Source: Ochrobactrum teleogrylli (GTDB lineage: Bacteria > Pseudomonadota > Alphaproteobacteria > Rhizobiales > Rhizobiaceae). From it: DNA of 64,000 nucleotides. The notes beneath the pieces are model-generated. The model saw nothing but the letters and a program-made list of their open reading frames with translations. It searched no databases and was not told where the DNA came from. Both the position numbers and the translations under genes were made by a program. Where the stretch lies: the NCBI RefSeq assembly GCF_006376685.1, contig NZ_VEWL01000011.1, positions 1 through 64,000 of the forward strand. Reading direction: 5' to 3'. Positions 1 through 64,000 of the stretch are shown piece by piece. How positions within the stretch are numbered: position 1 is the stretch's first letter; each line of letters starts with the position of its first letter.

Positions 1-76
1 CGCCACCCGGCAGATGCCCGCACTGTCAGAAGCTGCTGGCACACGCCCGAGAATCTAAACTGCCAAAGTAGTGCTA

Positions 77-919
77 GGCTCCAGACTCAATTGATCCACC
101 ATGTGACGATGGCTGCGATGTATCATGTCGCGGCGAAGTTAATCATAAGCTTGTCATATCGTGTCGCGACACGTCTCCAATCCTTGAGACGGCAGAAGGT
201 GCGTTCGATGATATTTCGCCGTCGGTAGGCGATCGGGTCGAACGGCTTGATCCGCTTTCGGGTTGGATTGTTGGGAATGACCGGTTGCGTGCCACGCGTT
301 GCAAGGAAGTCTCGCAAAGCGTCGCTGTCGTAAGCCGTGTCAGCCGCACAGAGGCGTGTCCAAGGTAAAGGCTCGAGCAGTGGAATGGCAACAGGGGCAT
401 CTCCGCGTTGCCCAGGCGTTATTCGCAACGCGACTGGACGGCCGCAACCATCGACAACAGCATGGATTTTTGTCGATCTGCCGCCTCGCGAGCGACCGAT
501 TGCTTCGGCATCGGCCCCCCTTTTCCGCCAGCAGCAGAGCGGTGTGCTTTTGCGGTGGTGCTGTCGATCATATGGATGTCCCGATCGGTCGATTGCACCA
601 AGGCTTCAAACAACCGACGCCATATTCCTTTGGCTGACCAGCGATGGAAGCGGTTGTAGACGGTTGTTGGAGGTCCGTAGCAGGCTGGACAATCCTGCCA
701 TCGGCAACCCCGATCGCAGAACGTGGATAATCCCACTGATCACCCGGCGATCGTCGGTGCGATGAGCGCCAGGCTGGTTGGTCGGAAGCAATGGAGCAAT
801 CACCGCCCACTGCTGGTCATCAAGCCAGAATTCTCCTGCCATGGTCCAAAACTCCTGCTGTAAAAGGCAGTGAATCACGCCAGGCCAATATGATCAACAC
901 TCTGATTGGGTTTTGACCC
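77..919 (-). mobile_element. IS5-family insertion sequence (IS427-like), about 843 bp
   Basis: The element carries a broken IS5-type transposase on the minus strand. Imperfect terminal inverted repeats are visible: 77-91 (ggctccagactcaat) matches the reverse complement of 905-919 at 11 of 15 positions. A TA dinucleotide lies immediately outside each end (75-76 and 920-921), consistent with a 2-bp target duplication. Size and ends fit the IS427 group. The right end directly touches the next insertion sequence. The 76 bases to its left hold no recognisable gene. Confidence 0.75.
123..842 (-). pseudogene. IS5-family transposase, frameshifted
   Basis: This is a DDE transposase read in three pieces. 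The first piece starts at 842 (MAGEFWLDDQQW, with AGGAG upstream). It runs to a G-run, C708-C711 on the plus strand, where one extra base shifts the frame; removing it joins IIHVLRSG to CRWQDCPACYGPPTTVYN. The second shift lies at an A4G6 tract (plus 515-524). There a -1 slip joins AAGGKGG to ADAEAIGRSRGGRSTK, which resembles the programmed frameshift of two-ORF IS427 elements. DDE residues remain visible in HMIDST, AADTAYDSD and NIIERTFCRLKDWRR. Because the first shift is not a usual programmed site, this copy is probably inactive. Confidence 0.8.
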
Positions 920-921
920 TA

Positions 922-1972
922 GGGCATGTCGCTGTTAACCGGATTCGGGATTCCCGTTTGGCTTGATCTGTGGTTCACTTGTCTCATGGAAGGAGATGCA
1001 CCATGGGCAAGCCGCATCCGATTGAGTTGCGTGAGCGTGTCGTTGCGTTTGTGAATGAGGGCAATAGTCACCGGGAAGCCGCTCGGCATTTCCGTGTTTC
1101 GCCTCGGTTCGTCAACAACATGATGATCCTGCATCGGTCATCCGGCTGTCTGGCCGCCGCCAGGCAGGGCCACCCGCCTGGTAGTGTGAAGCTTTTGGCT
1201 CATGGTGATTGGGTCCGCGAGCAGATGTCCGCCCGTGGCGAAACGACTTTGGACGAACTGTGCGTTGCGCTCGCGGAGCGCGGTATTGAAGTCCACCGCG
1301 CCACGGTCGGGCGATTTCTACACCGACTTGGGCTGAGTAATAAAAAAAAGCCTCAAGGCAAGCGAGCAGCGTAGACCAGAGATCGCCAAGGCGCGTGATC
1401 TTTGGATCAATCGCCGAAAGCGGTTCTTCAACAAGGCCTTGTCGCGTCTCATCTTTATCGATGAGACTTCCACGAATACGCGCCTGACAAAACGCACCGG
1501 ATGGTCTACCAAAGGCAGGCGCTTTGCCGCCTATGCGCCCTTCGGAAAATGGAAGACACAGACCTTCATTGCCGGACTGCGCTGCCATGGCCTGACCGCG
1601 CCATGGATCGTCGATGCACCGATGAACAGCCGCATCTTCGAAACCTGGATCGAGACACAGCTTGTGCCGACACTGTCAGCCGGTGATATAGTCATCCTCG
1701 ACAATGTCGGCTTCCACAAAAGCCAGAAGGATGAGCAACTGGTCAAGGCAAAGGGCGCTTGGTTTCTCTTCCTGCCGCCCTATTCGCCGGACCTGAACCC
1801 AATCGAAATGGCTTTCTCTAAACTCAAGGCACTTCTGAGAAAGCGAGCAGCACGCAGCTTCGACGCCATCTCAAAAGCACTTGGCGATATCATCAGTCTC
1901 TTCTCCATCAATCAATGCCAGAACTTCTTTAAGGCTGCTGGGTATGAGGCCGAATAAATGCGACGCGTTTTA
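922..1972 (+). mobile_element. IS630-family insertion sequence (ends approximate)
   Basis: The element is defined by the two-part IS630 transposase at 1003-1957. The ends are uncertain. A weak inverted match lies between gtcgctgttaaccgg near 928-942 and the reverse complement of sequence just after the stop codon (about 1950-1967), 10 of 15 positions. IS630 elements insert at TA, and a TA sits at 920-921, shared with the end of the neighbouring IS5 copy. So the two elements lie end to end with no spacer. Confidence 0.55.
1003..1957 (+). CDS. IS630-family transposase, two frames joined by a slippery A8 tract
   Basis: DDE transposase of the IS630/Tc1-mariner superfamily. The upstream frame (1003-1374; AAGGAG just before the ATG) encodes the helix-turn-helix half, with HREAARHFRVSPRFVNN and a second winged-helix-like segment. 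The catalytic half is in another frame ending at 1957 and shows IFIDET, ILDNVGFHK and PPYSPDLNPIEMAF, the three DDE motifs. The frames meet at eight A residues (1342-1349). Moving +1 there, or losing one A by polymerase slippage, reads KKSLKASEQRRPEIAKARD straight into the catalytic half, about 317 residues in all, normal for the family. No other lesion is visible, so the element may be active. Confidence 0.82.
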
Positions 1973-2001
1973 GCCAGATGACAAATTTTCGAGCCCAGCC
2001 T

Positions 2002-2034
2002 ATGCGCTCTGATATGAAAACCACCAGAGCGCAT
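2002..2034 (-). terminator. Hairpin downstream of the sugar operon
   Basis: Perfect 9-bp inverted repeat, atgcgctct (2002-2010) and agagcgcat (2026-2034), 16 bp beyond the stop codon of the aldo/keto reductase gene on the minus strand. No T-run follows at once, so intrinsic termination is only likely. The IS630 copy inserted just beyond it, outside the operon. Confidence 0.45.
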
Positions 2035-2049
2035 CAGGTACTGACCTGC

Positions 2050-3057
2050 TTAATTGTTACCGATCGGTGCGTCGGCGGAAATGACGCCTTTGTCCTTCAG
2101 GCGAGCCCAGAAGGTGGCGGGAATTTCCTGCTCGAACCAATCGACATTTGCCTTCATCTGCTCGCCATTGCGGGCACCCGAAACAACCGTGACCACAGCT
2201 GGATGCAGTGTCGGGAAGGCTAACGCCGCGGCTTGCATGGTAACACCCTCGGATTCGCATGCCGCCTGGATTGCATCGACACGCGTCAGAAGATCGGTCG
2301 GCGCCTCGGCGTAGTTGAACTTCCGATTGCCCGCCAGAAGGCCGGAATTGAAAGCACCGGCCACGACGATACCAACGCCGTCGCGGTGGCAACGGTCGAG
2401 AAGTGCAAGGCTGTCCTGCTCCAGCAAGGTGTAGCGGCCAGCAAGCATCGAAACGTCGATGTCGAATTCCTGCATCGTGTCGGAAACGACCTGCCATTCG
2501 TTGACGCCCAGACCAACGGCCTTTACCAAGCCCGCAGAACGCAGTTCTCCAAGCGCCTTGAACCCGCCGCCCTTGGTCAGCTGGTCCCAATAGTGCTGAT
2601 GACGATCGCCGTGGGTGGCGCGTCCAATATCGTGAATATACAGCACGTCAGGAGCAAACACGCCAATGCGCTGGCGGCTTGCTTCGAAGGAACGCATGAT
2701 TGCATCGTAGCTGTAATCATAATTCGGTCGGAAAGGCAGCGGCTCGACGTAAGCGTCTTCTTCCGGCCCGACCGTCTCATCCGGCACCATGATGCGCCCA
2801 ACCTTGGTGCTAAGCACATACTCGTCGCGCTTGTGCTCCGTCACCATCGTGCCAAGGCGGCGCTCTGAACGCGTATAGCCATAAAAAGGCGCCGTATCGA
2901 AATAACGGATACCAGCATTCCAAGCTGCATCGAAAGCACTCAGAGATTCCTGATAATTCGTCACCCGATAGAGATTGCCCATCTGGGCGCAGCCAAGACC
3001 CATAAGCGTGAACGAGACTTCACGATTGCGCAATTTGCGTCTGTCTGAAACCTTCAT
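2050..3057 (-). CDS. Aldo/keto reductase, D-threo-aldose (L-fucose) 1-dehydrogenase-like
   Basis: NAD(P)-dependent oxidoreductase of the aldo/keto reductase superfamily. It resembles the aldose/L-fucose 1-dehydrogenase group, which oxidises free aldoses to lactones. The barrel motifs are visible: MGLGCAQMGN near the N-terminus, then YFDTAPFYGYTRSERRLG carrying the catalytic Asp and Tyr, and STKVGR with the catalytic Lys region. The ATG at 3057 (MKVSDRRKLRN) is preferred over an upstream TTG at 3075. It is the last gene of the sugar importer operon, 66 bp after the binding-protein gene, so it probably performs the first step on the imported sugar. The substrate is not determined by the sequence. 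Confidence 0.82.
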   Translation of the reverse strand: MKVSDRRKLRNREVSFTLMGLGCAQMGNLYRVTNYQESLSAFDAAWNAGIRYFDTAPFYGYTRSERRLGTMVTEHKRDEYVLSTKVGRIMVPDETVGPEEDAYVEPLPFRPNYDYSYDAIMRSFEASRQRIGVFAPDVLYIHDIGRATHGDRHQHYWDQLTKGGGFKALGELRSAGLVKAVGLGVNEWQVVSDTMQEFDIDVSMLAGRYTLLEQDSLALLDRCHRDGVGIVVAGAFNSGLLAGNRKFNYAEAPTDLLTRVDAIQAACESEGVTMQAAALAFPTLHPAVVTVVSGARNGEQMKANVDWFEQEIPATFWARLKDKGVISADAPIGNN

Positions 3058-3123
3058 GATGTGCTGAATTCCCAATCTGACCGAAAAAGAGCGCGCGGAT
3101 ATGCTCCGCGCGCTGGCTTTGAC

Positions 3124-4068
3124 TTAGTAAAGAACGTTCTTCGCTTCCGGCTTGTCGACATTGTCCTTTGTGACAACAACGACGCCAGTATCAATCGTCT
3201 TTTCGACCTTTTCCTTGTTGAGCAGCTTTAGCAGCGTTGCAACGCCGATATCACCCATCTGGTAGGAACCCTGGACAACGGTTGCCGCCAGCGTACCGTC
3301 CTTGACGAATTCCTGCAAATCCTGGTTTCCGTCGAAACCGATTGCAGTAACCTTGCCCGCCTTGCCGGCCTGCTTGATCGCCCGGCCCATACCGATTGCG
3401 GTCGGCTCGTTTGCGCCAAAAATACCCTTCAGGTCACTGTTGGCAGCAAGAACATCGGTCGTCTGGTTAAGCGCGGTAGCCATCTGCGACTGCGAATAGT
3501 ATGGGCCGACGATTTCCAGCTTCGAATTGGCCTTGATGTAGTCGGTAAAGCCGCCCACACGGCCGATTTCCGATCCGGCGCCAGCAACATAGGACATGAC
3601 GGCTATCTTGCCCGTCGTTCCGACCTTATCGATCAGAGCCTTCGCGGCGAGTTCGCCAGCCTTCTTATTATCCGTCGCCAAGAAGGACTGATAGTATTTC
3701 TCGGCACCGCTGGCGAGCTGGCTGTCGATGATGACAACCGGGATACGCGCTTCCCAAGCCTTCTTCACGGCTGGTACGAGCGCATCGGGATCAGACGGTG
3801 CAAGGAGAATGGCGTCGACTTTGCGGTTGACGGCATTTTCGACCATGTTGACCTGGTCAGCAATAGCGGATTCCGATGCTGGTCCCTGAAACGTCATTGT
3901 GTGCTCGCCCTTTGCCTCGGCAATGGCGGCATCGGCGCCCTTCTGAACGTTCTGCCAGAAGGTCGAATTGACCGTTTTGACGATAACCGCAATTTCACCG
4001 GCTGAAGCAGTGGACAAACCGCCGAAGACCATGACCGAAGCGAGAAGCGCAGTTTTAAATTTACCCAT
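3124..4068 (-). CDS. Periplasmic sugar-binding protein (RbsB type)
   Basis: Substrate-binding subunit of a carbohydrate uptake ABC transporter (periplasmic binding protein type 1, ribose/galactose-like, PF13407 family). An N-terminal signal peptide ends near STASAGEIAV. The mature protein shows the usual pattern: IAVIVKTVNSTFWQNVQKGA, then DAILLAPSDPDALVPAVKKA, and later KGIFGANEPTAIGMGRAIKQ and GFDGNQDLQEFVKDG. The ATG at 4068 is chosen because GGAGG lies 8 bp upstream; an ATG 12 bp earlier would leave the ribosome site inside the gene. It sits between the permease and the reductase on one transcript. The sugar is unknown. Confidence 0.9.
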   Translation of the reverse strand: MGKFKTALLASVMVFGGLSTASAGEIAVIVKTVNSTFWQNVQKGADAAIAEAKGEHTMTFQGPASESAIADQVNMVENAVNRKVDAILLAPSDPDALVPAVKKAWEARIPVVIIDSQLASGAEKYYQSFLATDNKKAGELAAKALIDKVGTTGKIAVMSYVAGAGSEIGRVGGFTDYIKANSKLEIVGPYYSQSQMATALNQTTDVLAANSDLKGIFGANEPTAIGMGRAIKQAGKAGKVTAIGFDGNQDLQEFVKDGTLAATVVQGSYQMGDIGVATLLKLLNKEKVEKTIDTGVVVVTKDNVDKPEAKNVLY

Positions 4069-4140
4069 AATTTCCTCCAACTAACCGAACCCGACCGGAG
4101 TTCGAAACGGGGGAAGGCCCTACCCTTCCCGTCCTCCTCT

Positions 4141-5193
4141 TCAGCGACGATTGCGCAATTGGTCGATCCAGACGGTGACCAGAATGACAAGGCCGATGAT
4201 GATCTGCTGCGTGAAGGCGGAGACGCCATTCATGTTCAAACCGTTACGCAAAATGCCGATGACGAATGCGCCGATGAAGGTTCCGGAGATCGTACCGACC
4301 CCGCCGATCAATGATGTCCCGCCAATGACTGCGCTGGCGATGGCGTCAAGTTCGTACATGACGCCTTCATTCGGCTGCGCGGTGACAAGTCGCGACATCA
4401 GCACACAACCGGTCAGCCCGGCCAATGTGCCGGAAATCAGGTAGGTGTAGATCGTGATCCGGGAGACGTTGACGCCCGACAGACGCGCTGCAACGGCGTT
4501 GGAACCGATGGCATAAATATGACGGCCAAACACGGTCCGATTGAGAACAAACGCGGCAATGATGGCGATCACAATCATCAGGACAACGGGATACGGGATG
4601 CCCGGAAAAGTGACGACCGGGAACCCCTGTTCATCGATCGACTCCATCCGAAACAGCGAACCGTTACCCAGAACACCGAAGCTTTCTCCCAGTCCCGACA
4701 CGGCGCGGGCGCCAGTGATCTGCAAGGCAACGCCACGGGCAATCAACATCATGCCGAGCGTGGCGATAAAAGGAGGCAGCCGCAACTTGGTGACAGCGAG
4801 ACCGTTGATCAGGCCGCAAAGCGACCCGGTCAAAATGCCGAGCAGCATCGAAATCCAGATGGGAAGCTGCAGTTCCTTGACGGCAAGTGCAGCGACAACG
4901 CCAGCGAGCGCGAGCACCGAGCCAACGGAAAGATCGATACCACCCGTAATGATCACATAGGTCGCACCAATACCGAGCAAAGCAATCGACGTGACCTGAA
5001 GCGCAATTGTCATGCCATTGCCGACGGAGAAAAAGGCGCTGCTCGTCGCGGAGAAGATTGCAGCAAGCACGACAAGACTGCCAAGTGCTGCAAATTTCTG
5101 GATGATATCCTTCTGCCGCTCGCTAAGGCGTCGTCCCTTATCTGCCGAAACTTGGCCCTGCTCTACCGGTTTACCGTTGGTTACTTCCGTCAT
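4141..5193 (-). CDS. Sugar ABC transporter permease (RbsC type)
   Basis: Inner-membrane permease of a CUT2 family (ribose-type) importer (BPD_transp_2). It has many hydrophobic segments and the hallmark stretch YVIITGGIDLSVGSVLALAG, followed by KLRLPPFIATLGMM and, near the C-terminus, GGTSLIGGVGTISGTFIGA. A soluble N-terminal tail of about 35 residues precedes the first membrane segment. AAGGA lies upstream of the ATG. It lies 11 bp after the ATPase gene and 72 bp before the binding-protein gene, a common CUT2 arrangement. Confidence 0.9.
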   Translation of the reverse strand: MTEVTNGKPVEQGQVSADKGRRLSERQKDIIQKFAALGSLVVLAAIFSATSSAFFSVGNGMTIALQVTSIALLGIGATYVIITGGIDLSVGSVLALAGVVAALAVKELQLPIWISMLLGILTGSLCGLINGLAVTKLRLPPFIATLGMMLIARGVALQITGARAVSGLGESFGVLGNGSLFRMESIDEQGFPVVTFPGIPYPVVLMIVIAIIAAFVLNRTVFGRHIYAIGSNAVAARLSGVNVSRITIYTYLISGTLAGLTGCVLMSRLVTAQPNEGVMYELDAIASAVIGGTSLIGGVGTISGTFIGAFVIGILRNGLNMNGVSAFTQQIIIGLVILVTVWIDQLRNRR

Positions 5194-5204
5194 GCTGATT
5201 ATCC

Positions 5205-6743
5205 TTATTCGCCGCGTCGACCACTGCCGGACGCGTAATGCATGATCTCTTCCTGATTGGTGTCGCGTGTTTTGAGAGTCGCAGCGATACGCCCGCCATG
5301 GAAGACAACGATGCGATCAGACATCCCAAGCACTTCCGGCAATTCGGAACTTATCAAAACGACAGCGATACCGCGCGCCGCAAGCTCATCCATGATCTGA
5401 TAGATCGCAAATTTCGCTCCAACGTCGATGCCACGTGTCGGCTCGTCGAAAAACATGACCCGCGGCTCACGAAACAGCCATTTGCCAATGATGATTTTCT
5501 GCTGATTGCCACCCGACAAAAGACGAACCGGCTGATGGAGGCTCGGTGTCTTGATGCTCAGGAGATCGACATAATGCTGGCTCGCATCCCGCTCTTGCTT
5601 GCGGTCGATGACACCGAGACTGTTACTAACCGCCTGCATGCGTGCCATGACCAGATTGGCATCGACAGGCATCGCGATGGCCAAACCTTGAGCTTTCCGA
5701 TCTTCAGACAGGTAAGCGATGCCCGCATCGATACCACTGCGTGGATCTGTGATTTTCAATTCACTGCCGTCGAGCATGATCGTGCCCGCATCAAGCGGAT
5801 CGGCGCCGAAAATTGCGCGCGCCACTTCGGTTCGCCCTGCACCCATCAACCCTGCAAAGCCGAGAATCTCGCCACGACGAATATCAAAGCTGATATCCTC
5901 AAAAACATCGCGTCTTGTGAGGCCTTTTACGGAGAATATGACTTCATCAGCAGGCTGACGGGTCGGCTCCGGAAACTTGTCCTCCAGCGAGCGCCCAACC
6001 ATGCGCGCAACGATTTCATCGACGGTGAGGTCGGCAAAATCGTCCGTTGAAACATATCGCCCATCGCGCAAAACCGTAACGCGATCAACGATTTCCTTCA
6101 TCTCATCCAGCCGGTGAGAAATATAAATAATGCCGGTGCCCTGGCTTTTCAGGTCACGGATCACCTTGAAGAGAAGCTGCGCTTCCTGTTCCGTCAAAGA
6201 CGAGGTGGGTTCGTCCATAATCAGCACATTCGCGTCGAGCGAAAGCGCTTTCGCGATTTCGACCATCTGACACTGGGCAACCGACAGCGTCCGCACCTGC
6301 ACGTTTGGATCGATATTAACCCCAAGCCGATCCAGACAGCGCTTGGCATCTGCGACCAACTTCTTTCGATCGACCAGAAAGCCCCGCCGGGGTTCACGTG
6401 CGAGATAGATGTTCTCCGCGACGCTCAGATGCGGTACGAGGTTGAGTTCCTGATGGATGATAGCGATGCCAGCTGCTTCCGACTCCAGCGTCGAAGCGAA
6501 CTGAACCGGCGCTCCCTTATAGGTGATCGAACCTGAATTTGGCTGATATACGCCGCTGATGATTTTCATCAGCGTCGATTTGCCAGCGCCATTTTCTCCG
6601 CAGACAGCGTGAACCTCTCCGGCGCGCAGATCGAAGCTAACGCCCGATAGAGCCTTTACGCCCGGAAATTCTTTCGACACATGTTCGAGCGTGAGCAGCA
6701 CGCGAGCCATTTCAGATGGCTTCTTTGCAGAATGACCTCTCAT
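5205..6743 (-). CDS. Sugar ABC transporter ATP-binding protein, tandem NBD (RbsA type)
   Basis: A 512-residue protein with two fused ATPase domains, typical of CUT2 importers. The first has Walker A GENGAGKST, the signature-like LSVAQCQMVEIAKAL and Walker B VLIMDEPTSSLT. The second has a Walker-A-like GLMGAGRTE in place of GxxGxGK, LSGGNQQK as signature, and MFFDEPTRGIDVGAK. The degenerate second Walker A is normal for this family. AGGAGGAG just upstream supports the ATG at 6743. It is the first gene of the importer operon, divergent from the FadR-type regulator. Confidence 0.92.
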   Translation of the reverse strand: MRGHSAKKPSEMARVLLTLEHVSKEFPGVKALSGVSFDLRAGEVHAVCGENGAGKSTLMKIISGVYQPNSGSITYKGAPVQFASTLESEAAGIAIIHQELNLVPHLSVAENIYLAREPRRGFLVDRKKLVADAKRCLDRLGVNIDPNVQVRTLSVAQCQMVEIAKALSLDANVLIMDEPTSSLTEQEAQLLFKVIRDLKSQGTGIIYISHRLDEMKEIVDRVTVLRDGRYVSTDDFADLTVDEIVARMVGRSLEDKFPEPTRQPADEVIFSVKGLTRRDVFEDISFDIRRGEILGFAGLMGAGRTEVARAIFGADPLDAGTIMLDGSELKITDPRSGIDAGIAYLSEDRKAQGLAIAMPVDANLVMARMQAVSNSLGVIDRKQERDASQHYVDLLSIKTPSLHQPVRLLSGGNQQKIIIGKWLFREPRVMFFDEPTRGIDVGAKFAIYQIMDELAARGIAVVLISSELPEVLGMSDRIVVFHGGRIAATLKTRDTNQEEIMHYASGSGRRGE

Positions 6744-6804
6744 CGCGCTCCTCCTCCTGGTGCTCTGAAAAAAGTTGTCATTTGATAGGGGGAAAAGAGA
6801 AATC

Positions 6805-6900
6805 TGGTCAAGCCACTTTATTGAAATTTCTTGAGAGTAGCGGCAAAATCAGGAAAATAGCACATGAACCTGTCCGTTATTAACAAATTTGGTCTTACCG
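6805..6900. promoter_or_regulatory. Two candidate FadR-family operators in the divergent promoter
   Basis: The 158-bp gap between the ATPase and regulator genes holds two similar 15-mers, aaatctggtcaagcc and aaatttggtcttacc. Each contains a TGGTC-N2-xCC core like the TGGTnnnACCA half-palindromes bound by FadR-type GntR regulators: tggtcaagcca at 6805-6815 and tggtcttaccg at 6890-6900. The second ends one base before the regulator start codon, which would suit autoregulation. Binding is inferred from motif resemblance only. Confidence 0.5.
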
Positions 6901-6901
6901 C

Positions 6902-7573
6902 ATGCTTGAAACGAGACGTGTCTATCAACAGATCGCCGACCAGATCCGCGGACTTATCGACGCCGGCTCACTCACGGCGGGATCAAGGCTACCGGCTGAG
7001 CGGGAACTTGCGCAGCAATTGGGAATCTCACGCCCGTCACTTCGCGAAGCGCTTATCGCGCTCGAAATCGAGGGGGTCATCGACATTCGATCAGGATCAG
7101 GCATCTATGTCCTGAATCCCGCCGGTTCGGAGCTGAACGAGCAATCGTTGGGTGAAAGCCCTGCTGAATTGATGCAGGCGCGCGTTTTGATAGAATGTGG
7201 CTTGATCGCGCAATGTGCGGCACGCATCAGCGAGCCGGCATTGTCAGAACTGGAGAATATCCTTGAAGCGATGTTGCGGGATATCGATATCAATCGAAAG
7301 CCTTTGGAACATGATCGAAGGTTTCACATCAGCCTTGCATCGGCAGTGGGAAACAGCGTTCTGACCAATCTGGTGATCAAGCTCTTCGATGAGAGACACA
7401 GCCCAATCTCCGAACGCATGCAAAGGCATACGGAGACGCCGAATACCTGGCGGTTGGCGGTTGAAGAACATCGCGCGATTTTGACTGCCCTCAGGGCAAA
7501 AGACCCGTTTGCAGCGCAAGCCGCCATGCATGCCCATCTTGCGGCATCCGAACGCCGGTGGGTCGAAGATTAA
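6902..7573 (+). CDS. GntR-family (FadR subfamily) transcriptional regulator
   Basis: A 223-residue DNA-binding regulator. The N-terminal winged helix is clear (GSRLPAERELAQQLGISRPSLREALIALEIEGVIDIRSGSGIYV), shown here in parts: LPAERELAQQLG then RPSLREAL. The C-terminal half is an all-helical FCD ligand-binding domain with the DRRFHISLASA metal/ligand motif and EEHRAIL. No clear Shine-Dalgarno precedes the ATG. It is divergent from the sugar importer, its likely target, but it also lies beside the malonate genes; malonate operons often have a GntR-type MatR, so either assignment is possible. Confidence 0.87.
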   Translation: MLETRRVYQQIADQIRGLIDAGSLTAGSRLPAERELAQQLGISRPSLREALIALEIEGVIDIRSGSGIYVLNPAGSELNEQSLGESPAELMQARVLIECGLIAQCAARISEPALSELENILEAMLRDIDINRKPLEHDRRFHISLASAVGNSVLTNLVIKLFDERHSPISERMQRHTETPNTWRLAVEEHRAILTALRAKDPFAAQAAMHAHLAASERRWVED

Positions 7574-7691
7574 CGGCGCGCAACATTGAACAATTCTGCT
7601 GACCAGGCAGCGCGCGAGCGACAGGATTGCCCTCGCGCCGATAGATTTCACGCAGAAGCCGCCACCAGCAAGGCCGCGTTCAGCCGTTGAC

Positions 7692-8038
7692 TACCGCTTA
7701 GCAGAAATCCGACCGCTGTTTTTGCGCGCGGCCGTGCATTATTTGCTGCCCGCACGCACGGCTAACGGACGGCTTATCGACCCGGTCGCCCGCTTCCACC
7801 TTGGCAATGACGCCCGACTGGAGCGCCTGAATTATATGGAGATGTTTCCGCCAAAACTATGCCAGAATCCCATGGGTTGATGGTCAACTATCTTTATAAG
7901 CTTGATGAAATCGAGCGCAATCATGAAGCCTATGCCGAAAGAGGAGAGGTCGGCGCCTCTGCGAACATCCATAAATCACCATCGGTTCAGCCTCCTCTAA
8001 AAGCAACCAAAAATTCCTTGGGAACAACATATGCCTAA
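7692..8038 (+). pseudogene. Relic of malonyl-CoA decarboxylase (C-terminal fragment, frameshifted)
   Basis: Conceptual translation gives two pieces of the malonyl-CoA decarboxylase C-terminus. From 7701 one frame reads AEIRPLFLRAAVHYLL, then DPVARFHLGNDARLERLNY, before a stop at 7878. Another frame, from about 7862, reads ESHGLMVNYLYKLDEIERN and HEAYAERGEVGAS and runs on to a stop at 8036-8038. It thus overlaps the matB start by a few bases. The family C-terminus reads the same way (LGNGARLER ... GLMVNYLY ... NHEAY). The catalytic N-terminal portion (some 300 residues) is missing: only 118 bp separate the relic from the regulator gene. No function is expected. Confidence 0.82.
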
Positions 8039-9542
8039 TCACCTGTTTGACGCTATTCGCAGCGCAATTTCCACCACCGACGCGACCTTCATAGAAACAC
8101 AAGCGGGAAAGATCTGGACATATGGGGATATGCTGGCGCTATCCGCACGTCTTGCCAATGTGTTGGTCGAGCGCGGCGTTAAACCCGGCGACCGTATCGC
8201 CGTTCAGGTTGAAAAAAGCGCTGAAGCTTTAATGCTTTATCTGGCCTGCTTGCGGTGCGGCGCCGTCTATCTGCCGCTAAACACCGGCTATACGGTCGCC
8301 GAACTTGATTACTTTTTTAACGACGCCAAGCCAGCCGTTGTGGTCGTCTCACCGCAGAATGCGGAAAAGCTTGCCGAAACGGTCCGCGCCTGCGGCGCAG
8401 TTCTTGAAACGCTGGACGAAACGGGCGGCGGCTCTTTGGTGGACCGCGCAGAAGATGCCGAGCCACAATTTAGCGATGTCGATCGCGGACCGGACGATCT
8501 TGCCGCCATTCTTTACACGTCAGGCACGACTGGGCGCTCAAAGGGCGCGATGCTCAGTCATGGCAATCTGCTCTCCAACGCATTGACGCTGCGCGATAGC
8601 TGGCACTTTACCTCGGCAGACCGGCTCATCCACGCGTTGCCGATTTTTCACACGCACGGCCTGTTTGTTGCAAGCAACGTAACCTTGATCTCCGGCGCAT
8701 CGATGTTTCTGTTGCCAAAATTCGACCCGGACCAAATCGTCGTTCGCCTACCCAAAGCAACCGTGTTGATGGGGGTTCCGACGTTCTATGTGCGCTTGTC
8801 GCAGGATGCGCGCATAAATCGTGAAAGCACCGCACGTATGCGGCTCTTCATCTCGGGGTCCGCTCCTCTTCTGAACGAGACCCACCAGACTTTTTTCGAA
8901 AATACAGGGCATGCCATTCTGGAACGCTATGGCATGACGGAAACCAACATGAACACCTCCAATCCATATCGCGGAGATCGAGTAGCAGGAACCGTGGGCC
9001 TTCCCCTGCCCGGTGTGAATATTCGCGTGGTAGACATGGAAAGTGGCACGGCACTCCCGGACGGAGAGACCGGGATGCTGGAGGTCAAAGGGCCGAATGT
9101 ATTCAAAGGCTATTGGAATATGCCGGAAAAGACCAAGGCGGAATTCCGAGACGATGGCTTCTTCATCACAGGCGATCTCGGTCTTATCGATGAGAGGGGA
9201 TATATTCACATTGTGGGTCGAGGCAAGGACCTCGTGATATCGGGTGGCTATAATATCTATCCAAAAGAAATCGAGAGCGAAATCGATCTGTTGGATGGCG
9301 TGTTTGAGAGCGCAGTTATTGGCCTGCCACATAAGGATTTTGGCGAAGCCACCACAGCTGTTGTTGTTAAAAAACCTGGCTCTTCGTTAGAGGAAAACCA
9401 AGTGCTGGCGGCTTTGAGCGAACGACTGGCGCGCTACAAACTGCCGAAACGAATTCTGTTTGTAGACGAGCTGCCTCGAAACACTATGGGTAAGGTGCAA
9501 AAGAATATCCTGCGGGAGCGCTACCGCCAGCTCTACGAATAA
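8031..9542 (+). CDS. matB: Malonyl-CoA synthetase
   Basis: Cytoplasmic adenylate-forming enzyme converting malonate, ATP and CoA to malonyl-CoA. At 503 residues it has the usual length. Visible ANL-superfamily motifs are LYTSGTTGRSKGAMLSH (P-loop), ERYGMTETNMNTSNPY, then GFFITGDLG and GRGKDLVISGGYNIYPKEIE (hinge region), and PRNTMGKVQKN with the catalytic lysine near the C-terminus. The TETNMNTSNPY stretch and overall similarity point to MatB rather than a long-chain acyl-CoA ligase. Its usual operon partner matA survives only as the relic just upstream, and no malonate transporter follows, so malonyl-CoA made here would go to biosynthesis or be handled by an enzyme encoded elsewhere. Confidence 0.88.
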   Translation: MPNHLFDAIRSAISTTDATFIETQAGKIWTYGDMLALSARLANVLVERGVKPGDRIAVQVEKSAEALMLYLACLRCGAVYLPLNTGYTVAELDYFFNDAKPAVVVVSPQNAEKLAETVRACGAVLETLDETGGGSLVDRAEDAEPQFSDVDRGPDDLAAILYTSGTTGRSKGAMLSHGNLLSNALTLRDSWHFTSADRLIHALPIFHTHGLFVASNVTLISGASMFLLPKFDPDQIVVRLPKATVLMGVPTFYVRLSQDARINRESTARMRLFISGSAPLLNETHQTFFENTGHAILERYGMTETNMNTSNPYRGDRVAGTVGLPLPGVNIRVVDMESGTALPDGETGMLEVKGPNVFKGYWNMPEKTKAEFRDDGFFITGDLGLIDERGYIHIVGRGKDLVISGGYNIYPKEIESEIDLLDGVFESAVIGLPHKDFGEATTAVVVKKPGSSLEENQVLAALSERLARYKLPKRILFVDELPRNTMGKVQKNILRERYRQLYE

Positions 9543-9565
9543 GCGCGCGCCTTCTCGCGGCGCTA

Positions 9566-9708
9566 AGAGCCTGATTCAAAAAAGCGGCATGTGTGTGCAA
9601 AAATGTGATTTTCGAGTACCGGAGCGGAGCGTACTCAAGGTACGTGAGCACTGGAACGCAGAAAATTGCCATTTGCAGCTACACAGGGCGACTTTTGGAA
9701 CAGGCTCT
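9566..9708. repeat. Palindromic intergenic repeat, about 143 bp
   Basis: The region is bounded by agagcctgattcaaaa (9566-9581) and ttttggaacaggctct (9693-9708), inverted copies matching at 14 of 16 positions. The core holds a weaker palindrome around gcgtactcaaggtacgtgag. No coding potential is seen. It resembles the roughly 100-bp palindromic Bru-RS repeats scattered between Brucella genes; that assignment is from memory of the family and not tested by alignment. It lies just after matB and may also stop transcription. Confidence 0.6.
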
Positions 9709-9730
9709 AAGGTCGAACGTTTTCAACATA

Positions 9731-9778
9731 GCAAATCCGTTCTTGTTTGATTGACGACAAGAACAGAAAGGATTTTGC
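9731..9778. other. Hairpin in the matB to small-protein gap
   Basis: Interrupted inverted repeat: gcaaatcc and ttcttgt pair with acaagaa and ggattttgc around a loop near 9747-9756. It lacks a T-run. The rest of the gap to 10018 (about 240 bp) shows no gene; an AT-rich stretch at 9940-9995 probably holds the promoter of the following gene. Confidence 0.4.
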
Positions 9779-10018
9779 GCGCGGGGGCGTTCATCCAAAG
9801 CTTCGGGCATGCTCCTGGTAGAGGCCTTCGCCTCACTTACAGGAAGCTGCATAGTGAAATACCTGGGCAGGCGCGATGCACTCCGGGGGGGCTTCCCCGA
9901 TCAACGCGTTAAAGATAGTCTGAATCCAAGACAGGCTACTTATTATATAAAAACGATTGCTGTTATTTTTTAAATGTAGTTATACTGTAATTATCCATAG
10001 CAGAATGGAGGGTCACAG

Positions 10019-10345
10019 ATGTATGCATTTGCTTCTGTATCGAAAGCCGCAATCCTTCTGGCAGCGTTATCTACGTTTTTTTTCTCCATTGACGCGAACG
10101 CGCGTCCTATTCCCAGAAGCGTCGTTGTCGGTACGGAGTTGAACAACGGGCGATCTTTGACTTGCAGAGAAGCTACCCGGCGTCTTGCAATGCGTGGCCT
10201 TACCAATGTCCGGGAAATCGATTGCCGGAGACCAAACTACGTTATCCGGGGCGTGCGTAATCAACAGGCCTTGCGGGTTGAGGTTCGGGCGCGTGATGGA
10301 CGCGTTGTGCGCGTTGATCGGTGGCACAGACCCCACCGCAGATAG
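10019..10345 (+). CDS. Small secreted arginine-rich protein (paralogue of 10858-11172)
   Basis: A 108-residue protein of unknown function. A signal peptide is evident (hydrophobic core to about residue 28, cleavage near DANARPIP). The mature part is basic and has two cysteines. It shares a frame of identities with the protein at 10858-11172: VGTxxNNGRxxxC, then RGxxNVRxIDCR and VRARDGR. GGAGG precedes the ATG. The VRARDGRV ending recalls periplasmic PepSY-like small proteins, but no domain can be assigned. Probably periplasmic, with a possible disulfide between the two conserved cysteines. Confidence 0.7.
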   Translation: MYAFASVSKAAILLAALSTFFFSIDANARPIPRSVVVGTELNNGRSLTCREATRRLAMRGLTNVREIDCRRPNYVIRGVRNQQALRVEVRARDGRVVRVDRWHRPHRR

Positions 10346-10517
10346 TATTTTCGTCGCCTGCCCCAGATTCAAAAGCAGAATTTGGATCTCTGAAATTAAG
10401 CATGGTGGGTTAATTAGCCGTGGGTTTTGGCCCGTCGCTCATCGCTTTCGTTTTCTGACTTTGTCTTGCTTAACTTGCAATTATTTCTGACGCTTACTGC
10501 TTCAGATGGAGGATATC

Positions 10518-10802
10518 ATGAACCGATATATGTTCAGCTTGTTGGTTGTTACCGCTGTCAGCTTGGGAACGAGCGCTTGTACGTCGTCTGAACAGAGAAC
10601 TGCCGGATATGGTGTCGGCGGCGCTGCAGTCGGTGGGCTCGCCGGTGCTGCGATTGGCGGCAATACGCGCGGAGCGCTCACCGGCGCTGCAATCGGTGCT
10701 GCGGCCGGAACCTTGGTTGGTGTCGCCCAGACCCGAAACGGCGTTCAATATTGTCGCTATCGCGATCAGCACGGTCGCGTCTTTGAAGCGCCTTGTCGAT
10801 GA
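10518..10802 (+). CDS. Glycine-zipper lipoprotein
   Basis: Small (94-residue) envelope lipoprotein. The signal peptide ends in a lipobox, TSAC, so the mature N-terminal Cys should be lipidated. A glycine-zipper segment follows (GVGGAAVGGLAGAAIGG, then GALTGAAIGAAAG), as in OmpA-like/YMGG glycine-zipper and 17-kDa-antigen-like proteins, then a short tail with two Cys (QYCRYRDQHGRVFEAPCR). The ATG at 10518 is chosen over one 12 bp earlier because GGAGG lies directly before it. It sits between two paralogous secreted-protein genes. Confidence 0.78.
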   Translation: MNRYMFSLLVVTAVSLGTSACTSSEQRTAGYGVGGAAVGGLAGAAIGGNTRGALTGAAIGAAAGTLVGVAQTRNGVQYCRYRDQHGRVFEAPCR

Positions 10803-10857
10803 GGCTTGCATCAATAGCGAGTTGAGAACGTCTCGATGAAGGCTTGGGAGGGAAAAC

Positions 10858-11172
10858 ATGTTTCGATCCATTGCCGCTATCCTTGCATTGCTAGCCTTAA
10901 CCATCGTGGGTTCTATTGCCGAGCCGGCTCCTGCATTCAGCCAGAACCAATCCGCTCTGGTCGGCACCAGAATAAATAACGGCCACAGAATCCGCTGTTC
11001 GGAGGGCGCCAGACTGTTGAGAATACGGGGCTTCCGAAATGTTCGCGCAATAGACTGCAGGGGAAGTCATTTCCTCTATCGTGGAGATCGTTTCAGACGA
11101 ACTTACGATGTAACGGTGCGCGCGCGTGATGGACGCATAACCAACGTCCGCACTGTGAGATGGCGTCGCTGA
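10858..11172 (+). CDS. Small secreted arginine-rich protein (paralogue of 10019-10345)
   Basis: A 104-residue protein with a signal peptide (cleavage near APAFSQNQ). The mature, basic domain repeats the pattern of its upstream paralogue: VGTRINNGHRIRC, RGFRNVRAIDCRG, and VRARDGRITNV. Both conserved cysteines are kept. GGGAGG precedes the ATG. Function unknown; location and charge suggest an envelope or periplasmic role. The pair around one lipoprotein looks like a local duplication. Confidence 0.7.
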   Translation: MFRSIAAILALLALTIVGSIAEPAPAFSQNQSALVGTRINNGHRIRCSEGARLLRIRGFRNVRAIDCRGSHFLYRGDRFRRTYDVTVRARDGRITNVRTVRWRR

Positions 11173-11192
11173 TAACACGGTTATAGCCGGGG

Positions 11193-11789
11193 ATGCTCTT
11201 TGAATTACTTCGTGAAGAGAAGGGCTTACGCATGGAAGTTCACGAATTAAGCCATCTGGAGCGCAAAGCAATCGAACAGAAGAAATGGAAGGGGTTTCTT
11301 GGCATTGGCGTCCTCCTGTTAGCTGGAGGCGCGCTCTGTCTGTTTCTACCGGTCTTTTCGGAATTTGCGGCAAGCACCGTCTTCGGTGTGGTCCTTATGG
11401 CAATTGGTCTCTTGAAGATCATCCAGTCGCTTAGGGTAAAAAGCTGGGCGGGATTTGTCTGGCAAGAATTGACGGGTGTGGTGGAACTGGTCGGCGGAAT
11501 TATGATCTATCTCAATCCACTCAAAGGCGCGCTTGCGATAACACTGTTGATCGCGATTGTGGTTTTTGTGCATGGATTTCTGCAGATTGCCTTGTCGTTC
11601 AAAATCCATCCCACAAAAGGCTGGTACTGGTTCGCGGTCTCCGGGTTCATCGCCTGGATAGCCAGCGCCGCACTCTTCCTGAAATGGCCTTTGACGCGTG
11701 AACTCGCATCGGGATCAATCGCTGGAATTGCCCTGCTGATTGCCGGTTTTGCCTATGTCGCAATAGCTCTGAGTACTCGAAATGCATGA
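11193..11789 (+). CDS. HdeD-like membrane protein (DUF308)
   Basis: Inner-membrane protein with six hydrophobic segments arranged as repeated pairs, as in HdeD/DUF308 proteins linked to acid and envelope stress. Examples are GFLGIGVLLLAGGALCLFLP and SIAGIALLIAGFAYVAIAL. The true start may be the ATG at 11232 (MEVHELSHLERK), since the first 13 residues are not needed by the fold. The stop overlaps a potential ATG of the next gene (ATGA), which suggests co-transcription with the RND efflux genes. Confidence 0.75.
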   Translation: MLFELLREEKGLRMEVHELSHLERKAIEQKKWKGFLGIGVLLLAGGALCLFLPVFSEFAASTVFGVVLMAIGLLKIIQSLRVKSWAGFVWQELTGVVELVGGIMIYLNPLKGALAITLLIAIVVFVHGFLQIALSFKIHPTKGWYWFAVSGFIAWIASAALFLKWPLTRELASGSIAGIALLIAGFAYVAIALSTRNA

Positions 11790-11827
11790 ATGACAGGTCA
11801 TTGCATGACCGCAGGGAGGACCCGACA

Positions 11828-12982
11828 TTGATTAAGACCCTCGGTTATTACTCCGCGAATGTCGCCCTTTCCGGGTTGCTTTTGCTGTCTTTCATGCCTC
11901 CTGCCGCCGCCCAGCAAAGCACAACAACCCAGCCCGCGCCATCGGTGGTCGTCAGAAAGGCGGGCTCGGCGCCTTCCACGGCCCCGCTCCAATTCAATGG
12001 ACAAGTCGAAGCAATAGAAGCCGTTGACATTCAGGCCCGGATTACGGGTTTTCTCAAAGTGAAGAGCTTTGAACAGGGAAGCGCAGTCAAGACAGGCGAT
12101 CTCCTCTTTGAGATCGAACCAGACCAAATGCGGGCGGCGGTGACTTCAGCAGAAGCGCAGGTCGCTCGCGCACAGGCGGCCCAAAATGCTGCCCGACAGA
12201 CCCTGACGCGAACACGCACACTGGCGAACCGGAACACCGCTTCACAAGCCTCTCTGGATGATGCTCAGGCAGCGTTCGATATCGCTTCCGCAGACGTTCA
12301 AAGCGCAGAGGCTGCGCTGAATACAGCCCGACTGAACCTTTCTTACACGCAGATCCGTTCACCGATCAACGGCACAATCGGCCGGTCTTTGTTTACGGTT
12401 GGAAATCTGGTCGGCCCCAGCGCCGGGTCCCTGGCGCGTATTGTTCAGCTCGATCCTGTCCGCGTTGTTTTTTCCATTACCGATCGAACGCTCATCGCCA
12501 TTCGCCAGAAAGAGGCGCGAGGTGGAACCGTTGATCTGAACAGATTCCAACTAACGCTTACCCTCGCCAACGGCAAGCAGTATGGCTCCAAAGGTAACAT
12601 CCAGTTCATCGACAACGAGGTCAATCCGCAAACGGGCACAATTGCTGTACGCGCGCTGTTTGCAAACCCGGACCATATTCTGGTTCCGGGCCAGACCGTC
12701 GCTGTCAGCCTGCTGGATGAAACGGCAAAAACATTGCCGATTGTTCCAATGGCGTCTGTTCTGCAGGACCGCGAGGGCAAGTTCGTCTTTGTGTTGAACG
12801 ACAATAACACTGTCACTCGGCGGCAGATTGTGACCGGCATACGCATCGGCAACGATTGGTCCGTCAAAGACGGGATCAGGGCGGGAGAAACGATAGTCAT
12901 CGAAGGCTTGCAAAGAATTGCGGATGGGCAGTCCGTATCACCTCAGGAATCGTCACCGGATGAACCGGGGGCCGCTCAATGA
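11828..12982 (+). CDS. RND efflux periplasmic adaptor (membrane fusion protein)
   Basis: Periplasmic adaptor linking an RND pump to an outer-membrane channel (HlyD/AcrA family). It has a split lipoyl domain ([22 protein letters not shown] and [17 protein letters not shown]), a coiled-coil hairpin rich in A/Q/R between them, then beta-barrel and membrane-proximal domains ([16 protein letters not shown]). A TTG at 11828 is preferred: AGGGAGG lies 8 bp upstream and it gives a clean signal peptide ending PPAAAQQS. The ATG at 11786, overlapping the previous stop, would add 14 charged residues. The downstream pump gene overlaps by 4 bp. Confidence 0.88.
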
Positions 12983-15900
12983 TTTCGGAAACCTTCATCC
13001 GACGAACGCGCCTCGCAATCGTTATCTCGCTTCTCATCTCCATTGCTGGCGCCATCGCCGTTTTCTCACTGCCCATCCAGCAATATCCGCAGATCACCCC
13101 TCCAACAGTTTCTGTTTCGGCGATGTATCCCGGCGCGAGTGCGGAAGTGATTGCCGACGTTGTGGGCGGTCCGCTGGAAACAGCCATCAATGGCGTGGAT
13201 GATATGATGTATATGTCATCCACGAGCTCGAATGCCGGTCAATATTCATTATCAGTCACCTTTGAAGTGGGAACTGATCCGGAGCTTGCGCAGATCAATG
13301 TGCAAAACCGTGCGCAACTGGCAATCTCGCGATTGCCTGCCGCTGTCGCACAACAGGGCGTTTCTGTTCGATCACGCTCACCCGATTTTGTGCTGGGCAT
13401 CGCTTTCTATTCTCCCGATGACAGTTTGAGCGCGCTTGAGATCACCAACTTCACCACGACGACCATTGTCGACGCGATTTCACGCGTGGCAGGTGTCGGT
13501 GAGGCTAGTGTCACCGGCGCGTCTGAATATTCGATGCGAGTCTGGCTCAATCCTCAAAGAATGGATGCGCTCGGGATAACCATTGATGAGGTTTCCGCGG
13601 CAATCCAACGTCAGAATATCCAGGCTACCCTCGGGCAGTCTGGTGCGCCGCCCATGCGGGTTGGAACGGAACTGCAATATACGCTGGTCGCACAGGGGAG
13701 GTTGCGAGATGCCGACGAATTTGGAGCTATCGTCATTCGCACCGGCGCCGACGGAGCCAAGGTATTTCTCCGCGACATAGCCCGTCTTGAACTTGGTGCA
13801 CGCAATTATGCTTCAAGAGCCAGTTTTGCTGGTCATGAATCGGCGATGCTGCAGATTAATCAGTCGCCCGGTGCCAATGCGATACAGACTGCGACAGCCG
13901 TTCAGGCCGAACTGAAGCGGCTCTCCGCCAGATTTCCGGCAGGTCTGCAATATCACGTGGTTTATGACGCAACGCGGTTTGTGGACGCTAGCTTGCAATT
14001 GACGACGCGCACATTGTTTGAAGCCTTTGCAATCGTGCTCGCGGTGACATTTATCTTCCTGCAAGACTGGCGCGCGACACTGATCTCGGCCCTTGCCATA
14101 CCGGTTTCCATGCTTGGTGCGGTCGCGGTTCTATTGGCGGTAGGCTATTCGTTGAATATGATTTCGTTGCTGGCCTTGGTTCTCGCTATCGGGCTTGTCG
14201 TCGATGACGCTATTCTCGTCGTGGAAAACGTCAAACACGTTCTGCACGACACGCCCGACATCACCGTTGTCGATGCGACGCGCAAGGCGATGTCTCAGAT
14301 CACCGGACCGATAATCTCAACGACGCTCGTGCTTCTCGCCGTGGTCACACCCACAGCGTTTCTCGCGGGTATTGGCGGACAGCTCTACCGCCAGTTCGCA
14401 GTGACAATCTCATCGGCGCTGGTCATTTCGTCGTTCGTTGGCCTCACGCTAAGTCCGGCATTGGCGGCGTTGCTGCTCAAGCGCGGGCAAAGCGGTTTCA
14501 AGAGAGGACCACTGGCGTGGTTTACTAACATCATGGAACGAAGCCGTGATGCTTACGGCAGGGGCGTGGGCATTCTCGTCAAATATTGGTATGTGCCGCT
14601 TGCAGCCATTGTGGCCTGCTTTGCCGGTGCCTATCTCATTTTTGTCAATCTACCCGCCACTTTCCTGCCGGACGAGGATCAGGGAGCTTTATTCGTTGAT
14701 ATCCAGTTGCCAAGTGCGGCTTCGCTCGACCGCACCAATCGCATCGTTGAGAATGTCAGAAAGGTGCTAAACGAGACCGCCGGGGTTCAGGATGTGATCA
14801 CGGTTGCGGGCTTCAGTATTCTGCAATCGACGAGCACGCCCAATGGCGCCATGGCCGTTGCCGCATTGCTGCCCTGGGAAGACCGGGAAAAAGAAGAGCT
14901 GGGGCTTAATAATATTATCGGCACTCTCCGGTCTCAATTCTCCCAGATTCCCGGCGCTATTGTCTCAGTTTTTGCGCCACCGGCGATAGCCGGTATCGGG
15001 TCCGTTGGCGGGCTCGATTTCCGCCTCCAGGCATTGCAAGGACAGTCTACGGAGGAAATTGCACAGGTTACAAATGCATTGCTTGGCTACTTTAACCAGA
15101 ACGGCGAGATCGGCGGGGCGGCGACGACTTTCAATGCGAATGTACCGCAAATCTATGTCGACGTTGACCGTTCCCGTGCGGAAGCGCTGGGGCTCAGTGT
15201 GTCTGATATTTACGCGGTGATCGGCGCCAATTTTGGCTCACGCTATGTCAATGACTTTACGCTTAATGGGCGCGTCTTTCAGGTGAATCTGCAAGCGGAT
15301 TCCGATTTTCGCGCGCATAGCGAAGACATTTTGAAGCTCCACGTGAGAAACCGAAACGGAACAATGGTCCCGTTGAGCAGTGTCGTGTCCTTGACCACCG
15401 TTCTGGCCCCTTTCGTCATTACGCGTTATAACCTTTCGGTCTCAGCACAGGTCAATGCGGTTCCGGCTCCCGGTGCGAGCAGTGGCCAGGCGATGGCGGC
15501 AATGGAGACTGTGGCATCCCAAAAACTACCTGATGGCTATGGTTATGAGTGGTCGGGCCTATCCTTTCAGGAAAGCAGAAGCAGCGGTCAGGAAGGCATC
15601 GTCTTTGCCCTTGCCTTTCTTTTTGCCTATCTCTTTCTGGTTGCTCAGTATGAAAGTTGGGCCTTGCCTGCGGTGGTGATTGTTTCATTGGGCGCAGCGT
15701 TGCTTGGAGCAGTCGCAGCCCTGAAAATCTTCGGGCTGCAAAATAGCCTCTATGTGCAGATTGCGATGGTGTTGTTGATCGGCCTTGCCGCCAAGAATGC
15801 AATTCTGATTGTGGAATTTGCAAAAGAAAAGCGGGAAGCAGGTCTGTCGGCGAGTGAAGCGGCACGGACGGGAGCTGAGCAACGCTTCCGTGCCGTGATG

Positions 15901-16101
15901 ATGACAGCTGTATCTTTCATTCTGGGCATCATCCCTTTGATCGTTTCTTCCGGCGCGGGTGCGGGCGCTCGTCAGGCCGTGGGTGTGACAATCTTTGGAG
16001 GGATGGTCGCAGCAACGACGATTGGTCTGTTACTCACACCGGGTTTGTATTTCATTGTGCAACGAATAACCGAGCGTTTAGGAAACCGCCGTGATCAATG
16101 A
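12979..16101 (+). CDS. RND (HAE1) multidrug efflux permease
   Basis: A 1040-residue inner-membrane proton/drug antiporter of the hydrophobe/amphiphile efflux family. It shows the duplicated RND layout: TM1, a large periplasmic loop, six TM helices, then the same again. Proton-relay aspartates lie in [14 protein letters not shown] (Asp409 and Asp410), and the lysine partner in [13 protein letters not shown]. The N-terminus ([12 protein letters not shown] and YPGASAEVI) is typical. ATGA overlap with the adaptor gene implies translational coupling. No outer-membrane channel gene follows, so a TolC-like protein must come from elsewhere. Substrates cannot be read from sequence. Confidence 0.92.
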
Positions 16102-16197
16102 CGGAACTGTATCGCAAGCGTCACGGCGCAGCAGTTGTTTTCATTCCGGCAAGCATACGGTGAAAAGCTCGATCATCGCCATGAGGAGGTTGAACCC

Positions 16198-16566
16198 ATG
16201 AACTCTGTAAAACAGCGCTTTCATCAGTTGGCACTCTTATTGAGCCTTTTCTTGTTAGGCTCTGGCAGCGTTTCATACGCTCAGTTTCTGGATTCCGTCA
16301 AAGCCGGTAATGGAATAACCGCCAGTGTTGTAAGCAGAACTCCCATCGGAACTCGCGTTGTGCTCACCGGTTCGATCAAGGGCAATATGAGAAGAGCTCA
16401 TTATATTTTTCAAGATCACACTGGAACGACAAGAGTCCGCATCGAACGAGAAATTTGGCGAGGCAGAAAAATAGGTCGAAAAGATCAAATCGAAATCCGA
16501 GGACGTGTCGATAACGATGTGAGAGGAAGGTTCATAGACGTCTACTATTTTAAAATACTCAAGTAG
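16198..16566 (+). CDS. YgiW/YdeI-like periplasmic OB-fold protein
   Basis: A 122-residue protein with a signal peptide ending near SVSYAQFLD. The mature domain matches the bacterial OB-fold (BOF) family of stress-induced periplasmic proteins: GTRVVLTGSIKG, YIFQDHTGTTRVRIE, and IEIRGRVDND. Start at 16198 is supported by AGGAGG a few bases upstream. It follows the efflux permease by 96 bp and may share its transcript. BOF proteins are tied to resistance to cationic peptides and oxidative stress in enterobacteria, which fits an envelope-defence block; the role here is inferred. Confidence 0.75.
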   Translation: MNSVKQRFHQLALLLSLFLLGSGSVSYAQFLDSVKAGNGITASVVSRTPIGTRVVLTGSIKGNMRRAHYIFQDHTGTTRVRIEREIWRGRKIGRKDQIEIRGRVDNDVRGRFIDVYYFKILK

Positions 16567-16702
16567 AATTAGAGAACTTAGACCCGTCAAATTTTTAAGA
16601 ATTCGATATAAGCATTATTTTCTTGATATATTCCGTCTAAAGTAGTTTCATTCAAGAATTCCGAATGCATTCTCTCCAACATCGGCTGAGGGGTCAGATA
16701 GC

Positions 16703-18142
16703 ATGGGGTTGCTTGGAATACTGCTGGGACTAGCGCTACTCATGTGGTTTGCCTATCGCGGCTGGAGTGTGCTTCTGCTTTCTCCTGTAGCTGCTCTTCT
16801 CGCCGCGCTCATTTCGGGGGAGCCTCTTCTGGCAAACTGGACATCGACCTTCATGGGCGGGACGGCCAGTTTCGTGGGACGGTGGTTTCCACTTTTTCTC
16901 CTGGGTGGTATTTTTGGAAAGCTGATGGACGATAGCGGCTCCATCACCTCGATTGCACGATATCTGACGGAAAAACTCGGCGTAAAACGCACGATGCTAT
17001 CCGTCGTGCTGGCATCGGCAGTCGTCACCTATGGGGGCGTCAGCGTATTCGTTGCCTTCTTCGTTCTCGTGCCCATGGCGCGGGAGATGTTCAAGGCAGC
17101 CAATATACCAGCCCGTCTGATGCCTGCGGCCATTGGGCTTGGTGCCTTTACCTTCACCATGTCGGCAATGCCGGGCACGCCTTCCACAAACAATGCCATT
17201 CCGATGCCCTATTTCGAAACCACGACCTTTGCAGCGCCGGGACTGGGGATCATTGCATCCATCATAACACTAGTGTTCGGCATGTGGTGGCTGCAACGCG
17301 CGGAAGCCAAGGCGCGGGCTGCAGGTGAAAATTATGTCGATGACACCGGCGAACTGGAGATTACGGAAAAGGTCAGAGAACAATCGACGCTTTCAGGTGA
17401 TTTCGACCCCGCAGAACTCGAACACGGCGCACGAGCCGACCACCAGCCGCCTTTTTTCTTCGCGGTCCTGCCCCTGCTTGTCGTCATCGTCGTCAATTTC
17501 CTGATGGCGCTCATCATCCTGCCCCGTATTGATTTCTCATTTCTGGAGCAGGAGCCTTGGGGGATCGATGTCGGATCATCAATAGGTTTGTGGGCGGTGC
17601 TTATTGCACTAGCGGCCGCCATTTTGACCCTGATAGCGGTCAATTTTCGCCGCCTTCGGGCGATCCGCGAAAGCCTCGACGCAGGCGCAAACTCCTCTGT
17701 TCTGCCCATTCTCACCATAGCGAGCCTCGTCGGGTTCGGTGCAGTTGTGGCAGCGATGCCTGCTTTTTCCGTGGTTCGCGATGCGGTGCTTGAGGTGCCG
17801 GGCGGTCCGCTTGTCTCTCTGGTTGTCGCCATGAATGCGCTGGCAGCCCTCACCGGAACAGCATCCGGCGGCATGGCCATCGCACTCAATGCGCTGGGCG
17901 ACGAATATATGCGATTGGCGATCCAGTACGGGATCAATCCTGATCTCATGCACCGTTTGACGGTCATCAGCGCTGGTACACTGGATGCGCTGCCGCACAA
18001 TGGTACGGTGCTTCTGCTCCTTCAGATCAGCAAACAAACCCATGCATCAAGCTATTTTGACATGGTCATGACTGTGATTGTCGGCGTGATTATCTCGCTC
18101 GCGGCGGTTTTCGTGCTGGGTTCAATGTTTGGCTCCTTCTGA
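16703..18142 (+). CDS. GntP-family permease (gluconate/hydroxyacid symporter type)
   Basis: Inner-membrane secondary transporter of 479 residues with about twelve hydrophobic segments. It resembles the GntP family of H+ symporters for gluconate and other hydroxy acids: FPLFLLGGIFGKLMDDSG, VTYGGVSVFVAFFVLVP, SAMPGTPSTNNAIPMPYF, and ALTGTASGGMAIAL. A long hydrophilic loop (about residues 205-250) splits the protein. Only 31 bp separate it from hupE and then ureF, so it is probably part of the same operon; whether its substrate relates to urease (for example a chelating organic acid for nickel) is unknown. Confidence 0.8.
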   Translation: MGLLGILLGLALLMWFAYRGWSVLLLSPVAALLAALISGEPLLANWTSTFMGGTASFVGRWFPLFLLGGIFGKLMDDSGSITSIARYLTEKLGVKRTMLSVVLASAVVTYGGVSVFVAFFVLVPMAREMFKAANIPARLMPAAIGLGAFTFTMSAMPGTPSTNNAIPMPYFETTTFAAPGLGIIASIITLVFGMWWLQRAEAKARAAGENYVDDTGELEITEKVREQSTLSGDFDPAELEHGARADHQPPFFFAVLPLLVVIVVNFLMALIILPRIDFSFLEQEPWGIDVGSSIGLWAVLIALAAAILTLIAVNFRRLRAIRESLDAGANSSVLPILTIASLVGFGAVVAAMPAFSVVRDAVLEVPGGPLVSLVVAMNALAALTGTASGGMAIALNALGDEYMRLAIQYGINPDLMHRLTVISAGTLDALPHNGTVLLLLQISKQTHASSYFDMVMTVIVGVIISLAAVFVLGSMFGSF

Positions 18143-18173
18143 GCATGGCCATTGTTGTTGAAAGGAAGTTGAA

Positions 18174-18761
18174 ATGAAAAGGACATCTCTCCTGATTGCC
18201 GTCCTGCTCTCCTTGATGGCGAGCCCCGCATTCGCACATCTCAACCTAGCCGAGCATGGTTCTTTCGCCGCTGGGTTTTCTCACCCTCTTTCGGGCGCCG
18301 ACCACATCCTTGCAATGGTTGCCGTTGGCCTTTGGGCTTCGATGCTCGGTGGGCGCGCGCTTGTCGTCGTTCCGCTAAGCTTTGTCGGCGTCATGCTGCT
18401 GGGATTTATGGCGGCACTCAGTGGGATAACTCTTCCCTATGTCGAACCAGTCATCCTTACATCGGTAATTGTGCTTGGCCTCATTGTCGCCATGGCGTTC
18501 CACGCATCGACCCTGACTGCAGCGCTCGTCGTCGGCTTCTTCGCATTCTTTCATGGCTATGCCCATGGTGGGGAAATCGGCAGCGCGGCGTTTCTTTCCT
18601 ATGGTGTTGGGTTTGCGCTAGCGACGGCATTGCTCCACGCAGCAGGTATTGGTGCGGGCCTTGCAGCAGGCCGCATCCTGCAAGGTCGGACGGGGCAGAT
18701 GATAATGCGGGCGGCGGGCGGCTTTGCCGCGCTCAGCGGGCTTTACCTGATGGCCGGATGA
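18174..18761 (+). CDS. HupE/UreJ-family nickel permease-like protein
   Basis: A 195-residue membrane protein with a cleavable-looking N-terminal signal ending in SPAFAH, as is typical of HupE/UreJ. The family motif HPLSGADHILAMVAVGLWA, with metal-binding His and Asp, follows, and a second His-rich motif, FFAFFHGYAHGGE, lies past mid-protein. These proteins mediate nickel uptake for urease or hydrogenase. AAGGAAG precedes the ATG, and the gene is followed after 1 bp by ureF, which supports a nickel supply role for urease. Confidence 0.88.
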   Translation: MKRTSLLIAVLLSLMASPAFAHLNLAEHGSFAAGFSHPLSGADHILAMVAVGLWASMLGGRALVVVPLSFVGVMLLGFMAALSGITLPYVEPVILTSVIVLGLIVAMAFHASTLTAALVVGFFAFFHGYAHGGEIGSAAFLSYGVGFALATALLHAAGIGAGLAAGRILQGRTGQMIMRAAGGFAALSGLYLMAG

Positions 18762-18762
18762 T

Positions 18763-19521
18763 GTGAGCCGCATCTTGCTGGATCATTCGAAGAGACACGC
18801 TGAAGTTGATGGTAATAATGCCGGGCCGGAACCGGGCTTGCCCGTGCACTCTCCGGCTCTGCCTATGCTGCATCTCATGCGACTTGTCAGTCCCAGCCAG
18901 CCTGTTGGCGCTTTTTCCTATTCGCGTGGTCTTGAATGGGCCGTGCATGCGGGAACAGTTACGAACGAGGAAAGTTGTGCCGGATGGGTGTTCGGCCTTC
19001 TGGAACACAGCTACGCTGCGCTTGACGGGGCGATTTTCTGGCGAATGTTTTCGGCACTGACGCGAAGCGACGATGCCGAATTCTGCCGCTTGAACGACTG
19101 GCTCGGGGCAAGTCGAGAAAGCAGCGAACTCGAGCTTGAGGATCGCCGCATGGGCGAAAGCTTGCTTACGCTGCTGTCGGAACTTGGTGTCGAGCGGGCG
19201 CGCAACTTCGCTTCGGAACAACGGGCAACCTACCCCGCAGCCTTCGCCATCGCGGCGCTTAACTGGAATATAGAGCCGGTCGATGCACTGCGCGGCCTTA
19301 TGTGGAGCGTGGTGGAAAGCCAGGTCATGGCGGCAATCCGGCTCGTTCCGCTCGGCCACACGGCAGGCCAGAAGATGCTTATTGCTGGAGCAGAGAAGAT
19401 CGAGCGGGCCGTCGAGAAAGCATGCACGCTCGAAGACGACAAAATCGGCAATACAGCGCCCGCACTGGCTATGGCCAGTGCCTGGCATGAGACGCAATAC
19501 AGCCGACTATTCCGGTCGTAA
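18763..19521 (+). CDS. ureF: Urease accessory protein UreF
   Basis: Cytoplasmic accessory factor that works with UreD/UreH and the GTPase UreG in loading nickel into apo-urease. Recognisable by MLHLMRLVSPSQPVGAFSYSRGLEWAV near the N-terminus (read as RLVSPSQPVGAFSYSRGLE) and LGHTAGQKMLI near the C-terminus. It starts at a GTG 1 bp after hupE; the first 25 or so residues are a non-conserved extension, so a later start is possible. Its 3' end overlaps the convergent urea channel gene by 15 bp. ureG and ureE do not follow. Confidence 0.88.
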   Translation: MSRILLDHSKRHAEVDGNNAGPEPGLPVHSPALPMLHLMRLVSPSQPVGAFSYSRGLEWAVHAGTVTNEESCAGWVFGLLEHSYAALDGAIFWRMFSALTRSDDAEFCRLNDWLGASRESSELELEDRRMGESLLTLLSELGVERARNFASEQRATYPAAFAIAALNWNIEPVDALRGLMWSVVESQVMAAIRLVPLGHTAGQKMLIAGAEKIERAVEKACTLEDDKIGNTAPALAMASAWHETQYSRLFRS

Positions 19522-20550
19522 GCGTTGCGTTTCGCGATATCGCTCGAGATTTTCCTCTGCCGAACTTGCATCAGCCGGAGGGACGGGCACCAATGCCTTG
19601 AAAGCATACTGACCGATCAGCATGACCCAAGTGACGAGGACGAATGTCGAAGTCAGCACCGGCATTCCAATCGGTTTCAGGAAGATGGCTACCGAAGCCC
19701 AAAGCCATGTGGCCACGACAGCGCCGAAGATCGCGTAAAGAAAACTGCTCCAGCTGAAAACAAGGAAGAAGCCGCCAAGCGCAATTGCCGTTAACGCGGC
19801 ATTGTAACCGAAAAGCCCATCGCGAATGGCCCCTTCCGGTCCGCCGAATGCGGCAGCTATCAAAGCTCCGGTTATAGCTCCCAAAAGGCCCATCAGGGCG
19901 CTTATCCGGGAATGGATCGCGATAGCAGCAAGGATAATGTAGCCTGTGATCCAATTATCCTGAAAGAATATCTGTCCGATGGCGGTGCCGATCCCCATAT
20001 ACCAGGTTGGGAGTACATAAGGGACAGCGTAGGAAAACTGTTCCGGTGACACCGGTTTCGCCATTGGCCCCGCATCGATGGCATCAAATTTGAGAATTGC
20101 GTACAGAAACAGCCAACCGACAAGCACGAATGGCATTGTTAGAGGCGCAACCTTGTGCGGGCCCAGAAGCGCTCCGATACTCGCGAAAGCCATTGTGGAA
20201 AAAGCTGCGCCAAAGATGAGATAGATCGTCATGGCCGGTGACGGCAGCGCGCCGCTGCGAAAATCGGCACTGGTAAATGCGATCAGCGCAAGCGCGACCA
20301 AAGCTCCATTGAATCCGAACAGGCCATCACGAATAAGCCCCCTGTCGGCCTTCAGTATGATTGCCGTCAGTGTGCTGGCGACCACACCCACCACACAAAT
20401 AAGGGCATAAATCCAGGAATTGACCAGAATGGCGAACAAAATGACCAGCCCGGAAAGCGGGTTGTTCTGGAACACCACTTGTCCGATACCGCGCAGCGTC
20501 CAATCGATAAACCCCAGAGAAGGATGATCCCGCATCGCATTGAACTGCAT
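19507..20550 (-). CDS. Urea transporter (UT/Yut family)
   Basis: Inner-membrane urea channel with two homologous halves, each with the family pattern: FIDWTLRGIGQVVFQNNPLSG then LIRDGLFGFNGALVALAL in the first half, and PTWYMGIGTAIGQIFFQDN then AIRDGLFGYNAALTAIALGG in the second (shown in parts). The two xxRDGLFGxNxAL repeats are diagnostic. The ATG at 20550 (MQFNAMRDHP) has AAGGA about 7 bp upstream; an ATG 15 bp earlier is possible. It follows ureC by 92 bp, so urea entry and hydrolysis are probably made together. It corresponds to the ureT/yut gene of other urease clusters. Confidence 0.9.
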   Translation of the reverse strand: MQFNAMRDHPSLGFIDWTLRGIGQVVFQNNPLSGLVILFAILVNSWIYALICVVGVVASTLTAIILKADRGLIRDGLFGFNGALVALALIAFTSADFRSGALPSPAMTIYLIFGAAFSTMAFASIGALLGPHKVAPLTMPFVLVGWLFLYAILKFDAIDAGPMAKPVSPEQFSYAVPYVLPTWYMGIGTAIGQIFFQDNWITGYIILAAIAIHSRISALMGLLGAITGALIAAAFGGPEGAIRDGLFGYNAALTAIALGGFFLVFSWSSFLYAIFGAVVATWLWASVAIFLKPIGMPVLTSTFVLVTWVMLIGQYAFKALVPVPPADASSAEENLERYRETQRLRPE

Positions 20551-20642
20551 ATTTTGTTCCTTCATGTACCGGTAAACATCCCCGTTTCTAAAGAATGAGG
20601 AAATGCTCTATCGCTTTGGTTTCGCTAACCCCCGTCAGTCGC

Positions 20643-22346
20643 TTAAAACAGGAAATAGCGTTGCGCCATCGGCAGAACATCGGCTGGTTCACAGGTGATC
20701 AATTCGCCATCCACCCGCACCTGATAGGTTTGCGGATCGACCTCCAATTTGGGCGTAAGACCGTTGTGGATCATGTCCTTCTTGCGGACCGTTCTAATCC
20801 CTTTGACCGCAACCAATTGCTTGCTGAGTTTCAGCTTTTCGCCGATACCATCATCAAGCGCTGATTTGGAAACAAATGTGACGCCTGTGGAGCCAAGCGC
20901 CCGCCCCAACACACCATACATTGGACGGTAATGGACCGGTTGGGGCGTCGAGATCGATGCGTTGGGATCGCCCATCGGCGCAATCGCAATCATACCGCCG
21001 ATCATCACAAGGCTGGGTTTCACGCCGAAGAATTCCGGCTTCCACAATACAAGATCAGCCCGCTTTCCAACTTCGACAGACCCAATCTCATGAGCGAATC
21101 CATGCGTAATCGCCGGGTTAATCGTATACTTCGCGACGTACCGCTTGGCGCGGAAATTATCGTTCCGGCCGCTATCCTGACTCAGGGGGCCGCGCTGCAC
21201 CTTCATTTTATGGGCGGTTTGCCAACAGCGAAGCGTTGTCTCTCCAATGCGACCCATGGCTTGAGAATCCGATGACATCATCGAAAACACACCCAGATCA
21301 TGGAGTATGTCTTCTGCTGCAATCGTTTCGCGCCGAATGCGGGATTCCGCAAATGCCACATCCTCCGGAATTTTCGGGCTGAGATGGTGGCAGACCATCA
21401 GCATATCGAGGTGCTCATCGACCGTATTGATGGTGTAGGGACGGGTCGGATTGGTGGAGGACGGCAGAATATTTTCTTCGCCCGCCGCCGTAATGATGTC
21501 GGGAGCATGCCCGCCGCCGGCACCTTCCGTATGGAAACTGTGAATGGTCCTGCCTTTCATGGCAGCAAAAGTATCCTTGACGAACCCGCTCTCGTTCAGC
21601 GTGTCTGTATGAATGGCCACCTGAATATCTTCTTCGTCGGCGACGTTAAGACAATTATCGATGGCGGCAGGGGTGGTTCCCCAATCCTCGTGCAGCTTTA
21701 GGCCAACAGCACCGGCCCTGATCTGTTCACGCAGAGGTTCAGGCTTGCTTGCATTGCCTTTGCCCAACAAACCCACGTTGATCGGAAGCGCTTCTACAGC
21801 CTCCAGCATACGATGGATAGCCCATGGACCAGGCGTAACCGTCGTTGCAAGCGTACCAACCGTTGGTCCCGTTCCACCGCCAACCAAAGTGGTGGTGCCG
21901 CTGGCCAGCGCTTCTTCCGCCTGCTGTGGCGCAATGAAGTGAATATGCGTATCGATGCCGCCTGCAGTGAGGATCTTGCCCTCGCCCGCAATTACGTCGG
22001 TTGCAGGTCCAACGATGATGTCGACACCGGGTTGGATATCGGGATTACCTGCCTTACCGATCCCCGAGATACGACCATTCTTGATACCTACATCGGCTTT
22101 GATGATGCCCCAATAGTCGAGAATAATGACATTGGTGATCACCAAATCGGCGGTTTCGGCTGAAGGCCGCTGGCCCTGCCCCATGCCATCGCGAATAACC
22201 TTGCCGCCGCCGAAGGTTACTTCCTCGCCATAGATACAACGGTCATCCTCGACCTCGATGATGAGTTCGGTATCTGCCAGACGCACACGGTCGCCCTTTG
22301 TCGGGCCATAGAGTTCGGCATAGGCCTGCCTTGATATCCTCCCCAT
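20643..22346 (-). CDS. ureC: Urease alpha subunit (catalytic)
   Basis: Nickel metallo-amidohydrolase that hydrolyses urea to ammonia and carbamate; 567 residues, the standard length. Counting from the ATG, all nickel ligands fall at the Klebsiella positions: His134 and His136 (THIHF), Lys217 (GLKLHED, the carbamylated lysine), His246, His272 and Asp360. The catalytic flap His320 ([11 protein letters not shown]) is also kept. The protein should therefore be active. AGGAGG precedes the start. It is the fourth gene of ureDABC-channel, 9 bp after ureB. Confidence 0.97.
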
Positions 22347-22355
22347 CTGTCCCTC

Positions 22356-22661
22356 CTAAAGTTTCCCGTTGATTTTTGCGTTGAAGCCATAGACTTCCCG
22401 GTCGCCATCAAGCGCAACCAGTTCGACTTCACGATCCTGTCCCGGCTCAAACCGCACGGCAGTCCCCGCGGGAATATTGAGCCTGAAACCTCTCGTTCGC
22501 TCCCTATCAAAGACGAGCGCCTCATTGGTCTCATAGAAATGATAATGCGAGCCAACCTGTATCGGCCTGTCGCCGGTGTTCTCGACAGCAATGGTGCAGG
22601 TTTCGCGACCGTCGTTGAGGTCGATCGACCCGTCTTCGATGAAATATTCACCCGGTATCAT
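22356..22661 (-). CDS. ureB: Urease beta subunit
   Basis: Structural subunit of urease, 101 residues, with the family patterns [19 protein letters not shown] (start), [19 protein letters not shown] and [16 protein letters not shown]. It packs with UreA and UreC in the (ABC)3 enzyme. It is separate from ureA, as in most proteobacteria, with an unusual 100-bp spacer between ureA and ureB that holds a perfect hairpin. Confidence 0.95.
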
Positions 22662-22679
22662 GATCGTCTCCTGAAGCGC

Positions 22680-22709
22680 GTACCGAAAAGCGCCAAGCGT
22701 TTTCGGTAC
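22680..22709. repeat. Palindrome inside the urease operon (ureA-ureB spacer)
   Basis: gtaccgaaaa (22680-22689) and ttttcggtac (22700-22709) form a perfect 10-bp stem around a 10-base loop. The CCGAAAA/TTTTCGG arms recur in the hairpin at 43287-43333, suggesting a dispersed rhizobial palindromic element (RIME/REP-like). Here it lies between cotranscribed genes, where it could adjust mRNA stability or ureA to ureBC ratio. Confidence 0.6.
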
Positions 22710-22761
22710 AAGATGCGGGCAGAACCAAAAGCAAGAGCAATTTCGGTCATTCAGAAACGCA

Positions 22762-23064
22762 CTAAGGAATCGGGTTGTGAACGGTCACAAGTTTGGTGCC
22801 GTCTGGAAAAGTGGCTTCCACCTGAATGTCGTGGATCATTTCAGGCACGCCCTCCATCACCTCATCCCGGCTGAGAAGCGTGGCCCCGTAGGACATGAGT
22901 TCCGCGACCGTTTTACCGTCGCGGGCACCCTCCAGAATTTCAGCGGAGATGTAAGCCACAACCTCTGGATAGTTCAGTTTCAACCCTCTGGCTCGGCGTC
23001 GCTCCGCAACCAATGCTGCAGTGAAAATCAGAAGTTTGTCCTTTTCACGTGGCAATAGTTCCAT
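22762..23064 (-). CDS. ureA: Urease gamma subunit
   Basis: Smallest structural subunit of urease, exactly 100 residues from the ATG at 23064 ([14 protein letters not shown]). Family patterns are [23 protein letters not shown] (in parts), [21 protein letters not shown] and [18 protein letters not shown]. Longer upstream readings in this frame overlap ureD and are not supported. It is 23 bp after ureD. Confidence 0.95.
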
Positions 23065-23087
23065 CGGTAGACCCTCTCCAAAGTCAG

Positions 23088-23912
23088 TTATGTGGCCCAG
23101 ATGCGCGGTGCAGTGGCCGGTTTTCCTAATCCCATTTCGCGTAGAACCTCCCACGCCCTGCGAAATAGCGCCTTGGCTTCCGACATCCGCCCGCCGAGAT
23201 AGCGGCAGACAATCACCCTTTCCAGCCGCGACGCTGAAAACAGATTTCTGGCTGTGTCACCCACCGCTTCGCGAATGGCCTGAAGTGCGTTTTCCGCAGC
23301 CGGACCGGCATAAACCATCGTGGCAACAATTGGTTTGGCGCAAAATGCATAAGCCGCATTCACTGCTGGTGCGGCACCACGAAGGCGAAATTGTTCGAAC
23401 CAGATTGGCTTTCCGTCCCTGAATATTTCGACCCGTTGCCGGACTTCGCCCCTGTCGAAGCTTTCCTGACAGGCAGGACGCCCCAGACTGAAAATGTCCC
23501 ACCCCAGATAGACTGCATCACCGCTCAGGGAGACATGCGTGCTTATGGATGCTCTGGCGCCGTCAAAAACGATTGTTTCCTGCGGGAGATACTCGCATAT
23601 GCCACCTTCACTCACATCGATCCTAGTCGTCTGTGCGCTCTGGCCTCGCTCACTGCGATAGAATTTCGTGGCGCCCGGTGTTGTCAGAACAGCTCTGGCC
23701 TTGCGACCCAAAAAGCACGAAATATCAAGAATATCATCCCCTGCAACTCCACCCGGCGGATGAAGGAGATAGACATGCGCGCTGCCGTCTTTCTCAGGAT
23801 AAAAAGGCTGTTGAACCGCAAGGGGACCCACATGGCGCCGCCGCATCAGCCGCGTCACTTCACGATTATGCTCAAACCGAAGTTCAAGCTCTGCATGCCA
23901 ACCCTTGTTCAT
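23088..23912 (-). CDS. ureD: Urease accessory protein UreD (UreH)
   Basis: Urease maturation scaffold, 274 residues, that binds apo-urease first and recruits UreF and UreG. Typical motifs are [32 protein letters not shown] and [13 protein letters not shown]. It is the first gene of the minus-strand urease arm, preceded by about 246 bp with no gene (23913-24158), which presumably holds the promoter. Confidence 0.92.
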
Positions 23913-24158
23913 CTACAAAAGCCACCTCTGTGCTATTGGAGAACTTAATTGCGCTGTTGACGCATGAGGTAAAAACTGGGCAAGGCAGTAAAGTAAGTCG
24001 ATAATAACAAGGTGCCATGACTGCTACAAGTTTAAAGTTATCGACACTCATGGCGACCGCCAATTTAAATATCAGTGTATGAAAATTGAGTTCGCAGCTG
24101 CAATTCATTTTAATTTCAAGAGCGTATAAAAGCTCTGGCGGCGTCCCTCCAAATTCTT

Positions 24159-25289
24159 CTATCGATTGGCGAGGCGCTTGATCATCCTGGCTGGCAGATA
24201 AAGCACCAGCGAAGCTTGTTCCAGTGTTCCCTGCCCCGCCACGGCAAATGCATCGTCCATACTTGCATATTCATCAGTCAAGAACTGACGCAAGAAGTTA
24301 CCCGATCCTAGAAGCTTGATCAGGGTGTCAGAACTGGCGAACAGGGTGTGCCCGCCACGATCCACCTGCGAGACATCAAGAACCTGAATGTCCTTGTTTT
24401 GCAGGAACCCTATATCAGCTCCGCTCCCAACACGAGGCTCACCTCCGGTCAATCGGCGCGAAATATCGAGGGCGCGGTCCCGACGCGAAACAACGATAGT
24501 GAAAGGTCGCGGCAAATGACTAATATCATTCACCTGGCTCCTGAAGAGATCAGGGTCGAGGTCTGGCGCAGCAAGAAGCACCCCCTTGATCCGCTGAAGC
24601 ACCTTTCTCTGATCCCGGATGGAAAGGGTTCTCAGCGCTTCCATCACGACAACCGCTCCCATTGAATGACCGACGACAATGATCCCGGTCGCCTTTGAGC
24701 GCGCCACAAGTTGAAGCGTCTCAGCCAGTCCATCTCTGGCAATGAGCGCGCTGTCACGATCATACAGATAACGTGTCAGTGCACCGGCTGAAGCCCATGA
24801 AAAATAAACGGGCAAAGACCCAACGTCATAGTCATGCACGATCTGGGCGTTGCGAAAAAGCCCCTCTGCGAAATTGTTATTATAGCCGTGAACGAAGATA
24901 AACACTTCGCGCTGCGATGCAGGCCGCTCGGATAATCTCCGGTTGATTTCACGAACCATGGCCTCTCCATTTGAAAGGCTCAAATAGTTGGTTGCGCTGA
25001 ACTGCCGTCGGGGATCTGGCCTGGACGCAGACGTTTCCACCGATCCGGGCCGGTGATTGTGTGGAATGCGAACATCTATGGTGGAGAACATCAGCACATC
25101 CGAACGCGCGCGTGTATAGGCGATTTCTGGGTCGTCTGAACGATCCCGAACCGTAGCAACCATGAGAGGAACCACATCGCCTGACCGCGAATACGACTGC
25201 TCAGCCGTCCCCAGTCCAGTGACAGCGCGAGGCCCGGCACATCCCACAACCACCGAAAATACCAGTACAACTGCGCGAAACGGCCTCAT
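24159..25289 (-). CDS. Lipoprotein alpha/beta hydrolase (DUF900 family)
   Basis: Predicted esterase-like protein. The N-terminus is a lipoprotein signal (MRPFRAVVLVFSVVVGC; Cys in the lipobox VVGC), so the start at 25289 is preferred over an ATG 27 bp earlier. The catalytic core shows VFIFVHGYNNNFAEG (oxyanion region) and the nucleophile elbow VVGHSMGAVVV, then LLAAPDLDPDLF; a late His in RGGHTLF may complete the triad. DUF900 proteins are uncharacterised hydrolases in many alphaproteobacteria. It stands alone between urease and the cyclic-nucleotide region. Confidence 0.8.
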   Translation of the reverse strand: MRPFRAVVLVFSVVVGCAGPRAVTGLGTAEQSYSRSGDVVPLMVATVRDRSDDPEIAYTRARSDVLMFSTIDVRIPHNHRPGSVETSASRPDPRRQFSATNYLSLSNGEAMVREINRRLSERPASQREVFIFVHGYNNNFAEGLFRNAQIVHDYDVGSLPVYFSWASAGALTRYLYDRDSALIARDGLAETLQLVARSKATGIIVVGHSMGAVVVMEALRTLSIRDQRKVLQRIKGVLLAAPDLDPDLFRSQVNDISHLPRPFTIVVSRRDRALDISRRLTGGEPRVGSGADIGFLQNKDIQVLDVSQVDRGGHTLFASSDTLIKLLGSGNFLRQFLTDEYASMDDAFAVAGQGTLEQASLVLYLPARMIKRLANR

Positions 25290-25594
25290 AAAACTCCCCC
25301 GCAACGCTGCATTCAATGATGAAGTAAAAGCTTTTCAATAGTTTAGTCCGCTGGCACATTTGACAAATGCTTTTCAGCGTTTGGCTTAGGCGTTCCTACT
25401 CATCTAACAAAGAAGTTTTTCAGAACGCGGCTGGCTCACTCGATAGTAACTTACGAAAGGGATTTAACAAAGCCAGCTTATTCCACGATACAATCATCGT
25501 CCGCCAGCGGATTAAATTATCATCAACTCCGCGACAGCCAAATGAACAGAGCGATGTTTCGGACCGCCAGCATCGCGCCAAAACCTTCTTTCAA
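25290..25594. other. Gene-free gap upstream of the lipoprotein hydrolase
   Basis: About 300 bp, more AT-rich than the neighbours. No convincing gene, repeat or RNA was seen. It should contain the promoter of the minus-strand hydrolase gene and the end of the cyclic-nucleotide-binding protein transcript. Confidence 0.5.
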
Positions 25595-26056
25595 TTAGTG
25601 CATATTCTGGTTGCGGCTACGCTCCTGCGTCAGTTCTGCGGTGGTCTGGCCGAGCCGCTTCGCCAATTCTCGCATGATCGTGATGGCCATTTCCGGATAG
25701 TCACCGAGGATTTTCGTGAAATGCTCCTTGCTGATGCGCAAGGTCTCCAAAGGCGTCGCTGCTCTCACCGTCGCGGTGCGCCCCATATCGCACAAGATGC
25801 CAATTTCTCCAACGATGGAATTGGGCTGTGCATCGGCAACCTTGATGGGCCCGCTTGGTGAATCGACAAGAATATCCGCGCCACCCAGAAGGATCACATA
25901 GGCGGCATCGGATATGTCGCCCTGATGGAACAGCGTTTCACCGGGCTTGAAAGTCACGCGCTCAGAGGTGAAGGCGAGAAGCTTTAGCTTCGCCGGTTCT
26001 ATTCCAGCAAAGAACGGCATGCGCCGCAGCATTTCGACTTCATCCTTCAACAACAT
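25595..26056 (-). CDS. Stand-alone cyclic nucleotide-binding protein
   Basis: A 153-residue protein made almost wholly of one cNMP-binding (CRP/PKA-type) domain. Beta-roll features include FKPGETLFHQGDISDAAYVIL, and the phosphate-binding cassette is intact: VGEIGILCDMGRTATVRA, with the Glu that contacts ribose and the Arg that contacts phosphate. There is no helix-turn-helix, so it is not a Crp-type transcription factor; it more likely acts as a regulatory subunit. It lies 22 bp after the degenerate ABC protein gene and is probably cotranscribed with it. A nucleotidyl cyclase is encoded 5 kb away. Confidence 0.85.
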   Translation of the reverse strand: MLLKDEVEMLRRMPFFAGIEPAKLKLLAFTSERVTFKPGETLFHQGDISDAAYVILLGGADILVDSPSGPIKVADAQPNSIVGEIGILCDMGRTATVRAATPLETLRISKEHFTKILGDYPEMAITIMRELAKRLGQTTAELTQERSRNQNMH

Positions 26057-26078
26057 CGATCTTCCCTTTCATCCCGCC

Positions 26079-28793
26079 TTACGACAGCAAATCCTTAAGC
26101 GGTCCATCCTCCTGCATCAGCGCCTCATAGGTGCCATCCTGAACCACCCGCCCATGATCAAACACGATAACGCGGTCGAAATCTCTGGCGAGAGAAAAAT
26201 TACTCAACGCCCATATTATTGCGGGTTTATGACCTTCTTTATGCAGCGTATGCATAATATTTCCAGCGATCTGAAACTGGATACGCTGATCCAGTGATGG
26301 CAGCGGCCGGTTAAACACGACATAATCAGCATGTTTAAGCAGCGCTCGCGCCATATTGATTTTCTGGCGCTGCACACTGGTCAGTCGCTTGCCGCCCGAG
26401 CCGACATCAAAATCAAGCCCGATGATCAGGATTGTGCGCTGCTGGCCCGTTTCCTCGAAGAGATCGATGAGGATCGACCGGATTTTGTCCGACGCATTCA
26501 TCTGTCCATAGCTGATCTTGCCAAACAGCAGATTGTCGAGCAGCGTGGCGTGCTTGATGAAGCGGTCCGGTTCGTAAGGCTCGATCACGGCGCGCAGGTC
26601 GTCCGGCGTATCGCGCAGAAAGCGTGTTCTTGCCTTGAGAATCTTGGTCTTCAACGCGTCGGTCAGAAGGCCGAAACGATGCCGTGGCTCAATATAGGAG
26701 AAGCTGAGACGCACGATGTTGACGCGGTCTTCGTCCGAAACCGCATCAACACTGAGCCCCTTCACCCGCTGCAAAAGCGTCTCATATTCGGGAATGTCTT
26801 CCGGACGCATGAATGTCAGTTGCTGGAAGAACGGGTGGTCGGGCGGCAGATCGCGGAAAAGCTCGATAGCGTTTTCAGCGATTTCGAGGCTCATGGCGTA
26901 AAGATCGGCGAGAAGATCGTCCTCGCCGATTACCTCGCGGAAAAACGGATGCGCCGCCAGTTGCCGGATGGTCATGGAGGAGCGGTCGAGCACGCCGAAC
27001 AGCAGATTTTCACCCACCGTCGCCTGCGCGTTATAGACATCCGGCTCAAAGGGAATGACCAACGCCGCCATATCACCGCCGTCAAGCCGCTTACGTAACG
27101 CCTGCCGGAGTTCCACGATGCGGGAGATGAATTCCGGATGCGCAACCGTATCGACCTTCGACAGAAGCGCTATATCGAAAATGTCATGGGTGACCATCAC
27201 TGCGTCGAGGATGGGGCGCACGACGGCGTAGAGCCCGTCCCGTCCCGAAATGCCCATCGCCGCGTAATCCACCCAGTCGCTATTGAGATCGAAATCGGGA
27301 TTTCGCGCCCGGCGCGCCTCGGCAATTTGCCATTGCCGTTTTTTCGCGTCATCGCCTTCATAGGCAACCTTGGTCAGGGGCGCATGTCTGAGCCCGTAAA
27401 GCAGATTGTCGCGTAGGGAACCGCTGAAGAAATAGCCATCACCCGACGCATAGGCGATGCGCCGCCCGGTGACCGATTCAGGCATTTCGAGTAGATCATG
27501 ACCGTCGATGGCGACCCGCCCGGTTGCAGGCCAGACGAGTCGACCCAACAGTTCGGCAAATACATCGCTGCCACTGCCCGCAGGCCCGATCAGCGCGACG
27601 GTCTCGGTCGGCTTCAGCTCCAGGCTGACATGTTCCAGAATCGGCGCGCCGCTGTCGTCTTGCACCGTGACATTGCTGATGACGACCGGCTGATCGAGCG
27701 CAGGAACAGTGTCATAGTGGACCGATTGCACCTTCGGGGCGATGAGATTATCGACGCTGAACTGCTCGACCACTTGTGCATACTTGACCTGCACATCCTG
27801 GCGGTTCTGGTCCCAGTCGATCAGTTCCTTGAGTGGACCCGGTAGGTCCTTATAGGCATTGATGACGGCAACAAGCTGGCCGATATCGAGCCTACCCTGA
27901 AGCGCCAGAATACCGCCGATCATGTAGAACAGAAACGGTGTGACCTGAGCCAGAAAATTGTTGATGAACTTGACCAGAAATTTCCACTGATAAAGATCAT
28001 AGCGGATAGAGAAGATGTGCCCCAGCCGGTTGGCGATATCGGCCCGCTCGAAATTCGACGTATCGTTGCTGTGAATGGCGCTGATGCCGTCAACGATCTC
28101 GCCGACGCGGCCCGAAAGTTCCCGCGCCGACAATTGACGCTGGCGCCCCAGTTCCAGAAGCCGCTTTCGCATCCGGGGAATGATAATGCCCTGCGCGGCA
28201 ACAATGATCGCCGCAATCATGCCGAGCCAGAAATTCTGCATCAGGATGAAGACGAGCGCCGTCAGGGCCTGCCCGCCGAGAAGCGCCGGCTGCACAAAGG
28301 CGTCGCCGGTAAAGCCTCCAAGCGGCTCGACTTCGTCCTTGATCATGGTGGCGATTTCCGCCGAGCGGACGCGTTTGAAATGGAATGGCGGGAAACGCAG
28401 CACCCGGTCCACCAGCTCGAAACGGATGCGGCGTAGCATCCGTTCGCCAAGCCTGCCCTTATAGGTATTGATATAGAGCTTGAAGAGCCCGTTGATCACG
28501 ACCAGCAGCAGGAAAACCATGCTGAGGCCGATCAGCATCTGGATGCGGGTAAGCTGCAGCCCATTGAAGAACACCACCTCGCCCAGGATCGGGAAATCGT
28601 AGGTGATGCGCATGAAAGTCTGTGTGGCGCCCGGCTTCTCGAACCCTATGCCCTGAATGGGGCCGTTGATGATCTGCTTGGGCAGATCGAACGAGAGAAA
28701 ATAGGGGATCATCGAGACGGCGACGACAAAGAGAATCCAGGCTTGCTGGGCGCGTGTCGTGGACCAGATATAGCGAGCGAGGTTCTTTTCCAT
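26079..28793 (-). CDS. ABC-exporter-like protein with degenerate, expanded nucleotide-binding domain
   Basis: A 904-residue protein. Residues 1-330 form an ABC exporter-type membrane domain (helices near 15-35, 85-105, 165-205, 275-300). Residues about 370-904 resemble an NBD, but each ATP motif is altered: Walker A is GPAGSGSD (403-410, Lys replaced), the signature is LTSVQRQKINMARAL (804-818), Walker B is YVVFNRPLPSLD (824-835, lacking Asp-Glu), and the switch His is replaced in WALSNFSLARDFD. About 300 extra residues separate Walker A from the signature. Within them a segment of the xNLL(F/Y)G type occurs three times (463-467, 596-600, 753-758), two preceded by EPD, as if the Q-loop region had been triplicated. 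It probably does not hydrolyse ATP conventionally. Partnered with the cNMP-binding protein downstream. Confidence 0.78.
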   Translation of the reverse strand: MEKNLARYIWSTTRAQQAWILFVVAVSMIPYFLSFDLPKQIINGPIQGIGFEKPGATQTFMRITYDFPILGEVVFFNGLQLTRIQMLIGLSMVFLLLVVINGLFKLYINTYKGRLGERMLRRIRFELVDRVLRFPPFHFKRVRSAEIATMIKDEVEPLGGFTGDAFVQPALLGGQALTALVFILMQNFWLGMIAAIIVAAQGIIIPRMRKRLLELGRQRQLSARELSGRVGEIVDGISAIHSNDTSNFERADIANRLGHIFSIRYDLYQWKFLVKFINNFLAQVTPFLFYMIGGILALQGRLDIGQLVAVINAYKDLPGPLKELIDWDQNRQDVQVKYAQVVEQFSVDNLIAPKVQSVHYDTVPALDQPVVISNVTVQDDSGAPILEHVSLELKPTETVALIGPAGSGSDVFAELLGRLVWPATGRVAIDGHDLLEMPESVTGRRIAYASGDGYFFSGSLRDNLLYGLRHAPLTKVAYEGDDAKKRQWQIAEARRARNPDFDLNSDWVDYAAMGISGRDGLYAVVRPILDAVMVTHDIFDIALLSKVDTVAHPEFISRIVELRQALRKRLDGGDMAALVIPFEPDVYNAQATVGENLLFGVLDRSSMTIRQLAAHPFFREVIGEDDLLADLYAMSLEIAENAIELFRDLPPDHPFFQQLTFMRPEDIPEYETLLQRVKGLSVDAVSDEDRVNIVRLSFSYIEPRHRFGLLTDALKTKILKARTRFLRDTPDDLRAVIEPYEPDRFIKHATLLDNLLFGKISYGQMNASDKIRSILIDLFEETGQQRTILIIGLDFDVGSGGKRLTSVQRQKINMARALLKHADYVVFNRPLPSLDQRIQFQIAGNIMHTLHKEGHKPAIIWALSNFSLARDFDRVIVFDHGRVVQDGTYEALMQEDGPLKDLLS

Positions 28794-29014
28794 GAAGTCC
28801 CGTTTTGAGATCGATGGCCCGCCGGGCCGTGCTGCTATCGCGCCAACGCGGTCAATCGCTCTGTCTATACCTATGCATTCGCGAAACCTCCTCCGCTTTT
28901 GCCAGTATATTTGTAGTGCGTTTGCAACAAAATGGAAGTATCTCGCGTCACTTAAAAGCGGGATAACAATGGTTGAGAGAACTTAGTGCCGCAAACTGCG
29001 CAGCTTTAACGTTG

Positions 29015-29494
29015 CTAACGACGGCGATAAAGAAAATAGCGGTTCGCGGCCACGCTCTGCGGCAGAGGCATCGGCGTCAATTCAGGATGTTCGAGTGGCA
29101 ATCCGCAGGCAGCTATGCCACCGCGTTTCAGGAGCGACGCCACGGCATCGGGGAGCCAGGTTAGGGTCAGCGCATCCAGATCTTCATGACCAGTGCCGAT
29201 ATCGGCATGCACGAGCGCTGCCTCGATGCCGAGATAATCGCCAATCGTGTCCTTGATCTCACCGACCACCAGATTGTCGCCCTGAGGTGTCGAACGTTCG
29301 AAAGAACGCGCCACCCGATCAAAAGCGATGATCCGGCGATCCGGAAATAGCTCCCTGATATGATCATATGTGCGGCCGTTACCGAGACCAAGCTCCATGA
29401 TCGCACCGGGAATTTCGCGGACATCGTCTGCAATGCTGTTCAGGATATCGCGCTGGGCGCAAAGACGGCGGATGAAACTGTCGAGACGACTCAT
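29015..29494 (-). CDS. Small class I SAM-dependent methyltransferase-like protein
   Basis: A 159-residue protein beginning MSRLDSFIRRLCAQRDIL. The SAM-binding glycine motif appears as IMELGLGNGRTYDHI, followed by an acidic residue at the end of the next strand (IIAFDRVA). LVHADIGTGHEDLDALT and a final GGIAACGLPL segment fit a small Rossmann methyltransferase. The substrate is unknown. It lies 106 bp downstream of the nucleotide-sugar dehydrogenase gene and is likely cotranscribed, which suggests a sugar or lipid-sugar methylation role. The upstream ORF extension is not supported. Confidence 0.7.
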   Translation of the reverse strand: MSRLDSFIRRLCAQRDILNSIADDVREIPGAIMELGLGNGRTYDHIRELFPDRRIIAFDRVARSFERSTPQGDNLVVGEIKDTIGDYLGIEAALVHADIGTGHEDLDALTLTWLPDAVASLLKRGGIAACGLPLEHPELTPMPLPQSVAANRYFLYRRR

Positions 29495-29600
29495 GATCTG
29501 TTCTTCAATTTGCAAATGTCCGAGACGTCCGCTTACACAACGGCGGACGTAAAGTCGACCGCAACCGATGATGCACGGCTGCGACCCGACCTGAGGGTGA

Positions 29601-30950
29601 CTATGCCTTGACGATATTATCGCCGCTGATGGCGCGGCGTCCGAACGCATTTCTGGTATCAACGATCAACGGCGCCCATTTGGCCAGCGCCTGATAGTCG
29701 ATCTGATCGTGATCGGTGGCGATCAGCACAGCGTCAAAATTTCTGACAACCTCTTCGGTCAGCTCGACCGAGGCGCGACCGCGAAGTTCGATATATTCGC
29801 GCGTCGGCGGGATCGTTGAGACGAAGGGATCGTGATAATCGGTCGTTCCGCCACGGGCCTCAATCAGTTCGATCAGTTTAAGCGACGGGCTTTCGCGGAT
29901 ATCGGGAACATTTTTCTTGTAGGCGAGGCCGATTATCAGCACGCGCGAGCGGCTGACGGCTTTTCCGTGGCGGCGATCAAGCGCTTCGGCAAGACGGTCG
30001 ACGACATGACGCGGCATAGCCGAATTGATCTCACCGGCAAGTTCGATGAAACGCGTCGGCAATTCATATTCGCGCGATTTCCAGGTCAGGTAGAACGGAT
30101 CGATGGGAATGCAATGACCGCCAAGTCCCGGCCCCGGATAAAACGGCATGTAGCCAAACGGCTTAGTCTTTGCGGCTTCGATCACTTCCCAAATATCGAT
30201 GCCCATGGCCTCGTAGACGACCTTCAATTCGTTGACGAGAGCGATATTGACTGCCCGGAAGATATTTTCCGTCAGCTTTACCGCCTCGGCGGTTGCGTTG
30301 GATGAGACCGGAACGACAGTCTTGACCGCGGCTCCGTAAAAGACGGTCATAAGTTGCAAAGCCTCTGGGCCATCACCGGCGACAATCTTCGGGATGCTTG
30401 AGGTCTGGAAATCGCGGTTGCCGGGATCCTCGCGTTCTGGCGAAAAGCCGAGGAAGAAATCCACGCCGGAACGCAGGCCCGTGTTTTCCAGAACAGGCCG
30501 CACTACCTCATTGGTGGTGCCGGGATAGGTGGTGGATTCCAGCACGATCAGCTGACCAGCTTTTAAGGTTCGGGCAATCGCGTCACAAGTTTTGACGACG
30601 AATGACAGATCGGGGTCCCGCTGCTTGGTCAGCGGCGTCGGAACACAAATGATGATGACATCGCAATCGCCGAGACTTGAAAAGTCAGTCGTCGCACTGA
30701 AACGGCCTTCACCAACATGACGCCCCAGCACCGTATCGGACACGGCTTCGATATAGGATTTGCCATCGTCTATCATGACGATCTTGCCGGGGTCGATATC
30801 GAACCCTATGACGCGGAAACCGCTATTGGCGATGGTCATCGCCAGAGGCAAGCCGACATAGCCGAGGCCGATAACCCCCACGCGCGCCGAGCGATTGGCG
30901 ATAGCTGAAAACAGGTTCCCATGAAGCGGGGCAGAGTCGGTCAAGATCAT
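29601..30950 (-). CDS. Nucleotide-sugar dehydrogenase (UDP-GlcNAc/UDP-glucose 6-dehydrogenase family)
   Basis: NAD-dependent enzyme that oxidises C6 of a UDP-hexose twice to give a uronate. It has an N-terminal Rossmann GLGYVGLP (Gly28-Gly33 region), ICVPTPLTKQRDPDLS, the conserved ESTTYPGTT and FSPEREDPGN, and catalytic Cys280 in GLGGHCIPIDP. The length (449) and the SPEREDPG and KPFGYMPFYPGPG signatures favour the UDP-N-acetylhexosamine (WbpA/WecC-like) branch over a short UDP-glucose dehydrogenase. It supplies an acidic sugar for the polysaccharide genes nearby. Confidence 0.88.
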   Translation of the reverse strand: MILTDSAPLHGNLFSAIANRSARVGVIGLGYVGLPLAMTIANSGFRVIGFDIDPGKIVMIDDGKSYIEAVSDTVLGRHVGEGRFSATTDFSSLGDCDVIIICVPTPLTKQRDPDLSFVVKTCDAIARTLKAGQLIVLESTTYPGTTNEVVRPVLENTGLRSGVDFFLGFSPEREDPGNRDFQTSSIPKIVAGDGPEALQLMTVFYGAAVKTVVPVSSNATAEAVKLTENIFRAVNIALVNELKVVYEAMGIDIWEVIEAAKTKPFGYMPFYPGPGLGGHCIPIDPFYLTWKSREYELPTRFIELAGEINSAMPRHVVDRLAEALDRRHGKAVSRSRVLIIGLAYKKNVPDIRESPSLKLIELIEARGGTTDYHDPFVSTIPPTREYIELRGRASVELTEEVVRNFDAVLIATDHDQIDYQALAKWAPLIVDTRNAFGRRAISGDNIVKA

Positions 30951-31156
30951 AGCTCTCCGGCAATTGATATCCTTCAGTGGCGGATTTACGGGCCAGCTGT
31001 CAAGGATGCCGCCGATGGGTAACTATATGTTCACCGGAAACCGAGCGATTTTACTTTAGTGAAACTGGCTTTGCCACGATAACACGCTATATTGGTCGCA
31101 ATGATTTGCTGACGACCGGCCATGACATGGCTGACGGCTAGAAAGAATAACAAGCG

Positions 31157-32506
31157 ATGGATGTCCCCCGGATTCCTATTTCCGAAACATTGCTCAGCCC
31201 GGTTTTACACTGGCTACAACAATCTGCGCTCAATGGCGCAAGCCTCGAAACTCTGGCCGAAGGATTTTGTGAAAGGTTGGCGGCGGCTGGCGTGCCGCTG
31301 ATGCGCGTCCATTTAAGTTTTTCGATGTTGCATCCGCTTTACGACGCGCTCGGCTTCACCTGGATACGCGGCAAGGGCATGGAAATCGAGGGTTTTCGTG
31401 CTTCCACCAGCGAGAAGGATGCAGAGCGGTTTCTGACCAGCCCCTATTTCCATCTGCTTAGCAACAACCTGCAGTATCTGCGTCGTCAAATCGACCCATC
31501 TGCGCCATCGGAGTTCCCGGTTTTCGATGAATTGAAGGAAATCGGAGCCACCGATTATCTCGCCTTCGTGCAATCCTTCGGCGATGGCAACAGTCAGGGT
31601 ATGGTCGGCTCTTGGACCACAGATATCCCCGGCGGCTTCGGTGACGACGTGGTGGAGACATTGCTGAATATCCAGAACAGCCTGGCAATCGCCGCAAAGA
31701 TGGCGGTGCTCGGCAAGCTCGCAGACAATATGGTCACCACCTATCTTGGCGGCAATGCTGGCAAGCGCGTGTTATCCGGCCAGATTCGTCGCGGGGATGG
31801 AGAGACCATTCGCGCTGTGCTCGTCATGGGCGACATGCGACAATCGACGGACCTTGCCGAAAAGGCGGGCAGGCAGGTCTATATCGACACGCTCAACGAG
31901 TTTTTCGATGCAATCGCCGCGCCGTTCAACAAGAATGGCGGCGAGATTACGAGTTTTGTCGGAGACGGGTTCCTCGCAGTCTATCCCTGTGGTCGTCACC
32001 GGGAGCCGTCGCAGATCGCGGCGCGCGCGGCAATGGCGGCGGTACGGCAGGCAACGGCAGCCATGGCCGACATGAACAACGAGCGGAAAAAGAAGGGCCT
32101 CGACGAGGTCCGCTATGGAATGGGCCTACATGTCGGCAACGTGATGTTCGGCAATGTCGGCCTTAAGGACCGATTGACGTTCTCCACATTCGGCAGCGCC
32201 GTCAATGAAGTGTCGCGGTTGCAGGGGCTGACGAGGCTCTATCCAGATCATCCGATTATCGCCAGCGAGGCGTTCACCAACTATTGCGGTGGTGACTGGG
32301 TGACGCTGGGTGCGAAGAAATTGCGGGGCGTACAGGACAAGGTGACGATATTGGCGCCGGGTGGGGAAAACCTGAAGATGAGCAGTATTGAGGCAACCGG
32401 AAGGAACAAGCCGGATGCAGGCTCCGAAGCCGAGCAAGTGATGCTGCTTTTCCGCAACTCCCGCGACCGGAAGCCCCCGAAGCTTGAGGGGAACCTTCTT
32501 CAATGA
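31157..32506 (+). CDS. Class III adenylate/guanylate cyclase
   Basis: A 449-residue soluble protein. Residues 1-190 are a sensor-like N-terminal domain found with alphaproteobacterial cyclases; 215-395 form the cyclase catalytic domain. Metal-binding Asp226 (VMGDMRQST) and Asp270 (FVGDG) are present, as are transition-state Asn350 and Arg354 (AVNEVSR). Base-specifying positions differ from classical adenylate cyclases: Ser266 replaces the usual Lys and Ser347 the usual Asp (FGSAVN), so nucleotide specificity is uncertain. The stop codon overlaps the start of the lyase gene by 4 bp. A likely consumer of its product is the cNMP-binding protein encoded at 25595-26056. Confidence 0.85.
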   Translation: MDVPRIPISETLLSPVLHWLQQSALNGASLETLAEGFCERLAAAGVPLMRVHLSFSMLHPLYDALGFTWIRGKGMEIEGFRASTSEKDAERFLTSPYFHLLSNNLQYLRRQIDPSAPSEFPVFDELKEIGATDYLAFVQSFGDGNSQGMVGSWTTDIPGGFGDDVVETLLNIQNSLAIAAKMAVLGKLADNMVTTYLGGNAGKRVLSGQIRRGDGETIRAVLVMGDMRQSTDLAEKAGRQVYIDTLNEFFDAIAAPFNKNGGEITSFVGDGFLAVYPCGRHREPSQIAARAAMAAVRQATAAMADMNNERKKKGLDEVRYGMGLHVGNVMFGNVGLKDRLTFSTFGSAVNEVSRLQGLTRLYPDHPIIASEAFTNYCGGDWVTLGAKKLRGVQDKVTILAPGGENLKMSSIEATGRNKPDAGSEAEQVMLLFRNSRDRKPPKLEGNLLQ

Positions 32507-33468
32507 TCAAGACATGTGCTGTGGCACTGCTTCTATCCACCGTGTTTGTCCAAGTCTCAGCGATTGCCGATCCATTGAGCACACCTCTTTTCGATACTTT
32601 CGATGGTGAAGATTTTTCACCCACCGGCGGGCTTTATTACCGCGATAATGATGAACAGAAAGCGGGAACGGTCGAGTTCCAGAGTGCGGTCACCCGCACC
32701 GGACCGCGCGCTTTGAAACTGAGCGTGCGATCCGGTTGCAAGGCAACAACGGAAAACTGCAGCGAAAGGGCGGAGATCTGGGAAAAAACCGAGCTTCGCG
32801 TTCCTTACGACCAAGCCGTCTGGTATGGTTTTGCAGTAAAGTTCGCCGAACCCATCCCACAAGACGACCATCGCTATGTGATTGCGCAATGGAAGCGCGA
32901 GATCGGCCCCGGGACAAAAGGCGATTTCAGCCCGTTTCTGGCGGTGCGGCTCAACAAGGGCAAGCTCTTCATCACTGTGGAAACGAATTATCACCCGCCA
33001 GTCTCCACCGGGACCAAGGGCACAGCTGCGACATGCGATAAAGGGTCAACCCCGGTTTGGTTGCGGCCCGAAACCAACCAGATGCGGGCGCTTGTCGCGA
33101 CCGACGACAACTGGGTCGCGGAAGATGGCGGCCGCTTCTCGGCATGCACCGACAAAATCACTATCACGCCACGCGGCAACAGCCTTCCCTCTCCCGATTC
33201 CGGATGGATCGACTTTGCGATCATGACGAAACCCGGCCCGGACGGAACCGGCCATATCGAGATTTTCGCCAACGGTCTCTGGATCTCGACAATCAAAGGC
33301 TATATCGGCCACAACGATCCCGGATTGGGCAAGAACCAGTACTTCAAGTTCGGGCCATATCGTGCGGCTGGAACCGGCGAATGGTCGCTGTTTTATGATG
33401 ATTTCCGTAGGTCAGCCAACTGCAAGGACGTTCTTCGCGACAGCAACGCATGTGACCTCATCAAGTAA
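32503..33468 (+). CDS. Secreted polysaccharide lyase (heparin lyase I-like fold)
   Basis: A 321-residue protein with a signal peptide ending SAIADPLS. The body looks like a beta-jelly-roll polysaccharide lyase (PF14099 type): ALKLSVRSGCKA, ERAEIWEKTELRVPYDQAVWYGFAVKF (in parts), YVIAQWKRE, and a final YFKFGPYRAAGTGEWSLFYDDFRR motif conserved in this family. Several Cys pairs suggest periplasmic disulfides. Lyases cleave next to uronic acids, which fits the nucleotide-sugar dehydrogenase close by. It is translationally coupled to the cyclase (ATGA overlap), an unusual pairing. Confidence 0.8.
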   Translation: MIKTCAVALLLSTVFVQVSAIADPLSTPLFDTFDGEDFSPTGGLYYRDNDEQKAGTVEFQSAVTRTGPRALKLSVRSGCKATTENCSERAEIWEKTELRVPYDQAVWYGFAVKFAEPIPQDDHRYVIAQWKREIGPGTKGDFSPFLAVRLNKGKLFITVETNYHPPVSTGTKGTAATCDKGSTPVWLRPETNQMRALVATDDNWVAEDGGRFSACTDKITITPRGNSLPSPDSGWIDFAIMTKPGPDGTGHIEIFANGLWISTIKGYIGHNDPGLGKNQYFKFGPYRAAGTGEWSLFYDDFRRSANCKDVLRDSNACDLIK

Positions 33469-33629
33469 TCCTTCCGGGCTGAAAGCATTGTCCCGCGCGT
33501 ATCTTCGCGCAGGGGCGTGACAACTGCTGGATGCGTGAAATCTAGTCATGGACTCATAGGCATTCGTGCGCTAGCGTTCACGTCGGGGGTGCCCGCACCG
33601 GGGACACGCAACAGTGAAGGCCTGCAAGC

Positions 33630-35522
33630 ATGATCTCAGGGACAGATTTCTTGAGGATCGAAAATCTGAGCATTTCCTTCACCTTGCTTGGTGGGAAGAT
33701 CATGGCCGTGAAAAAAGCCGATCTCCGTGTCCTGCCAGGCAAAGTCACCGCCCTTGTCGGCGAATCTGGTTCTGGAAAGTCTGTTATAAGTCAATCGGTT
33801 ATGGGAATTCTGCCGCGCACTGCTTCCGCGAGTGGCAAAATCCTTTTCCAAGACACCGACATGCCCGGCCAGCCGCCTATCGACATTCTCAGCCTGCCTA
33901 CTGACGGTCCAGAGATACGGGCGCTCCGTGGCAATCGCATCGGCAAGATTTTTCAGGAGCCGCTCACATCGCTGTCGCCGCTCCACACGATCGGCAACCA
34001 GATTTCGGAAGTACTGTCGATCCATACCAGGGATACAAAAGCCGAGCGGCGTGAGCAGACAGAGGAGATGCTTGGCCTCGTCGGCTTCAAGAACCCGACC
34101 CAGGCCTATGACAAATATCCGTTCGAACTGTCCGGTGGTATGCGCCAACGCGCCATGATTGCCATGGCGCTCATATGCAAGCCATCCCTGCTGATCGCCG
34201 ACGAACCGACCACGGCGCTTGATGTAACCATTCAGGCGCAAATTCTCGAACTGCTCGGCGAGCTTCGAGCCAAGCTCAACATGGCAATGCTGCTCATCAC
34301 GCACGATCTGGGCGTTGTCGCCAATGTCGCCGACGAGGTGGTCGTCATCTATCACGGCGAGATCATGGAATCGGGACCAGTTGAAACGATCTTCCGCAAA
34401 CCAGCCCATCCCTATCTCAAGGGTTTGATGGCCGCCGTGCCGCATTTCGACATGAAGCCGGGCGAACGTCTGAAATCCTTACGCGACGTGCCAGTCGATG
34501 TCGCCAAGTTGATGGGCAAGAGCAAAGCCGTCCATACGGATCGCAACAATGTGCTGCTCTCCGTGCGCGATGTATCCAAGACCTTCGCAGCCCGCAAAAC
34601 CCTTTTCGCAAAAGATGGCGGGCCGCCGACGCGGGCAGTCAATGACGTCAGTTTCGACGTATTGCGCGGCGAATGTTTCGGCCTCGTCGGCGAGAGCGGC
34701 TGCGGCAAGACCACACTGAGCAAAATCCTGATGCGCGCCGTCACGCCGGACGCAGGGTCCGTAATTTTCAACGGCGACACAGGCCCGATTGACATCCTAG
34801 ACGCCAGCGGCAACGACCTGCAGGCGTTACGCACCAAAATCCAGATGGTGTTTCAGGACCCGGTATCGTCGCTGTCGCCGCGCATGACCATCCAGAATAT
34901 TCTCAGCGAACCGCTGGAAATTCACGGGCGCGGAAATGCCAAATCCCGACTGGACAAGGTTGCCGACCTGATGGACGTGGTCGGCCTGAACCGCCGCTAT
35001 CTCAATCGCTATCCGCACGGTCTTTCGGGCGGCCAGCGCCAGCGCGTCGGCATCGCGCGGTCTCTGGCGCTCGGTCCAGAACTCATCTTGTGCGATGAAC
35101 CCGTATCGGCGCTCGATGTATCCGTACAGGCGCAAATCCTCAACCTTCTCAAAGATTTGCAGAAGGAACTCGGGCTTACTTACGTCTTCATTTCGCACAA
35201 TCTGGCGGTGGTGGATTATATGGCCGACCGGATCGCCGTGATGTGTGGCGGGCGGATTGTCGAAATCGCTCCACGTCGCACCCTGATGCGGGCGCCTGTC
35301 CATCCCTATACGAAATCGCTGCTTGCCGCCGTTCCATTTCCCGATCTCGACCGTCCACTTGACTTCGGCAAGCTCAGTGCCAGCGGTGCATCCGACAAAC
35401 GCAACTGGGGTATTCAGTTCCGCAACGACGGACCGGACGACATGCTGACGCCAATGGATCTGGGCGACGGGCACCTTGTGCTTGCGCGCAAGACCGCAGA
35501 CATGCGGGAGTTGAAGCCTTGA
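33630..35522 (+). CDS. Peptide/oligosaccharide-type ABC importer, fused double ATPase (DppD-DppF type)
   Basis: A 630-residue protein with two complete NBDs. The first has Walker A GESGSGKS, signature LSGGMRQR, Walker [13 protein letters not shown] and switch His in LLITHDLG. The second has [28 protein letters not shown] and FISHNLAV. Each half ends in the oligopeptide-family C-terminal pattern ([12 protein letters not shown] and [12 protein letters not shown]). It energises the permease pair downstream. The gene order ATPase, binding protein, permease, permease with 4-bp overlaps is a compact operon starting 161 bp after the lyase. Confidence 0.93.
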
Positions 35523-37414
35523 TCAATCGGCGAACGACACTGGGCATGCTTGCTTCCTGCTTTCTACCTGGTGTTTCGCGGGCGGATCCGCCTTTGCCGA
35601 ACTATTCACTGCCGCAGCCGGGCGCGCTGCCCGATCTGGCCGACCGTCTCCCCAAAACACCAAGGATCGTCAACATGGCGGCGCTTGGTCGCAAACCCGG
35701 CGTCAACGGAGGTGTCATCCGCACCCTGATTGGCAACCAGAAAGACATCCGGTTGATGACGCTCTACGGATATTCCCGTCTGGTGGGCTATGACGAAAAG
35801 CTCAACATGCATGCGGATATTCTCGAAAGTTTCGAGACAGTCGAGGACAGGGCTTTTACCTTCAAAATCCGCCCGGGGCACCGCTGGTCGGATGGTTCCT
35901 ATCTGACATCGGAGGATTTCCGCTATTGCTGGGAAGACGTGATGCTCAACACGGAGCTGAAGCGAGGCGGTCCGCCGAGGGTCTTGCTGGTCAATGGAAG
36001 GCCGCCGCGTTTCGAAGTCATTGACGAGTTGACAGTCAGATACAGCTGGGACGCGCCCAATCCGGATTTCCTGCCGCAACTGGCGGCGCCGCAGGCGCTG
36101 ACGATTGTTCTGCCGTCGCAGTATTTGAAACAATTTCACAAGACCTATCAGGACAATTTCCGGCTCTCGGCCCTGATGAAGCAATACCGCGTCAAGAAAT
36201 GGACTGACCTTCATTTCAATATGGCGCGCAGCTATCGGCCCGAAAACCCGGAACTGCCGACCCTCGATCCATGGCGAAACACAACCGCGTCGCCTGCCGA
36301 GCAGTTTGTTTTCGAGCGCAACCCGTATTTCCACCGCGTCGATGAAAACGGGGTGCAATTGCCCTATGTCGACAAAGTGATCCTGAATATCAGCTCCCCG
36401 ACAATCATTGCCGCCAAGACCGGCGCTGGTGAAAGCGATCTGCAGGCGCACGGCATCGACTTTTCTGACTACGCCTTTCTGAAGGATTCCGAAAAGCGGT
36501 TTCCGGTCAGGGTCAGCTTGTGGAAGCGGACGGAAGGTGCGCGGGTGAGCCTGATGCCCAACCTCAATGCCGGGGACGCCATTTGGCGGGCGCTCTTCTG
36601 GGATGTGCGCGTGCGCCGCGCCCTATCGCTCGCAATCGACCGGACCGAAATCAACAAGGCGGTGTTCTACGGTCTTGCCGTTGACAGCGCCAACTCCATC
36701 CTGCCCGAAAGCCCGCTCTACAAACCAGGATATAAAACGGCGTGGAGCGCCCATGATCCTGAACAAGCGAACGTCCTGCTGGACGCGGCTGGCCTGCAAC
36801 GGCGGGACGAGGACGGGATGCGCCTGTTGCCCGACGGGCGCGCAGCAAAGATCGTGGTAGAAACCGCCGGTGAAAGCACGTTGGAGACAGATATCCTCGA
36901 GCTTGTCACAGATCACTGGGCAAAGGTCGGCATCTCGCTGTTCATCCGGACATCCCAGCGTGACGTTTTCCGTAGCCGGGCCATGGGTGGCGAAATCATG
37001 ATGTCCATGTGGTCGGGGCTCGATAACGGCATACCGACCGCCGATATGAACCCGGGCGAGCTCGCCCCAACCTCGGACGACCAATTGCAATGGCCGGTCT
37101 GGGGCATGTATTACATGTCGAACGGAATGAAGGGCCATCCTCCGGAAATTCCCGAAGTAAAGCAGCTGATCGAGCTTCTCAGCCAATGGCGGGACTCCAG
37201 CGACATAGCCGAGCGGGCCACTATCTGGACGCAGATGCTGGATATCTATTCGCAGCAGGTGTTTTCCATCGGTATCGTCAACAGCACCCCCCAGCCCGTC
37301 TTGCGCGCGGCCAGCCTCCAGAATGTACCGGAGAAAGGGCTCTACGGCTTCGACCCGACCAGCTTTCTCGGCGTTTTTATGCCGGATGCGTTCTGGTATG
37401 GAAAGGACGCCTGA
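35519..37414 (+). CDS. Family 5 extracellular solute-binding protein
   Basis: Large (631 residues) periplasmic binding protein of the DppA/OppA type. It begins at a TTG overlapping the previous stop. The N-terminus [18 protein letters not shown] has a twin-arginine, so Tat export is possible. Diagnostic pattern: DILESFETVEDRAFTFKIRPG, HRWSDGSYLTSEDFRYCWEDV (partly shown), and RRALSLAIDRTEINKAVFYG. The family binds peptides but also oligosaccharides; the neighbouring polysaccharide lyase makes oligosaccharide uptake a reasonable idea, not shown by sequence. Confidence 0.9.
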   Translation: MINRRTTLGMLASCFLPGVSRADPPLPNYSLPQPGALPDLADRLPKTPRIVNMAALGRKPGVNGGVIRTLIGNQKDIRLMTLYGYSRLVGYDEKLNMHADILESFETVEDRAFTFKIRPGHRWSDGSYLTSEDFRYCWEDVMLNTELKRGGPPRVLLVNGRPPRFEVIDELTVRYSWDAPNPDFLPQLAAPQALTIVLPSQYLKQFHKTYQDNFRLSALMKQYRVKKWTDLHFNMARSYRPENPELPTLDPWRNTTASPAEQFVFERNPYFHRVDENGVQLPYVDKVILNISSPTIIAAKTGAGESDLQAHGIDFSDYAFLKDSEKRFPVRVSLWKRTEGARVSLMPNLNAGDAIWRALFWDVRVRRALSLAIDRTEINKAVFYGLAVDSANSILPESPLYKPGYKTAWSAHDPEQANVLLDAAGLQRRDEDGMRLLPDGRAAKIVVETAGESTLETDILELVTDHWAKVGISLFIRTSQRDVFRSRAMGGEIMMSMWSGLDNGIPTADMNPGELAPTSDDQLQWPVWGMYYMSNGMKGHPPEIPEVKQLIELLSQWRDSSDIAERATIWTQMLDIYSQQVFSIGIVNSTPQPVLRAASLQNVPEKGLYGFDPTSFLGVFMPDAFWYGKDA

Positions 37415-37416
37415 CC

Positions 37417-38415
37417 ATGCTGCGATATATTCTCTGGCGCATCGCAGCAATGATCCCCACGCTCATCATCATTTCCGCTCTGGTTTTCACCATCATCGAA
37501 CTACCGCCGGGCGACTATTTCGAAAGCTATGTGTCGGAGCTTCGCGCACAGGGCGAAGCGGTGGACATGCAGGAAATCGAGGAGCTACGCGTCCAGTACG
37601 GCTTCGATAAGCCGCCGGTTCTGCGCTATTTTCACTGGGTTGCTGGGATGTTGCAGGGGGATTTCGGCTATTCGTTCGAGTATCAGCTACCCGTCAGTGA
37701 CGTTGTGGGCGACCGGCTTTGGCTGACAGTGATGGTATCGTTCTTCACGATCATCTTCACATGGCTGATTGCTTTCCCGATCGGCATCTATTCGGCGACG
37801 CATCAATATAGCTGGGCGGATTATGGGCTGACGCTGATCGGCCTGCTTGGCATTGCGATCCCGAACTTCATGTTCGCGCTGATCCTGATGTATTTTGCCA
37901 ATATCTGGTTCGGCACCTCGATTGGACATCTCATGGACCAGAAATATCTGGCCGAACCAATGAGCTGGGCCAAGGCGTCCTCTATCCTGTCCCATCTTTG
38001 GATACCCGTGCTGATCGTCGGCACCGCAGGCACTGCCGGGATGATCCGGCGTTTGCGCGCCAATCTTCTCGACGAGTTGCAAAAGCAGTATGTGGTAACG
38101 GCGCGCGCCAAGGGTCTGCATCCTTTTCGCACGCTGGTAAAATATCCCCTGCGCATGGCGCTCAATTTTTTCATCTCGGATATCGGTTCGATCCTGCCCG
38201 CGATCATTTCCGGTGCTGAAATCACCGCAATCGTTCTTTCGCTGGAAACGACAGGGCCAATGCTCATAAAGGCCTTGCAGAGCCAGGATATGTATCTTGC
38301 AGGTTCGTTCCTGATGTTTCTCGCAACGCTGACGGTCATAGGCGTGTTGATCTCCGATATTGCGCTCGCGTTTCTTGATCCACGTATCAGATTGCAGGGG
38401 GGGAGCACAAAGTGA
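37417..38415 (+). CDS. ABC importer permease (DppB type)
   Basis: Inner-membrane permease of 332 residues starting MLRYILWRIAAMIPTLIIIS, 2 bp after the binding-protein stop; a longer reading in this frame overlaps that gene and is rejected. Features are the DppB-type N-terminus, FITIIE-like FTIIELPPGDYF, and the cytoplasmic EAA loop VVTARAKGLHPFRTLVKYPLR that contacts the ATPase. Six membrane helices are expected. Overlaps the next permease by 4 bp. Confidence 0.92.
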   Translation: MLRYILWRIAAMIPTLIIISALVFTIIELPPGDYFESYVSELRAQGEAVDMQEIEELRVQYGFDKPPVLRYFHWVAGMLQGDFGYSFEYQLPVSDVVGDRLWLTVMVSFFTIIFTWLIAFPIGIYSATHQYSWADYGLTLIGLLGIAIPNFMFALILMYFANIWFGTSIGHLMDQKYLAEPMSWAKASSILSHLWIPVLIVGTAGTAGMIRRLRANLLDELQKQYVVTARAKGLHPFRTLVKYPLRMALNFFISDIGSILPAIISGAEITAIVLSLETTGPMLIKALQSQDMYLAGSFLMFLATLTVIGVLISDIALAFLDPRIRLQGGSTK

Positions 38416-39590
38416 CATCATCACCCCTCCCCGAACCGGGCGCACGCCTGCCTCACTTTGTTTCGACAGAGCCTTTTGATCCGCATTCGGTCGATGTCAT
38501 GACCGAAGAGCAGAGCCGCTTTTATCGGGCGTCTCAGCTCCAGCTGATGTGGTGGAAATTCAAAAAGCATAAGCTGGCGCTTGCCTCCGCCATCTTCCTC
38601 GGCGCGCTTTATGTGATGATCGCCTTCGTTGAATTCCTCGCGCCTTATAATCTTCATACACGCAATGTCGATTTCATCTATGCACCGCCGCAGGTGGTCC
38701 GCCTTTTTGACAACGGCAATTTCATCGGGCCGTTCGTCTATGGCCGCAAGATGACGCTCGATATGGACACGCTGCGACGGGTCTATGTGGATCAGAAAGA
38801 CCAGATCGAACCGCTGCGTTTTTTCTGCTCGGGCGATCCCTATAAATTCTGGGGCATATTCTCGACGGATTTACATCTGGTCTGCCCTGCAAAGGGCGGC
38901 GAGCTGTTCCTTCTCGGCACAGACCGACTCGGGCGAGACGTGCTATCCCGCATCCTCTATGGCGCTCGAATCTCGCTGACAATCGGTCTGATCGGCATTG
39001 TCATCAGCTTTACTCTCGGAATTGTTATCGGTGGCCTTGCCGGCTACCATGGTGGCGTTTTCGACCTCATCGTCCAGCGAATCATAGAGGTACTGCAGTC
39101 TATTCCAAGCATTCCACTGTGGATGGCCCTTGCGGCCATCATGCCGATTACATGGAGCCCGATGCTGATTTACCTCGGTATTACCGCCATCCTTGGACTG
39201 CTTGACTGGACTGGGCTGGCGCGCGCCGTGCGTTCCAAGTTGCTTTCACTTCGCGAGGAAGACTACGTGCTAGCGGCCCAGCTGATGGGCGCAAAGAGTC
39301 CCCGCATTATCGGACGGCATCTCATTCCCGGCTTCATGTCGCACTTGATCGCAACTGCAACCATGTCTATTCCCGGTATGATCCTGGGTGAAACTGCGTT
39401 GAGCTTTCTCGGCCTGGGGTTACGGGCGCCAATAACCAGTTGGGGCATCCTTTTGACGGAAGCCCGAAGTGTAAGTGTTATTGTCTTCTACCCCTGGCTG
39501 CTGTTTCCGATCATTCCGGTCATTCTGGTGGTTCTGGCCTTCAATTTTCTAGGTGACGGTCTTCGCGATGTCGCTGATCCGTATAGTTGA
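38412..39590 (+). CDS. ABC importer permease (DppC type)
   Basis: Second permease of the importer, 392 residues, from a GTG overlapping the previous stop. A long hydrophilic N-terminus (about 55 residues) precedes TM1; the typical GTDRLGRDVLSRILYGARIS motif and EAA loop EDYVLAAQLMGAKSPRIIGRH follow. The region between TM1 and GTDRLGRD is longer than usual (about 90 residues), as in YejE-like permeases. It is the last gene of the importer, 72 bp before a glycosyltransferase gene. Confidence 0.92.
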   Translation: MTSSPLPEPGARLPHFVSTEPFDPHSVDVMTEEQSRFYRASQLQLMWWKFKKHKLALASAIFLGALYVMIAFVEFLAPYNLHTRNVDFIYAPPQVVRLFDNGNFIGPFVYGRKMTLDMDTLRRVYVDQKDQIEPLRFFCSGDPYKFWGIFSTDLHLVCPAKGGELFLLGTDRLGRDVLSRILYGARISLTIGLIGIVISFTLGIVIGGLAGYHGGVFDLIVQRIIEVLQSIPSIPLWMALAAIMPITWSPMLIYLGITAILGLLDWTGLARAVRSKLLSLREEDYVLAAQLMGAKSPRIIGRHLIPGFMSHLIATATMSIPGMILGETALSFLGLGLRAPITSWGILLTEARSVSVIVFYPWLLFPIIPVILVVLAFNFLGDGLRDVADPYS

Positions 39591-39662
39591 GATGGATGTT
39601 CGCATGCTGAAAAATTTCCTGTATCGCGGGTTGCGTCACCACATTACGGCGGGGTTCGCATC

Positions 39663-40874
39663 ATGACGCGCCGCCTGGAGCATGTCCGTATCCTGATGTA
39701 CAGCCACGACACGTTTGGGCTGGGCCATTTGCGCCGCTGCCGAACGATTGCCCATTCGCTTGTCGAGGACTATCGCGGCCTCAACATCATGATCATATCG
39801 GGCGCCACGATCGCCGGCGCCTTTGACTACCGCGCGCGCGTCGATTTCGTCAAAATTCCAAGCGTAATCAAGCTGCGCAATGGCGAATACCAGTCGATGG
39901 AACGGCACACCGATCTTCATGACACGCTGAAGATGCGCCAATCGATTATCCGCCATACCGCCGAAACGTTCCAACCCGATATTTTTATCGTCGATAAGGA
40001 ACCGATGGGCATGAAGGGCGAAGTCGAGGAGACGCTCACCTATCTCAAGACCCGTGGAGCAACACTGATTCTGGGCCTGCGCGAAGTCATGGATGCGCCG
40101 CATTTGCTCGATGCCGAGTGGAAGCGCAAAAACGTGATGGATAAGATCGACAGGTTCTATGACTCTATCTGGGTCTATGGGCCGCCGGATTTCTACGATC
40201 CGCTCGTGGGTCTCGACGTCCCGAAGGGTGTCCGCGACAAGATGAATTTCGTCGGCTTCCTGCAGCGCAGCGTTTCCAATCAGGAAGTCCCGGACCATCG
40301 CCCCAAGGGCGACTATATTCTTGTCACCACCGGCGGAGGCGGCGATGGCGCCGATCTCGTCAACGATGTCGTACGGGCCTACCAGCACGATCATACGCTC
40401 CAGCATAAGGCGCTGGTCGTGCTCGGACCTTACATGCCCGCGAAGAAGCGCCGCAAGATGATAAGCAAGAGCCAGGCGATCCCCCATATCGAGGTCATCG
40501 AGTTCGATAACAGGATGGAAGAACTGGTGGCGGGCGCGAAGGCTGTCGTTGCCATGGGCGGCTACAACACCTATTGCGAGATTCTCTCCTTCGACAAACC
40601 GGCATTGATCGTTCCCCGCATCCTTCCACGTGAGGAACAGCTGATCCGCGCCCGGCGCGCTGCGGAACTCGGGCTGATTGACATGCTGCTTCCCAGCGAA
40701 TCCGAAGATCCTGTCCGCATGGCCAGTGCACTCAAGGCCTTGCCCAGCAGGCCAGCGCCCTCGAAGAGCGCGCCCAAAGGTTTCAGGCTCGAAGGCTTAC
40801 CGCATATCTCGCAAATTGTCGGGGATCTGATGGATCGACGTCAGCCGAACCACCTGTCGCTCGTCAAGGGATAA
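39663..40874 (+). CDS. Glycosyltransferase, family 28-like (COG4671 type), copy 1
   Basis: Predicted cytoplasmic GT-B glycosyltransferase of 403 residues. The N-terminus has ILMYSHDTFGLGHLRRC, a family hallmark; the C-terminal half has VTTGGGGDGADLVNDV and the MurG-like donor site FDNRMEELVAGAKAVVAMGGYNTYCEILSFDKP. It is paralogous to 42108-43274, with the same HxxxGxGHLxR start and the same GGYNTxCxIL/AGYNTVCDIL acceptor region. Sugar and acceptor unknown; neighbours imply polysaccharide assembly. Confidence 0.82.
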   Translation: MTRRLEHVRILMYSHDTFGLGHLRRCRTIAHSLVEDYRGLNIMIISGATIAGAFDYRARVDFVKIPSVIKLRNGEYQSMERHTDLHDTLKMRQSIIRHTAETFQPDIFIVDKEPMGMKGEVEETLTYLKTRGATLILGLREVMDAPHLLDAEWKRKNVMDKIDRFYDSIWVYGPPDFYDPLVGLDVPKGVRDKMNFVGFLQRSVSNQEVPDHRPKGDYILVTTGGGGDGADLVNDVVRAYQHDHTLQHKALVVLGPYMPAKKRRKMISKSQAIPHIEVIEFDNRMEELVAGAKAVVAMGGYNTYCEILSFDKPALIVPRILPREEQLIRARRAAELGLIDMLLPSESEDPVRMASALKALPSRPAPSKSAPKGFRLEGLPHISQIVGDLMDRRQPNHLSLVKG

Positions 40875-40878
40875 TCAA

Positions 40879-42126
40879 TTGTCATATCGCCGGAAAATTG
40901 TGGTGGTGCTGAAGGGATATCCGCGCCTGTCCGAAACATTCATTGCTCAGGAATTGCTTGGGCTGGAACAATCGGGTTTTGATCTGGTTCTCGTGGCATT
41001 GCGGCGACCGACGGACAAGAAAACGCATCCGGTGCACGACGAAATTCGTGCGCCAGTCCATTACCTGCCTGAATATCTGCGCGAAGAACCGCGCCGTGTT
41101 CTATCGGCCTTGATCGCCTGTATGCCGCGCCCCGGTTTCTGGCGAGGCTTGGTAACTGTGCTCAAGGACTTTCGGAAAGACCCGACGCGCAATCGTATCA
41201 GGCGTTTCGGACAGGCCGCAGTTCTGGCAGCGGAATGGCCCGATGACGCGGGATGGATTCACGCGCATTTTATCCACACGCCCGCATCCGTTGCCGCTTA
41301 TGCCAGCCAGATCACCGGCATTGGATGGACGTGCTCCGCTCACGCCAAGGATATCTGGACTTCGCCAGACTGGGAACTGCAGGGCAAGCTCACCAGCACG
41401 CGATGGACGGTGACCTGCACACATTCGGGCTTCGATCATCTCCGTCAGCTTGGAGGGCCCTCATCCAGCGTACATCTAAGCTATCACGGCCTCGATCTTG
41501 ACCGGTTCGGGCCTTTTGAGGGCAACCGTTCACTGCGCAACGGCAGCGACGCGGACGATCCGGTCAGAATCCTGAGCGTCGGTCGCGCCGTTGAGAAAAA
41601 GGGCTATGACATCGTGCTGAGAGCACTCAGCCTGCTGCCCAAAGACCTCCAATGGCGGTTCGAGCATATCGGTGATGGCGACAGGATCGCCAGCTTGAAA
41701 GCGCTTGCAGACAAGCTCGGCATTGCCGACAAAATCGTATGGAAGGGCGCGCTCGACCAAAAGGAAGTCCTTGCTGGCTATCAAGCCGCCGATATTTTCG
41801 TACTCGCCTGCCGGATCACTACGGATGGCGACAGGGATGGCTTGCCCAACGTATTGGTGGAAGCATCAAGCCAGGGCCTGATATCGGTTTCCACCAACAT
41901 CTCTGGCGTACCCGAACTCTTGGTGGATGGAGAAAATGGCCTGCTTGTTGCACCTGAGGACCCGGAGGCGCTAGCGATTGCTATGGAAACTGCGATCCGC
42001 GATGCGGATTTCCGCCATCGTCTGGGACGCGCTGCCGAAAAGCGGGTGCGAACAGAGTTCAACTTCCACAACAGTATCCGTCAATTGAGGTCCTTGTTCG
42101 AAACGGAATGGCAGCGAAGCAAATGA
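40879..42126 (+). CDS. Glycosyltransferase family 4-like
   Basis: GT-B retaining glycosyltransferase, 415 residues, starting at a TTG 4 bp after copy 1. It opens with VVVLKGYPRLSETFIAQEL and shows the GT4 donor-binding pattern SVGRAVEKKGYDIVLRAL and, later, GLPNVLVEASSQGLISVSTNISGVPELLVDG (in parts), with the EX7E-type glutamates. Such enzymes add single sugars to lipid-linked or nascent chains. Its 3' end overlaps the next glycosyltransferase gene, so the three are a coupled set. Confidence 0.87.
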   Translation: MSYRRKIVVVLKGYPRLSETFIAQELLGLEQSGFDLVLVALRRPTDKKTHPVHDEIRAPVHYLPEYLREEPRRVLSALIACMPRPGFWRGLVTVLKDFRKDPTRNRIRRFGQAAVLAAEWPDDAGWIHAHFIHTPASVAAYASQITGIGWTCSAHAKDIWTSPDWELQGKLTSTRWTVTCTHSGFDHLRQLGGPSSSVHLSYHGLDLDRFGPFEGNRSLRNGSDADDPVRILSVGRAVEKKGYDIVLRALSLLPKDLQWRFEHIGDGDRIASLKALADKLGIADKIVWKGALDQKEVLAGYQAADIFVLACRITTDGDRDGLPNVLVEASSQGLISVSTNISGVPELLVDGENGLLVAPEDPEALAIAMETAIRDADFRHRLGRAAEKRVRTEFNFHNSIRQLRSLFETEWQRSK

Positions 42127-43274
42127 GGCAGTCGACGACAAGCCCACGGGTGTTGTTCTATGTTCAGCATCTGCTCGGCATCGGTCATCTTGCGCGCGCC
42201 AGCCGCATTGCCCGTGCGCTGACCCAAGATGGCTTCGACGTCACCGTGGTCACCGGCGGCATGCCTGTTTCCGGATTTCCGGGACCGGAAGTCAACCATG
42301 TGGCGCTACCGGCGATTGCTTCCGGCGACGCCGGTTTTTCGGGCCTTGCCGACGCCTTCGGCAATCCGGTGACCGAAGAATTCAAAGCGGAACGCCGGGA
42401 CAAACTGCTTGCCATCTTTCGCGATGTCAGACCCGATATCGTCATTATCGAGGCGTTTCCCTTCGGGCGTCGGCAAGTTCGTTCCGAACTAATCCCCCTG
42501 CTCGATGAAATCAGCAGGATGACACAAAGGCCATTGGTGCTGACCTCATTGCGCGACATCCTGCAGGAGCGCGCCAAGCCCGGTCGCGACGAGGAAAGCG
42601 TCGCCCTCGTACAGCGCTATTTCGATCACGTGCTGGTTCATGGCGACCCGCAGTTTGCGCGTCTGGAGGACAGTTTTCCGCTGCATGCGGATATTGCCGA
42701 CAAGGTGATCTATACCGGTCTCGTCGCCGCGCCAGCGCCCTCGCCACCATCGGAAACCTTCAATATCGTGGTATCGGCTGGAGGCGGTGCAGTCGGCGCC
42801 TTGCTCATCCGCGCAGCACTTGAGGCCTCAAAGCGCCTGTCGCCCGACCTGTCGTGGTGCATTGTGACCGGTCCCAATCTGCAGCAATCAGATTTTGACG
42901 AAATCACTGCAGAAGCACCGAATAATGCCCGCATCTTCCGCTTCCTGCAGAATTTTCCGAGCCTGTTGCTCGATGCGCGCCTGTCCGTCTCGCAGGCCGG
43001 ATATAATACGGTTTGCGACATCCTTCGTGCGGACTGCAAAGCGCTGCTCATTCCATTTACGGCGGGTGGCGAAACCGAACAGACCGCACGCGCACGCCAT
43101 CTGCAAAAGCTGGGCCTCGCATCGGTTCTCACAGAAGACGAGCTATCCGTCGATAGCATGACCGACGCCATCGCCAAGGCGCTTGCCGCACCTCGTTTGC
43201 CCGCTCACAATCTTGATCTCGATGGCGCGCATCGCACGGCAGAGATTCTGCATGGACTTCTGGCGGCGCGCTAG
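42108..43274 (+). CDS. Glycosyltransferase, family 28-like (COG4671 type), copy 2
   Basis: Paralogue of the enzyme at 39663-40874: RVLFYVQHLLGIGHLARASRIARAL at the N-terminus (partly shown) and VSAGGGAVGALLIRAAL, then LSVSQAGYNTVCDILRADCKALLIPF in the donor site. An ATG at 42123 overlapping the previous stop (ATGA) may be the actual start; 42108 is the longest reading. Last gene of this plus-strand run; a hairpin terminator follows at 43287. Confidence 0.82.
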   Translation: MAAKQMRQSTTSPRVLFYVQHLLGIGHLARASRIARALTQDGFDVTVVTGGMPVSGFPGPEVNHVALPAIASGDAGFSGLADAFGNPVTEEFKAERRDKLLAIFRDVRPDIVIIEAFPFGRRQVRSELIPLLDEISRMTQRPLVLTSLRDILQERAKPGRDEESVALVQRYFDHVLVHGDPQFARLEDSFPLHADIADKVIYTGLVAAPAPSPPSETFNIVVSAGGGAVGALLIRAALEASKRLSPDLSWCIVTGPNLQQSDFDEITAEAPNNARIFRFLQNFPSLLLDARLSVSQAGYNTVCDILRADCKALLIPFTAGGETEQTARARHLQKLGLASVLTEDELSVDSMTDAIAKALAAPRLPAHNLDLDGAHRTAEILHGLLAAR

Positions 43275-43286
43275 CTTTTTGTTTTC

Positions 43287-43333
43287 ACGCACATCTTGTC
43301 CGAAAACCGTTTCACACTTTTCGGGATGTGCGT
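43287..43333. terminator. Bidirectional hairpin between convergent genes
   Basis: acgcacatc (43287-43295) pairs perfectly with gatgtgcgt (43325-43333). The inner arms tccgaaaa and ttttcggg extend the stem. The structure fills the 58-bp gap between the convergent glycosyltransferase and methyltransferase genes and could terminate both. Its CCGAAAA arms match the palindrome at 22680-22709. Confidence 0.65.
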
Positions 43334-44007
43334 TAGACAGTACCGATCAGCATGAATCTGGTATATTTCTTCATCGGCAGCGCGCCAGCAAACGCTGTTG
43401 TTTCCAGCGCTGCCTGAGCGACGAATTCATCGAGCGAAGCCACGCAATTCACATGGGTGGGCTCGCTGAAATAGTCGTTCGACTGCAGGAGAACGCGGGT
43501 CCCCTTGGGCAATAGCGACAGCCAGGCGGGCAAATCCGCAATATGTTCGCAACTGGTGTTGATAACCAAATCGGCCCCGAGTTCAGGATAGGCAAGCTGA
43601 TACATATCAGCGGTCAATGCCCGAAACCGATCCTTCCATGCATTGTTCAAAGTTTCAGCGACAGCGCCGACATCAGGATCAATATCAAAACTGTCTATCG
43701 CTTCGATATCAAAGCGCTGGTCTTCGAAAAACATCGCGGCCAGAACACCGTACCAGCCGCCAAGTATAGCGATGCGATTGAATCTCCCGCCAAAGGTCTC
43801 GAACAGCGACTGCCGCGCCCATATCTTGCAACCCACCTGCTTGTGGTTGAAGGCATTGCCGAGGTCCGCCTCCGGGTGGTCGGCAAGGACCTTCGACAAA
43901 CCCTTGATCAACGGGCTTGAAGTGTATGCGGCAACGCCACGCAGAATATCAAATGCGCTTTCATGCCAGTCGGTGGTAGTCGCGTTAGCGCCGAGTGTAT
44001 CCATCAT
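43333..44007 (-). CDS. Methyltransferase-like protein of the polysaccharide locus
   Basis: About 224 residues. The middle has a Rossmann-like motif IAILGGWYGVLAAMFF, then IEAIDSFDIDPDVG, and ADLVINTSCEHIADLPAWLSLLPKG, the order expected of a class I SAM-dependent methyltransferase. The ATG at 44007 (MMDTLGANATTTDW) is chosen; a TTG at 44043 is possible. The substrate cannot be named. The gene is downstream of the metallophosphoesterase on the same strand (71 bp gap). Confidence 0.65.
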   Translation of the reverse strand: MMDTLGANATTTDWHESAFDILRGVAAYTSSPLIKGLSKVLADHPEADLGNAFNHKQVGCKIWARQSLFETFGGRFNRIAILGGWYGVLAAMFFEDQRFDIEAIDSFDIDPDVGAVAETLNNAWKDRFRALTADMYQLAYPELGADLVINTSCEHIADLPAWLSLLPKGTRVLLQSNDYFSEPTHVNCVASLDEFVAQAALETTAFAGALPMKKYTRFMLIGTV

Positions 44008-44078
44008 CAATATGTTGTAGGCCAGACATTTATTGCTGGTCAATTCCTATGGCTGGTTTGCATACAGAAATGCGCTGG

Positions 44079-45845
44079 TCATATAGGCTGTATCTCGCCC
44101 GTTGTGAGATCAATGGCAGAGTTTCGTGACGGCAAACCGGAGATGAAACGATCAAACATCCGAAAGAGCCTCCCGAAGGATTGCTGTATCGTTCCAGCTG
44201 CCATTGCATCGATACGGCGGGCATAAATGACCGACACCCATTTGTATGCGGCAAGACGTGGCTCTGATATGGCGTCCAGTCCAAGCTCACTCCCCATCCG
44301 GACGCGATACCAGTCGCCCAGAAAAGTCATGACCTCAATCCGCGACAGCAAGGTGAAATCAAGTCCATGTCCCGTGGCGGAGATCGCCAGCTGTTGCCGG
44401 ATATCACGGTCAGCAATGGCCGCCTTAATATCGGCAAGCGCACAGGCGGAGATGGGGCGTTCGACCAGCGCCAGAGCTGCCAGATCCAATAGTCCAAGGG
44501 TCTTCACGGCTTCCGCGAGCGCCTCCGGCCATTCCCGGCGCAAAAATCGCCTGCCGACTAGATGCGCCAGATGCTTCGACAGGAAATCCCCGTAATTGAC
44601 GGCACTAAGCAACGCGCCGGGATTAATCTTCTCCCTTTCTACTTCGGCTGCATATTGACTGGTGATGCTAGCGTCCAGCGCCATATCGTCAATGCTAATC
44701 GTCTCTATGTGCAGCCGATTGGGCTCAATGTGGACGATCTTGTAGGCGCCGGGGAAAGCGACCAGCGAGGGAACGGACACATTGAACAGAAAGCCATCGG
44801 CATTTCGAAGGCGAGCAGTATCGTTGACGTGCAGATGCCCGCTGAAATGCAGGCGGACACCGGCATTAATCAGGGCATCGCCGACCTCCGGTTCCGGGAT
44901 GCGTCCCATAAGGCTCGTCTGCCCCAGCACGGCCAGTTCGTCGTCACCCGTGCCGTCCAGTGGATCAAGTACCGGATAATGGGAAAATGCGATGACCGTC
45001 TTTCCCAGTGTCCGACCCCGATCCGTGACCGATCGTATCCAGTCCAGAATAAAGCGTTTGTGTACCAGCATGGCATTCCAACCGGCATCGGTGCTATCCG
45101 CGAACGCTCCCTCATCATCGCCGATTTCTCCATCCACCGGCACAAACACATTGGCGTCGATCATCAGCATCCAGACACCGTCGAATGGCTCGACAAGATA
45201 GGAAGCGTCCATCAGCCTGCGAACCGTCATGCCATCAGGCGAGCAGATTTCGAACTCTCTCGCCGATGGATGATCGTTAATGCCAAAAGGGGTCTCCCAA
45301 TGCAGATAGTCGGGCCTTCGAAAGAACCCGACATCACCCAACGAACGCAGACCGACTGGATAGCCAGCGCAATACATGCTCTCGCTGATAATCACCGCAT
45401 CGTCATCAGGAGCGGCCCTGCGCGCCGGATTGCTGGTCACCAAGTCATGGCCGCCGCGAGCATTCAAAAAGCGTTTTGACCGATGCCTCCCACCGGGGCC
45501 AAAAATATCGTGATTGCCGGGCGCTGCGTAGAACTGCATACCGAAGCGCCTTGCGTAATCGTCAAGAAGTTTCTGCAGCGTTGCCATCGTCACCAGCTGG
45601 CCGTCATCCGAATAGTCGCCCAGAAGGACAACGTGGCGGATTCCTCGGGCAGCTATATCATCCAACGCGTAGGGCAATGCTGCGGAACTCTCGTTGAACA
45701 CTCGTGTCGAACGCACCGTGTTGGCGAATGGGCGCAACGCCATAGCCCGTTCGCTCACTGTGACCCCAGCATTGCCATAGTCGCCAAAAATATCGTGAAA
45801 ATGCGCGTCGGCAATCACGGCGATAGGCGGTAGTTCGGATGCCAT
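44079..45845 (-). CDS. Metallophosphoesterase (calcineurin-like), extended C-terminus
   Basis: A 588-residue predicted cytoplasmic phosphoesterase. The two-metal motifs are complete: IADAHFHDIFGDYG, LLGDYSDDG, APGNHDIFG, AFSHYPVLD and HFSGHLHVND. The metal site ends near residue 345; about 240 further residues are helical and lack a known domain. No signal peptide is seen. Substrate unknown; in this setting a nucleotide-sugar, lipid-phosphate or cyclic nucleotide is conceivable. Note that class III-type cNMP phosphodiesterases share this fold, which is of interest given the cyclase and cNMP-binding protein in the locus. Confidence 0.82.
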   Translation of the reverse strand: MASELPPIAVIADAHFHDIFGDYGNAGVTVSERAMALRPFANTVRSTRVFNESSAALPYALDDIAARGIRHVVLLGDYSDDGQLVTMATLQKLLDDYARRFGMQFYAAPGNHDIFGPGGRHRSKRFLNARGGHDLVTSNPARRAAPDDDAVIISESMYCAGYPVGLRSLGDVGFFRRPDYLHWETPFGINDHPSAREFEICSPDGMTVRRLMDASYLVEPFDGVWMLMIDANVFVPVDGEIGDDEGAFADSTDAGWNAMLVHKRFILDWIRSVTDRGRTLGKTVIAFSHYPVLDPLDGTGDDELAVLGQTSLMGRIPEPEVGDALINAGVRLHFSGHLHVNDTARLRNADGFLFNVSVPSLVAFPGAYKIVHIEPNRLHIETISIDDMALDASITSQYAAEVEREKINPGALLSAVNYGDFLSKHLAHLVGRRFLRREWPEALAEAVKTLGLLDLAALALVERPISACALADIKAAIADRDIRQQLAISATGHGLDFTLLSRIEVMTFLGDWYRVRMGSELGLDAISEPRLAAYKWVSVIYARRIDAMAAGTIQQSFGRLFRMFDRFISGLPSRNSAIDLTTGEIQPI

Positions 45846-45997
45846 CCTCTAGAAATTTCCTTTCCATCGTCTCACGCTTCATATCACTGACAAGAGTGCT
45901 AGATATTTCGTAGTAACGTAGATTCGGTACTCGCATATGCTTCGCCGCATGGCTAACATGCCATGAATTGCACGACGGCGGAAAGAAGAGGGATACA

Positions 45998-46816
45998 GTG
46001 TTTCGGGTGCGTTTTTGGGGAGTGCGGGGCAGCCTTCCGGTTTCCGGACCGGATTTCCAGCGATATGGCGGCAATACTGTCTGCATAGAGATGCAATGCG
46101 GTGAACACAGATTGTTGTTCGATGCCGGATCTGGCCTGCTACCCGCAGGAAAATCATTGCTCGCGGACGGCATTTCCAATTTCAATCTGTTCTTTTCACA
46201 TTGTCATTATGACCACATTATCGGTCTGCCCTATTTCGCTCCACTCTTTGATGCCGGCTCTGCGGTGGAACTCTGGTCCGGGCATATGTATGGCAAGATG
46301 AACACAAGCGAGATTGTCTCGGAATTTATTCGCCCCCCCTGGTTTCCCGTTGAAATAGATGTCTGTCCCGCGAAAATGATCTGCCGGGATTTTAAACCCG
46401 GCGACATTCTGCAGCCCCATCCCGGTGTTGAGATTAAGACCGGAAGGCTCAATCATCCCGGCGGTGCCATCGGTTATCGGGTGCAATGGGGAGGTCGTTC
46501 GGTAGCGCTGATCACCGATACAGAGCATGAACCCGGCATTCTTGATCCCGCCGTTTTGGATCTGATCCAGAGCGCAGACCTTTTCCTCTACGACACCACC
46601 TATACCGACGCGGAAATGCCGCGGCATGTTGGCTATGGGCACTCTTCCTGGCAGCATGCCATCCGGCTCGCCAAAGCAGCGGGCGCAAAAAACGTTGCTT
46701 TCATCCACCATTCGCCGCTGCGTACAGACGCGGAACTCGAGGCGATTGATCGACAGGCCGCGAGTGAGTTTGCTGGCGCCTTCTCGGCCCGGGAAGGCCA
46801 GGCTTTCGACGTCTAA
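45998..46816 (+). CDS. MBL-fold metallohydrolase
   Basis: Metallo-beta-lactamase fold enzyme beginning VFRVRFWGVRGSLPVSGP from a GTG at 45998 (GAAGAGGG upstream); a TTG at 45968 would be the longer reading. The HxHxDH motif is SHCHYDHIIGLP, with later metal ligands in LNHPGG, ITDTEHEPG and IHHSP. The FWGVRGS start and overall length recall the phosphodiesterase-like/PhnP branch of MBL proteins, which includes cyclic-nucleotide and RNA phosphodiesterases. Its 3' end overlaps the convergent deacetylase-like gene by 4 bp. Confidence 0.85.
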   Translation: MFRVRFWGVRGSLPVSGPDFQRYGGNTVCIEMQCGEHRLLFDAGSGLLPAGKSLLADGISNFNLFFSHCHYDHIIGLPYFAPLFDAGSAVELWSGHMYGKMNTSEIVSEFIRPPWFPVEIDVCPAKMICRDFKPGDILQPHPGVEIKTGRLNHPGGAIGYRVQWGGRSVALITDTEHEPGILDPAVLDLIQSADLFLYDTTYTDAEMPRHVGYGHSSWQHAIRLAKAAGAKNVAFIHHSPLRTDAELEAIDRQAASEFAGAFSAREGQAFDV

Positions 46817-47565
46817 GCCTGAAGCAGAATGTGCATATCCCGTAGTGCAATCCAGCGGCTGGCAGGATGAGATGCTGTTTGTGCGAGTAACGCCTCGATA
46901 AACTGCCAAGCGGACTTATCGTGGACCAGATGATGGGTTAGAAAGCCCATGCTCCCACCACCGTCGAACATCACCTGCAGACGACGAACGATATCGTCAA
47001 TCAGCGCCGCGTGATCACGGGCGACCCGTGTTCCATGCCAGTCCATCAGATCGACATGGGTGTTGATCATCGGCAGTGAACCTTCTTTCTCCGCTCCGAA
47101 AACCGAAAGGGCGCAATATCCAAGACCGGAAAGTATGTCCACCAAGGACGGCGCAATGCGGTTCCATGGCGGCACCAGAACGGGGACAAAGCGTCCAGCA
47201 TGGAGTGCCTCAAGACGGGTTAAACCAGCCGTCAATTCCGCTGTGACCACTTCAATTGGCCTGTGTGGGCCAAGTTCCTGCTTCTTCTCACCGTCGCCCG
47301 CAAAATTGCTGTGCGACCAGCCGTGAACAACCACCGTCACCAGCGGCCGGTTGCCAAGATACTCTGCAAGCGGCTGTCCAGTGGTTTCGGGGATCACGGC
47401 CAGCGCGACCGGAACCGAATGGCGTGCGCTCAGATCAAGCAGTTGCGTCAAGGCCGGTGTGGGAGCGACGGCATCGTCATCACGCAGCCAAAAGTCTGCG
47501 ACTTTGCCAGCTTCATACCATCGATCCAACTCGCGGTTCAGCGGCTCCCAGATGTCAGTCACCAT
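46813..47565 (-). CDS. Polysaccharide deacetylase-like protein
   Basis: A 250-residue protein resembling NodB-type carbohydrate esterases: FWLRDDDAVAPTPAL (metal Asp), VVVHGWSHSNFAGDG (the metal His pair), VPPWNRIAP and a late FLTHHLVHD His. No signal peptide, so the substrate would be cytoplasmic, such as a lipid-linked sugar. It shares one base with the upstream glycosyltransferase gene (47565), implying a coupled two-gene unit that modifies N-acetyl sugars. Confidence 0.75.
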   Translation of the reverse strand: MVTDIWEPLNRELDRWYEAGKVADFWLRDDDAVAPTPALTQLLDLSARHSVPVALAVIPETTGQPLAEYLGNRPLVTVVVHGWSHSNFAGDGEKKQELGPHRPIEVVTAELTAGLTRLEALHAGRFVPVLVPPWNRIAPSLVDILSGLGYCALSVFGAEKEGSLPMINTHVDLMDWHGTRVARDHAALIDDIVRRLQVMFDGGGSMGFLTHHLVHDKSAWQFIEALLAQTASHPASRWIALRDMHILLQA

Positions 47566-48656
47566 TATAAAATGCCCACATGCTGTTTGAGAATATCGTC
47601 AAGACGGCGGGACGCCACTTCCAGCGACCGCTCGTCCCGCACGAACTGTCGCGCTGCAAAAGCCATATCATTGCGCATCGCGGCATTCGCCAGCACTAAG
47701 CGTATCGCGTCAGCATAGGCGTCAATGTTGCCCGGTGGCGTGAGAACGCCGGTGCGCCCATCGCGCACGACTTCAGGCACCCCGGCAATAGCCTGAGCGA
47801 TAACGGGCAAGCCAGCCGCCTGTGCTTCCAGATAAGCAAGCCCATAAGCTTCGCCGCATCCCGGCCACACGTACAGAGCGCTCTGCGCGAACAATGTTGC
47901 AATGTCAGACGGTTCCAGTTTCCCGTGCCACTGGATTCTTTCCGGCGCGAAATGAGCAAACAACGTCTCGACCTCTGCCCGACAGGCGCCATCGCCGACA
48001 ATGGAGAGTGACCACGGAATATCATCAAGCAGTGACAGCGACCTTGCCAGCATCCGATAGCTGTCCATTTTGTCGCCGCTGCGCATCATCGCCGCCGTTA
48101 CCAGCCTATCCGGCTTTGGACAGGGCACCGTTTCTGTAAACATCGCGCAATCGATGAATGGCGCCAGCATCGCGAAGCGGGCTCCGGGCAACACCTCTTG
48201 CAATCCCCTCCGGTCGCGGTTGGTCAGGCAGATATTGACTGCGGCCTGTTCAAAAGTTTTCAGCAGCCCTTGCTGTATCTCCGTCCAGAGCCCCGTGTTA
48301 CGTCTTGCAGAATACGATGCTTCTGCTGTCACATAAGGTATACCGAAGGACGCTGAAAGTGTCGGTCCGAGCAAATCGGGAGCCTTGTAGTAAGGATGAT
48401 ATGTGAGCCATAGATCAGGCAAAGAACCACGTCTCCAAAGTGCTGAAATCCTTGCGATCTCCCGCTCGGCCTGTTTTTCCAGCTCCGCAAGGACTTCGAG
48501 TGACGGGGTCGTCATGAAGCTGCGGAGTTCCGATATAACTTCAACCTCATGTCCTGCACGCTCCAGAGCCGCGATTAATAGCCTGGCCATCAGCCGGTCT
48601 CCGGAAGGAACAGGATGGTACGGCGATTTCAACGGCGAATGGAAAGCGATCTTCAT
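47565..48656 (-). CDS. Glycosyltransferase family 4 (second)
   Basis: GT-B glycosyltransferase of 363 residues: N-terminal KIAFHSPLKSPYHPVPSGDRLMARLL and C-terminal donor site LYVWPGCGEAYGLAYLEAQAAGLPVIAQ with AGVPEVVRDGRTGVLTPPG (each shown in part). These are the EX7E glutamates and the G-V-x-E loop of GT4. First gene of a minus-strand pair with the deacetylase-like protein. It marks the end of the polysaccharide block; 275 bp without a gene follow. Confidence 0.88.
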   Translation of the reverse strand: MKIAFHSPLKSPYHPVPSGDRLMARLLIAALERAGHEVEVISELRSFMTTPSLEVLAELEKQAEREIARISALWRRGSLPDLWLTYHPYYKAPDLLGPTLSASFGIPYVTAEASYSARRNTGLWTEIQQGLLKTFEQAAVNICLTNRDRRGLQEVLPGARFAMLAPFIDCAMFTETVPCPKPDRLVTAAMMRSGDKMDSYRMLARSLSLLDDIPWSLSIVGDGACRAEVETLFAHFAPERIQWHGKLEPSDIATLFAQSALYVWPGCGEAYGLAYLEAQAAGLPVIAQAIAGVPEVVRDGRTGVLTPPGNIDAYADAIRLVLANAAMRNDMAFAARQFVRDERSLEVASRRLDDILKQHVGIL

Positions 48657-48931
48657 TGCGTGATCTATCTGGTCGGAGGAACTCTCTCAATAGACGTTCG
48701 ACGTGCTGAAATCCACTGTCTCACGAGATAATGTTTTTTCGCTCGTGACACACCCCAACTGTACAGTCTTAGCAACTTGGCAATGGCTTTTCAGTAATGA
48801 TAAGGTTAGCTGATTTAGTCGTCTCGGATGGAAAAGCGCTGTTTGCCCACCAACAGTTTCGACGACTGGGTCGGATAGCCAGATCCTGTACTGGTATTTC
48901 ACTTGATTCCCGGCTACGCGGAGGGAAGTCC

Positions 48932-49867
48932 ATGCTTCATACTGAATTGTCAGAGGTAACGGGCTCCTACAGGATACACGTAAAGGCTGATCTTGCGCGT
49001 AGTGCAACTCTGGACTGGCCTTACCTTTGCGGCATGAGCCTGCTCAAATATCCCGTCAACGACGCCATATCCGAGCAACTCGCCCTGATGGGCAATGCAT
49101 CGAACGCCGACCGGGCCTGGATGATCGAATATCGGCCCGACCTGCTCCGCTTCTGCAACACCCATGAATGGTGCCGGGGCCAGACAAAAGCCTATATTTC
49201 TGAGCTTCAGGAAACACCGACCACCCTCATTGCCTGGCTGCACAAATATCTGATGCTGGGACATGCAGTTGCCGTCCACGATGTTACCGACCTGCCCCGG
49301 ACCGCCCGGGCGATTCAGGTTGAATTCCTGCGCCAGAGCAACAAAAGTGTGCTCAGCGTGCCGGTTTTTTACGATGATAAACTGCGGGGCATCATCGGCT
49401 TCGATACGACCGTCGCAAACAAGATTTGGTCGGCAAGCGAAGTCAACGCCCTCTTTCAGTGCGCCAATCTGATTGGGCAAGCCAAATATTCGACCAATCG
49501 AGCGTCCGAAAAATCAATCGCTGCGGAAAGCACAGCACCCCTCGTCTATCTCAGCAATCGCGGCGTCGTGCGCGGCGTCCAGCCGGAAATCATCGTCGGG
49601 GTGCGCTCGGCGGGCAATTACAGCGAAATATGGCTCGAAGACGGGTCTATGCTGCTTGATTCACGCTCGCTCGGCATGTGGTCCAGCCTGCTGCCGTCGA
49701 AAATCTTTCTTCGCATACACAGAACCGCCTTCGTCAACACGCTGCATGTTGTCGATGTGGATCGCAGAAAAATCGACAAATGGCAGATCAGAATGCGCGC
49801 TGTCGATCAGGCATGGCCCGTCTCGCGCTCCTACCGAAGACAACTGCGTGAACGCATGGGAATATAG
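48932..49867 (+). CDS. GAF-LytTR transcriptional regulator
   Basis: A 311-residue regulator. Residues about 50-195 form a GAF-like sensor (FCNTHEWCRGQTKAYI, HDVTDLP and KSVLSVPVFYDDKLRGIIGFD). Residues about 215-311 are a LytTR DNA-binding domain (IIVGVRSAGNYSEIWLEDGS, FLRIHRTAFVNTLHV, WPVSRSYRRQLRERMG). The ATG at 48932 has GGAGGG upstream and begins before the first domain; longer readings are not supported. No receiver domain is present, so it probably senses a small molecule directly. It sits upstream of the hydrolase/barrel operon, its likely target. Confidence 0.85.
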   Translation: MLHTELSEVTGSYRIHVKADLARSATLDWPYLCGMSLLKYPVNDAISEQLALMGNASNADRAWMIEYRPDLLRFCNTHEWCRGQTKAYISELQETPTTLIAWLHKYLMLGHAVAVHDVTDLPRTARAIQVEFLRQSNKSVLSVPVFYDDKLRGIIGFDTTVANKIWSASEVNALFQCANLIGQAKYSTNRASEKSIAAESTAPLVYLSNRGVVRGVQPEIIVGVRSAGNYSEIWLEDGSMLLDSRSLGMWSSLLPSKIFLRIHRTAFVNTLHVVDVDRRKIDKWQIRMRAVDQAWPVSRSYRRQLRERMGI

Positions 49868-49895
49868 CGCCTAGCGCTTTGTGTCCGTTACGCTT

Positions 49896-49954
49896 TTGAC
49901 GACATGTCATTCGTCAAACCGGCACGTTGTTTCGTCCTTGGAATATTGTCATTC
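49896..49954. promoter_or_regulatory. Candidate operator region upstream of the hydrolase/barrel operon
   Basis: An inverted repeat ttgacga-N8-tcgtcaa (49896-49917) and a direct repeat TGTCATTC at 49905-49912 and 49947-49954, spaced 42 bp apart, i.e. close to four helical turns. LytTR regulators commonly bind paired direct repeats, and the LytTR gene ends 28 bp upstream. The link is inference. Confidence 0.4.
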
Positions 49955-50019
49955 CCGCAATTTCTTGGATGGTGCATGCATCAGAACGTCCTCCCCAACG
50001 GTTCTATGAGGGTTCCCGC

Positions 50020-51168
50020 ATGTCGTCACGGATGCTAGCCTATTTCACAACTGTCTCGCTGGTCGCCACCAGTCTTATCTTCACCGACAGCAGCAAGGCG
50101 AAGGCAGAAGACCTCGCCCTGAAAGATGCCGTCTCCATGGCGGGCATGCAGCTTTTTCTGAACTCTGGTGCACCCGGCCTGATCATTGCGGTCGTACAGG
50201 GCGACGACAGCGTCATTCAGGCCTATGGTGAAACTGCGCCGGGCAACGATACTGAACCGGACGCGCGTTCGATCTTCCGCATTGCATCCGTCTCCAAGGT
50301 TTTCGCGGGCGATCTGCTGGCCGCGCTTGCCGCCAAGGGCAAACTCAAACTGACCGACCCGCTGCAAAAATATGCACCTGAGGGCGCCAAGGTCGGAGTC
50401 AATGGCCGTCCGATCACGCTGCTGGACCTTGCCACGCATTCGGCAGGTTTGCCGCGCGAACTGCCGAACCCGGACACCAAAATCACAGATAACCCGTTCG
50501 CCGCTTTCGATCGCGATTATTACTGGAAGTGGATGGGCAGCAATCAGCCTGCCTATGCGCCGGGAACCACGACGATTTATTCGAATCTCGGTTACAGCCT
50601 TCTGGGTGACGCACTCGCTAAGGCTGGCGGTGCGGATTATTCCACGGTTCTCGCCAACGAAGTGCTGAAACCGGCTGGCCTTACCGACACAACCAATGTG
50701 CTGAGCGACGAGCAGAAGAAACGCCTGATGACGGGGCTTGATCCGCTCGACAAGCCGGACGCGAACAGCCCTGTTCCCGACATCATGTATGCAAGCGCCG
50801 GTATCTACACGTCCGCCGAAGACATGGTGCGCTGGATGCGCTGGCATCTCGATGGTGCCAGTCAGTTGCGAGAAGACGCCCTGCTCGATCATACACTGTG
50901 GCTTCCCTATGACGGGTTGAAGCATGTGGTGGGCACCGAAGTCACTGCTGGCGATGGCATGGGTCTTGGCTGGGTCGCCACCCTACCTAGCAACCAAACT
51001 CCGTTCCTGCTTGGCAAAAGTGGCGGTCTCGGCGGCTTTATGAGCTATGTGGTTCTGTCGCCGAACCGCAAGCTCGGCATATTTGTTGTGGCCAGCCGCG
51101 TGAACTTCGCCATGTTCGAGAATATCCATTCGCAAGTACGCGAACTGGCAGCCGAACTGGCGCGATGA
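50020..51168 (+). CDS. Periplasmic serine hydrolase (AmpC/AmpH-like beta-lactamase fold)
   Basis: A 382-residue protein with a signal peptide (cleavage near SKAKAED). Catalytic motifs of the class C beta-lactamase/penicillin-binding protein fold are visible: Ser90-x-x-Lys93 (SVSK), YSN in TTTIYSNLGYSLLG, and a KSGG box near the C-terminus in place of KTG. The sequence resembles AmpH-type DD-peptidase/esterases more than true AmpC, so a cell-wall hydrolase or esterase is likelier than drug resistance. Stop overlaps the start of the outer-membrane barrel gene (ATGA). Confidence 0.82.
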   Translation: MSSRMLAYFTTVSLVATSLIFTDSSKAKAEDLALKDAVSMAGMQLFLNSGAPGLIIAVVQGDDSVIQAYGETAPGNDTEPDARSIFRIASVSKVFAGDLLAALAAKGKLKLTDPLQKYAPEGAKVGVNGRPITLLDLATHSAGLPRELPNPDTKITDNPFAAFDRDYYWKWMGSNQPAYAPGTTTIYSNLGYSLLGDALAKAGGADYSTVLANEVLKPAGLTDTTNVLSDEQKKRLMTGLDPLDKPDANSPVPDIMYASAGIYTSAEDMVRWMRWHLDGASQLREDALLDHTLWLPYDGLKHVVGTEVTAGDGMGLGWVATLPSNQTPFLLGKSGGLGGFMSYVVLSPNRKLGIFVVASRVNFAMFENIHSQVRELAAELAR

Positions 51169-52343
51169 TGAACGCGCGCTGCGCGCTGCTCGGCGCTGCA
51201 TTTGCTCTCGGCATTGGAGCGCCGGGGGCTTTTGCTCAAGAGAAACGGGATATCTTCAAGACAGAGATATTTCTCACGCCCTATAGCAAATTGGGCGATG
51301 CGGATGCTGCGGGTGATTATCCGAAGCTTAACGGTCAGTTATTGTTCATGACTGGCTATACCGGCTATTTTGGCATCAAGGACGAGAACGGCCAGATTCC
51401 GCGTTCGCACTGGAACAGTGTTCAGCCGACAGCGGAAGCCGCACTCGTTTGGCAATTGTCACAGCGGTTTTCCGTTCTGTCGAAAATCACCTTCGATTCC
51501 TCCGTCGAGGCGACGGAGGACAACGCTTTCTCCGATCTCGGCTTCACGCTGAAAAACCTGTTTGCGTCCTATACGTCCGATAATTTTGCGCTCTATGGCG
51601 GCAAGATGGATATGGGTTTTGGTGACGGCTGGCATGCGATTGACGGACTCTACAACGGTTATACCGACGACTTTCAATATAACGGCTCGATCGGGCTTGG
51701 CGCGCGCTACACGTTCAACACAGAGAATATGGGCGCGCATTCCTTCGCCGGTCTGGTGTTCAAACGGGACGATTCGGCTCTTAGCCGCCGCCTCACCTTC
51801 GATGACGGTTTTATCTCGCCCACGCGCGGACAATCGCCAGCGCTCAGTAACGATCTGAACTCGTTCATCCTGTCCTATGACTTCCGCAATCTCCCCGGCC
51901 TGAAGAAAACGTCCGGCGGTGTCGATATCGGACGCCTGGAGGCTGAACCGGGCTATGGCGAAAGCGCCAATACGATTTCAGCCCGGCTGCGCTATGACAC
52001 GGCGCTCACCGATAAGTGGAACCTGAGCTGGTTTAACGAGGCGACCTTTTCAAGCGCCTTTCGTGGCGCGCCGGTTTCCAACGGCAATGGCGTGACATCT
52101 CTCTCGCTGTCTTATGACCGCTGGCAGTTCACGGCGACAACCGCGCTGCGCAAACTATCCGGCGAAGATGAAAAGCTGGCGCAATACGGGCTTCAATCCG
52201 ATTGGGACTGGGGCGCAGCCGGCACGGTCACTTATGTCACGCCCATCGGCATCATTCTGCAATCAGGACTGGTTCATCAGCGCGACCAGTCGCTGAATAT
52301 CAATCAGGGCGTTTTCCGCATCGCTTATCAAACGGGGTTTTAA
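51165..52343 (+). CDS. Outer-membrane beta-barrel protein
   Basis: A 392-residue protein with a signal peptide ending PGAFAQEK and alternating short hydrophobic/aromatic strands, such as NLFASYTSDNFALYGGKMD and GSIGLGARYTFNT, closing with a C-terminal Phe (IAYQTGF). That is the outer-membrane barrel signal. It resembles no named porin clearly. It is coupled to the upstream serine hydrolase by a 4-bp overlap and followed 7 bp later by a second hydrolase. Confidence 0.78.
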   Translation: MMNARCALLGAAFALGIGAPGAFAQEKRDIFKTEIFLTPYSKLGDADAAGDYPKLNGQLLFMTGYTGYFGIKDENGQIPRSHWNSVQPTAEAALVWQLSQRFSVLSKITFDSSVEATEDNAFSDLGFTLKNLFASYTSDNFALYGGKMDMGFGDGWHAIDGLYNGYTDDFQYNGSIGLGARYTFNTENMGAHSFAGLVFKRDDSALSRRLTFDDGFISPTRGQSPALSNDLNSFILSYDFRNLPGLKKTSGGVDIGRLEAEPGYGESANTISARLRYDTALTDKWNLSWFNEATFSSAFRGAPVSNGNGVTSLSLSYDRWQFTATTALRKLSGEDEKLAQYGLQSDWDWGAAGTVTYVTPIGIILQSGLVHQRDQSLNINQGVFRIAYQTGF

Positions 52344-52350
52344 GGCAGTC

Positions 52351-53937
52351 ATGAGAACCAGAACATCGTCCATCATCCTTGCCTTCCTGCTTGCACTTGG
52401 CTGCTCGACAGCAGCCCTGTCGCAGTCGGTTTCCATACAGAACCAGCCAAATCCGGCTGCCGACGCGATACAGATTCCAAAGGGCAGCACAGAGAAAGCC
52501 CTCAAGGCCCTGCCACAGATTGTTGCCGACATCATGAAACGCAGCCACGTTCCCGGCATGGCGGTTGCTGTCGTGAGCGGCGGCAAGACCGTTTTCGCCA
52601 AGGGTTATGGCAAACGCGAGGTCGGCAAAGAGGCCGCGGTCGATGCCGAGACTGTTTTCCAGATTGCCTCTATTTCCAAGTCGCTTTCTGCGACGGTCGC
52701 CGCCATTGAAGTGTCAAAGGGCACGGTTGCATGGGACGACCCGGTGGCAAAACACCTGTCCGGCTTCAAGCTCGCCAATGACTATGTTTCTGAAAACGGA
52801 ACAATCGGGGATTTCTTTGCACACCGCAGTGGCCTGCCGGGTACGGCGGGTGACGATCTGGAAGACCTGGGCTTCAAGCGCAACGATGTCATTGCCCGCT
52901 TGCAGCAATTGCCGCTCGATCCGTTCCGCACCTCTTATCACTATGCGAATTTCAGTACGACCATCGGCGCGGAAGCCGTTGCCGCAGCGGCGCGTGAACC
53001 GTGGGAAAAACTCGCCGATGAGCAGCTGCTGAAGCCGCTTGGCATGAAATCGACCAGCTATCGCTATGCCGATTATACGGCGCATGCCAACCGCGCCGCA
53101 TTGCATGTTTATCAAAATGACGCTTTTTTGCCGCTCGGGCAACGCAATGCGGATGAACAGGCGCCAGCTGGCGGTGTCTCATCCAATGTCATTGATCTGG
53201 CGGAGTGGCTGAAACTGCTGCTCGCCAATGGCGAATACAAGGGCAAGCGAATGATCACCGAAGACGCGCTCTTGCCAGCACTTTCGCCGCAGTCGTTCAG
53301 CGCGCGGGCACATGACACCAGCGCGCGTTCCGGCTTTTACGGCTATGGCTTCAACGTCAATACGGAACTGGGCGGACGGCCATCCATGGGACACTCCGGC
53401 GCTTTCCTGCTCGGCGCAGGCACCGCCTTCAAGATCGTGCCGTCAGCCGATATCGGCATTATTGTCCTGACGAATGGCGCACCGGTGGGCGCTGCGGAAT
53501 CTGTCGTGGCGCAGTTCACCGACACTGCACTTTACGGCAAATCCTCTCGCGACTGGTTTGCCGCCTATAATGGCGTCATGAAAGGCTTTTTCCAACCGCA
53601 AGGCGACCTGTCCTTCAAGGAAAAGCCGGCCCAACCAGTCCCGGCCAAAACCTTGCAGGATTATACCGGCAGCTTCGGCAACGCCTATTTCGGCAAGACG
53701 GAAATCAGGGAGATCAACGGAACGCTGACGCTGGTGCTCGGTCCGAAGGAAATGCAGTTCCCACTACAACATTGGGACGGCGACACTTTCGCCTTTGTCC
53801 CGGTCGGAGAGGCCGAACTGGTCGGTTCGCTGGCCTCCATCGTCTTCAAACTCGATCAGGGGCAAGTGCAGGGCTTTGACATTGATTTCTACAATACAGG
53901 TGGCGCGGGCCACTGGACCAAGGCCCCGCGTTCATAA
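52351..53937 (+). CDS. Periplasmic serine hydrolase (beta-lactamase fold) with C-terminal DUF3471-like domain
   Basis: A 528-residue exported protein (signal peptide, cleavage near AALSQSV; a Cys at residue 18 gives a possible lipobox ALGC). Catalytic Ser107-x-x-Lys110 (SISK), YAN in SYHYANFSTTIG, and HSG in GHSGAFLLG. Residues about 430-528 form a beta-rich domain (LQDYTGSFGNAYFGKTEIRE) like the DUF3471 tail of esterase-type members. Together with the first hydrolase it flanks the barrel gene, so the three are probably one operon. Confidence 0.82.
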   Translation: MRTRTSSIILAFLLALGCSTAALSQSVSIQNQPNPAADAIQIPKGSTEKALKALPQIVADIMKRSHVPGMAVAVVSGGKTVFAKGYGKREVGKEAAVDAETVFQIASISKSLSATVAAIEVSKGTVAWDDPVAKHLSGFKLANDYVSENGTIGDFFAHRSGLPGTAGDDLEDLGFKRNDVIARLQQLPLDPFRTSYHYANFSTTIGAEAVAAAAREPWEKLADEQLLKPLGMKSTSYRYADYTAHANRAALHVYQNDAFLPLGQRNADEQAPAGGVSSNVIDLAEWLKLLLANGEYKGKRMITEDALLPALSPQSFSARAHDTSARSGFYGYGFNVNTELGGRPSMGHSGAFLLGAGTAFKIVPSADIGIIVLTNGAPVGAAESVVAQFTDTALYGKSSRDWFAAYNGVMKGFFQPQGDLSFKEKPAQPVPAKTLQDYTGSFGNAYFGKTEIREINGTLTLVLGPKEMQFPLQHWDGDTFAFVPVGEAELVGSLASIVFKLDQGQVQGFDIDFYNTGGAGHWTKAPRS

Positions 53938-53956
53938 AACATCCCGACCGTCGGTG

Positions 53957-56900
53957 CTACCAATGGTAGCGCAGCATACCTTTTCCGGCATAGTTACTGC
54001 TATTGCCGGAAAATTCGGCATCGAATGCAGCGCCCAATGACAGCCCGTTGTTCCAGAGCATTTCCGCTGAAACACTGGCGAGCCCGGTGTCGCGGGGCAT
54101 GGTTGCGCCATTCACGACAAAACCGGCTCCCGGCAATCCTGCAAATACAGCCGTCATGGCACGGTCGTTATTGAAGTTTCTCAGCCACGCAGCCCTGCCT
54201 GCAAGGGTGAGAACCCCGTCAGGGAGCACGAAGGATTTATCCGCTCTTAAACCCAGTTCGCTGCGACCGGCTGTTTCGTGTTTCGATGCATAATCCAGCG
54301 CATAGCTATCCCGACCGCCGTTGAGCTTTTCGGCATAGGACGGCAGGTTGAAGTTGACGAATTGCCCAGCGGCATAGGGCGTAATCCCGATCCATGGCGT
54401 ATCGAAACGATAGCCAGTTTCCAAACGGCCTGACCATGTATTGGCATTATAGTCGGCCTGCAATGTATCCACGCCATTCAATGCGACGGCGCGTTCCGTC
54501 TCTATATCCTGCCAGCCATAGGCAAGCGCCGCGCTGAAATAAGCGTTTCCGACAGTCTGACGGCCATAAAGGCCAAGCTGGAACAGATCGGAATCACCGC
54601 TGCCCAGACCATCGGAGAGACTGAAACTGCCATGTCCGCCAGCCACGGCAAAGCCGAGCAAGGTGTCGGGTGACAGCCGGTAGTCCGCACCCACGGCCAC
54701 ACCGTTGATCTTGCTGCGCAGATCATGCGAACCGATGATGCTGTCGCCATCCAGCGAACGCGAAGCGCCATAACCCGCGCCCCACAGATTCCATCGTCCC
54801 ATAAACGGGTCGGACGTATCGCGCGTAGCTGAAGTCGCTCGACCCGCCACCAACGGATCGGTCAGCGTCGTCATGAACTGGCTCATCGCATCCACGGTTG
54901 TCTGTTGTACGGCGGTCGCCAGTTCGCCCGATGTGACTGTCAGGCCTTCCGCATCCAACCCACCATAAGCCAGCGGAATTTGACCTTCCCGATTGAAATA
55001 GTCGACCAGCGCCGCAGAGACATTGCGCTGGTTCACGTTGAGGCCCGTCAGGTTCAAGGTCAGATCAAGATAGGCATTATCGGCATCGTAGCTCAGGTTA
55101 GAGGTAAAGCTTCGAGGCAGATCCGTCGTCAATTCCGTGCCGAACCGGCTGTCGCCAATTCCGCCTTCCGCGTTCAGAATCGTATAGCGACGCATGACAT
55201 ATTTATCGGGCGCGAAAGTCGCGGCCACCATCGCCCCGCCCAGATCGGCTTGACCGCTGACATTGACCCGGTCGGCGTCCGATGCAGAAACCTCCACGGC
55301 ATAGGTCGATGCGCCGGTGAAGCTCAAGTCGCCGTTGACCGTCAGCGTGCCGATGGAATTGCCGGGCGCAAGCGTGCCACCGTCAATATGCGTGGTGGAA
55401 ACCATGCCGTTTCCGCCAAGTTCACCGCCTGCATGGACGGTGACCAGCGATGAAGACGCAATCGAGCCGTTGACCGCAAGACGACCGGCATAAATCTCCG
55501 TCGCGCCTGAATAGCTGTTGTTACCGCTCAGAACACTTGTGCCTTCACCGATTTGCCAGAACGCGCCAGACCCGGAAATGGCTCCCGAAAAGGCATAATT
55601 GTCGGAGCGATTGAAGGCGAGCGTGCCATTGTTGACGATATTACCGGCAATGCTTCCCGTTTCGCCAAGTCCGACCACCAGCATACCGGCCTTCACCGTA
55701 GTTCCGCCGCCATAGCTGTTATTGCCGGCTAGCACCGTCACGCCGCTGCCGATTTGCTCAAACGAACCCGAGCCGGAAATATCGCCTTTCAGCACAACCG
55801 TTCCGGAACGATTAACGACGAACTGCCCGTTATTCTCGACATTTGCCGCAAGCGTGCCGTTTTCACCGCCATCGCCCAGTTGCAGTGTGCCGGAGGATAC
55901 GGTGACGCCGCCGCCATACTGGTTGCGGCCCGTCAAAACGAGAGCGCCGCTGCCCACCTGCTCCAGTTTGCCGTCACCCCACACCATTCCGTCGAATGTC
56001 ACGGTGTCGGACCGATCAAACGCCAGTGTTCCGTTATTGATGACGTGACCTGTGATCGAGCCGGACGTACCCCCATCACCGATCTGCAAACGACCGGCGG
56101 TAATCGTCGTCGCACCGGTATAGGTGTTGCTGCCAGTCAGAATGGTTGTGCCTGTGCCGATCTGCTGCACGCTACCCGTACCGCTGATGGCACCTGCAAA
56201 GGTCATTGTGTCGGAGCGGTTGAAGCCCAGAATGCCGTTATTGCTGATATTGCCCATAAGGGAGCCGGTTGTGCCGCCATTGCCGATAACCAGCGCACCC
56301 AAGGTGATAGAGGTGCCGCCCGTATAGCTGTTGTCACCTGACAGGATTGTGGCGCCTGACCCGATCTGGTTTACCCCACCACTACCGCTGATATCGCCGG
56401 AGAAAAGCACCGCATCCGAACGGTTAAAGACAAGTGCGCCATCATTCACGACATTGCCTTCGATCCAGCCGGAATTGCCACCTGTGCCGAGTTGCAGCAC
56501 ACCATTGGCGATCGTCGTTCCGCCATAATAGGCGTTGTCGGCTGCAAGGATGGTCGTACCGGACCCGGCCTGCACGAACGAACCAGTTCCGACGATAAGG
56601 CCTTCGATACTGTAACTGTCCGAGCGGTCGACTGCCAGAACACCTTCGTTCAAAATCCCACCGATGATGGAGCCTGTCGTTCCGCCGTCACCGATCTGCA
56701 ATGTGCCATCAGAAATGAACGTATTGCCGGTATAGCTGTTGTCGCCGGTCAGAACCGTCGTACCCACGCCTGCCTGAATCAGCGCGCCTGCACCCGAAAC
56801 CATACCCGAATAGGTGTAGCTGTTCTGCCGGTTGAATACGAGACCGCCATTATTGACGATATTTCCCGCAACTGAACCCGTTGCGCCACCATTGCCAATC

Positions 56901-59900
56901 TGGAGGAAGCCGTTGGCAACGGTCGTGCCTCCACCATGGGTGGCGTCACCACTGAGAATGAGCGAACCCGCCCCCTCCTTGTACAATGCGCCATTGCCAG
57001 ACACATCGGCGGTCAGATTGAGTGCCGTCGCAAGCAAGGTGTCGATGGTTGCCGTTCCCGACAATTCGACGTCCCGCGTGAGCGTGATGTTGCCGAGCGT
57101 GGCAAGCGCCGCATCGCTGATCTGGATGGCCGCTGCACCAGTACCGATATTCTGCGCTTCATATATGGCAAGCGTGCCGCCGAGAATATTGGTCTCGCCC
57201 TGAAAACCGTTACTGCCTGTCAGGACCAGAATGCCGTCTCCATCCTTGGTCAGGCTGCTATTGACGCCCGCGCCGGTGATGTCGCCCGCAAAAACCGTAT
57301 CCTCATCCTGATTGACGGTGAGGCTCGCATTATCGATGGAGATTGTGCCGCCGCTTCCCCACAAGGAACGCATGGTGAGCACATTGCCGTTAAGGTCGAG
57401 CGTGCCGCCTGTCATCAGATACTCGGTCATGTTCGGCAGCGCGCCGGGTGTATTGGCCGCCATACGGAGCGTGCCAGCCTCGATCAGCGTGCCGCCGGAC
57501 CAGCTATTCGCCGCATTTCCGACGAGCAATGTTCCATCGCCCTGCTTGGTCAGCGAACCCGCGCCGGAAATACTTCCGCTCAGTTGCAGTTGGGTCCCTG
57601 ACGCCACGTCGAATGCCGCTTCACCGCCCAATGACACGAAGCTGGCGAGCGAGAGTGCGCCAGTCGTCTGCAGCGTGCCATTGTTGATCGTCAGTCCATT
57701 GGTGGCCTGTCCCAGATTATTCGCGGCAGAAACTTGTAATATTCCCGCACTGATGATCGTATCACCGGAATAGCTGTTGGAACCCGACAGAACAAGCAGG
57801 CCGTCGCCGGTTTTCTCCAGCCCGTCGCTGCCTGTAATCGTCGATGCGATAGTTGCGGTTTCACCGGCCAGCACACGCAATTCCGGCACGGCTATGGTTA
57901 TGACATTGTCCGAATAGCCGGTGAGATTGAGGGCCGCGCCACCCGTGATCGTATAGTCACCGCCTGCGAACTGGAGCCCGACGGCTGTTTGCGTTCCATC
58001 CAGCGTGACCGTGCCCCCAGTACCGCGGAAAACCGCGTAGCCGCTTCCCCATTGGGAAAGAAGCGAAGGATTACCGCCGACAGGATCGTACCAGTTCTGT
58101 TCTGTTGCGGACCATGTGCCGGTATCGCCCCAGGTCTGAAGAATATTGAGGCCGTTGGCTGAGACCAGAAGGTCCACGGCGTTTGGCGCGCTTTCAATGC
58201 TATAATTATACGCGATGGGACCGGTAGCCGGCGTCTCGCCGACTATCAAACCGCCATTGGATTCCGTTAGGGCGCCGCTATAGGAAATCATGCGATGATA
58301 ACCGAGCAGCGAGCTGGTCGAACTTCCATCGACTTTCAGCGTCGCGCCGTTCAACGCCAGATCGCCGTTAACCTGAATGGACGCCGCCTTCTCCGCATTG
58401 GAAGCGCCAAGCCCGTAGACAAATGTCCCACCGCTTTGAAGCGTCAGGTCGCCATTGACCGTCAACTGCGATTGCAAGCTCGGTGCGATCTTGCCACCAT
58501 TGTTGATCGTGGTGTTGCCCAAAGTGCCGGAACCGCTGATCGTCCCGCCCGCATTGACTGTGATCGTGCCTCCGACAACAGCCGAACTTGTCAGCACGAC
58601 ACTGCTGTTGGAAACGGTCGACTGACCGGCGAACTGGGCCAATCCCGGACCAGTGATTGTGGTTCCACCGCCCAGAAAATTGATTGTGCCAGTGCCCTGC
58701 ACCGTTGTATCGAAGCGGTAGCCAGCGGTATCATGATTAAGGTTGAGCGTTCCCTGACTACCGAGCACTACGGTGCTGTGGATCGTTCCGGCTGCGACCG
58801 CTGTCTCGCCCGCAGCCGCGCCAATATTCACTGTGCCCTGCGCTCCGTTCTGTCCAACATGCACGATGCTGCCGCCTGCCGCCAAGCCAATGCGTGCACC
58901 ATTGGAAACGGTCAGTGTTCCATTACCGACATAGCCCACATTGACTTCGGCGATATTCAGAAGCGAACCGGCCCCGTCCACCAGGACCCGCGCTGTGTTG
59001 CTGCCGGGATCGCCTGCCCCAAGCATCAATTGACCGCCATACACCACGCCGCCCTCAGTGATGGAAAACAGATCACCGATATTGACGGCGCCACCGACAT
59101 GAAGGCTTGATCCTGCTCCGCTGACAGTCAACGAGTTTTCTGGGCCGGCAACAACGGATGGCGTGTCGCCCACAACGACGTCTCCACCAACATTCACCCT
59201 GCCGCCATTCGCTATGCCAAGTGAGTCGTTGCCATAGCCCGTCACCGACAATGTTCCGCTGACATTAAGACTAGTGCCGATGCCGCTTACTTGCCCGGAT
59301 GCCGTTTCGCCCTGAGCAGACCCTACAACAACATTCTCGGCATTCAGTTGCGCGCCCGAAGTCAGGGCGAGCGTGCCGCCATGAATGCCGAGGTTTCCGT
59401 TGAATGTTTCGGGCGACCCGGTCAAAGTCCACGCACTGGTATCACGCTTTTCGAGCGCATCGAATCCTTGAAACCTTTTTTCAAAACCGGTCAGGTCGAA
59501 CTGGGCCGCACCAGCCCCACCAAAAACCAAAGTGTTCTGGCCGTTCTTATCCGCGACGACCTTGCCGTTGAAGGCGTAACCGGCCCCCAGAACCAGCGTA
59601 TTGTTGCTGCCGGTGAATTGCACGGCGACGGCACGCGAACCGTCCTGATTGACACCGCCGGAAATCGTTCCGGCATTAAAAAGGGTTGCGTCGCCCGAAA
59701 AGAAATAGACCCCAACACCGGCAGCACCAGATTGTCCGTCGGTTCCATTATACCACCAGGAAGGTGGCGATGACGGCGTGGAAGGCGCTTTTCCGCCCGC
59801 CCCTGCATTGCCGCCCGTAATATTTGCACCGGCACTGTTGGTCAGTGTGCCCCCCGCGGCCATGGAAACGCCAATGCCACCATCACCTCCACGGCCGCCA

Positions 59901-61189
59901 TTGCCACCAGTGTCTGCACCGCCGCCGCCGCGACCGCCATCACCACCGTTTCCACCTGTAATCGTGCCCGCATTCGAAACCGCAGCAGCCGTTGCCGTCG
60001 CGGTAACACCATTTCCACCACGACCGCCATCGCCACCATCAGAAGCTGTATTGCCACCCGGAAGGCTCGCTCCGCCGTTTCCGCCATCGCCGCCTTTTAC
60101 GGTAACACCTGTTTCGATCGCGATCGTAGACTGGCCGAAGGAGCTGATAGCGTCACCGCCTCCGCCGCCATTACCGCTACGTCCGCCACCTGTTGTCAGG
60201 GTATCGTAGGGAGCAGATGGGAGCGATATGGGGCTTGAACATTCAATTTCGCCCTCATCGTCCTCGCAAACCATCACGCTGCCACTAGTGTTTTCGTCGG
60301 CGTGCATGCCAGAAATCCCGCCTGCACCACCTGCCCCACCATTGCCGCCCATAATGGTGCTGCCGTTGCTGACCGTGAGGTCGGACGATGTGGAAATGCC
60401 GATACCCCCACCACCACCGCCGCCACCGCCACCGCCACTGCCACCCTCGCCGGGCGTAACGGTGAAAACGTTCCATACCGTCACGCCATCGCCACCCTGC
60501 CCGCCACCACCACCAGCCCCACCCGCGCCGCCGATGAAGGTCTGGCCGGAAAGCGTCGTCACGGAATCGGTGAAGATCGCGCCGTTCCCACCACCCCCAC
60601 CGCCACCACCGCCGCCGCCCGAAGCGCCATTACCGGTGGCGAAAGCGCCTTGCCCCTTTTTCCCACCCTCGCCGGGCTTGCCGCTATCGCCATCGAAGCC
60701 GTGCACCACGAGAAAATCGGGCGCTAAAACTCCTGAATATCCGAAAATACCGTTGATGCCCGCAGCGCCGCCGTAAGCTTTTCTTGCACCCTCGCCACCG
60801 GCGCCGCCACTTGTCGAGGAAGCATGATTGCCATTATGAACACCGCCCGCGGCGCCACCGGCCCCTCCTCCTCCACCGCCACCGCCCGATGTAGCGGAAG
60901 CGCCCAATCCCTGCCCACCCGGGTTGCCTTTCGCATCGTAATGCGACGGCGGCGTACCTTCAGCTCCACCTGCCCCACCAGTCCCGGATTGCTGTTGTGC
61001 ATCAGCATTTCTGACCATCAAGGGCGAACCGATAACTGTCGCAGAAACCATGAGCGCGCAGAAAATCCGACCGAGCGCGGTTGTACTCGCCAACCGACGT
61101 TTGCCACAGTCGATTTTGGTTGACGCCGTCTCTGCACCGAAAACGCATTGTCTGAGAAAACCGAACTTCAGCTGTCTCAAATCGCCCAT
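53957..61189 (-). CDS. Giant autotransporter (type Va) with glycine-rich and repeat passenger
   Basis: A 2410-residue surface protein. The N-terminus is a long, extended-type signal (about 65 residues, ending RNADAQQQ). Residues about 66-500 are very glycine-rich (GGxGGxGGGGGG runs). Next come beta-helix segments with AidA-type repeats and, at about 1430-1900, seven tandem units of 66-68 residues of the form xLQIGDGGTTGS ... NNGxLxFNRSD ... GTTVLTGDNSYTGGT. The last 270 residues are a beta-barrel (autotransporter domain) ending MLRYHW with the final aromatic residue. Likely an adhesin or biofilm factor. It converges with the second serine hydrolase gene (19 bp apart). Confidence 0.9.
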   Translation of the reverse strand: MGDLRQLKFGFLRQCVFGAETASTKIDCGKRRLASTTALGRIFCALMVSATVIGSPLMVRNADAQQQSGTGGAGGAEGTPPSHYDAKGNPGGQGLGASATSGGGGGGGGAGGAAGGVHNGNHASSTSGGAGGEGARKAYGGAAGINGIFGYSGVLAPDFLVVHGFDGDSGKPGEGGKKGQGAFATGNGASGGGGGGGGGGGNGAIFTDSVTTLSGQTFIGGAGGAGGGGGQGGDGVTVWNVFTVTPGEGGSGGGGGGGGGGGIGISTSSDLTVSNGSTIMGGNGGAGGAGGISGMHADENTSGSVMVCEDDEGEIECSSPISLPSAPYDTLTTGGGRSGNGGGGGDAISSFGQSTIAIETGVTVKGGDGGNGGASLPGGNTASDGGDGGRGGNGVTATATAAAVSNAGTITGGNGGDGGRGGGGADTGGNGGRGGDGGIGVSMAAGGTLTNSAGANITGGNAGAGGKAPSTPSSPPSWWYNGTDGQSGAAGVGVYFFSGDATLFNAGTISGGVNQDGSRAVAVQFTGSNNTLVLGAGYAFNGKVVADKNGQNTLVFGGAGAAQFDLTGFEKRFQGFDALEKRDTSAWTLTGSPETFNGNLGIHGGTLALTSGAQLNAENVVVGSAQGETASGQVSGIGTSLNVSGTLSVTGYGNDSLGIANGGRVNVGGDVVVGDTPSVVAGPENSLTVSGAGSSLHVGGAVNIGDLFSITEGGVVYGGQLMLGAGDPGSNTARVLVDGAGSLLNIAEVNVGYVGNGTLTVSNGARIGLAAGGSIVHVGQNGAQGTVNIGAAAGETAVAAGTIHSTVVLGSQGTLNLNHDTAGYRFDTTVQGTGTINFLGGGTTITGPGLAQFAGQSTVSNSSVVLTSSAVVGGTITVNAGGTISGSGTLGNTTINNGGKIAPSLQSQLTVNGDLTLQSGGTFVYGLGASNAEKAASIQVNGDLALNGATLKVDGSSTSSLLGYHRMISYSGALTESNGGLIVGETPATGPIAYNYSIESAPNAVDLLVSANGLNILQTWGDTGTWSATEQNWYDPVGGNPSLLSQWGSGYAVFRGTGGTVTLDGTQTAVGLQFAGGDYTITGGAALNLTGYSDNVITIAVPELRVLAGETATIASTITGSDGLEKTGDGLLVLSGSNSYSGDTIISAGILQVSAANNLGQATNGLTINNGTLQTTGALSLASFVSLGGEAAFDVASGTQLQLSGSISGAGSLTKQGDGTLLVGNAANSWSGGTLIEAGTLRMAANTPGALPNMTEYLMTGGTLDLNGNVLTMRSLWGSGGTISIDNASLTVNQDEDTVFAGDITGAGVNSSLTKDGDGILVLTGSNGFQGETNILGGTLAIYEAQNIGTGAAAIQISDAALATLGNITLTRDVELSGTATIDTLLATALNLTADVSGNGALYKEGAGSLILSGDATHGGGTTVANGFLQIGNGGATGSVAGNIVNNGGLVFNRQNSYTYSGMVSGAGALIQAGVGTTVLTGDNSYTGNTFISDGTLQIGDGGTTGSIIGGILNEGVLAVDRSDSYSIEGLIVGTGSFVQAGSGTTILAADNAYYGGTTIANGVLQLGTGGNSGWIEGNVVNDGALVFNRSDAVLFSGDISGSGGVNQIGSGATILSGDNSYTGGTSITLGALVIGNGGTTGSLMGNISNNGILGFNRSDTMTFAGAISGTGSVQQIGTGTTILTGSNTYTGATTITAGRLQIGDGGTSGSITGHVINNGTLAFDRSDTVTFDGMVWGDGKLEQVGSGALVLTGRNQYGGGVTVSSGTLQLGDGGENGTLAANVENNGQFVVNRSGTVVLKGDISGSGSFEQIGSGVTVLAGNNSYGGGTTVKAGMLVVGLGETGSIAGNIVNNGTLAFNRSDNYAFSGAISGSGAFWQIGEGTSVLSGNNSYSGATEIYAGRLAVNGSIASSSLVTVHAGGELGGNGMVSTTHIDGGTLAPGNSIGTLTVNGDLSFTGASTYAVEVSASDADRVNVSGQADLGGAMVAATFAPDKYVMRRYTILNAEGGIGDSRFGTELTTDLPRSFTSNLSYDADNAYLDLTLNLTGLNVNQRNVSAALVDYFNREGQIPLAYGGLDAEGLTVTSGELATAVQQTTVDAMSQFMTTLTDPLVAGRATSATRDTSDPFMGRWNLWGAGYGASRSLDGDSIIGSHDLRSKINGVAVGADYRLSPDTLLGFAVAGGHGSFSLSDGLGSGDSDLFQLGLYGRQTVGNAYFSAALAYGWQDIETERAVALNGVDTLQADYNANTWSGRLETGYRFDTPWIGITPYAAGQFVNFNLPSYAEKLNGGRDSYALDYASKHETAGRSELGLRADKSFVLPDGVLTLAGRAAWLRNFNNDRAMTAVFAGLPGAGFVVNGATMPRDTGLASVSAEMLWNNGLSLGAAFDAEFSGNSSNYAGKGMLRYHW
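55490..56920 (-). repeat. Seven tandem repeats within the autotransporter gene
   Basis: Units of about 200 bp, encoding 66-68 residues each, diverged but clearly homologous. Each contains a GDGGTTGS-like turn, a NNGxLxFNRSD strand and an SGxGxxxQxGxGTTxLxGxNxYxGGT strand. DNA identity between units is only moderate, so recent copy-number change is not obvious. The last partial unit is followed by the linker to the barrel. Edges are approximate. Confidence 0.7.
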
Positions 61190-61358
61190 TCGACATTGCC
61201 CCGATAAATTGACTTCTCCGCCACCAAGGATTTGCCATAGGCTTCGGATTTATCAAGAGATTCCGGACGAACAGCCATTCTGGTTTTCTGAATCAACACA
61301 AATGGAAAATCTGAGTTATCTCCTCAGCCGGATAATCGACAACAAATTGTGGGATACG

Positions 61359-61571
61359 TTATAGATAGCGGGTCAGCAGATCAGCCTGCTCCCGCAAAAT
61401 AGCGGCAGCTTCATGGGGCGTTTCGGTGTCCAACAGAGCCGAAATCGCTGCTTCCAGAATAAGAAGATTGCGAGCTTTTAGATAGCGAACACGCGCTTTC
61501 TCAGCAATTATATCCAGTTCTTCGTGGCTCAATCCTATATGCCTCAATCTCGCATGTACCGCAGACGTCAC
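61359..61571 (-). CDS. Small hypothetical protein
   Basis: Predicted helical protein of 70 residues from a GTG at 61571 (82 from a TTG at 61607). It includes LSHEELDIIAEKARVRYLKARNLLILEAAISALL. Short, amphipathic, no signal peptide, no recognised domain. A perfect 9-bp hairpin (61575-61595) overlaps the longer N-terminus, which argues for the GTG start or for a hairpin that limits translation. It lies divergent from the Nramp-like gene and 169 bp before the autotransporter start. Confidence 0.5.
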   Translation of the reverse strand: MTSAVHARLRHIGLSHEELDIIAEKARVRYLKARNLLILEAAISALLDTETPHEAAAILREQADLLTRYL

Positions 61572-61574
61572 GTC

Positions 61575-61595
61575 AGAGCGGCTCAAAGCCGCTCT
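61575..61595. other. Perfect hairpin upstream of the small hypothetical gene
   Basis: agagcggct (61575-61583), loop caa, agccgctct (61587-61595). GC-rich stem of 9 bp without a long T-run. Could be a terminator, a leader structure or part of a dispersed palindrome. Confidence 0.5.
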
Positions 61596-61731
61596 TCCCA
61601 ACCGCAAGCGATTGCCTTTGTTCCTGCATGTTCATGGCATCACAAGCGATCCGGCATTGGAACAAATTTGCCCGCCAATTGTTCGACCCAGCGAAAATCA
61701 TAGGATTCCTATGGTGTCCATGGATTAGGAT

Positions 61732-63045
61732 ATGGTCGTGCCCAAAGACGCAAGTGATGATTCATCTTCGGACATCAATCAAACACTCCCACGCTGGCGT
61801 CGCGCAGCGCTTTTCAAGCAGCTGGGTCCTGGCCTCATTACCGGCGCAGCGGATGACGACCCGAGCGGCATAGCAACCTATTCGCAAGCAGGTGCCCAGT
61901 TCGGATACAACATGCTGTGGAGCATGTTGTTTACGTTTCCACTTATGACGGCGATCCAACTGGTCAGCGGCCGGATTGGTAGAGTTACCGGTAAGGGGCT
62001 CGCTGCAAATTTGTGCGAAATCATTCCCCGTTGGGCGCTGCTTTCGCTTGTTGCGCTGCTACTGATCGCCAACACCATCAATATGGGTGCCAATCTATCT
62101 GCCATGGGCGCAGCCGCCAGTCTGGTGACAAACGGCTCTCCCGTCGTGTTCACGTTGGCTTTTGGGGTTTTATCGCTCGGATTGCAGCTCTTCATAACCT
62201 ATGAAACTTACGCTCGCTATCTCAAATGGCTCACGCTTGTTCTACTTGCATATGTCGCAGTATTGTTCGTGTCGAATGTCGACTGGTGGGCAGCTTTAAA
62301 AGGCTTTTTCTGGCCAAACTTTCCGCTCCAAGGCGAAAGCCTCACGATGATCGTTGCAATTTTCGGAACGACCATAAGCCCATATCTCCTGTTTTGGCAA
62401 AGCTCTCAGGAGGTAGAAGAAATCGACAATTCAAAAGATGAGCAGCCGCTTCGTAGAGATCCCACAGAAGCAACGAAGGCACTGAAACGTATTCGTATCG
62501 ATACTTTCGCTGGCATGGCTGTTTCTAATATTGTGGCAATCGCAATCATCATGAGCACAGCGGCAACCCTGCATGCGTCCGGAAAGACCGAAGTTAGTTC
62601 CGCAGCCGAGGTCGCCGAAGCCCTCAAGCCATTGGCAGGAGATTTTGCTTTCCTCATATTCAGTTTGGGGATTATTGGAACTGGGCTTTTGTCGTTACCT
62701 GTGCTTGCGGGCTCGGTCGCCTACGCCTTTGGCGAATCCCAAGGTTGGAAATGCGGTCTGGCGAACAAGCCCTGGGAAGCGATTGGATTCTACGGCGTAA
62801 TCGCACTGGCTTTCCTGGTGGGAGTTGCAATTGCGATTTCTCCCATCGACCCTATTGCTGCATTATTTTGGAGTGCGGTTGTCAACGGTATCGTCGTGGT
62901 TCCAATAATGGCGGCCATGATGATCGTAGCGAGCAGGCGTGATGAAATGGGCAAATTCACGATAGGTTTTGCAACAAGATTGTTCGGATGGATTGCGACC
63001 GTCGCGATGGCGGCAGCTGCCGTCGCAATGTTTGTATTCTGGTAG
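61732..63045 (+). CDS. Nramp-related divalent metal transporter with non-canonical motifs
   Basis: A 437-residue inner-membrane protein with about eleven hydrophobic segments and the Nramp overall pattern (FKQLGPGLITGAADDDPSGIATYS). Metal-site motifs differ from typical manganese/iron Nramps. TM1 has DPSG (residues 43-46) instead of DPGN, and TM6 has TISPYLLFWQ (214-223) where a metal-coordinating Met in an MPH motif is expected. It may therefore handle another ion, such as magnesium, as reported for Nramp-related magnesium transporters; the substrate is not settled. AGGA precedes the ATG. Confidence 0.82.
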   Translation: MVVPKDASDDSSSDINQTLPRWRRAALFKQLGPGLITGAADDDPSGIATYSQAGAQFGYNMLWSMLFTFPLMTAIQLVSGRIGRVTGKGLAANLCEIIPRWALLSLVALLLIANTINMGANLSAMGAAASLVTNGSPVVFTLAFGVLSLGLQLFITYETYARYLKWLTLVLLAYVAVLFVSNVDWWAALKGFFWPNFPLQGESLTMIVAIFGTTISPYLLFWQSSQEVEEIDNSKDEQPLRRDPTEATKALKRIRIDTFAGMAVSNIVAIAIIMSTAATLHASGKTEVSSAAEVAEALKPLAGDFAFLIFSLGIIGTGLLSLPVLAGSVAYAFGESQGWKCGLANKPWEAIGFYGVIALAFLVGVAIAISPIDPIAALFWSAVVNGIVVVPIMAAMMIVASRRDEMGKFTIGFATRLFGWIATVAMAAAAVAMFVFW

Positions 63046-63295
63046 TCCTCCAAATCAAATGATTGCGGTTAGTCTAGGACACGATGTGTCTCTCTTCGAT
63101 GTAGCTTTTCCCCCATTCCTTCATTGCTAGCATATGCTCTGACCCCACTGGGGCGTTCACTACAGGCACCCTTCGCGAGCCTCTATCACTGGACGGTTGA
63201 GCATATGGATACAATCCGGCATCTCCAGGCAGAGTTCGACAGCCGTCAGGCGTGATATTGCGTTATCCTTCCGCCGGGCTTTCAGCTTCGAGACG

Positions 63296-64000
63296 TTATG
63301 ATAGCGTCTCCAGCGATTTCGCGAGTTCGCTGACGAGCGGTGAAGGGGCATCGACTGTGTATATGCCAAATTCGGCGACCGGCGCTATGGGCAGGTTGTA
63401 TCTTCCATTGATCGTCTGGCAATCTGATGGGACTGCTTCGGAAAACAGCACCCCAACGCCCAATCCTCCCCGCAAAGCCGTTAACATAGCGGGTAAACTT
63501 TTCACGCGACAGCCAACGGTCCATGCAATGCCTGCTTCTGCGAGGGACGCGATCATCCGGTCCTGCCACGAACAGGATGTTTCAAAAAGAACGACAGGAA
63601 GCGGGCTCTTCTCGTCCACGTCGAGCAATCGGCTTGCACACCAGACCAGTTGATAGGATATGAAACTGAGCGGCGGCAGAGCGAACCGAGCGGGATCGGC
63701 GACAACAATGTCGGTTTGCCCTTCATGAAAGGATCGCGCAAGCTGTGCCGAATTGGATGAACTGAGCTCAATGTCAACCGACGGATGCTTTTGCCGGAAC
63801 TGGGCAATCGCGCCTGGAAGACGCGTGACAGCGAGATCTTCGAAGAGACCCAGCCGAATACGACCCACCAGTTTCTTATCGACCAATCCACGCTGCATAT
63901 CCTCCGTGAGTGCAATGACCCTCCGCGCATAAGCCAGAAAGGCCTCTCCAGCCTCAGTCAGAGAAACCCCGCGCGAGGATCGCGTGAACAGTTCCCTGTC
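63296..64000 (-). CDS. LysR-family transcriptional regulator (partial, 5' end beyond window)
   Basis: Open at the window edge. At the upstream end the translation reads RELFTRSSRGVSLTEAG and EAFLAYARRVIALTEDM, the end of the LysR helix-turn-helix and linker, then GRIRLGLFEDLAVT begins the substrate-binding domain (periplasmic-binding-like), which extends to SELAKSLETLS at 63296. About 70 residues of the DNA-binding domain are missing. Target genes lie outside the window. The 250-bp gap to the Nramp-like gene (63046-63295) shows no other gene. Confidence 0.85.
   Translation of the reverse strand, partial: DRELFTRSSRGVSLTEAGEAFLAYARRVIALTEDMQRGLVDKKLVGRIRLGLFEDLAVTRLPGAIAQFRQKHPSVDIELSSSNSAQLARSFHEGQTDIVVADPARFALPPLSFISYQLVWCASRLLDVDEKSPLPVVLFETSCSWQDRMIASLAEAGIAWTVGCRVKSLPAMLTALRGGLGVGVLFSEAVPSDCQTINGRYNLPIAPVAEFGIYTVDAPSPLVSELAKSLETLS

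What the first reader, a model, noticed from the sequence alone, without database searches (positions are those of the whole stretch)
25595..33468. Candidate cyclic-nucleotide-controlled envelope polysaccharide system
A stand-alone cNMP-binding protein is paired with a degenerate ABC protein, and 5 kb away a class III cyclase overlaps a polysaccharide lyase gene. A receptor without DNA-binding domain, a cyclase and an ABC-like membrane protein in one polysaccharide locus suggest a local cNMP circuit that gates export or processing of a polymer. I know of no described system with this composition.
Basis: inference. Interest (0 to 1): 0.85.

Follow-up and report, generated by a model that had tools for sequence, protein, structure and literature searches.

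The report
Cyclic-nucleotide-linked surface-sugar gene system
A conserved set of genes in many soil and plant-associated bacteria pairs a sensor for a small signal molecule with a crippled transporter-like membrane protein inside a surface-sugar gene cluster, suggesting an undescribed way of controlling what these cells put on their surface.

Summary
The cNMP-binding protein (25595-26056) and the degenerate ABC protein ("pABC", 26079-28793) form a conserved pair. In 126 of 130 loci (partly redundant) the cNMP gene lies directly downstream; in the other 4 the domain is fused to pABC. In 40 further genomes: 38 adjacent, 1 fused, 1 not found. The ligand pocket is kept (Arg 126/126, Glu 124/126); none of 170 pABCs has all four catalytic residues tested. 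The pair usually sits in a glycan cluster. In same-order relatives a class III cyclase lies within 5 kb in 28 of 45 loci (about 0.8 expected). The window genome has one PF00211 cyclase, this one, and one canonical cNMP pocket, this one. The lyase is optional. R. leguminosarum mutants in three genes of this set are in print with root-colonisation, metal-tolerance or root-attachment effects. Best reading: a local cNMP circuit acting post-translationally, through a pseudo-ABC membrane protein, on assembly or export of an acidic surface glycan. Gating is inferred; no structure model could be run.

The parts
25595..26056 (-). stand-alone cNMP-binding protein, 153 aa, canonical phosphate-binding cassette, no DNA-binding domain found
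   Evidence: PF00027 E 7.6e-18; Gly 126/126, Glu 124/126, Arg 126/126, Thr/Ser 124/126 in the cassette
26079..28793 (-). pABC: ABC-exporter-type membrane domain plus degenerate NBD with internal duplication, 904 aa; 22 bp before the cNMP gene
   Evidence: PF00664, PF00005; motif counts; duplication
29015..29662 (-). SAM methyltransferase (Methyltransf_17); true start probably inside this ORF, which overlaps the next gene
   Evidence: PF12692 E 1.9e-58, match from residue 57
29601..30950 (-). nucleotide-sugar dehydrogenase
   Evidence: TIGR03026 429.9 bits, above its cut-off of 189.8; R. leguminosarum counterpart RL_RS30040
31157..32506 (+). class III nucleotidyl cyclase, probably soluble (by eye); metal Asp and transition-state Arg kept, substrate Lys replaced by Ser
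   Evidence: PF00211; residues (their roles recalled); the genome's only PF00211 match at E <= 1e-4
32503..33468 (+). polysaccharide lyase; optional part
   Evidence: PF14099 E 2.8e-35; in 12 of 45 relatives' loci
33630..35522 (+). double ATPase of an oligopeptide-type importer (full-length NCBIfam matches such as GsiA and YejF are below cut-off)
   Evidence: PF00005 two stretches, PF08352
35519..37414 (+). substrate-binding protein, family 5
   Evidence: PF00496 E 4.8e-55
37417..38415 (+). importer permease
   Evidence: PF00528, PF19300
38412..39590 (+). importer permease (OppC_N)
   Evidence: PF00528, PF12911
39663..40874 (+). glycosyltransferase GTa (GT28-like)
   Evidence: PF04101 E 1.9e-11; conserved order
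40879..42126 (+). glycosyltransferase GTb (GT4-like)
   Evidence: PF00534 E 7.6e-34
42108..43274 (+). glycosyltransferase GTc (GT28-like)
   Evidence: PF04101 E 4.5e-15
43333..44043 (-). unassigned protein, recurrent neighbour
   Evidence: no Pfam hit at 0.001 and no NCBIfam hit at 0.01; 23 hits in the six-frame set
44079..45845 (-). calcineurin-like phosphoesterase, recurrent neighbour
   Evidence: PF00149 E 7.5e-10; 19 hits
45968..46816 (+). MBL-fold hydrolase; candidate cyclic-nucleotide phosphodiesterase
   Evidence: PF12706; NF041851 full length, E 3.6e-13, 49.5 bits, below its cut-off of 400; 59% identical to the R. leguminosarum counterpart
46813..47565 (-). polysaccharide-deacetylase-like protein
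   Evidence: no Pfam hit at 1e-3; its family's R. leguminosarum and Azospirillum members are annotated 'polysaccharide deacetylase'
47565..48656 (-). glycosyltransferase GTd (GT4-like)
   Evidence: PF00534 E 1.2e-25

Best explanation
A locally wired cyclic-nucleotide circuit that controls a surface-glycan system without a transcription factor. The class III cyclase makes a cNMP (cAMP or cGMP, not known). The stand-alone cNMP-binding protein binds it and acts as a detachable regulatory subunit of pABC, an exporter-type membrane protein whose NBD no longer looks able to hydrolyse ATP in the window's lineage. The ligand state changes pABC and thereby the assembly or outward passage of an acidic glycan made by GTa-GTd, the deacetylase and the NDP-sugar dehydrogenase; among the 19 locus proteins scanned with Pfam I saw no other outward translocator (no Wzx, Wzy or ABC-2 model). 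The MBL hydrolase probably resets the signal by degrading cNMP. The lyase and the oligopeptide-type importer may release and recover fragments. Shown: pair linkage and fusion, conserved pocket, degenerate NBD, glycan neighbourhood, cyclase linkage in the order. Inferred: ligand binding, docking, gating, glycan chemistry, phosphodiesterase activity.
For: Pair: adjacent in 126 and fused in 4 of 130 loci; 38 adjacent, 1 fused, 1 not found of 40 in other orders. Pocket kept. Cyclase linkage: 28 of 45 within 5 kb, about 0.8 expected. Genome-wide exclusivity: one PF00211 protein, no class I cyclase, one canonical pocket among 7 PF00027 proteins. Same-genus co-occurrence: 9 of 9 pABC+ genomes and 0 of 26 pABC- genomes have PF00211. 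All 47 pABC+ relatives and all 40 tested pABC+ genomes of other orders have class III cyclases, against 27 of 73 pABC- relatives and 13 of 18 pABC- genomes of other orders. Minimal module MBL - Fe-S cyclase - soluble cyclase - pABC - cNMP in Agrobacterium vitis (L209), and the same plus a DUF3095 gene in Rhizobium sp. FKY42 (L207), with none of the window's glycosyltransferase families in the held flanks. In R. leguminosarum 3841 cyclase, importer, three glycosyltransferases, pABC and cNMP run on one strand, and the Fe-S cyclase, GTd, deacetylase and MBL lie together 10-17 kb beyond the cyclase. Mutant phenotypes: pRL110056, pRL110066, pRL110071.
Against: No biochemistry; ligand, docking and gating are untested. 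Outside the order the cyclase (4 of 40) and MBL (1 of 40) are mostly not in the held flanks, so a local circuit is not universal. pABC genes in other orders keep the Walker A Lys in 26 of 40 and the Walker B Glu in 24 of 40, so the ancestor may still have bound or hydrolysed ATP. The cyclase has Ser at the substrate-Lys position in 28 of 37 orthologues, so its product is uncertain. MBL scores far below the phosphodiesterase cut-off and scores better against RNase Z models, in two stretches. Fifteen of 45 relatives' loci and 11 of 40 in other orders show fewer than three of the five glycosyltransferase/deacetylase genes nearby, some because contigs are short. Counts are not phylogenetically independent: 78 of 170 pABCs remain below 70% identity.
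Confidence: 0.55

Rival explanations
1. The cNMP protein and pABC are a general cNMP-gated membrane device (channel, scramblase or scaffold) whose target is not the glycan; the glycosyltransferase neighbours are an inherited arrangement.
For: Loci without the window's glycosyltransferase families: L207, L209, L210, L224; the Ruegeria fusion stands among unrelated genes; 11 of 40 loci in other orders have fewer than three of the five glycosyltransferase/deacetylase genes in the held flank.
Against: 29 of 40 loci in other orders, 30 of 45 relatives' loci and 71 of 80 named loci keep at least three of five nearby.
Confidence: 0.2
2. pABC is the degenerate half of a heterodimeric, ATP-driven exporter whose active half is encoded elsewhere; cNMP tunes the heterodimer.
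For: Heterodimeric ABC exporters with one degenerate site exist (recalled); other ABC exporter-like proteins are present in the genome.
Against: No second ABC-exporter-type gene recurs at a fixed place in the listings (by eye); no pABC of 170 has all four catalytic residues tested.
Confidence: 0.15
3. The cyclase serves a CRP-type transcription factor; its place beside pABC is regulon layout.
For: S. meliloti Clr is a cAMP/cGMP-controlled regulator and its overexpression raises succinoglycan (PMC10127613, passages).
Against: The window genome's other six PF00027 proteins lack a canonical pocket; the best alternative keeps Glu and Arg only and is itself too short for a DNA-binding domain (153-155 aa). 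The cNMP protein beside pABC has no DNA-binding domain found.
Confidence: 0.1

Closest known systems
c-di-GMP-gated exopolysaccharide systems (BcsA-PilZ, PelD, Alg44; recalled)
   Same: a second messenger acting post-translationally on surface-polysaccharide machinery encoded nearby
   Different: here a mononucleotide-type receptor domain, class III cyclase, pseudo-ABC protein; no PilZ domain or processive synthase among the proteins scanned
Clr of Sinorhizobium meliloti (PMC10127613, passages read)
   Same: rhizobial cNMP signalling with effect on exopolysaccharide
   Different: Clr is a DNA-binding regulator; this receptor has no DNA-binding domain found and is tied to a membrane protein
ABC exporters of the MsbA / ChvA glucan exporter kind (NCBIfam hits far below cut-off)
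   Same: membrane-domain and broken NBD profile matches
   Different: catalytic residues lost, NBD helical region duplicated, cNMP partner or fusion
Cyclic-nucleotide-degrading phosphodiesterase family NF041851 (that this is the mycobacterial Rv1339 type is recalled; PMC9293780 seen in a search listing only)
   Same: MBL hydrolase 45968-46816 matches it over full length
   Different: 49.5 bits against a cut-off of 400; activity not shown
Cyclic-nucleotide-gated channel SthK and acetyltransferase Pat (PDB hits)
   Same: a cNMP domain controlling a non-transcription effector
   Different: effector is an ABC-exporter-type protein, receptor usually a separate subunit

Membership tests
canonical ABC exporter | ABC_membrane transmembrane domain | tested here: met
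   PF00664 E 2.2e-15
canonical ABC exporter | Walker A Lys and Ser/Thr, Walker B Asp and Glu | tested here: not met
   all four together in 0 of 170; Lys 0 of 130 in the first set and 26 of 40 in other orders
cNMP-binding protein | phosphate-binding cassette G-E...R-(T/S)-A | tested here: met
   Gly 126/126, Glu 124/126, Arg 126/126, Ala 126/126; 39/39, 37/39, 39/39, 39/39. Two of the four fusions of the first set (L231, L232) have Asp for Glu and differ after the Arg
cNMP-binding protein | binds cAMP or cGMP | not testable with these tools
   needs binding assay
CRP/FNR transcription factor | C-terminal helix-turn-helix | tested here: not met
   153 aa, only PF00027 found
class III adenylate/guanylate cyclase | two metal Asp, transition-state Asn and Arg | tested here: met
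   Asp226 37/37, Asp270 36/36, Arg354 36/36, Asn350 33/36, one row gapped
class III adenylate cyclase making cAMP | substrate-specifying Lys and Asp/Thr pair | tested here: not met
   Lys position Ser in 28 of 37, Lys in 1, gap in 1; partner position Ser 32, Thr 4, gap 1; lowers 'makes cAMP', not 'is a cyclase'
cyclic-nucleotide phosphodiesterase NF041851 | curated score cut-off 400 bits | tested here: not met
   49.5 bits; of 5 other MBL-fold proteins of the genome scanned, one gave 18.2 bits and four no hit at 0.01
c-di-GMP-gated polysaccharide system | c-di-GMP receptor domain and processive synthase | tested here: not met
   no PilZ, GGDEF or synthase model among the 19 locus proteins scanned; in A. 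vitis L209 a GGDEF-EAL gene does lie beside the module

The most novel reading that the evidence does not exclude
A new class of bacterial cNMP effector: a pseudo-ABC membrane protein that has lost ATP hydrolysis and is instead gated by a dedicated cyclic-nucleotide-binding subunit, wired to its own cyclase and phosphodiesterase, to switch assembly or export of a surface glycan.
Probability: 0.4. Interest if true: 0.92.

Novelty: categorically new. Interest (0 to 1): 0.8.

Why it matters
The most prevalent bacterial cAMP/cGMP receptors are Crp-Fnr transcription factors, and S. meliloti has 28 putative adenylate/guanylate cyclase genes (PMC10127613, abstract start and passages), few with known outputs (my judgement). 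A conserved receptor/pseudo-transporter pair gives such cyclases a direct, testable non-transcriptional target, and offers a cNMP counterpart to c-di-GMP control of surface polysaccharide. It would also be a case of an ABC-type protein whose ATPase site was lost while a ligand-binding regulator was kept.

Tried and rejected
Lyase as a core partner: rejected, present in 12 of 45 relatives' loci and 8 of 80 named loci (named loci hold at most 10 kb per side). Degenerate NBD as a quirk of one genome: rejected, but 'Lys lost everywhere' was also wrong, since 26 of 40 genes in other orders keep it. Cyclase linkage as universal: rejected outside the order (4 of 40). MBL as a proven phosphodiesterase: not claimed.

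Limits of the linkage figure: expected values use the PF00211 counts; in six of the 45 genomes (G052, G062, G106, G107, G108, G111) more candidates existed than the 25 scored, so the expectation is slightly low. Several loci end at contig edges, which lowers the observed number.

R. leguminosarum old-tag mapping is arithmetic on RL_RS tags. It fits pRL110007, 037, 043 and (weakly, a hypothetical) 044 by their published descriptions and drifts to +4/+5 at rhaD 415 and thiD/thiM 441/443. One-to-one mapping up to 071 rests on the sequential WP numbers, which I read as original-annotation order; this is inference.

Literature searches that gave no description of the system: (open-licence PMC only; listings; Rubio-Sanz 2018 was not read).

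Structure prediction never ran, so pABC topology, NBD fold and the cNMP contact are unmodelled.
Full report
What is there. The host is close to Ochrobactrum-type Brucella: the best named pABC relatives in the scan include Ochrobactrum sp. RH2CCR150 (93%) and Brucella haematophila (94%) (that scan may leave out records of the window's own genome). The 25595-26056 product is a 153-aa cNMP-binding domain with no other Pfam domain. The 26079-28793 product ('pABC') has an exporter-type membrane domain and a split, degenerate NBD whose helical region carries an internal duplication. The cyclase and lyase genes overlap by four bases.

The pair. I examined 130 pABC loci: 45 from relatives, 80 named, 5 plasmid loci. 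Several are the same organism fetched twice, so counts are not independent. The cNMP gene lies directly downstream (under 600 bp) on the same strand in 126 of 130. In the other 4 (G073, G102, Ruegeria L231, Azospirillum L232) the domain is fused to the C-terminus of pABC. In 40 further loci outside the order, 38 are adjacent, 1 fused, 1 not found; the last is a 4,987-base contig. Fusion is strong evidence that the two act as one unit.

The pocket and the dead engine. In the 126 separate cNMP proteins the cassette keeps Gly 126, Glu 124, Arg 126, Thr/Ser 124 and Ala 126; in 39 outside the order, Gly 39, Glu 37, Arg 39. Among the four fusions of the first set, G073 and G102 keep the cassette by eye, while L231 and L232 have Asp for Glu and differ after the Arg. 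In contrast no pABC of 170 has all four of Walker A Lys and Ser/Thr and Walker B Asp and Glu. Walker A Lys is absent from 130 of 130 in the first set but present in 26 of 40 outside the order, where the next residue is Glu or Asp in 34 of 40 and the Walker B Asp is kept in 3 of 40. The engine therefore seems to have decayed in steps. In 78 sequences below 70% identity the membrane domain is better conserved (mean 64%) than the NBD parts (49-51%). I recall that ABC exporters usually show the reverse.

The neighbourhood. Profiles from the window's genes found the same set around pABC in relatives: GTa-GTb-GTd-GTc-deacetylase, often divergent from pABC-cNMP-MBL, with a four-gene oligopeptide-type importer. 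At least 3 of the 5 glycosyltransferase/deacetylase genes lie within 15 kb in 30 of 45 relatives' loci and 71 of 80 named loci; MBL lies directly after the cNMP gene in 22 of 45 and 10 of 80. Outside the order, 29 of 40 loci keep three or more of the five. In R. leguminosarum pRL11 and R. etli the cyclase, importer, three glycosyltransferases, pABC and cNMP lie on one strand in a row; on pRL11 the Fe-S cyclase, GTd, deacetylase and MBL (59% identical to the window's) form a second group nearby. The family was found in 59 of 190 genomes of the class sample and in 15 of 200 of the phylum sample, all 15 within the class (how many of the 200 lie outside the class is not shown).

The cyclase. In the order a class III cyclase lies within 5 kb of pABC in 28 of 45 loci (about 0.8 expected from each genome's cyclase count and size), within 10 kb in 29 (1.5) and within 20 kb in 33 (2.5); leaving out six near-identical same-genus loci, 22 of 39 within 5 kb. 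G001 and G116 were dropped because pABC was in pieces or at a contig end. In the genus sample of 35 genomes, the 9 with pABC all have PF00211 and the 26 without have none (Fisher 1.4e-8, ignoring shared ancestry). The window genome has one PF00211 protein at E <= 1e-4, the locus cyclase, and no class I cyclase; other cyclase classes were not tested. Of its seven PF00027 proteins only the locus one has a canonical cassette; one paralogue (G000:C8) keeps Glu and Arg but not the residues after them. Outside the order the link is weak: 4 of 40 loci, although all 40 genomes have class III cyclases (2 to 48 each), as do 13 of 18 pABC-lacking genomes tested with them. The cyclase keeps its metal and transition-state residues, but its substrate Lys is mostly Ser (residue roles recalled), so I do not claim cAMP.

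A module that travels. In Agrobacterium vitis (L209) the order is MBL, a cyclase with a 2Fe-2S domain, soluble cyclase, pABC, cNMP, with a GGDEF-EAL gene before it. In Rhizobium sp. FKY42 (L207) a DUF3095 gene lies between the two cyclases. None of the window's glycosyltransferase families was found in the held flanks of either (of the 36 ORFs listed I scanned 10 with Pfam). This supports MBL and the cyclases as parts of one signalling unit. MBL matches a cyclic-nucleotide phosphodiesterase model over its full length but far below cut-off; of five other MBL-fold proteins of the genome one gave a weak hit and four none.

Phenotypes in print. By tag arithmetic, pRL110056 is the NDP-sugar dehydrogenase, pRL110066 the Fe-S cyclase (PF00211 and Fer2) and pRL110071 the MBL hydrolase (calibration and its limits are in Tried and rejected). 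pRL110056 is listed among O-antigen genes important for root colonisation (PMC11103875, passages). The pRL110071 mutant attaches to pea roots at 28, 33 and 20% of wild type at pH 6.5, 7.0 and 7.5 (PMC11406972, passages); [quoted passage not shown] pRL110066 and pRL110071 are both among 14 transposon loci for nickel/cobalt in strain UPM1137 (PMC6266702, table passage; the original was not read). In the passages I read, none treats them as one system.

How it most likely works. Cyclase makes cNMP; the cNMP protein, as a subunit of pABC, changes pABC; pABC, the only outward exporter-type protein I saw in the locus, alters assembly or passage of an acidic glycan; MBL resets the signal. Everything after 'the cNMP protein and pABC are one unit' is inference. 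The linkage of the pair is close to certain, a shared circuit with the cyclase in this lineage likely, glycan gating about even.

Novelty. I found no description of this composition in the searches named. It would work like c-di-GMP control of exopolysaccharide but fails that family's tests, and pABC fails the catalytic test of ABC exporters. I therefore rate it as a new kind, with the mechanism unproven.

Noticed in passing
G000:C8:41868-42299 (L235): A second stand-alone cNMP-domain protein with a partly degenerate cassette; hits of its kind occur in same-genus genomes that have no class III cyclase, so its ligand is unclear.
   Followed up: partly
L209:6560-8275, L207:5245-6966, L234:1329-3047: Class III cyclases with a 2Fe-2S ferredoxin domain beside the module, suggesting a redox input.
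   Followed up: partly
L209:3429-5399: A GGDEF-EAL (c-di-GMP turnover) gene beside the module in Agrobacterium vitis.
   Followed up: no
L207:7019-8182 and RL_RS30050 on pRL11: A DUF3095 gene recurs in or near the module; function unknown.
   Followed up: no
L278-L309 (22 of 40 class-level loci): A Methyltransf_17-like gene sits beside the cNMP gene in many loci outside the order.
   Followed up: no
G001:C3:709910-712075: pABC appears only in broken pieces, one with stops, in a genome 85% complete and 7% contaminated; described only, may be an assembly fault.
   Followed up: no
window 19507-23912: Urease genes and a urea-transporter-like gene flank the locus (recognised by eye, not searched).
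   Followed up: no
window 53957-61189: A 2410-aa repetitive autotransporter-like ORF beyond the glycan genes (by eye).
   Followed up: no
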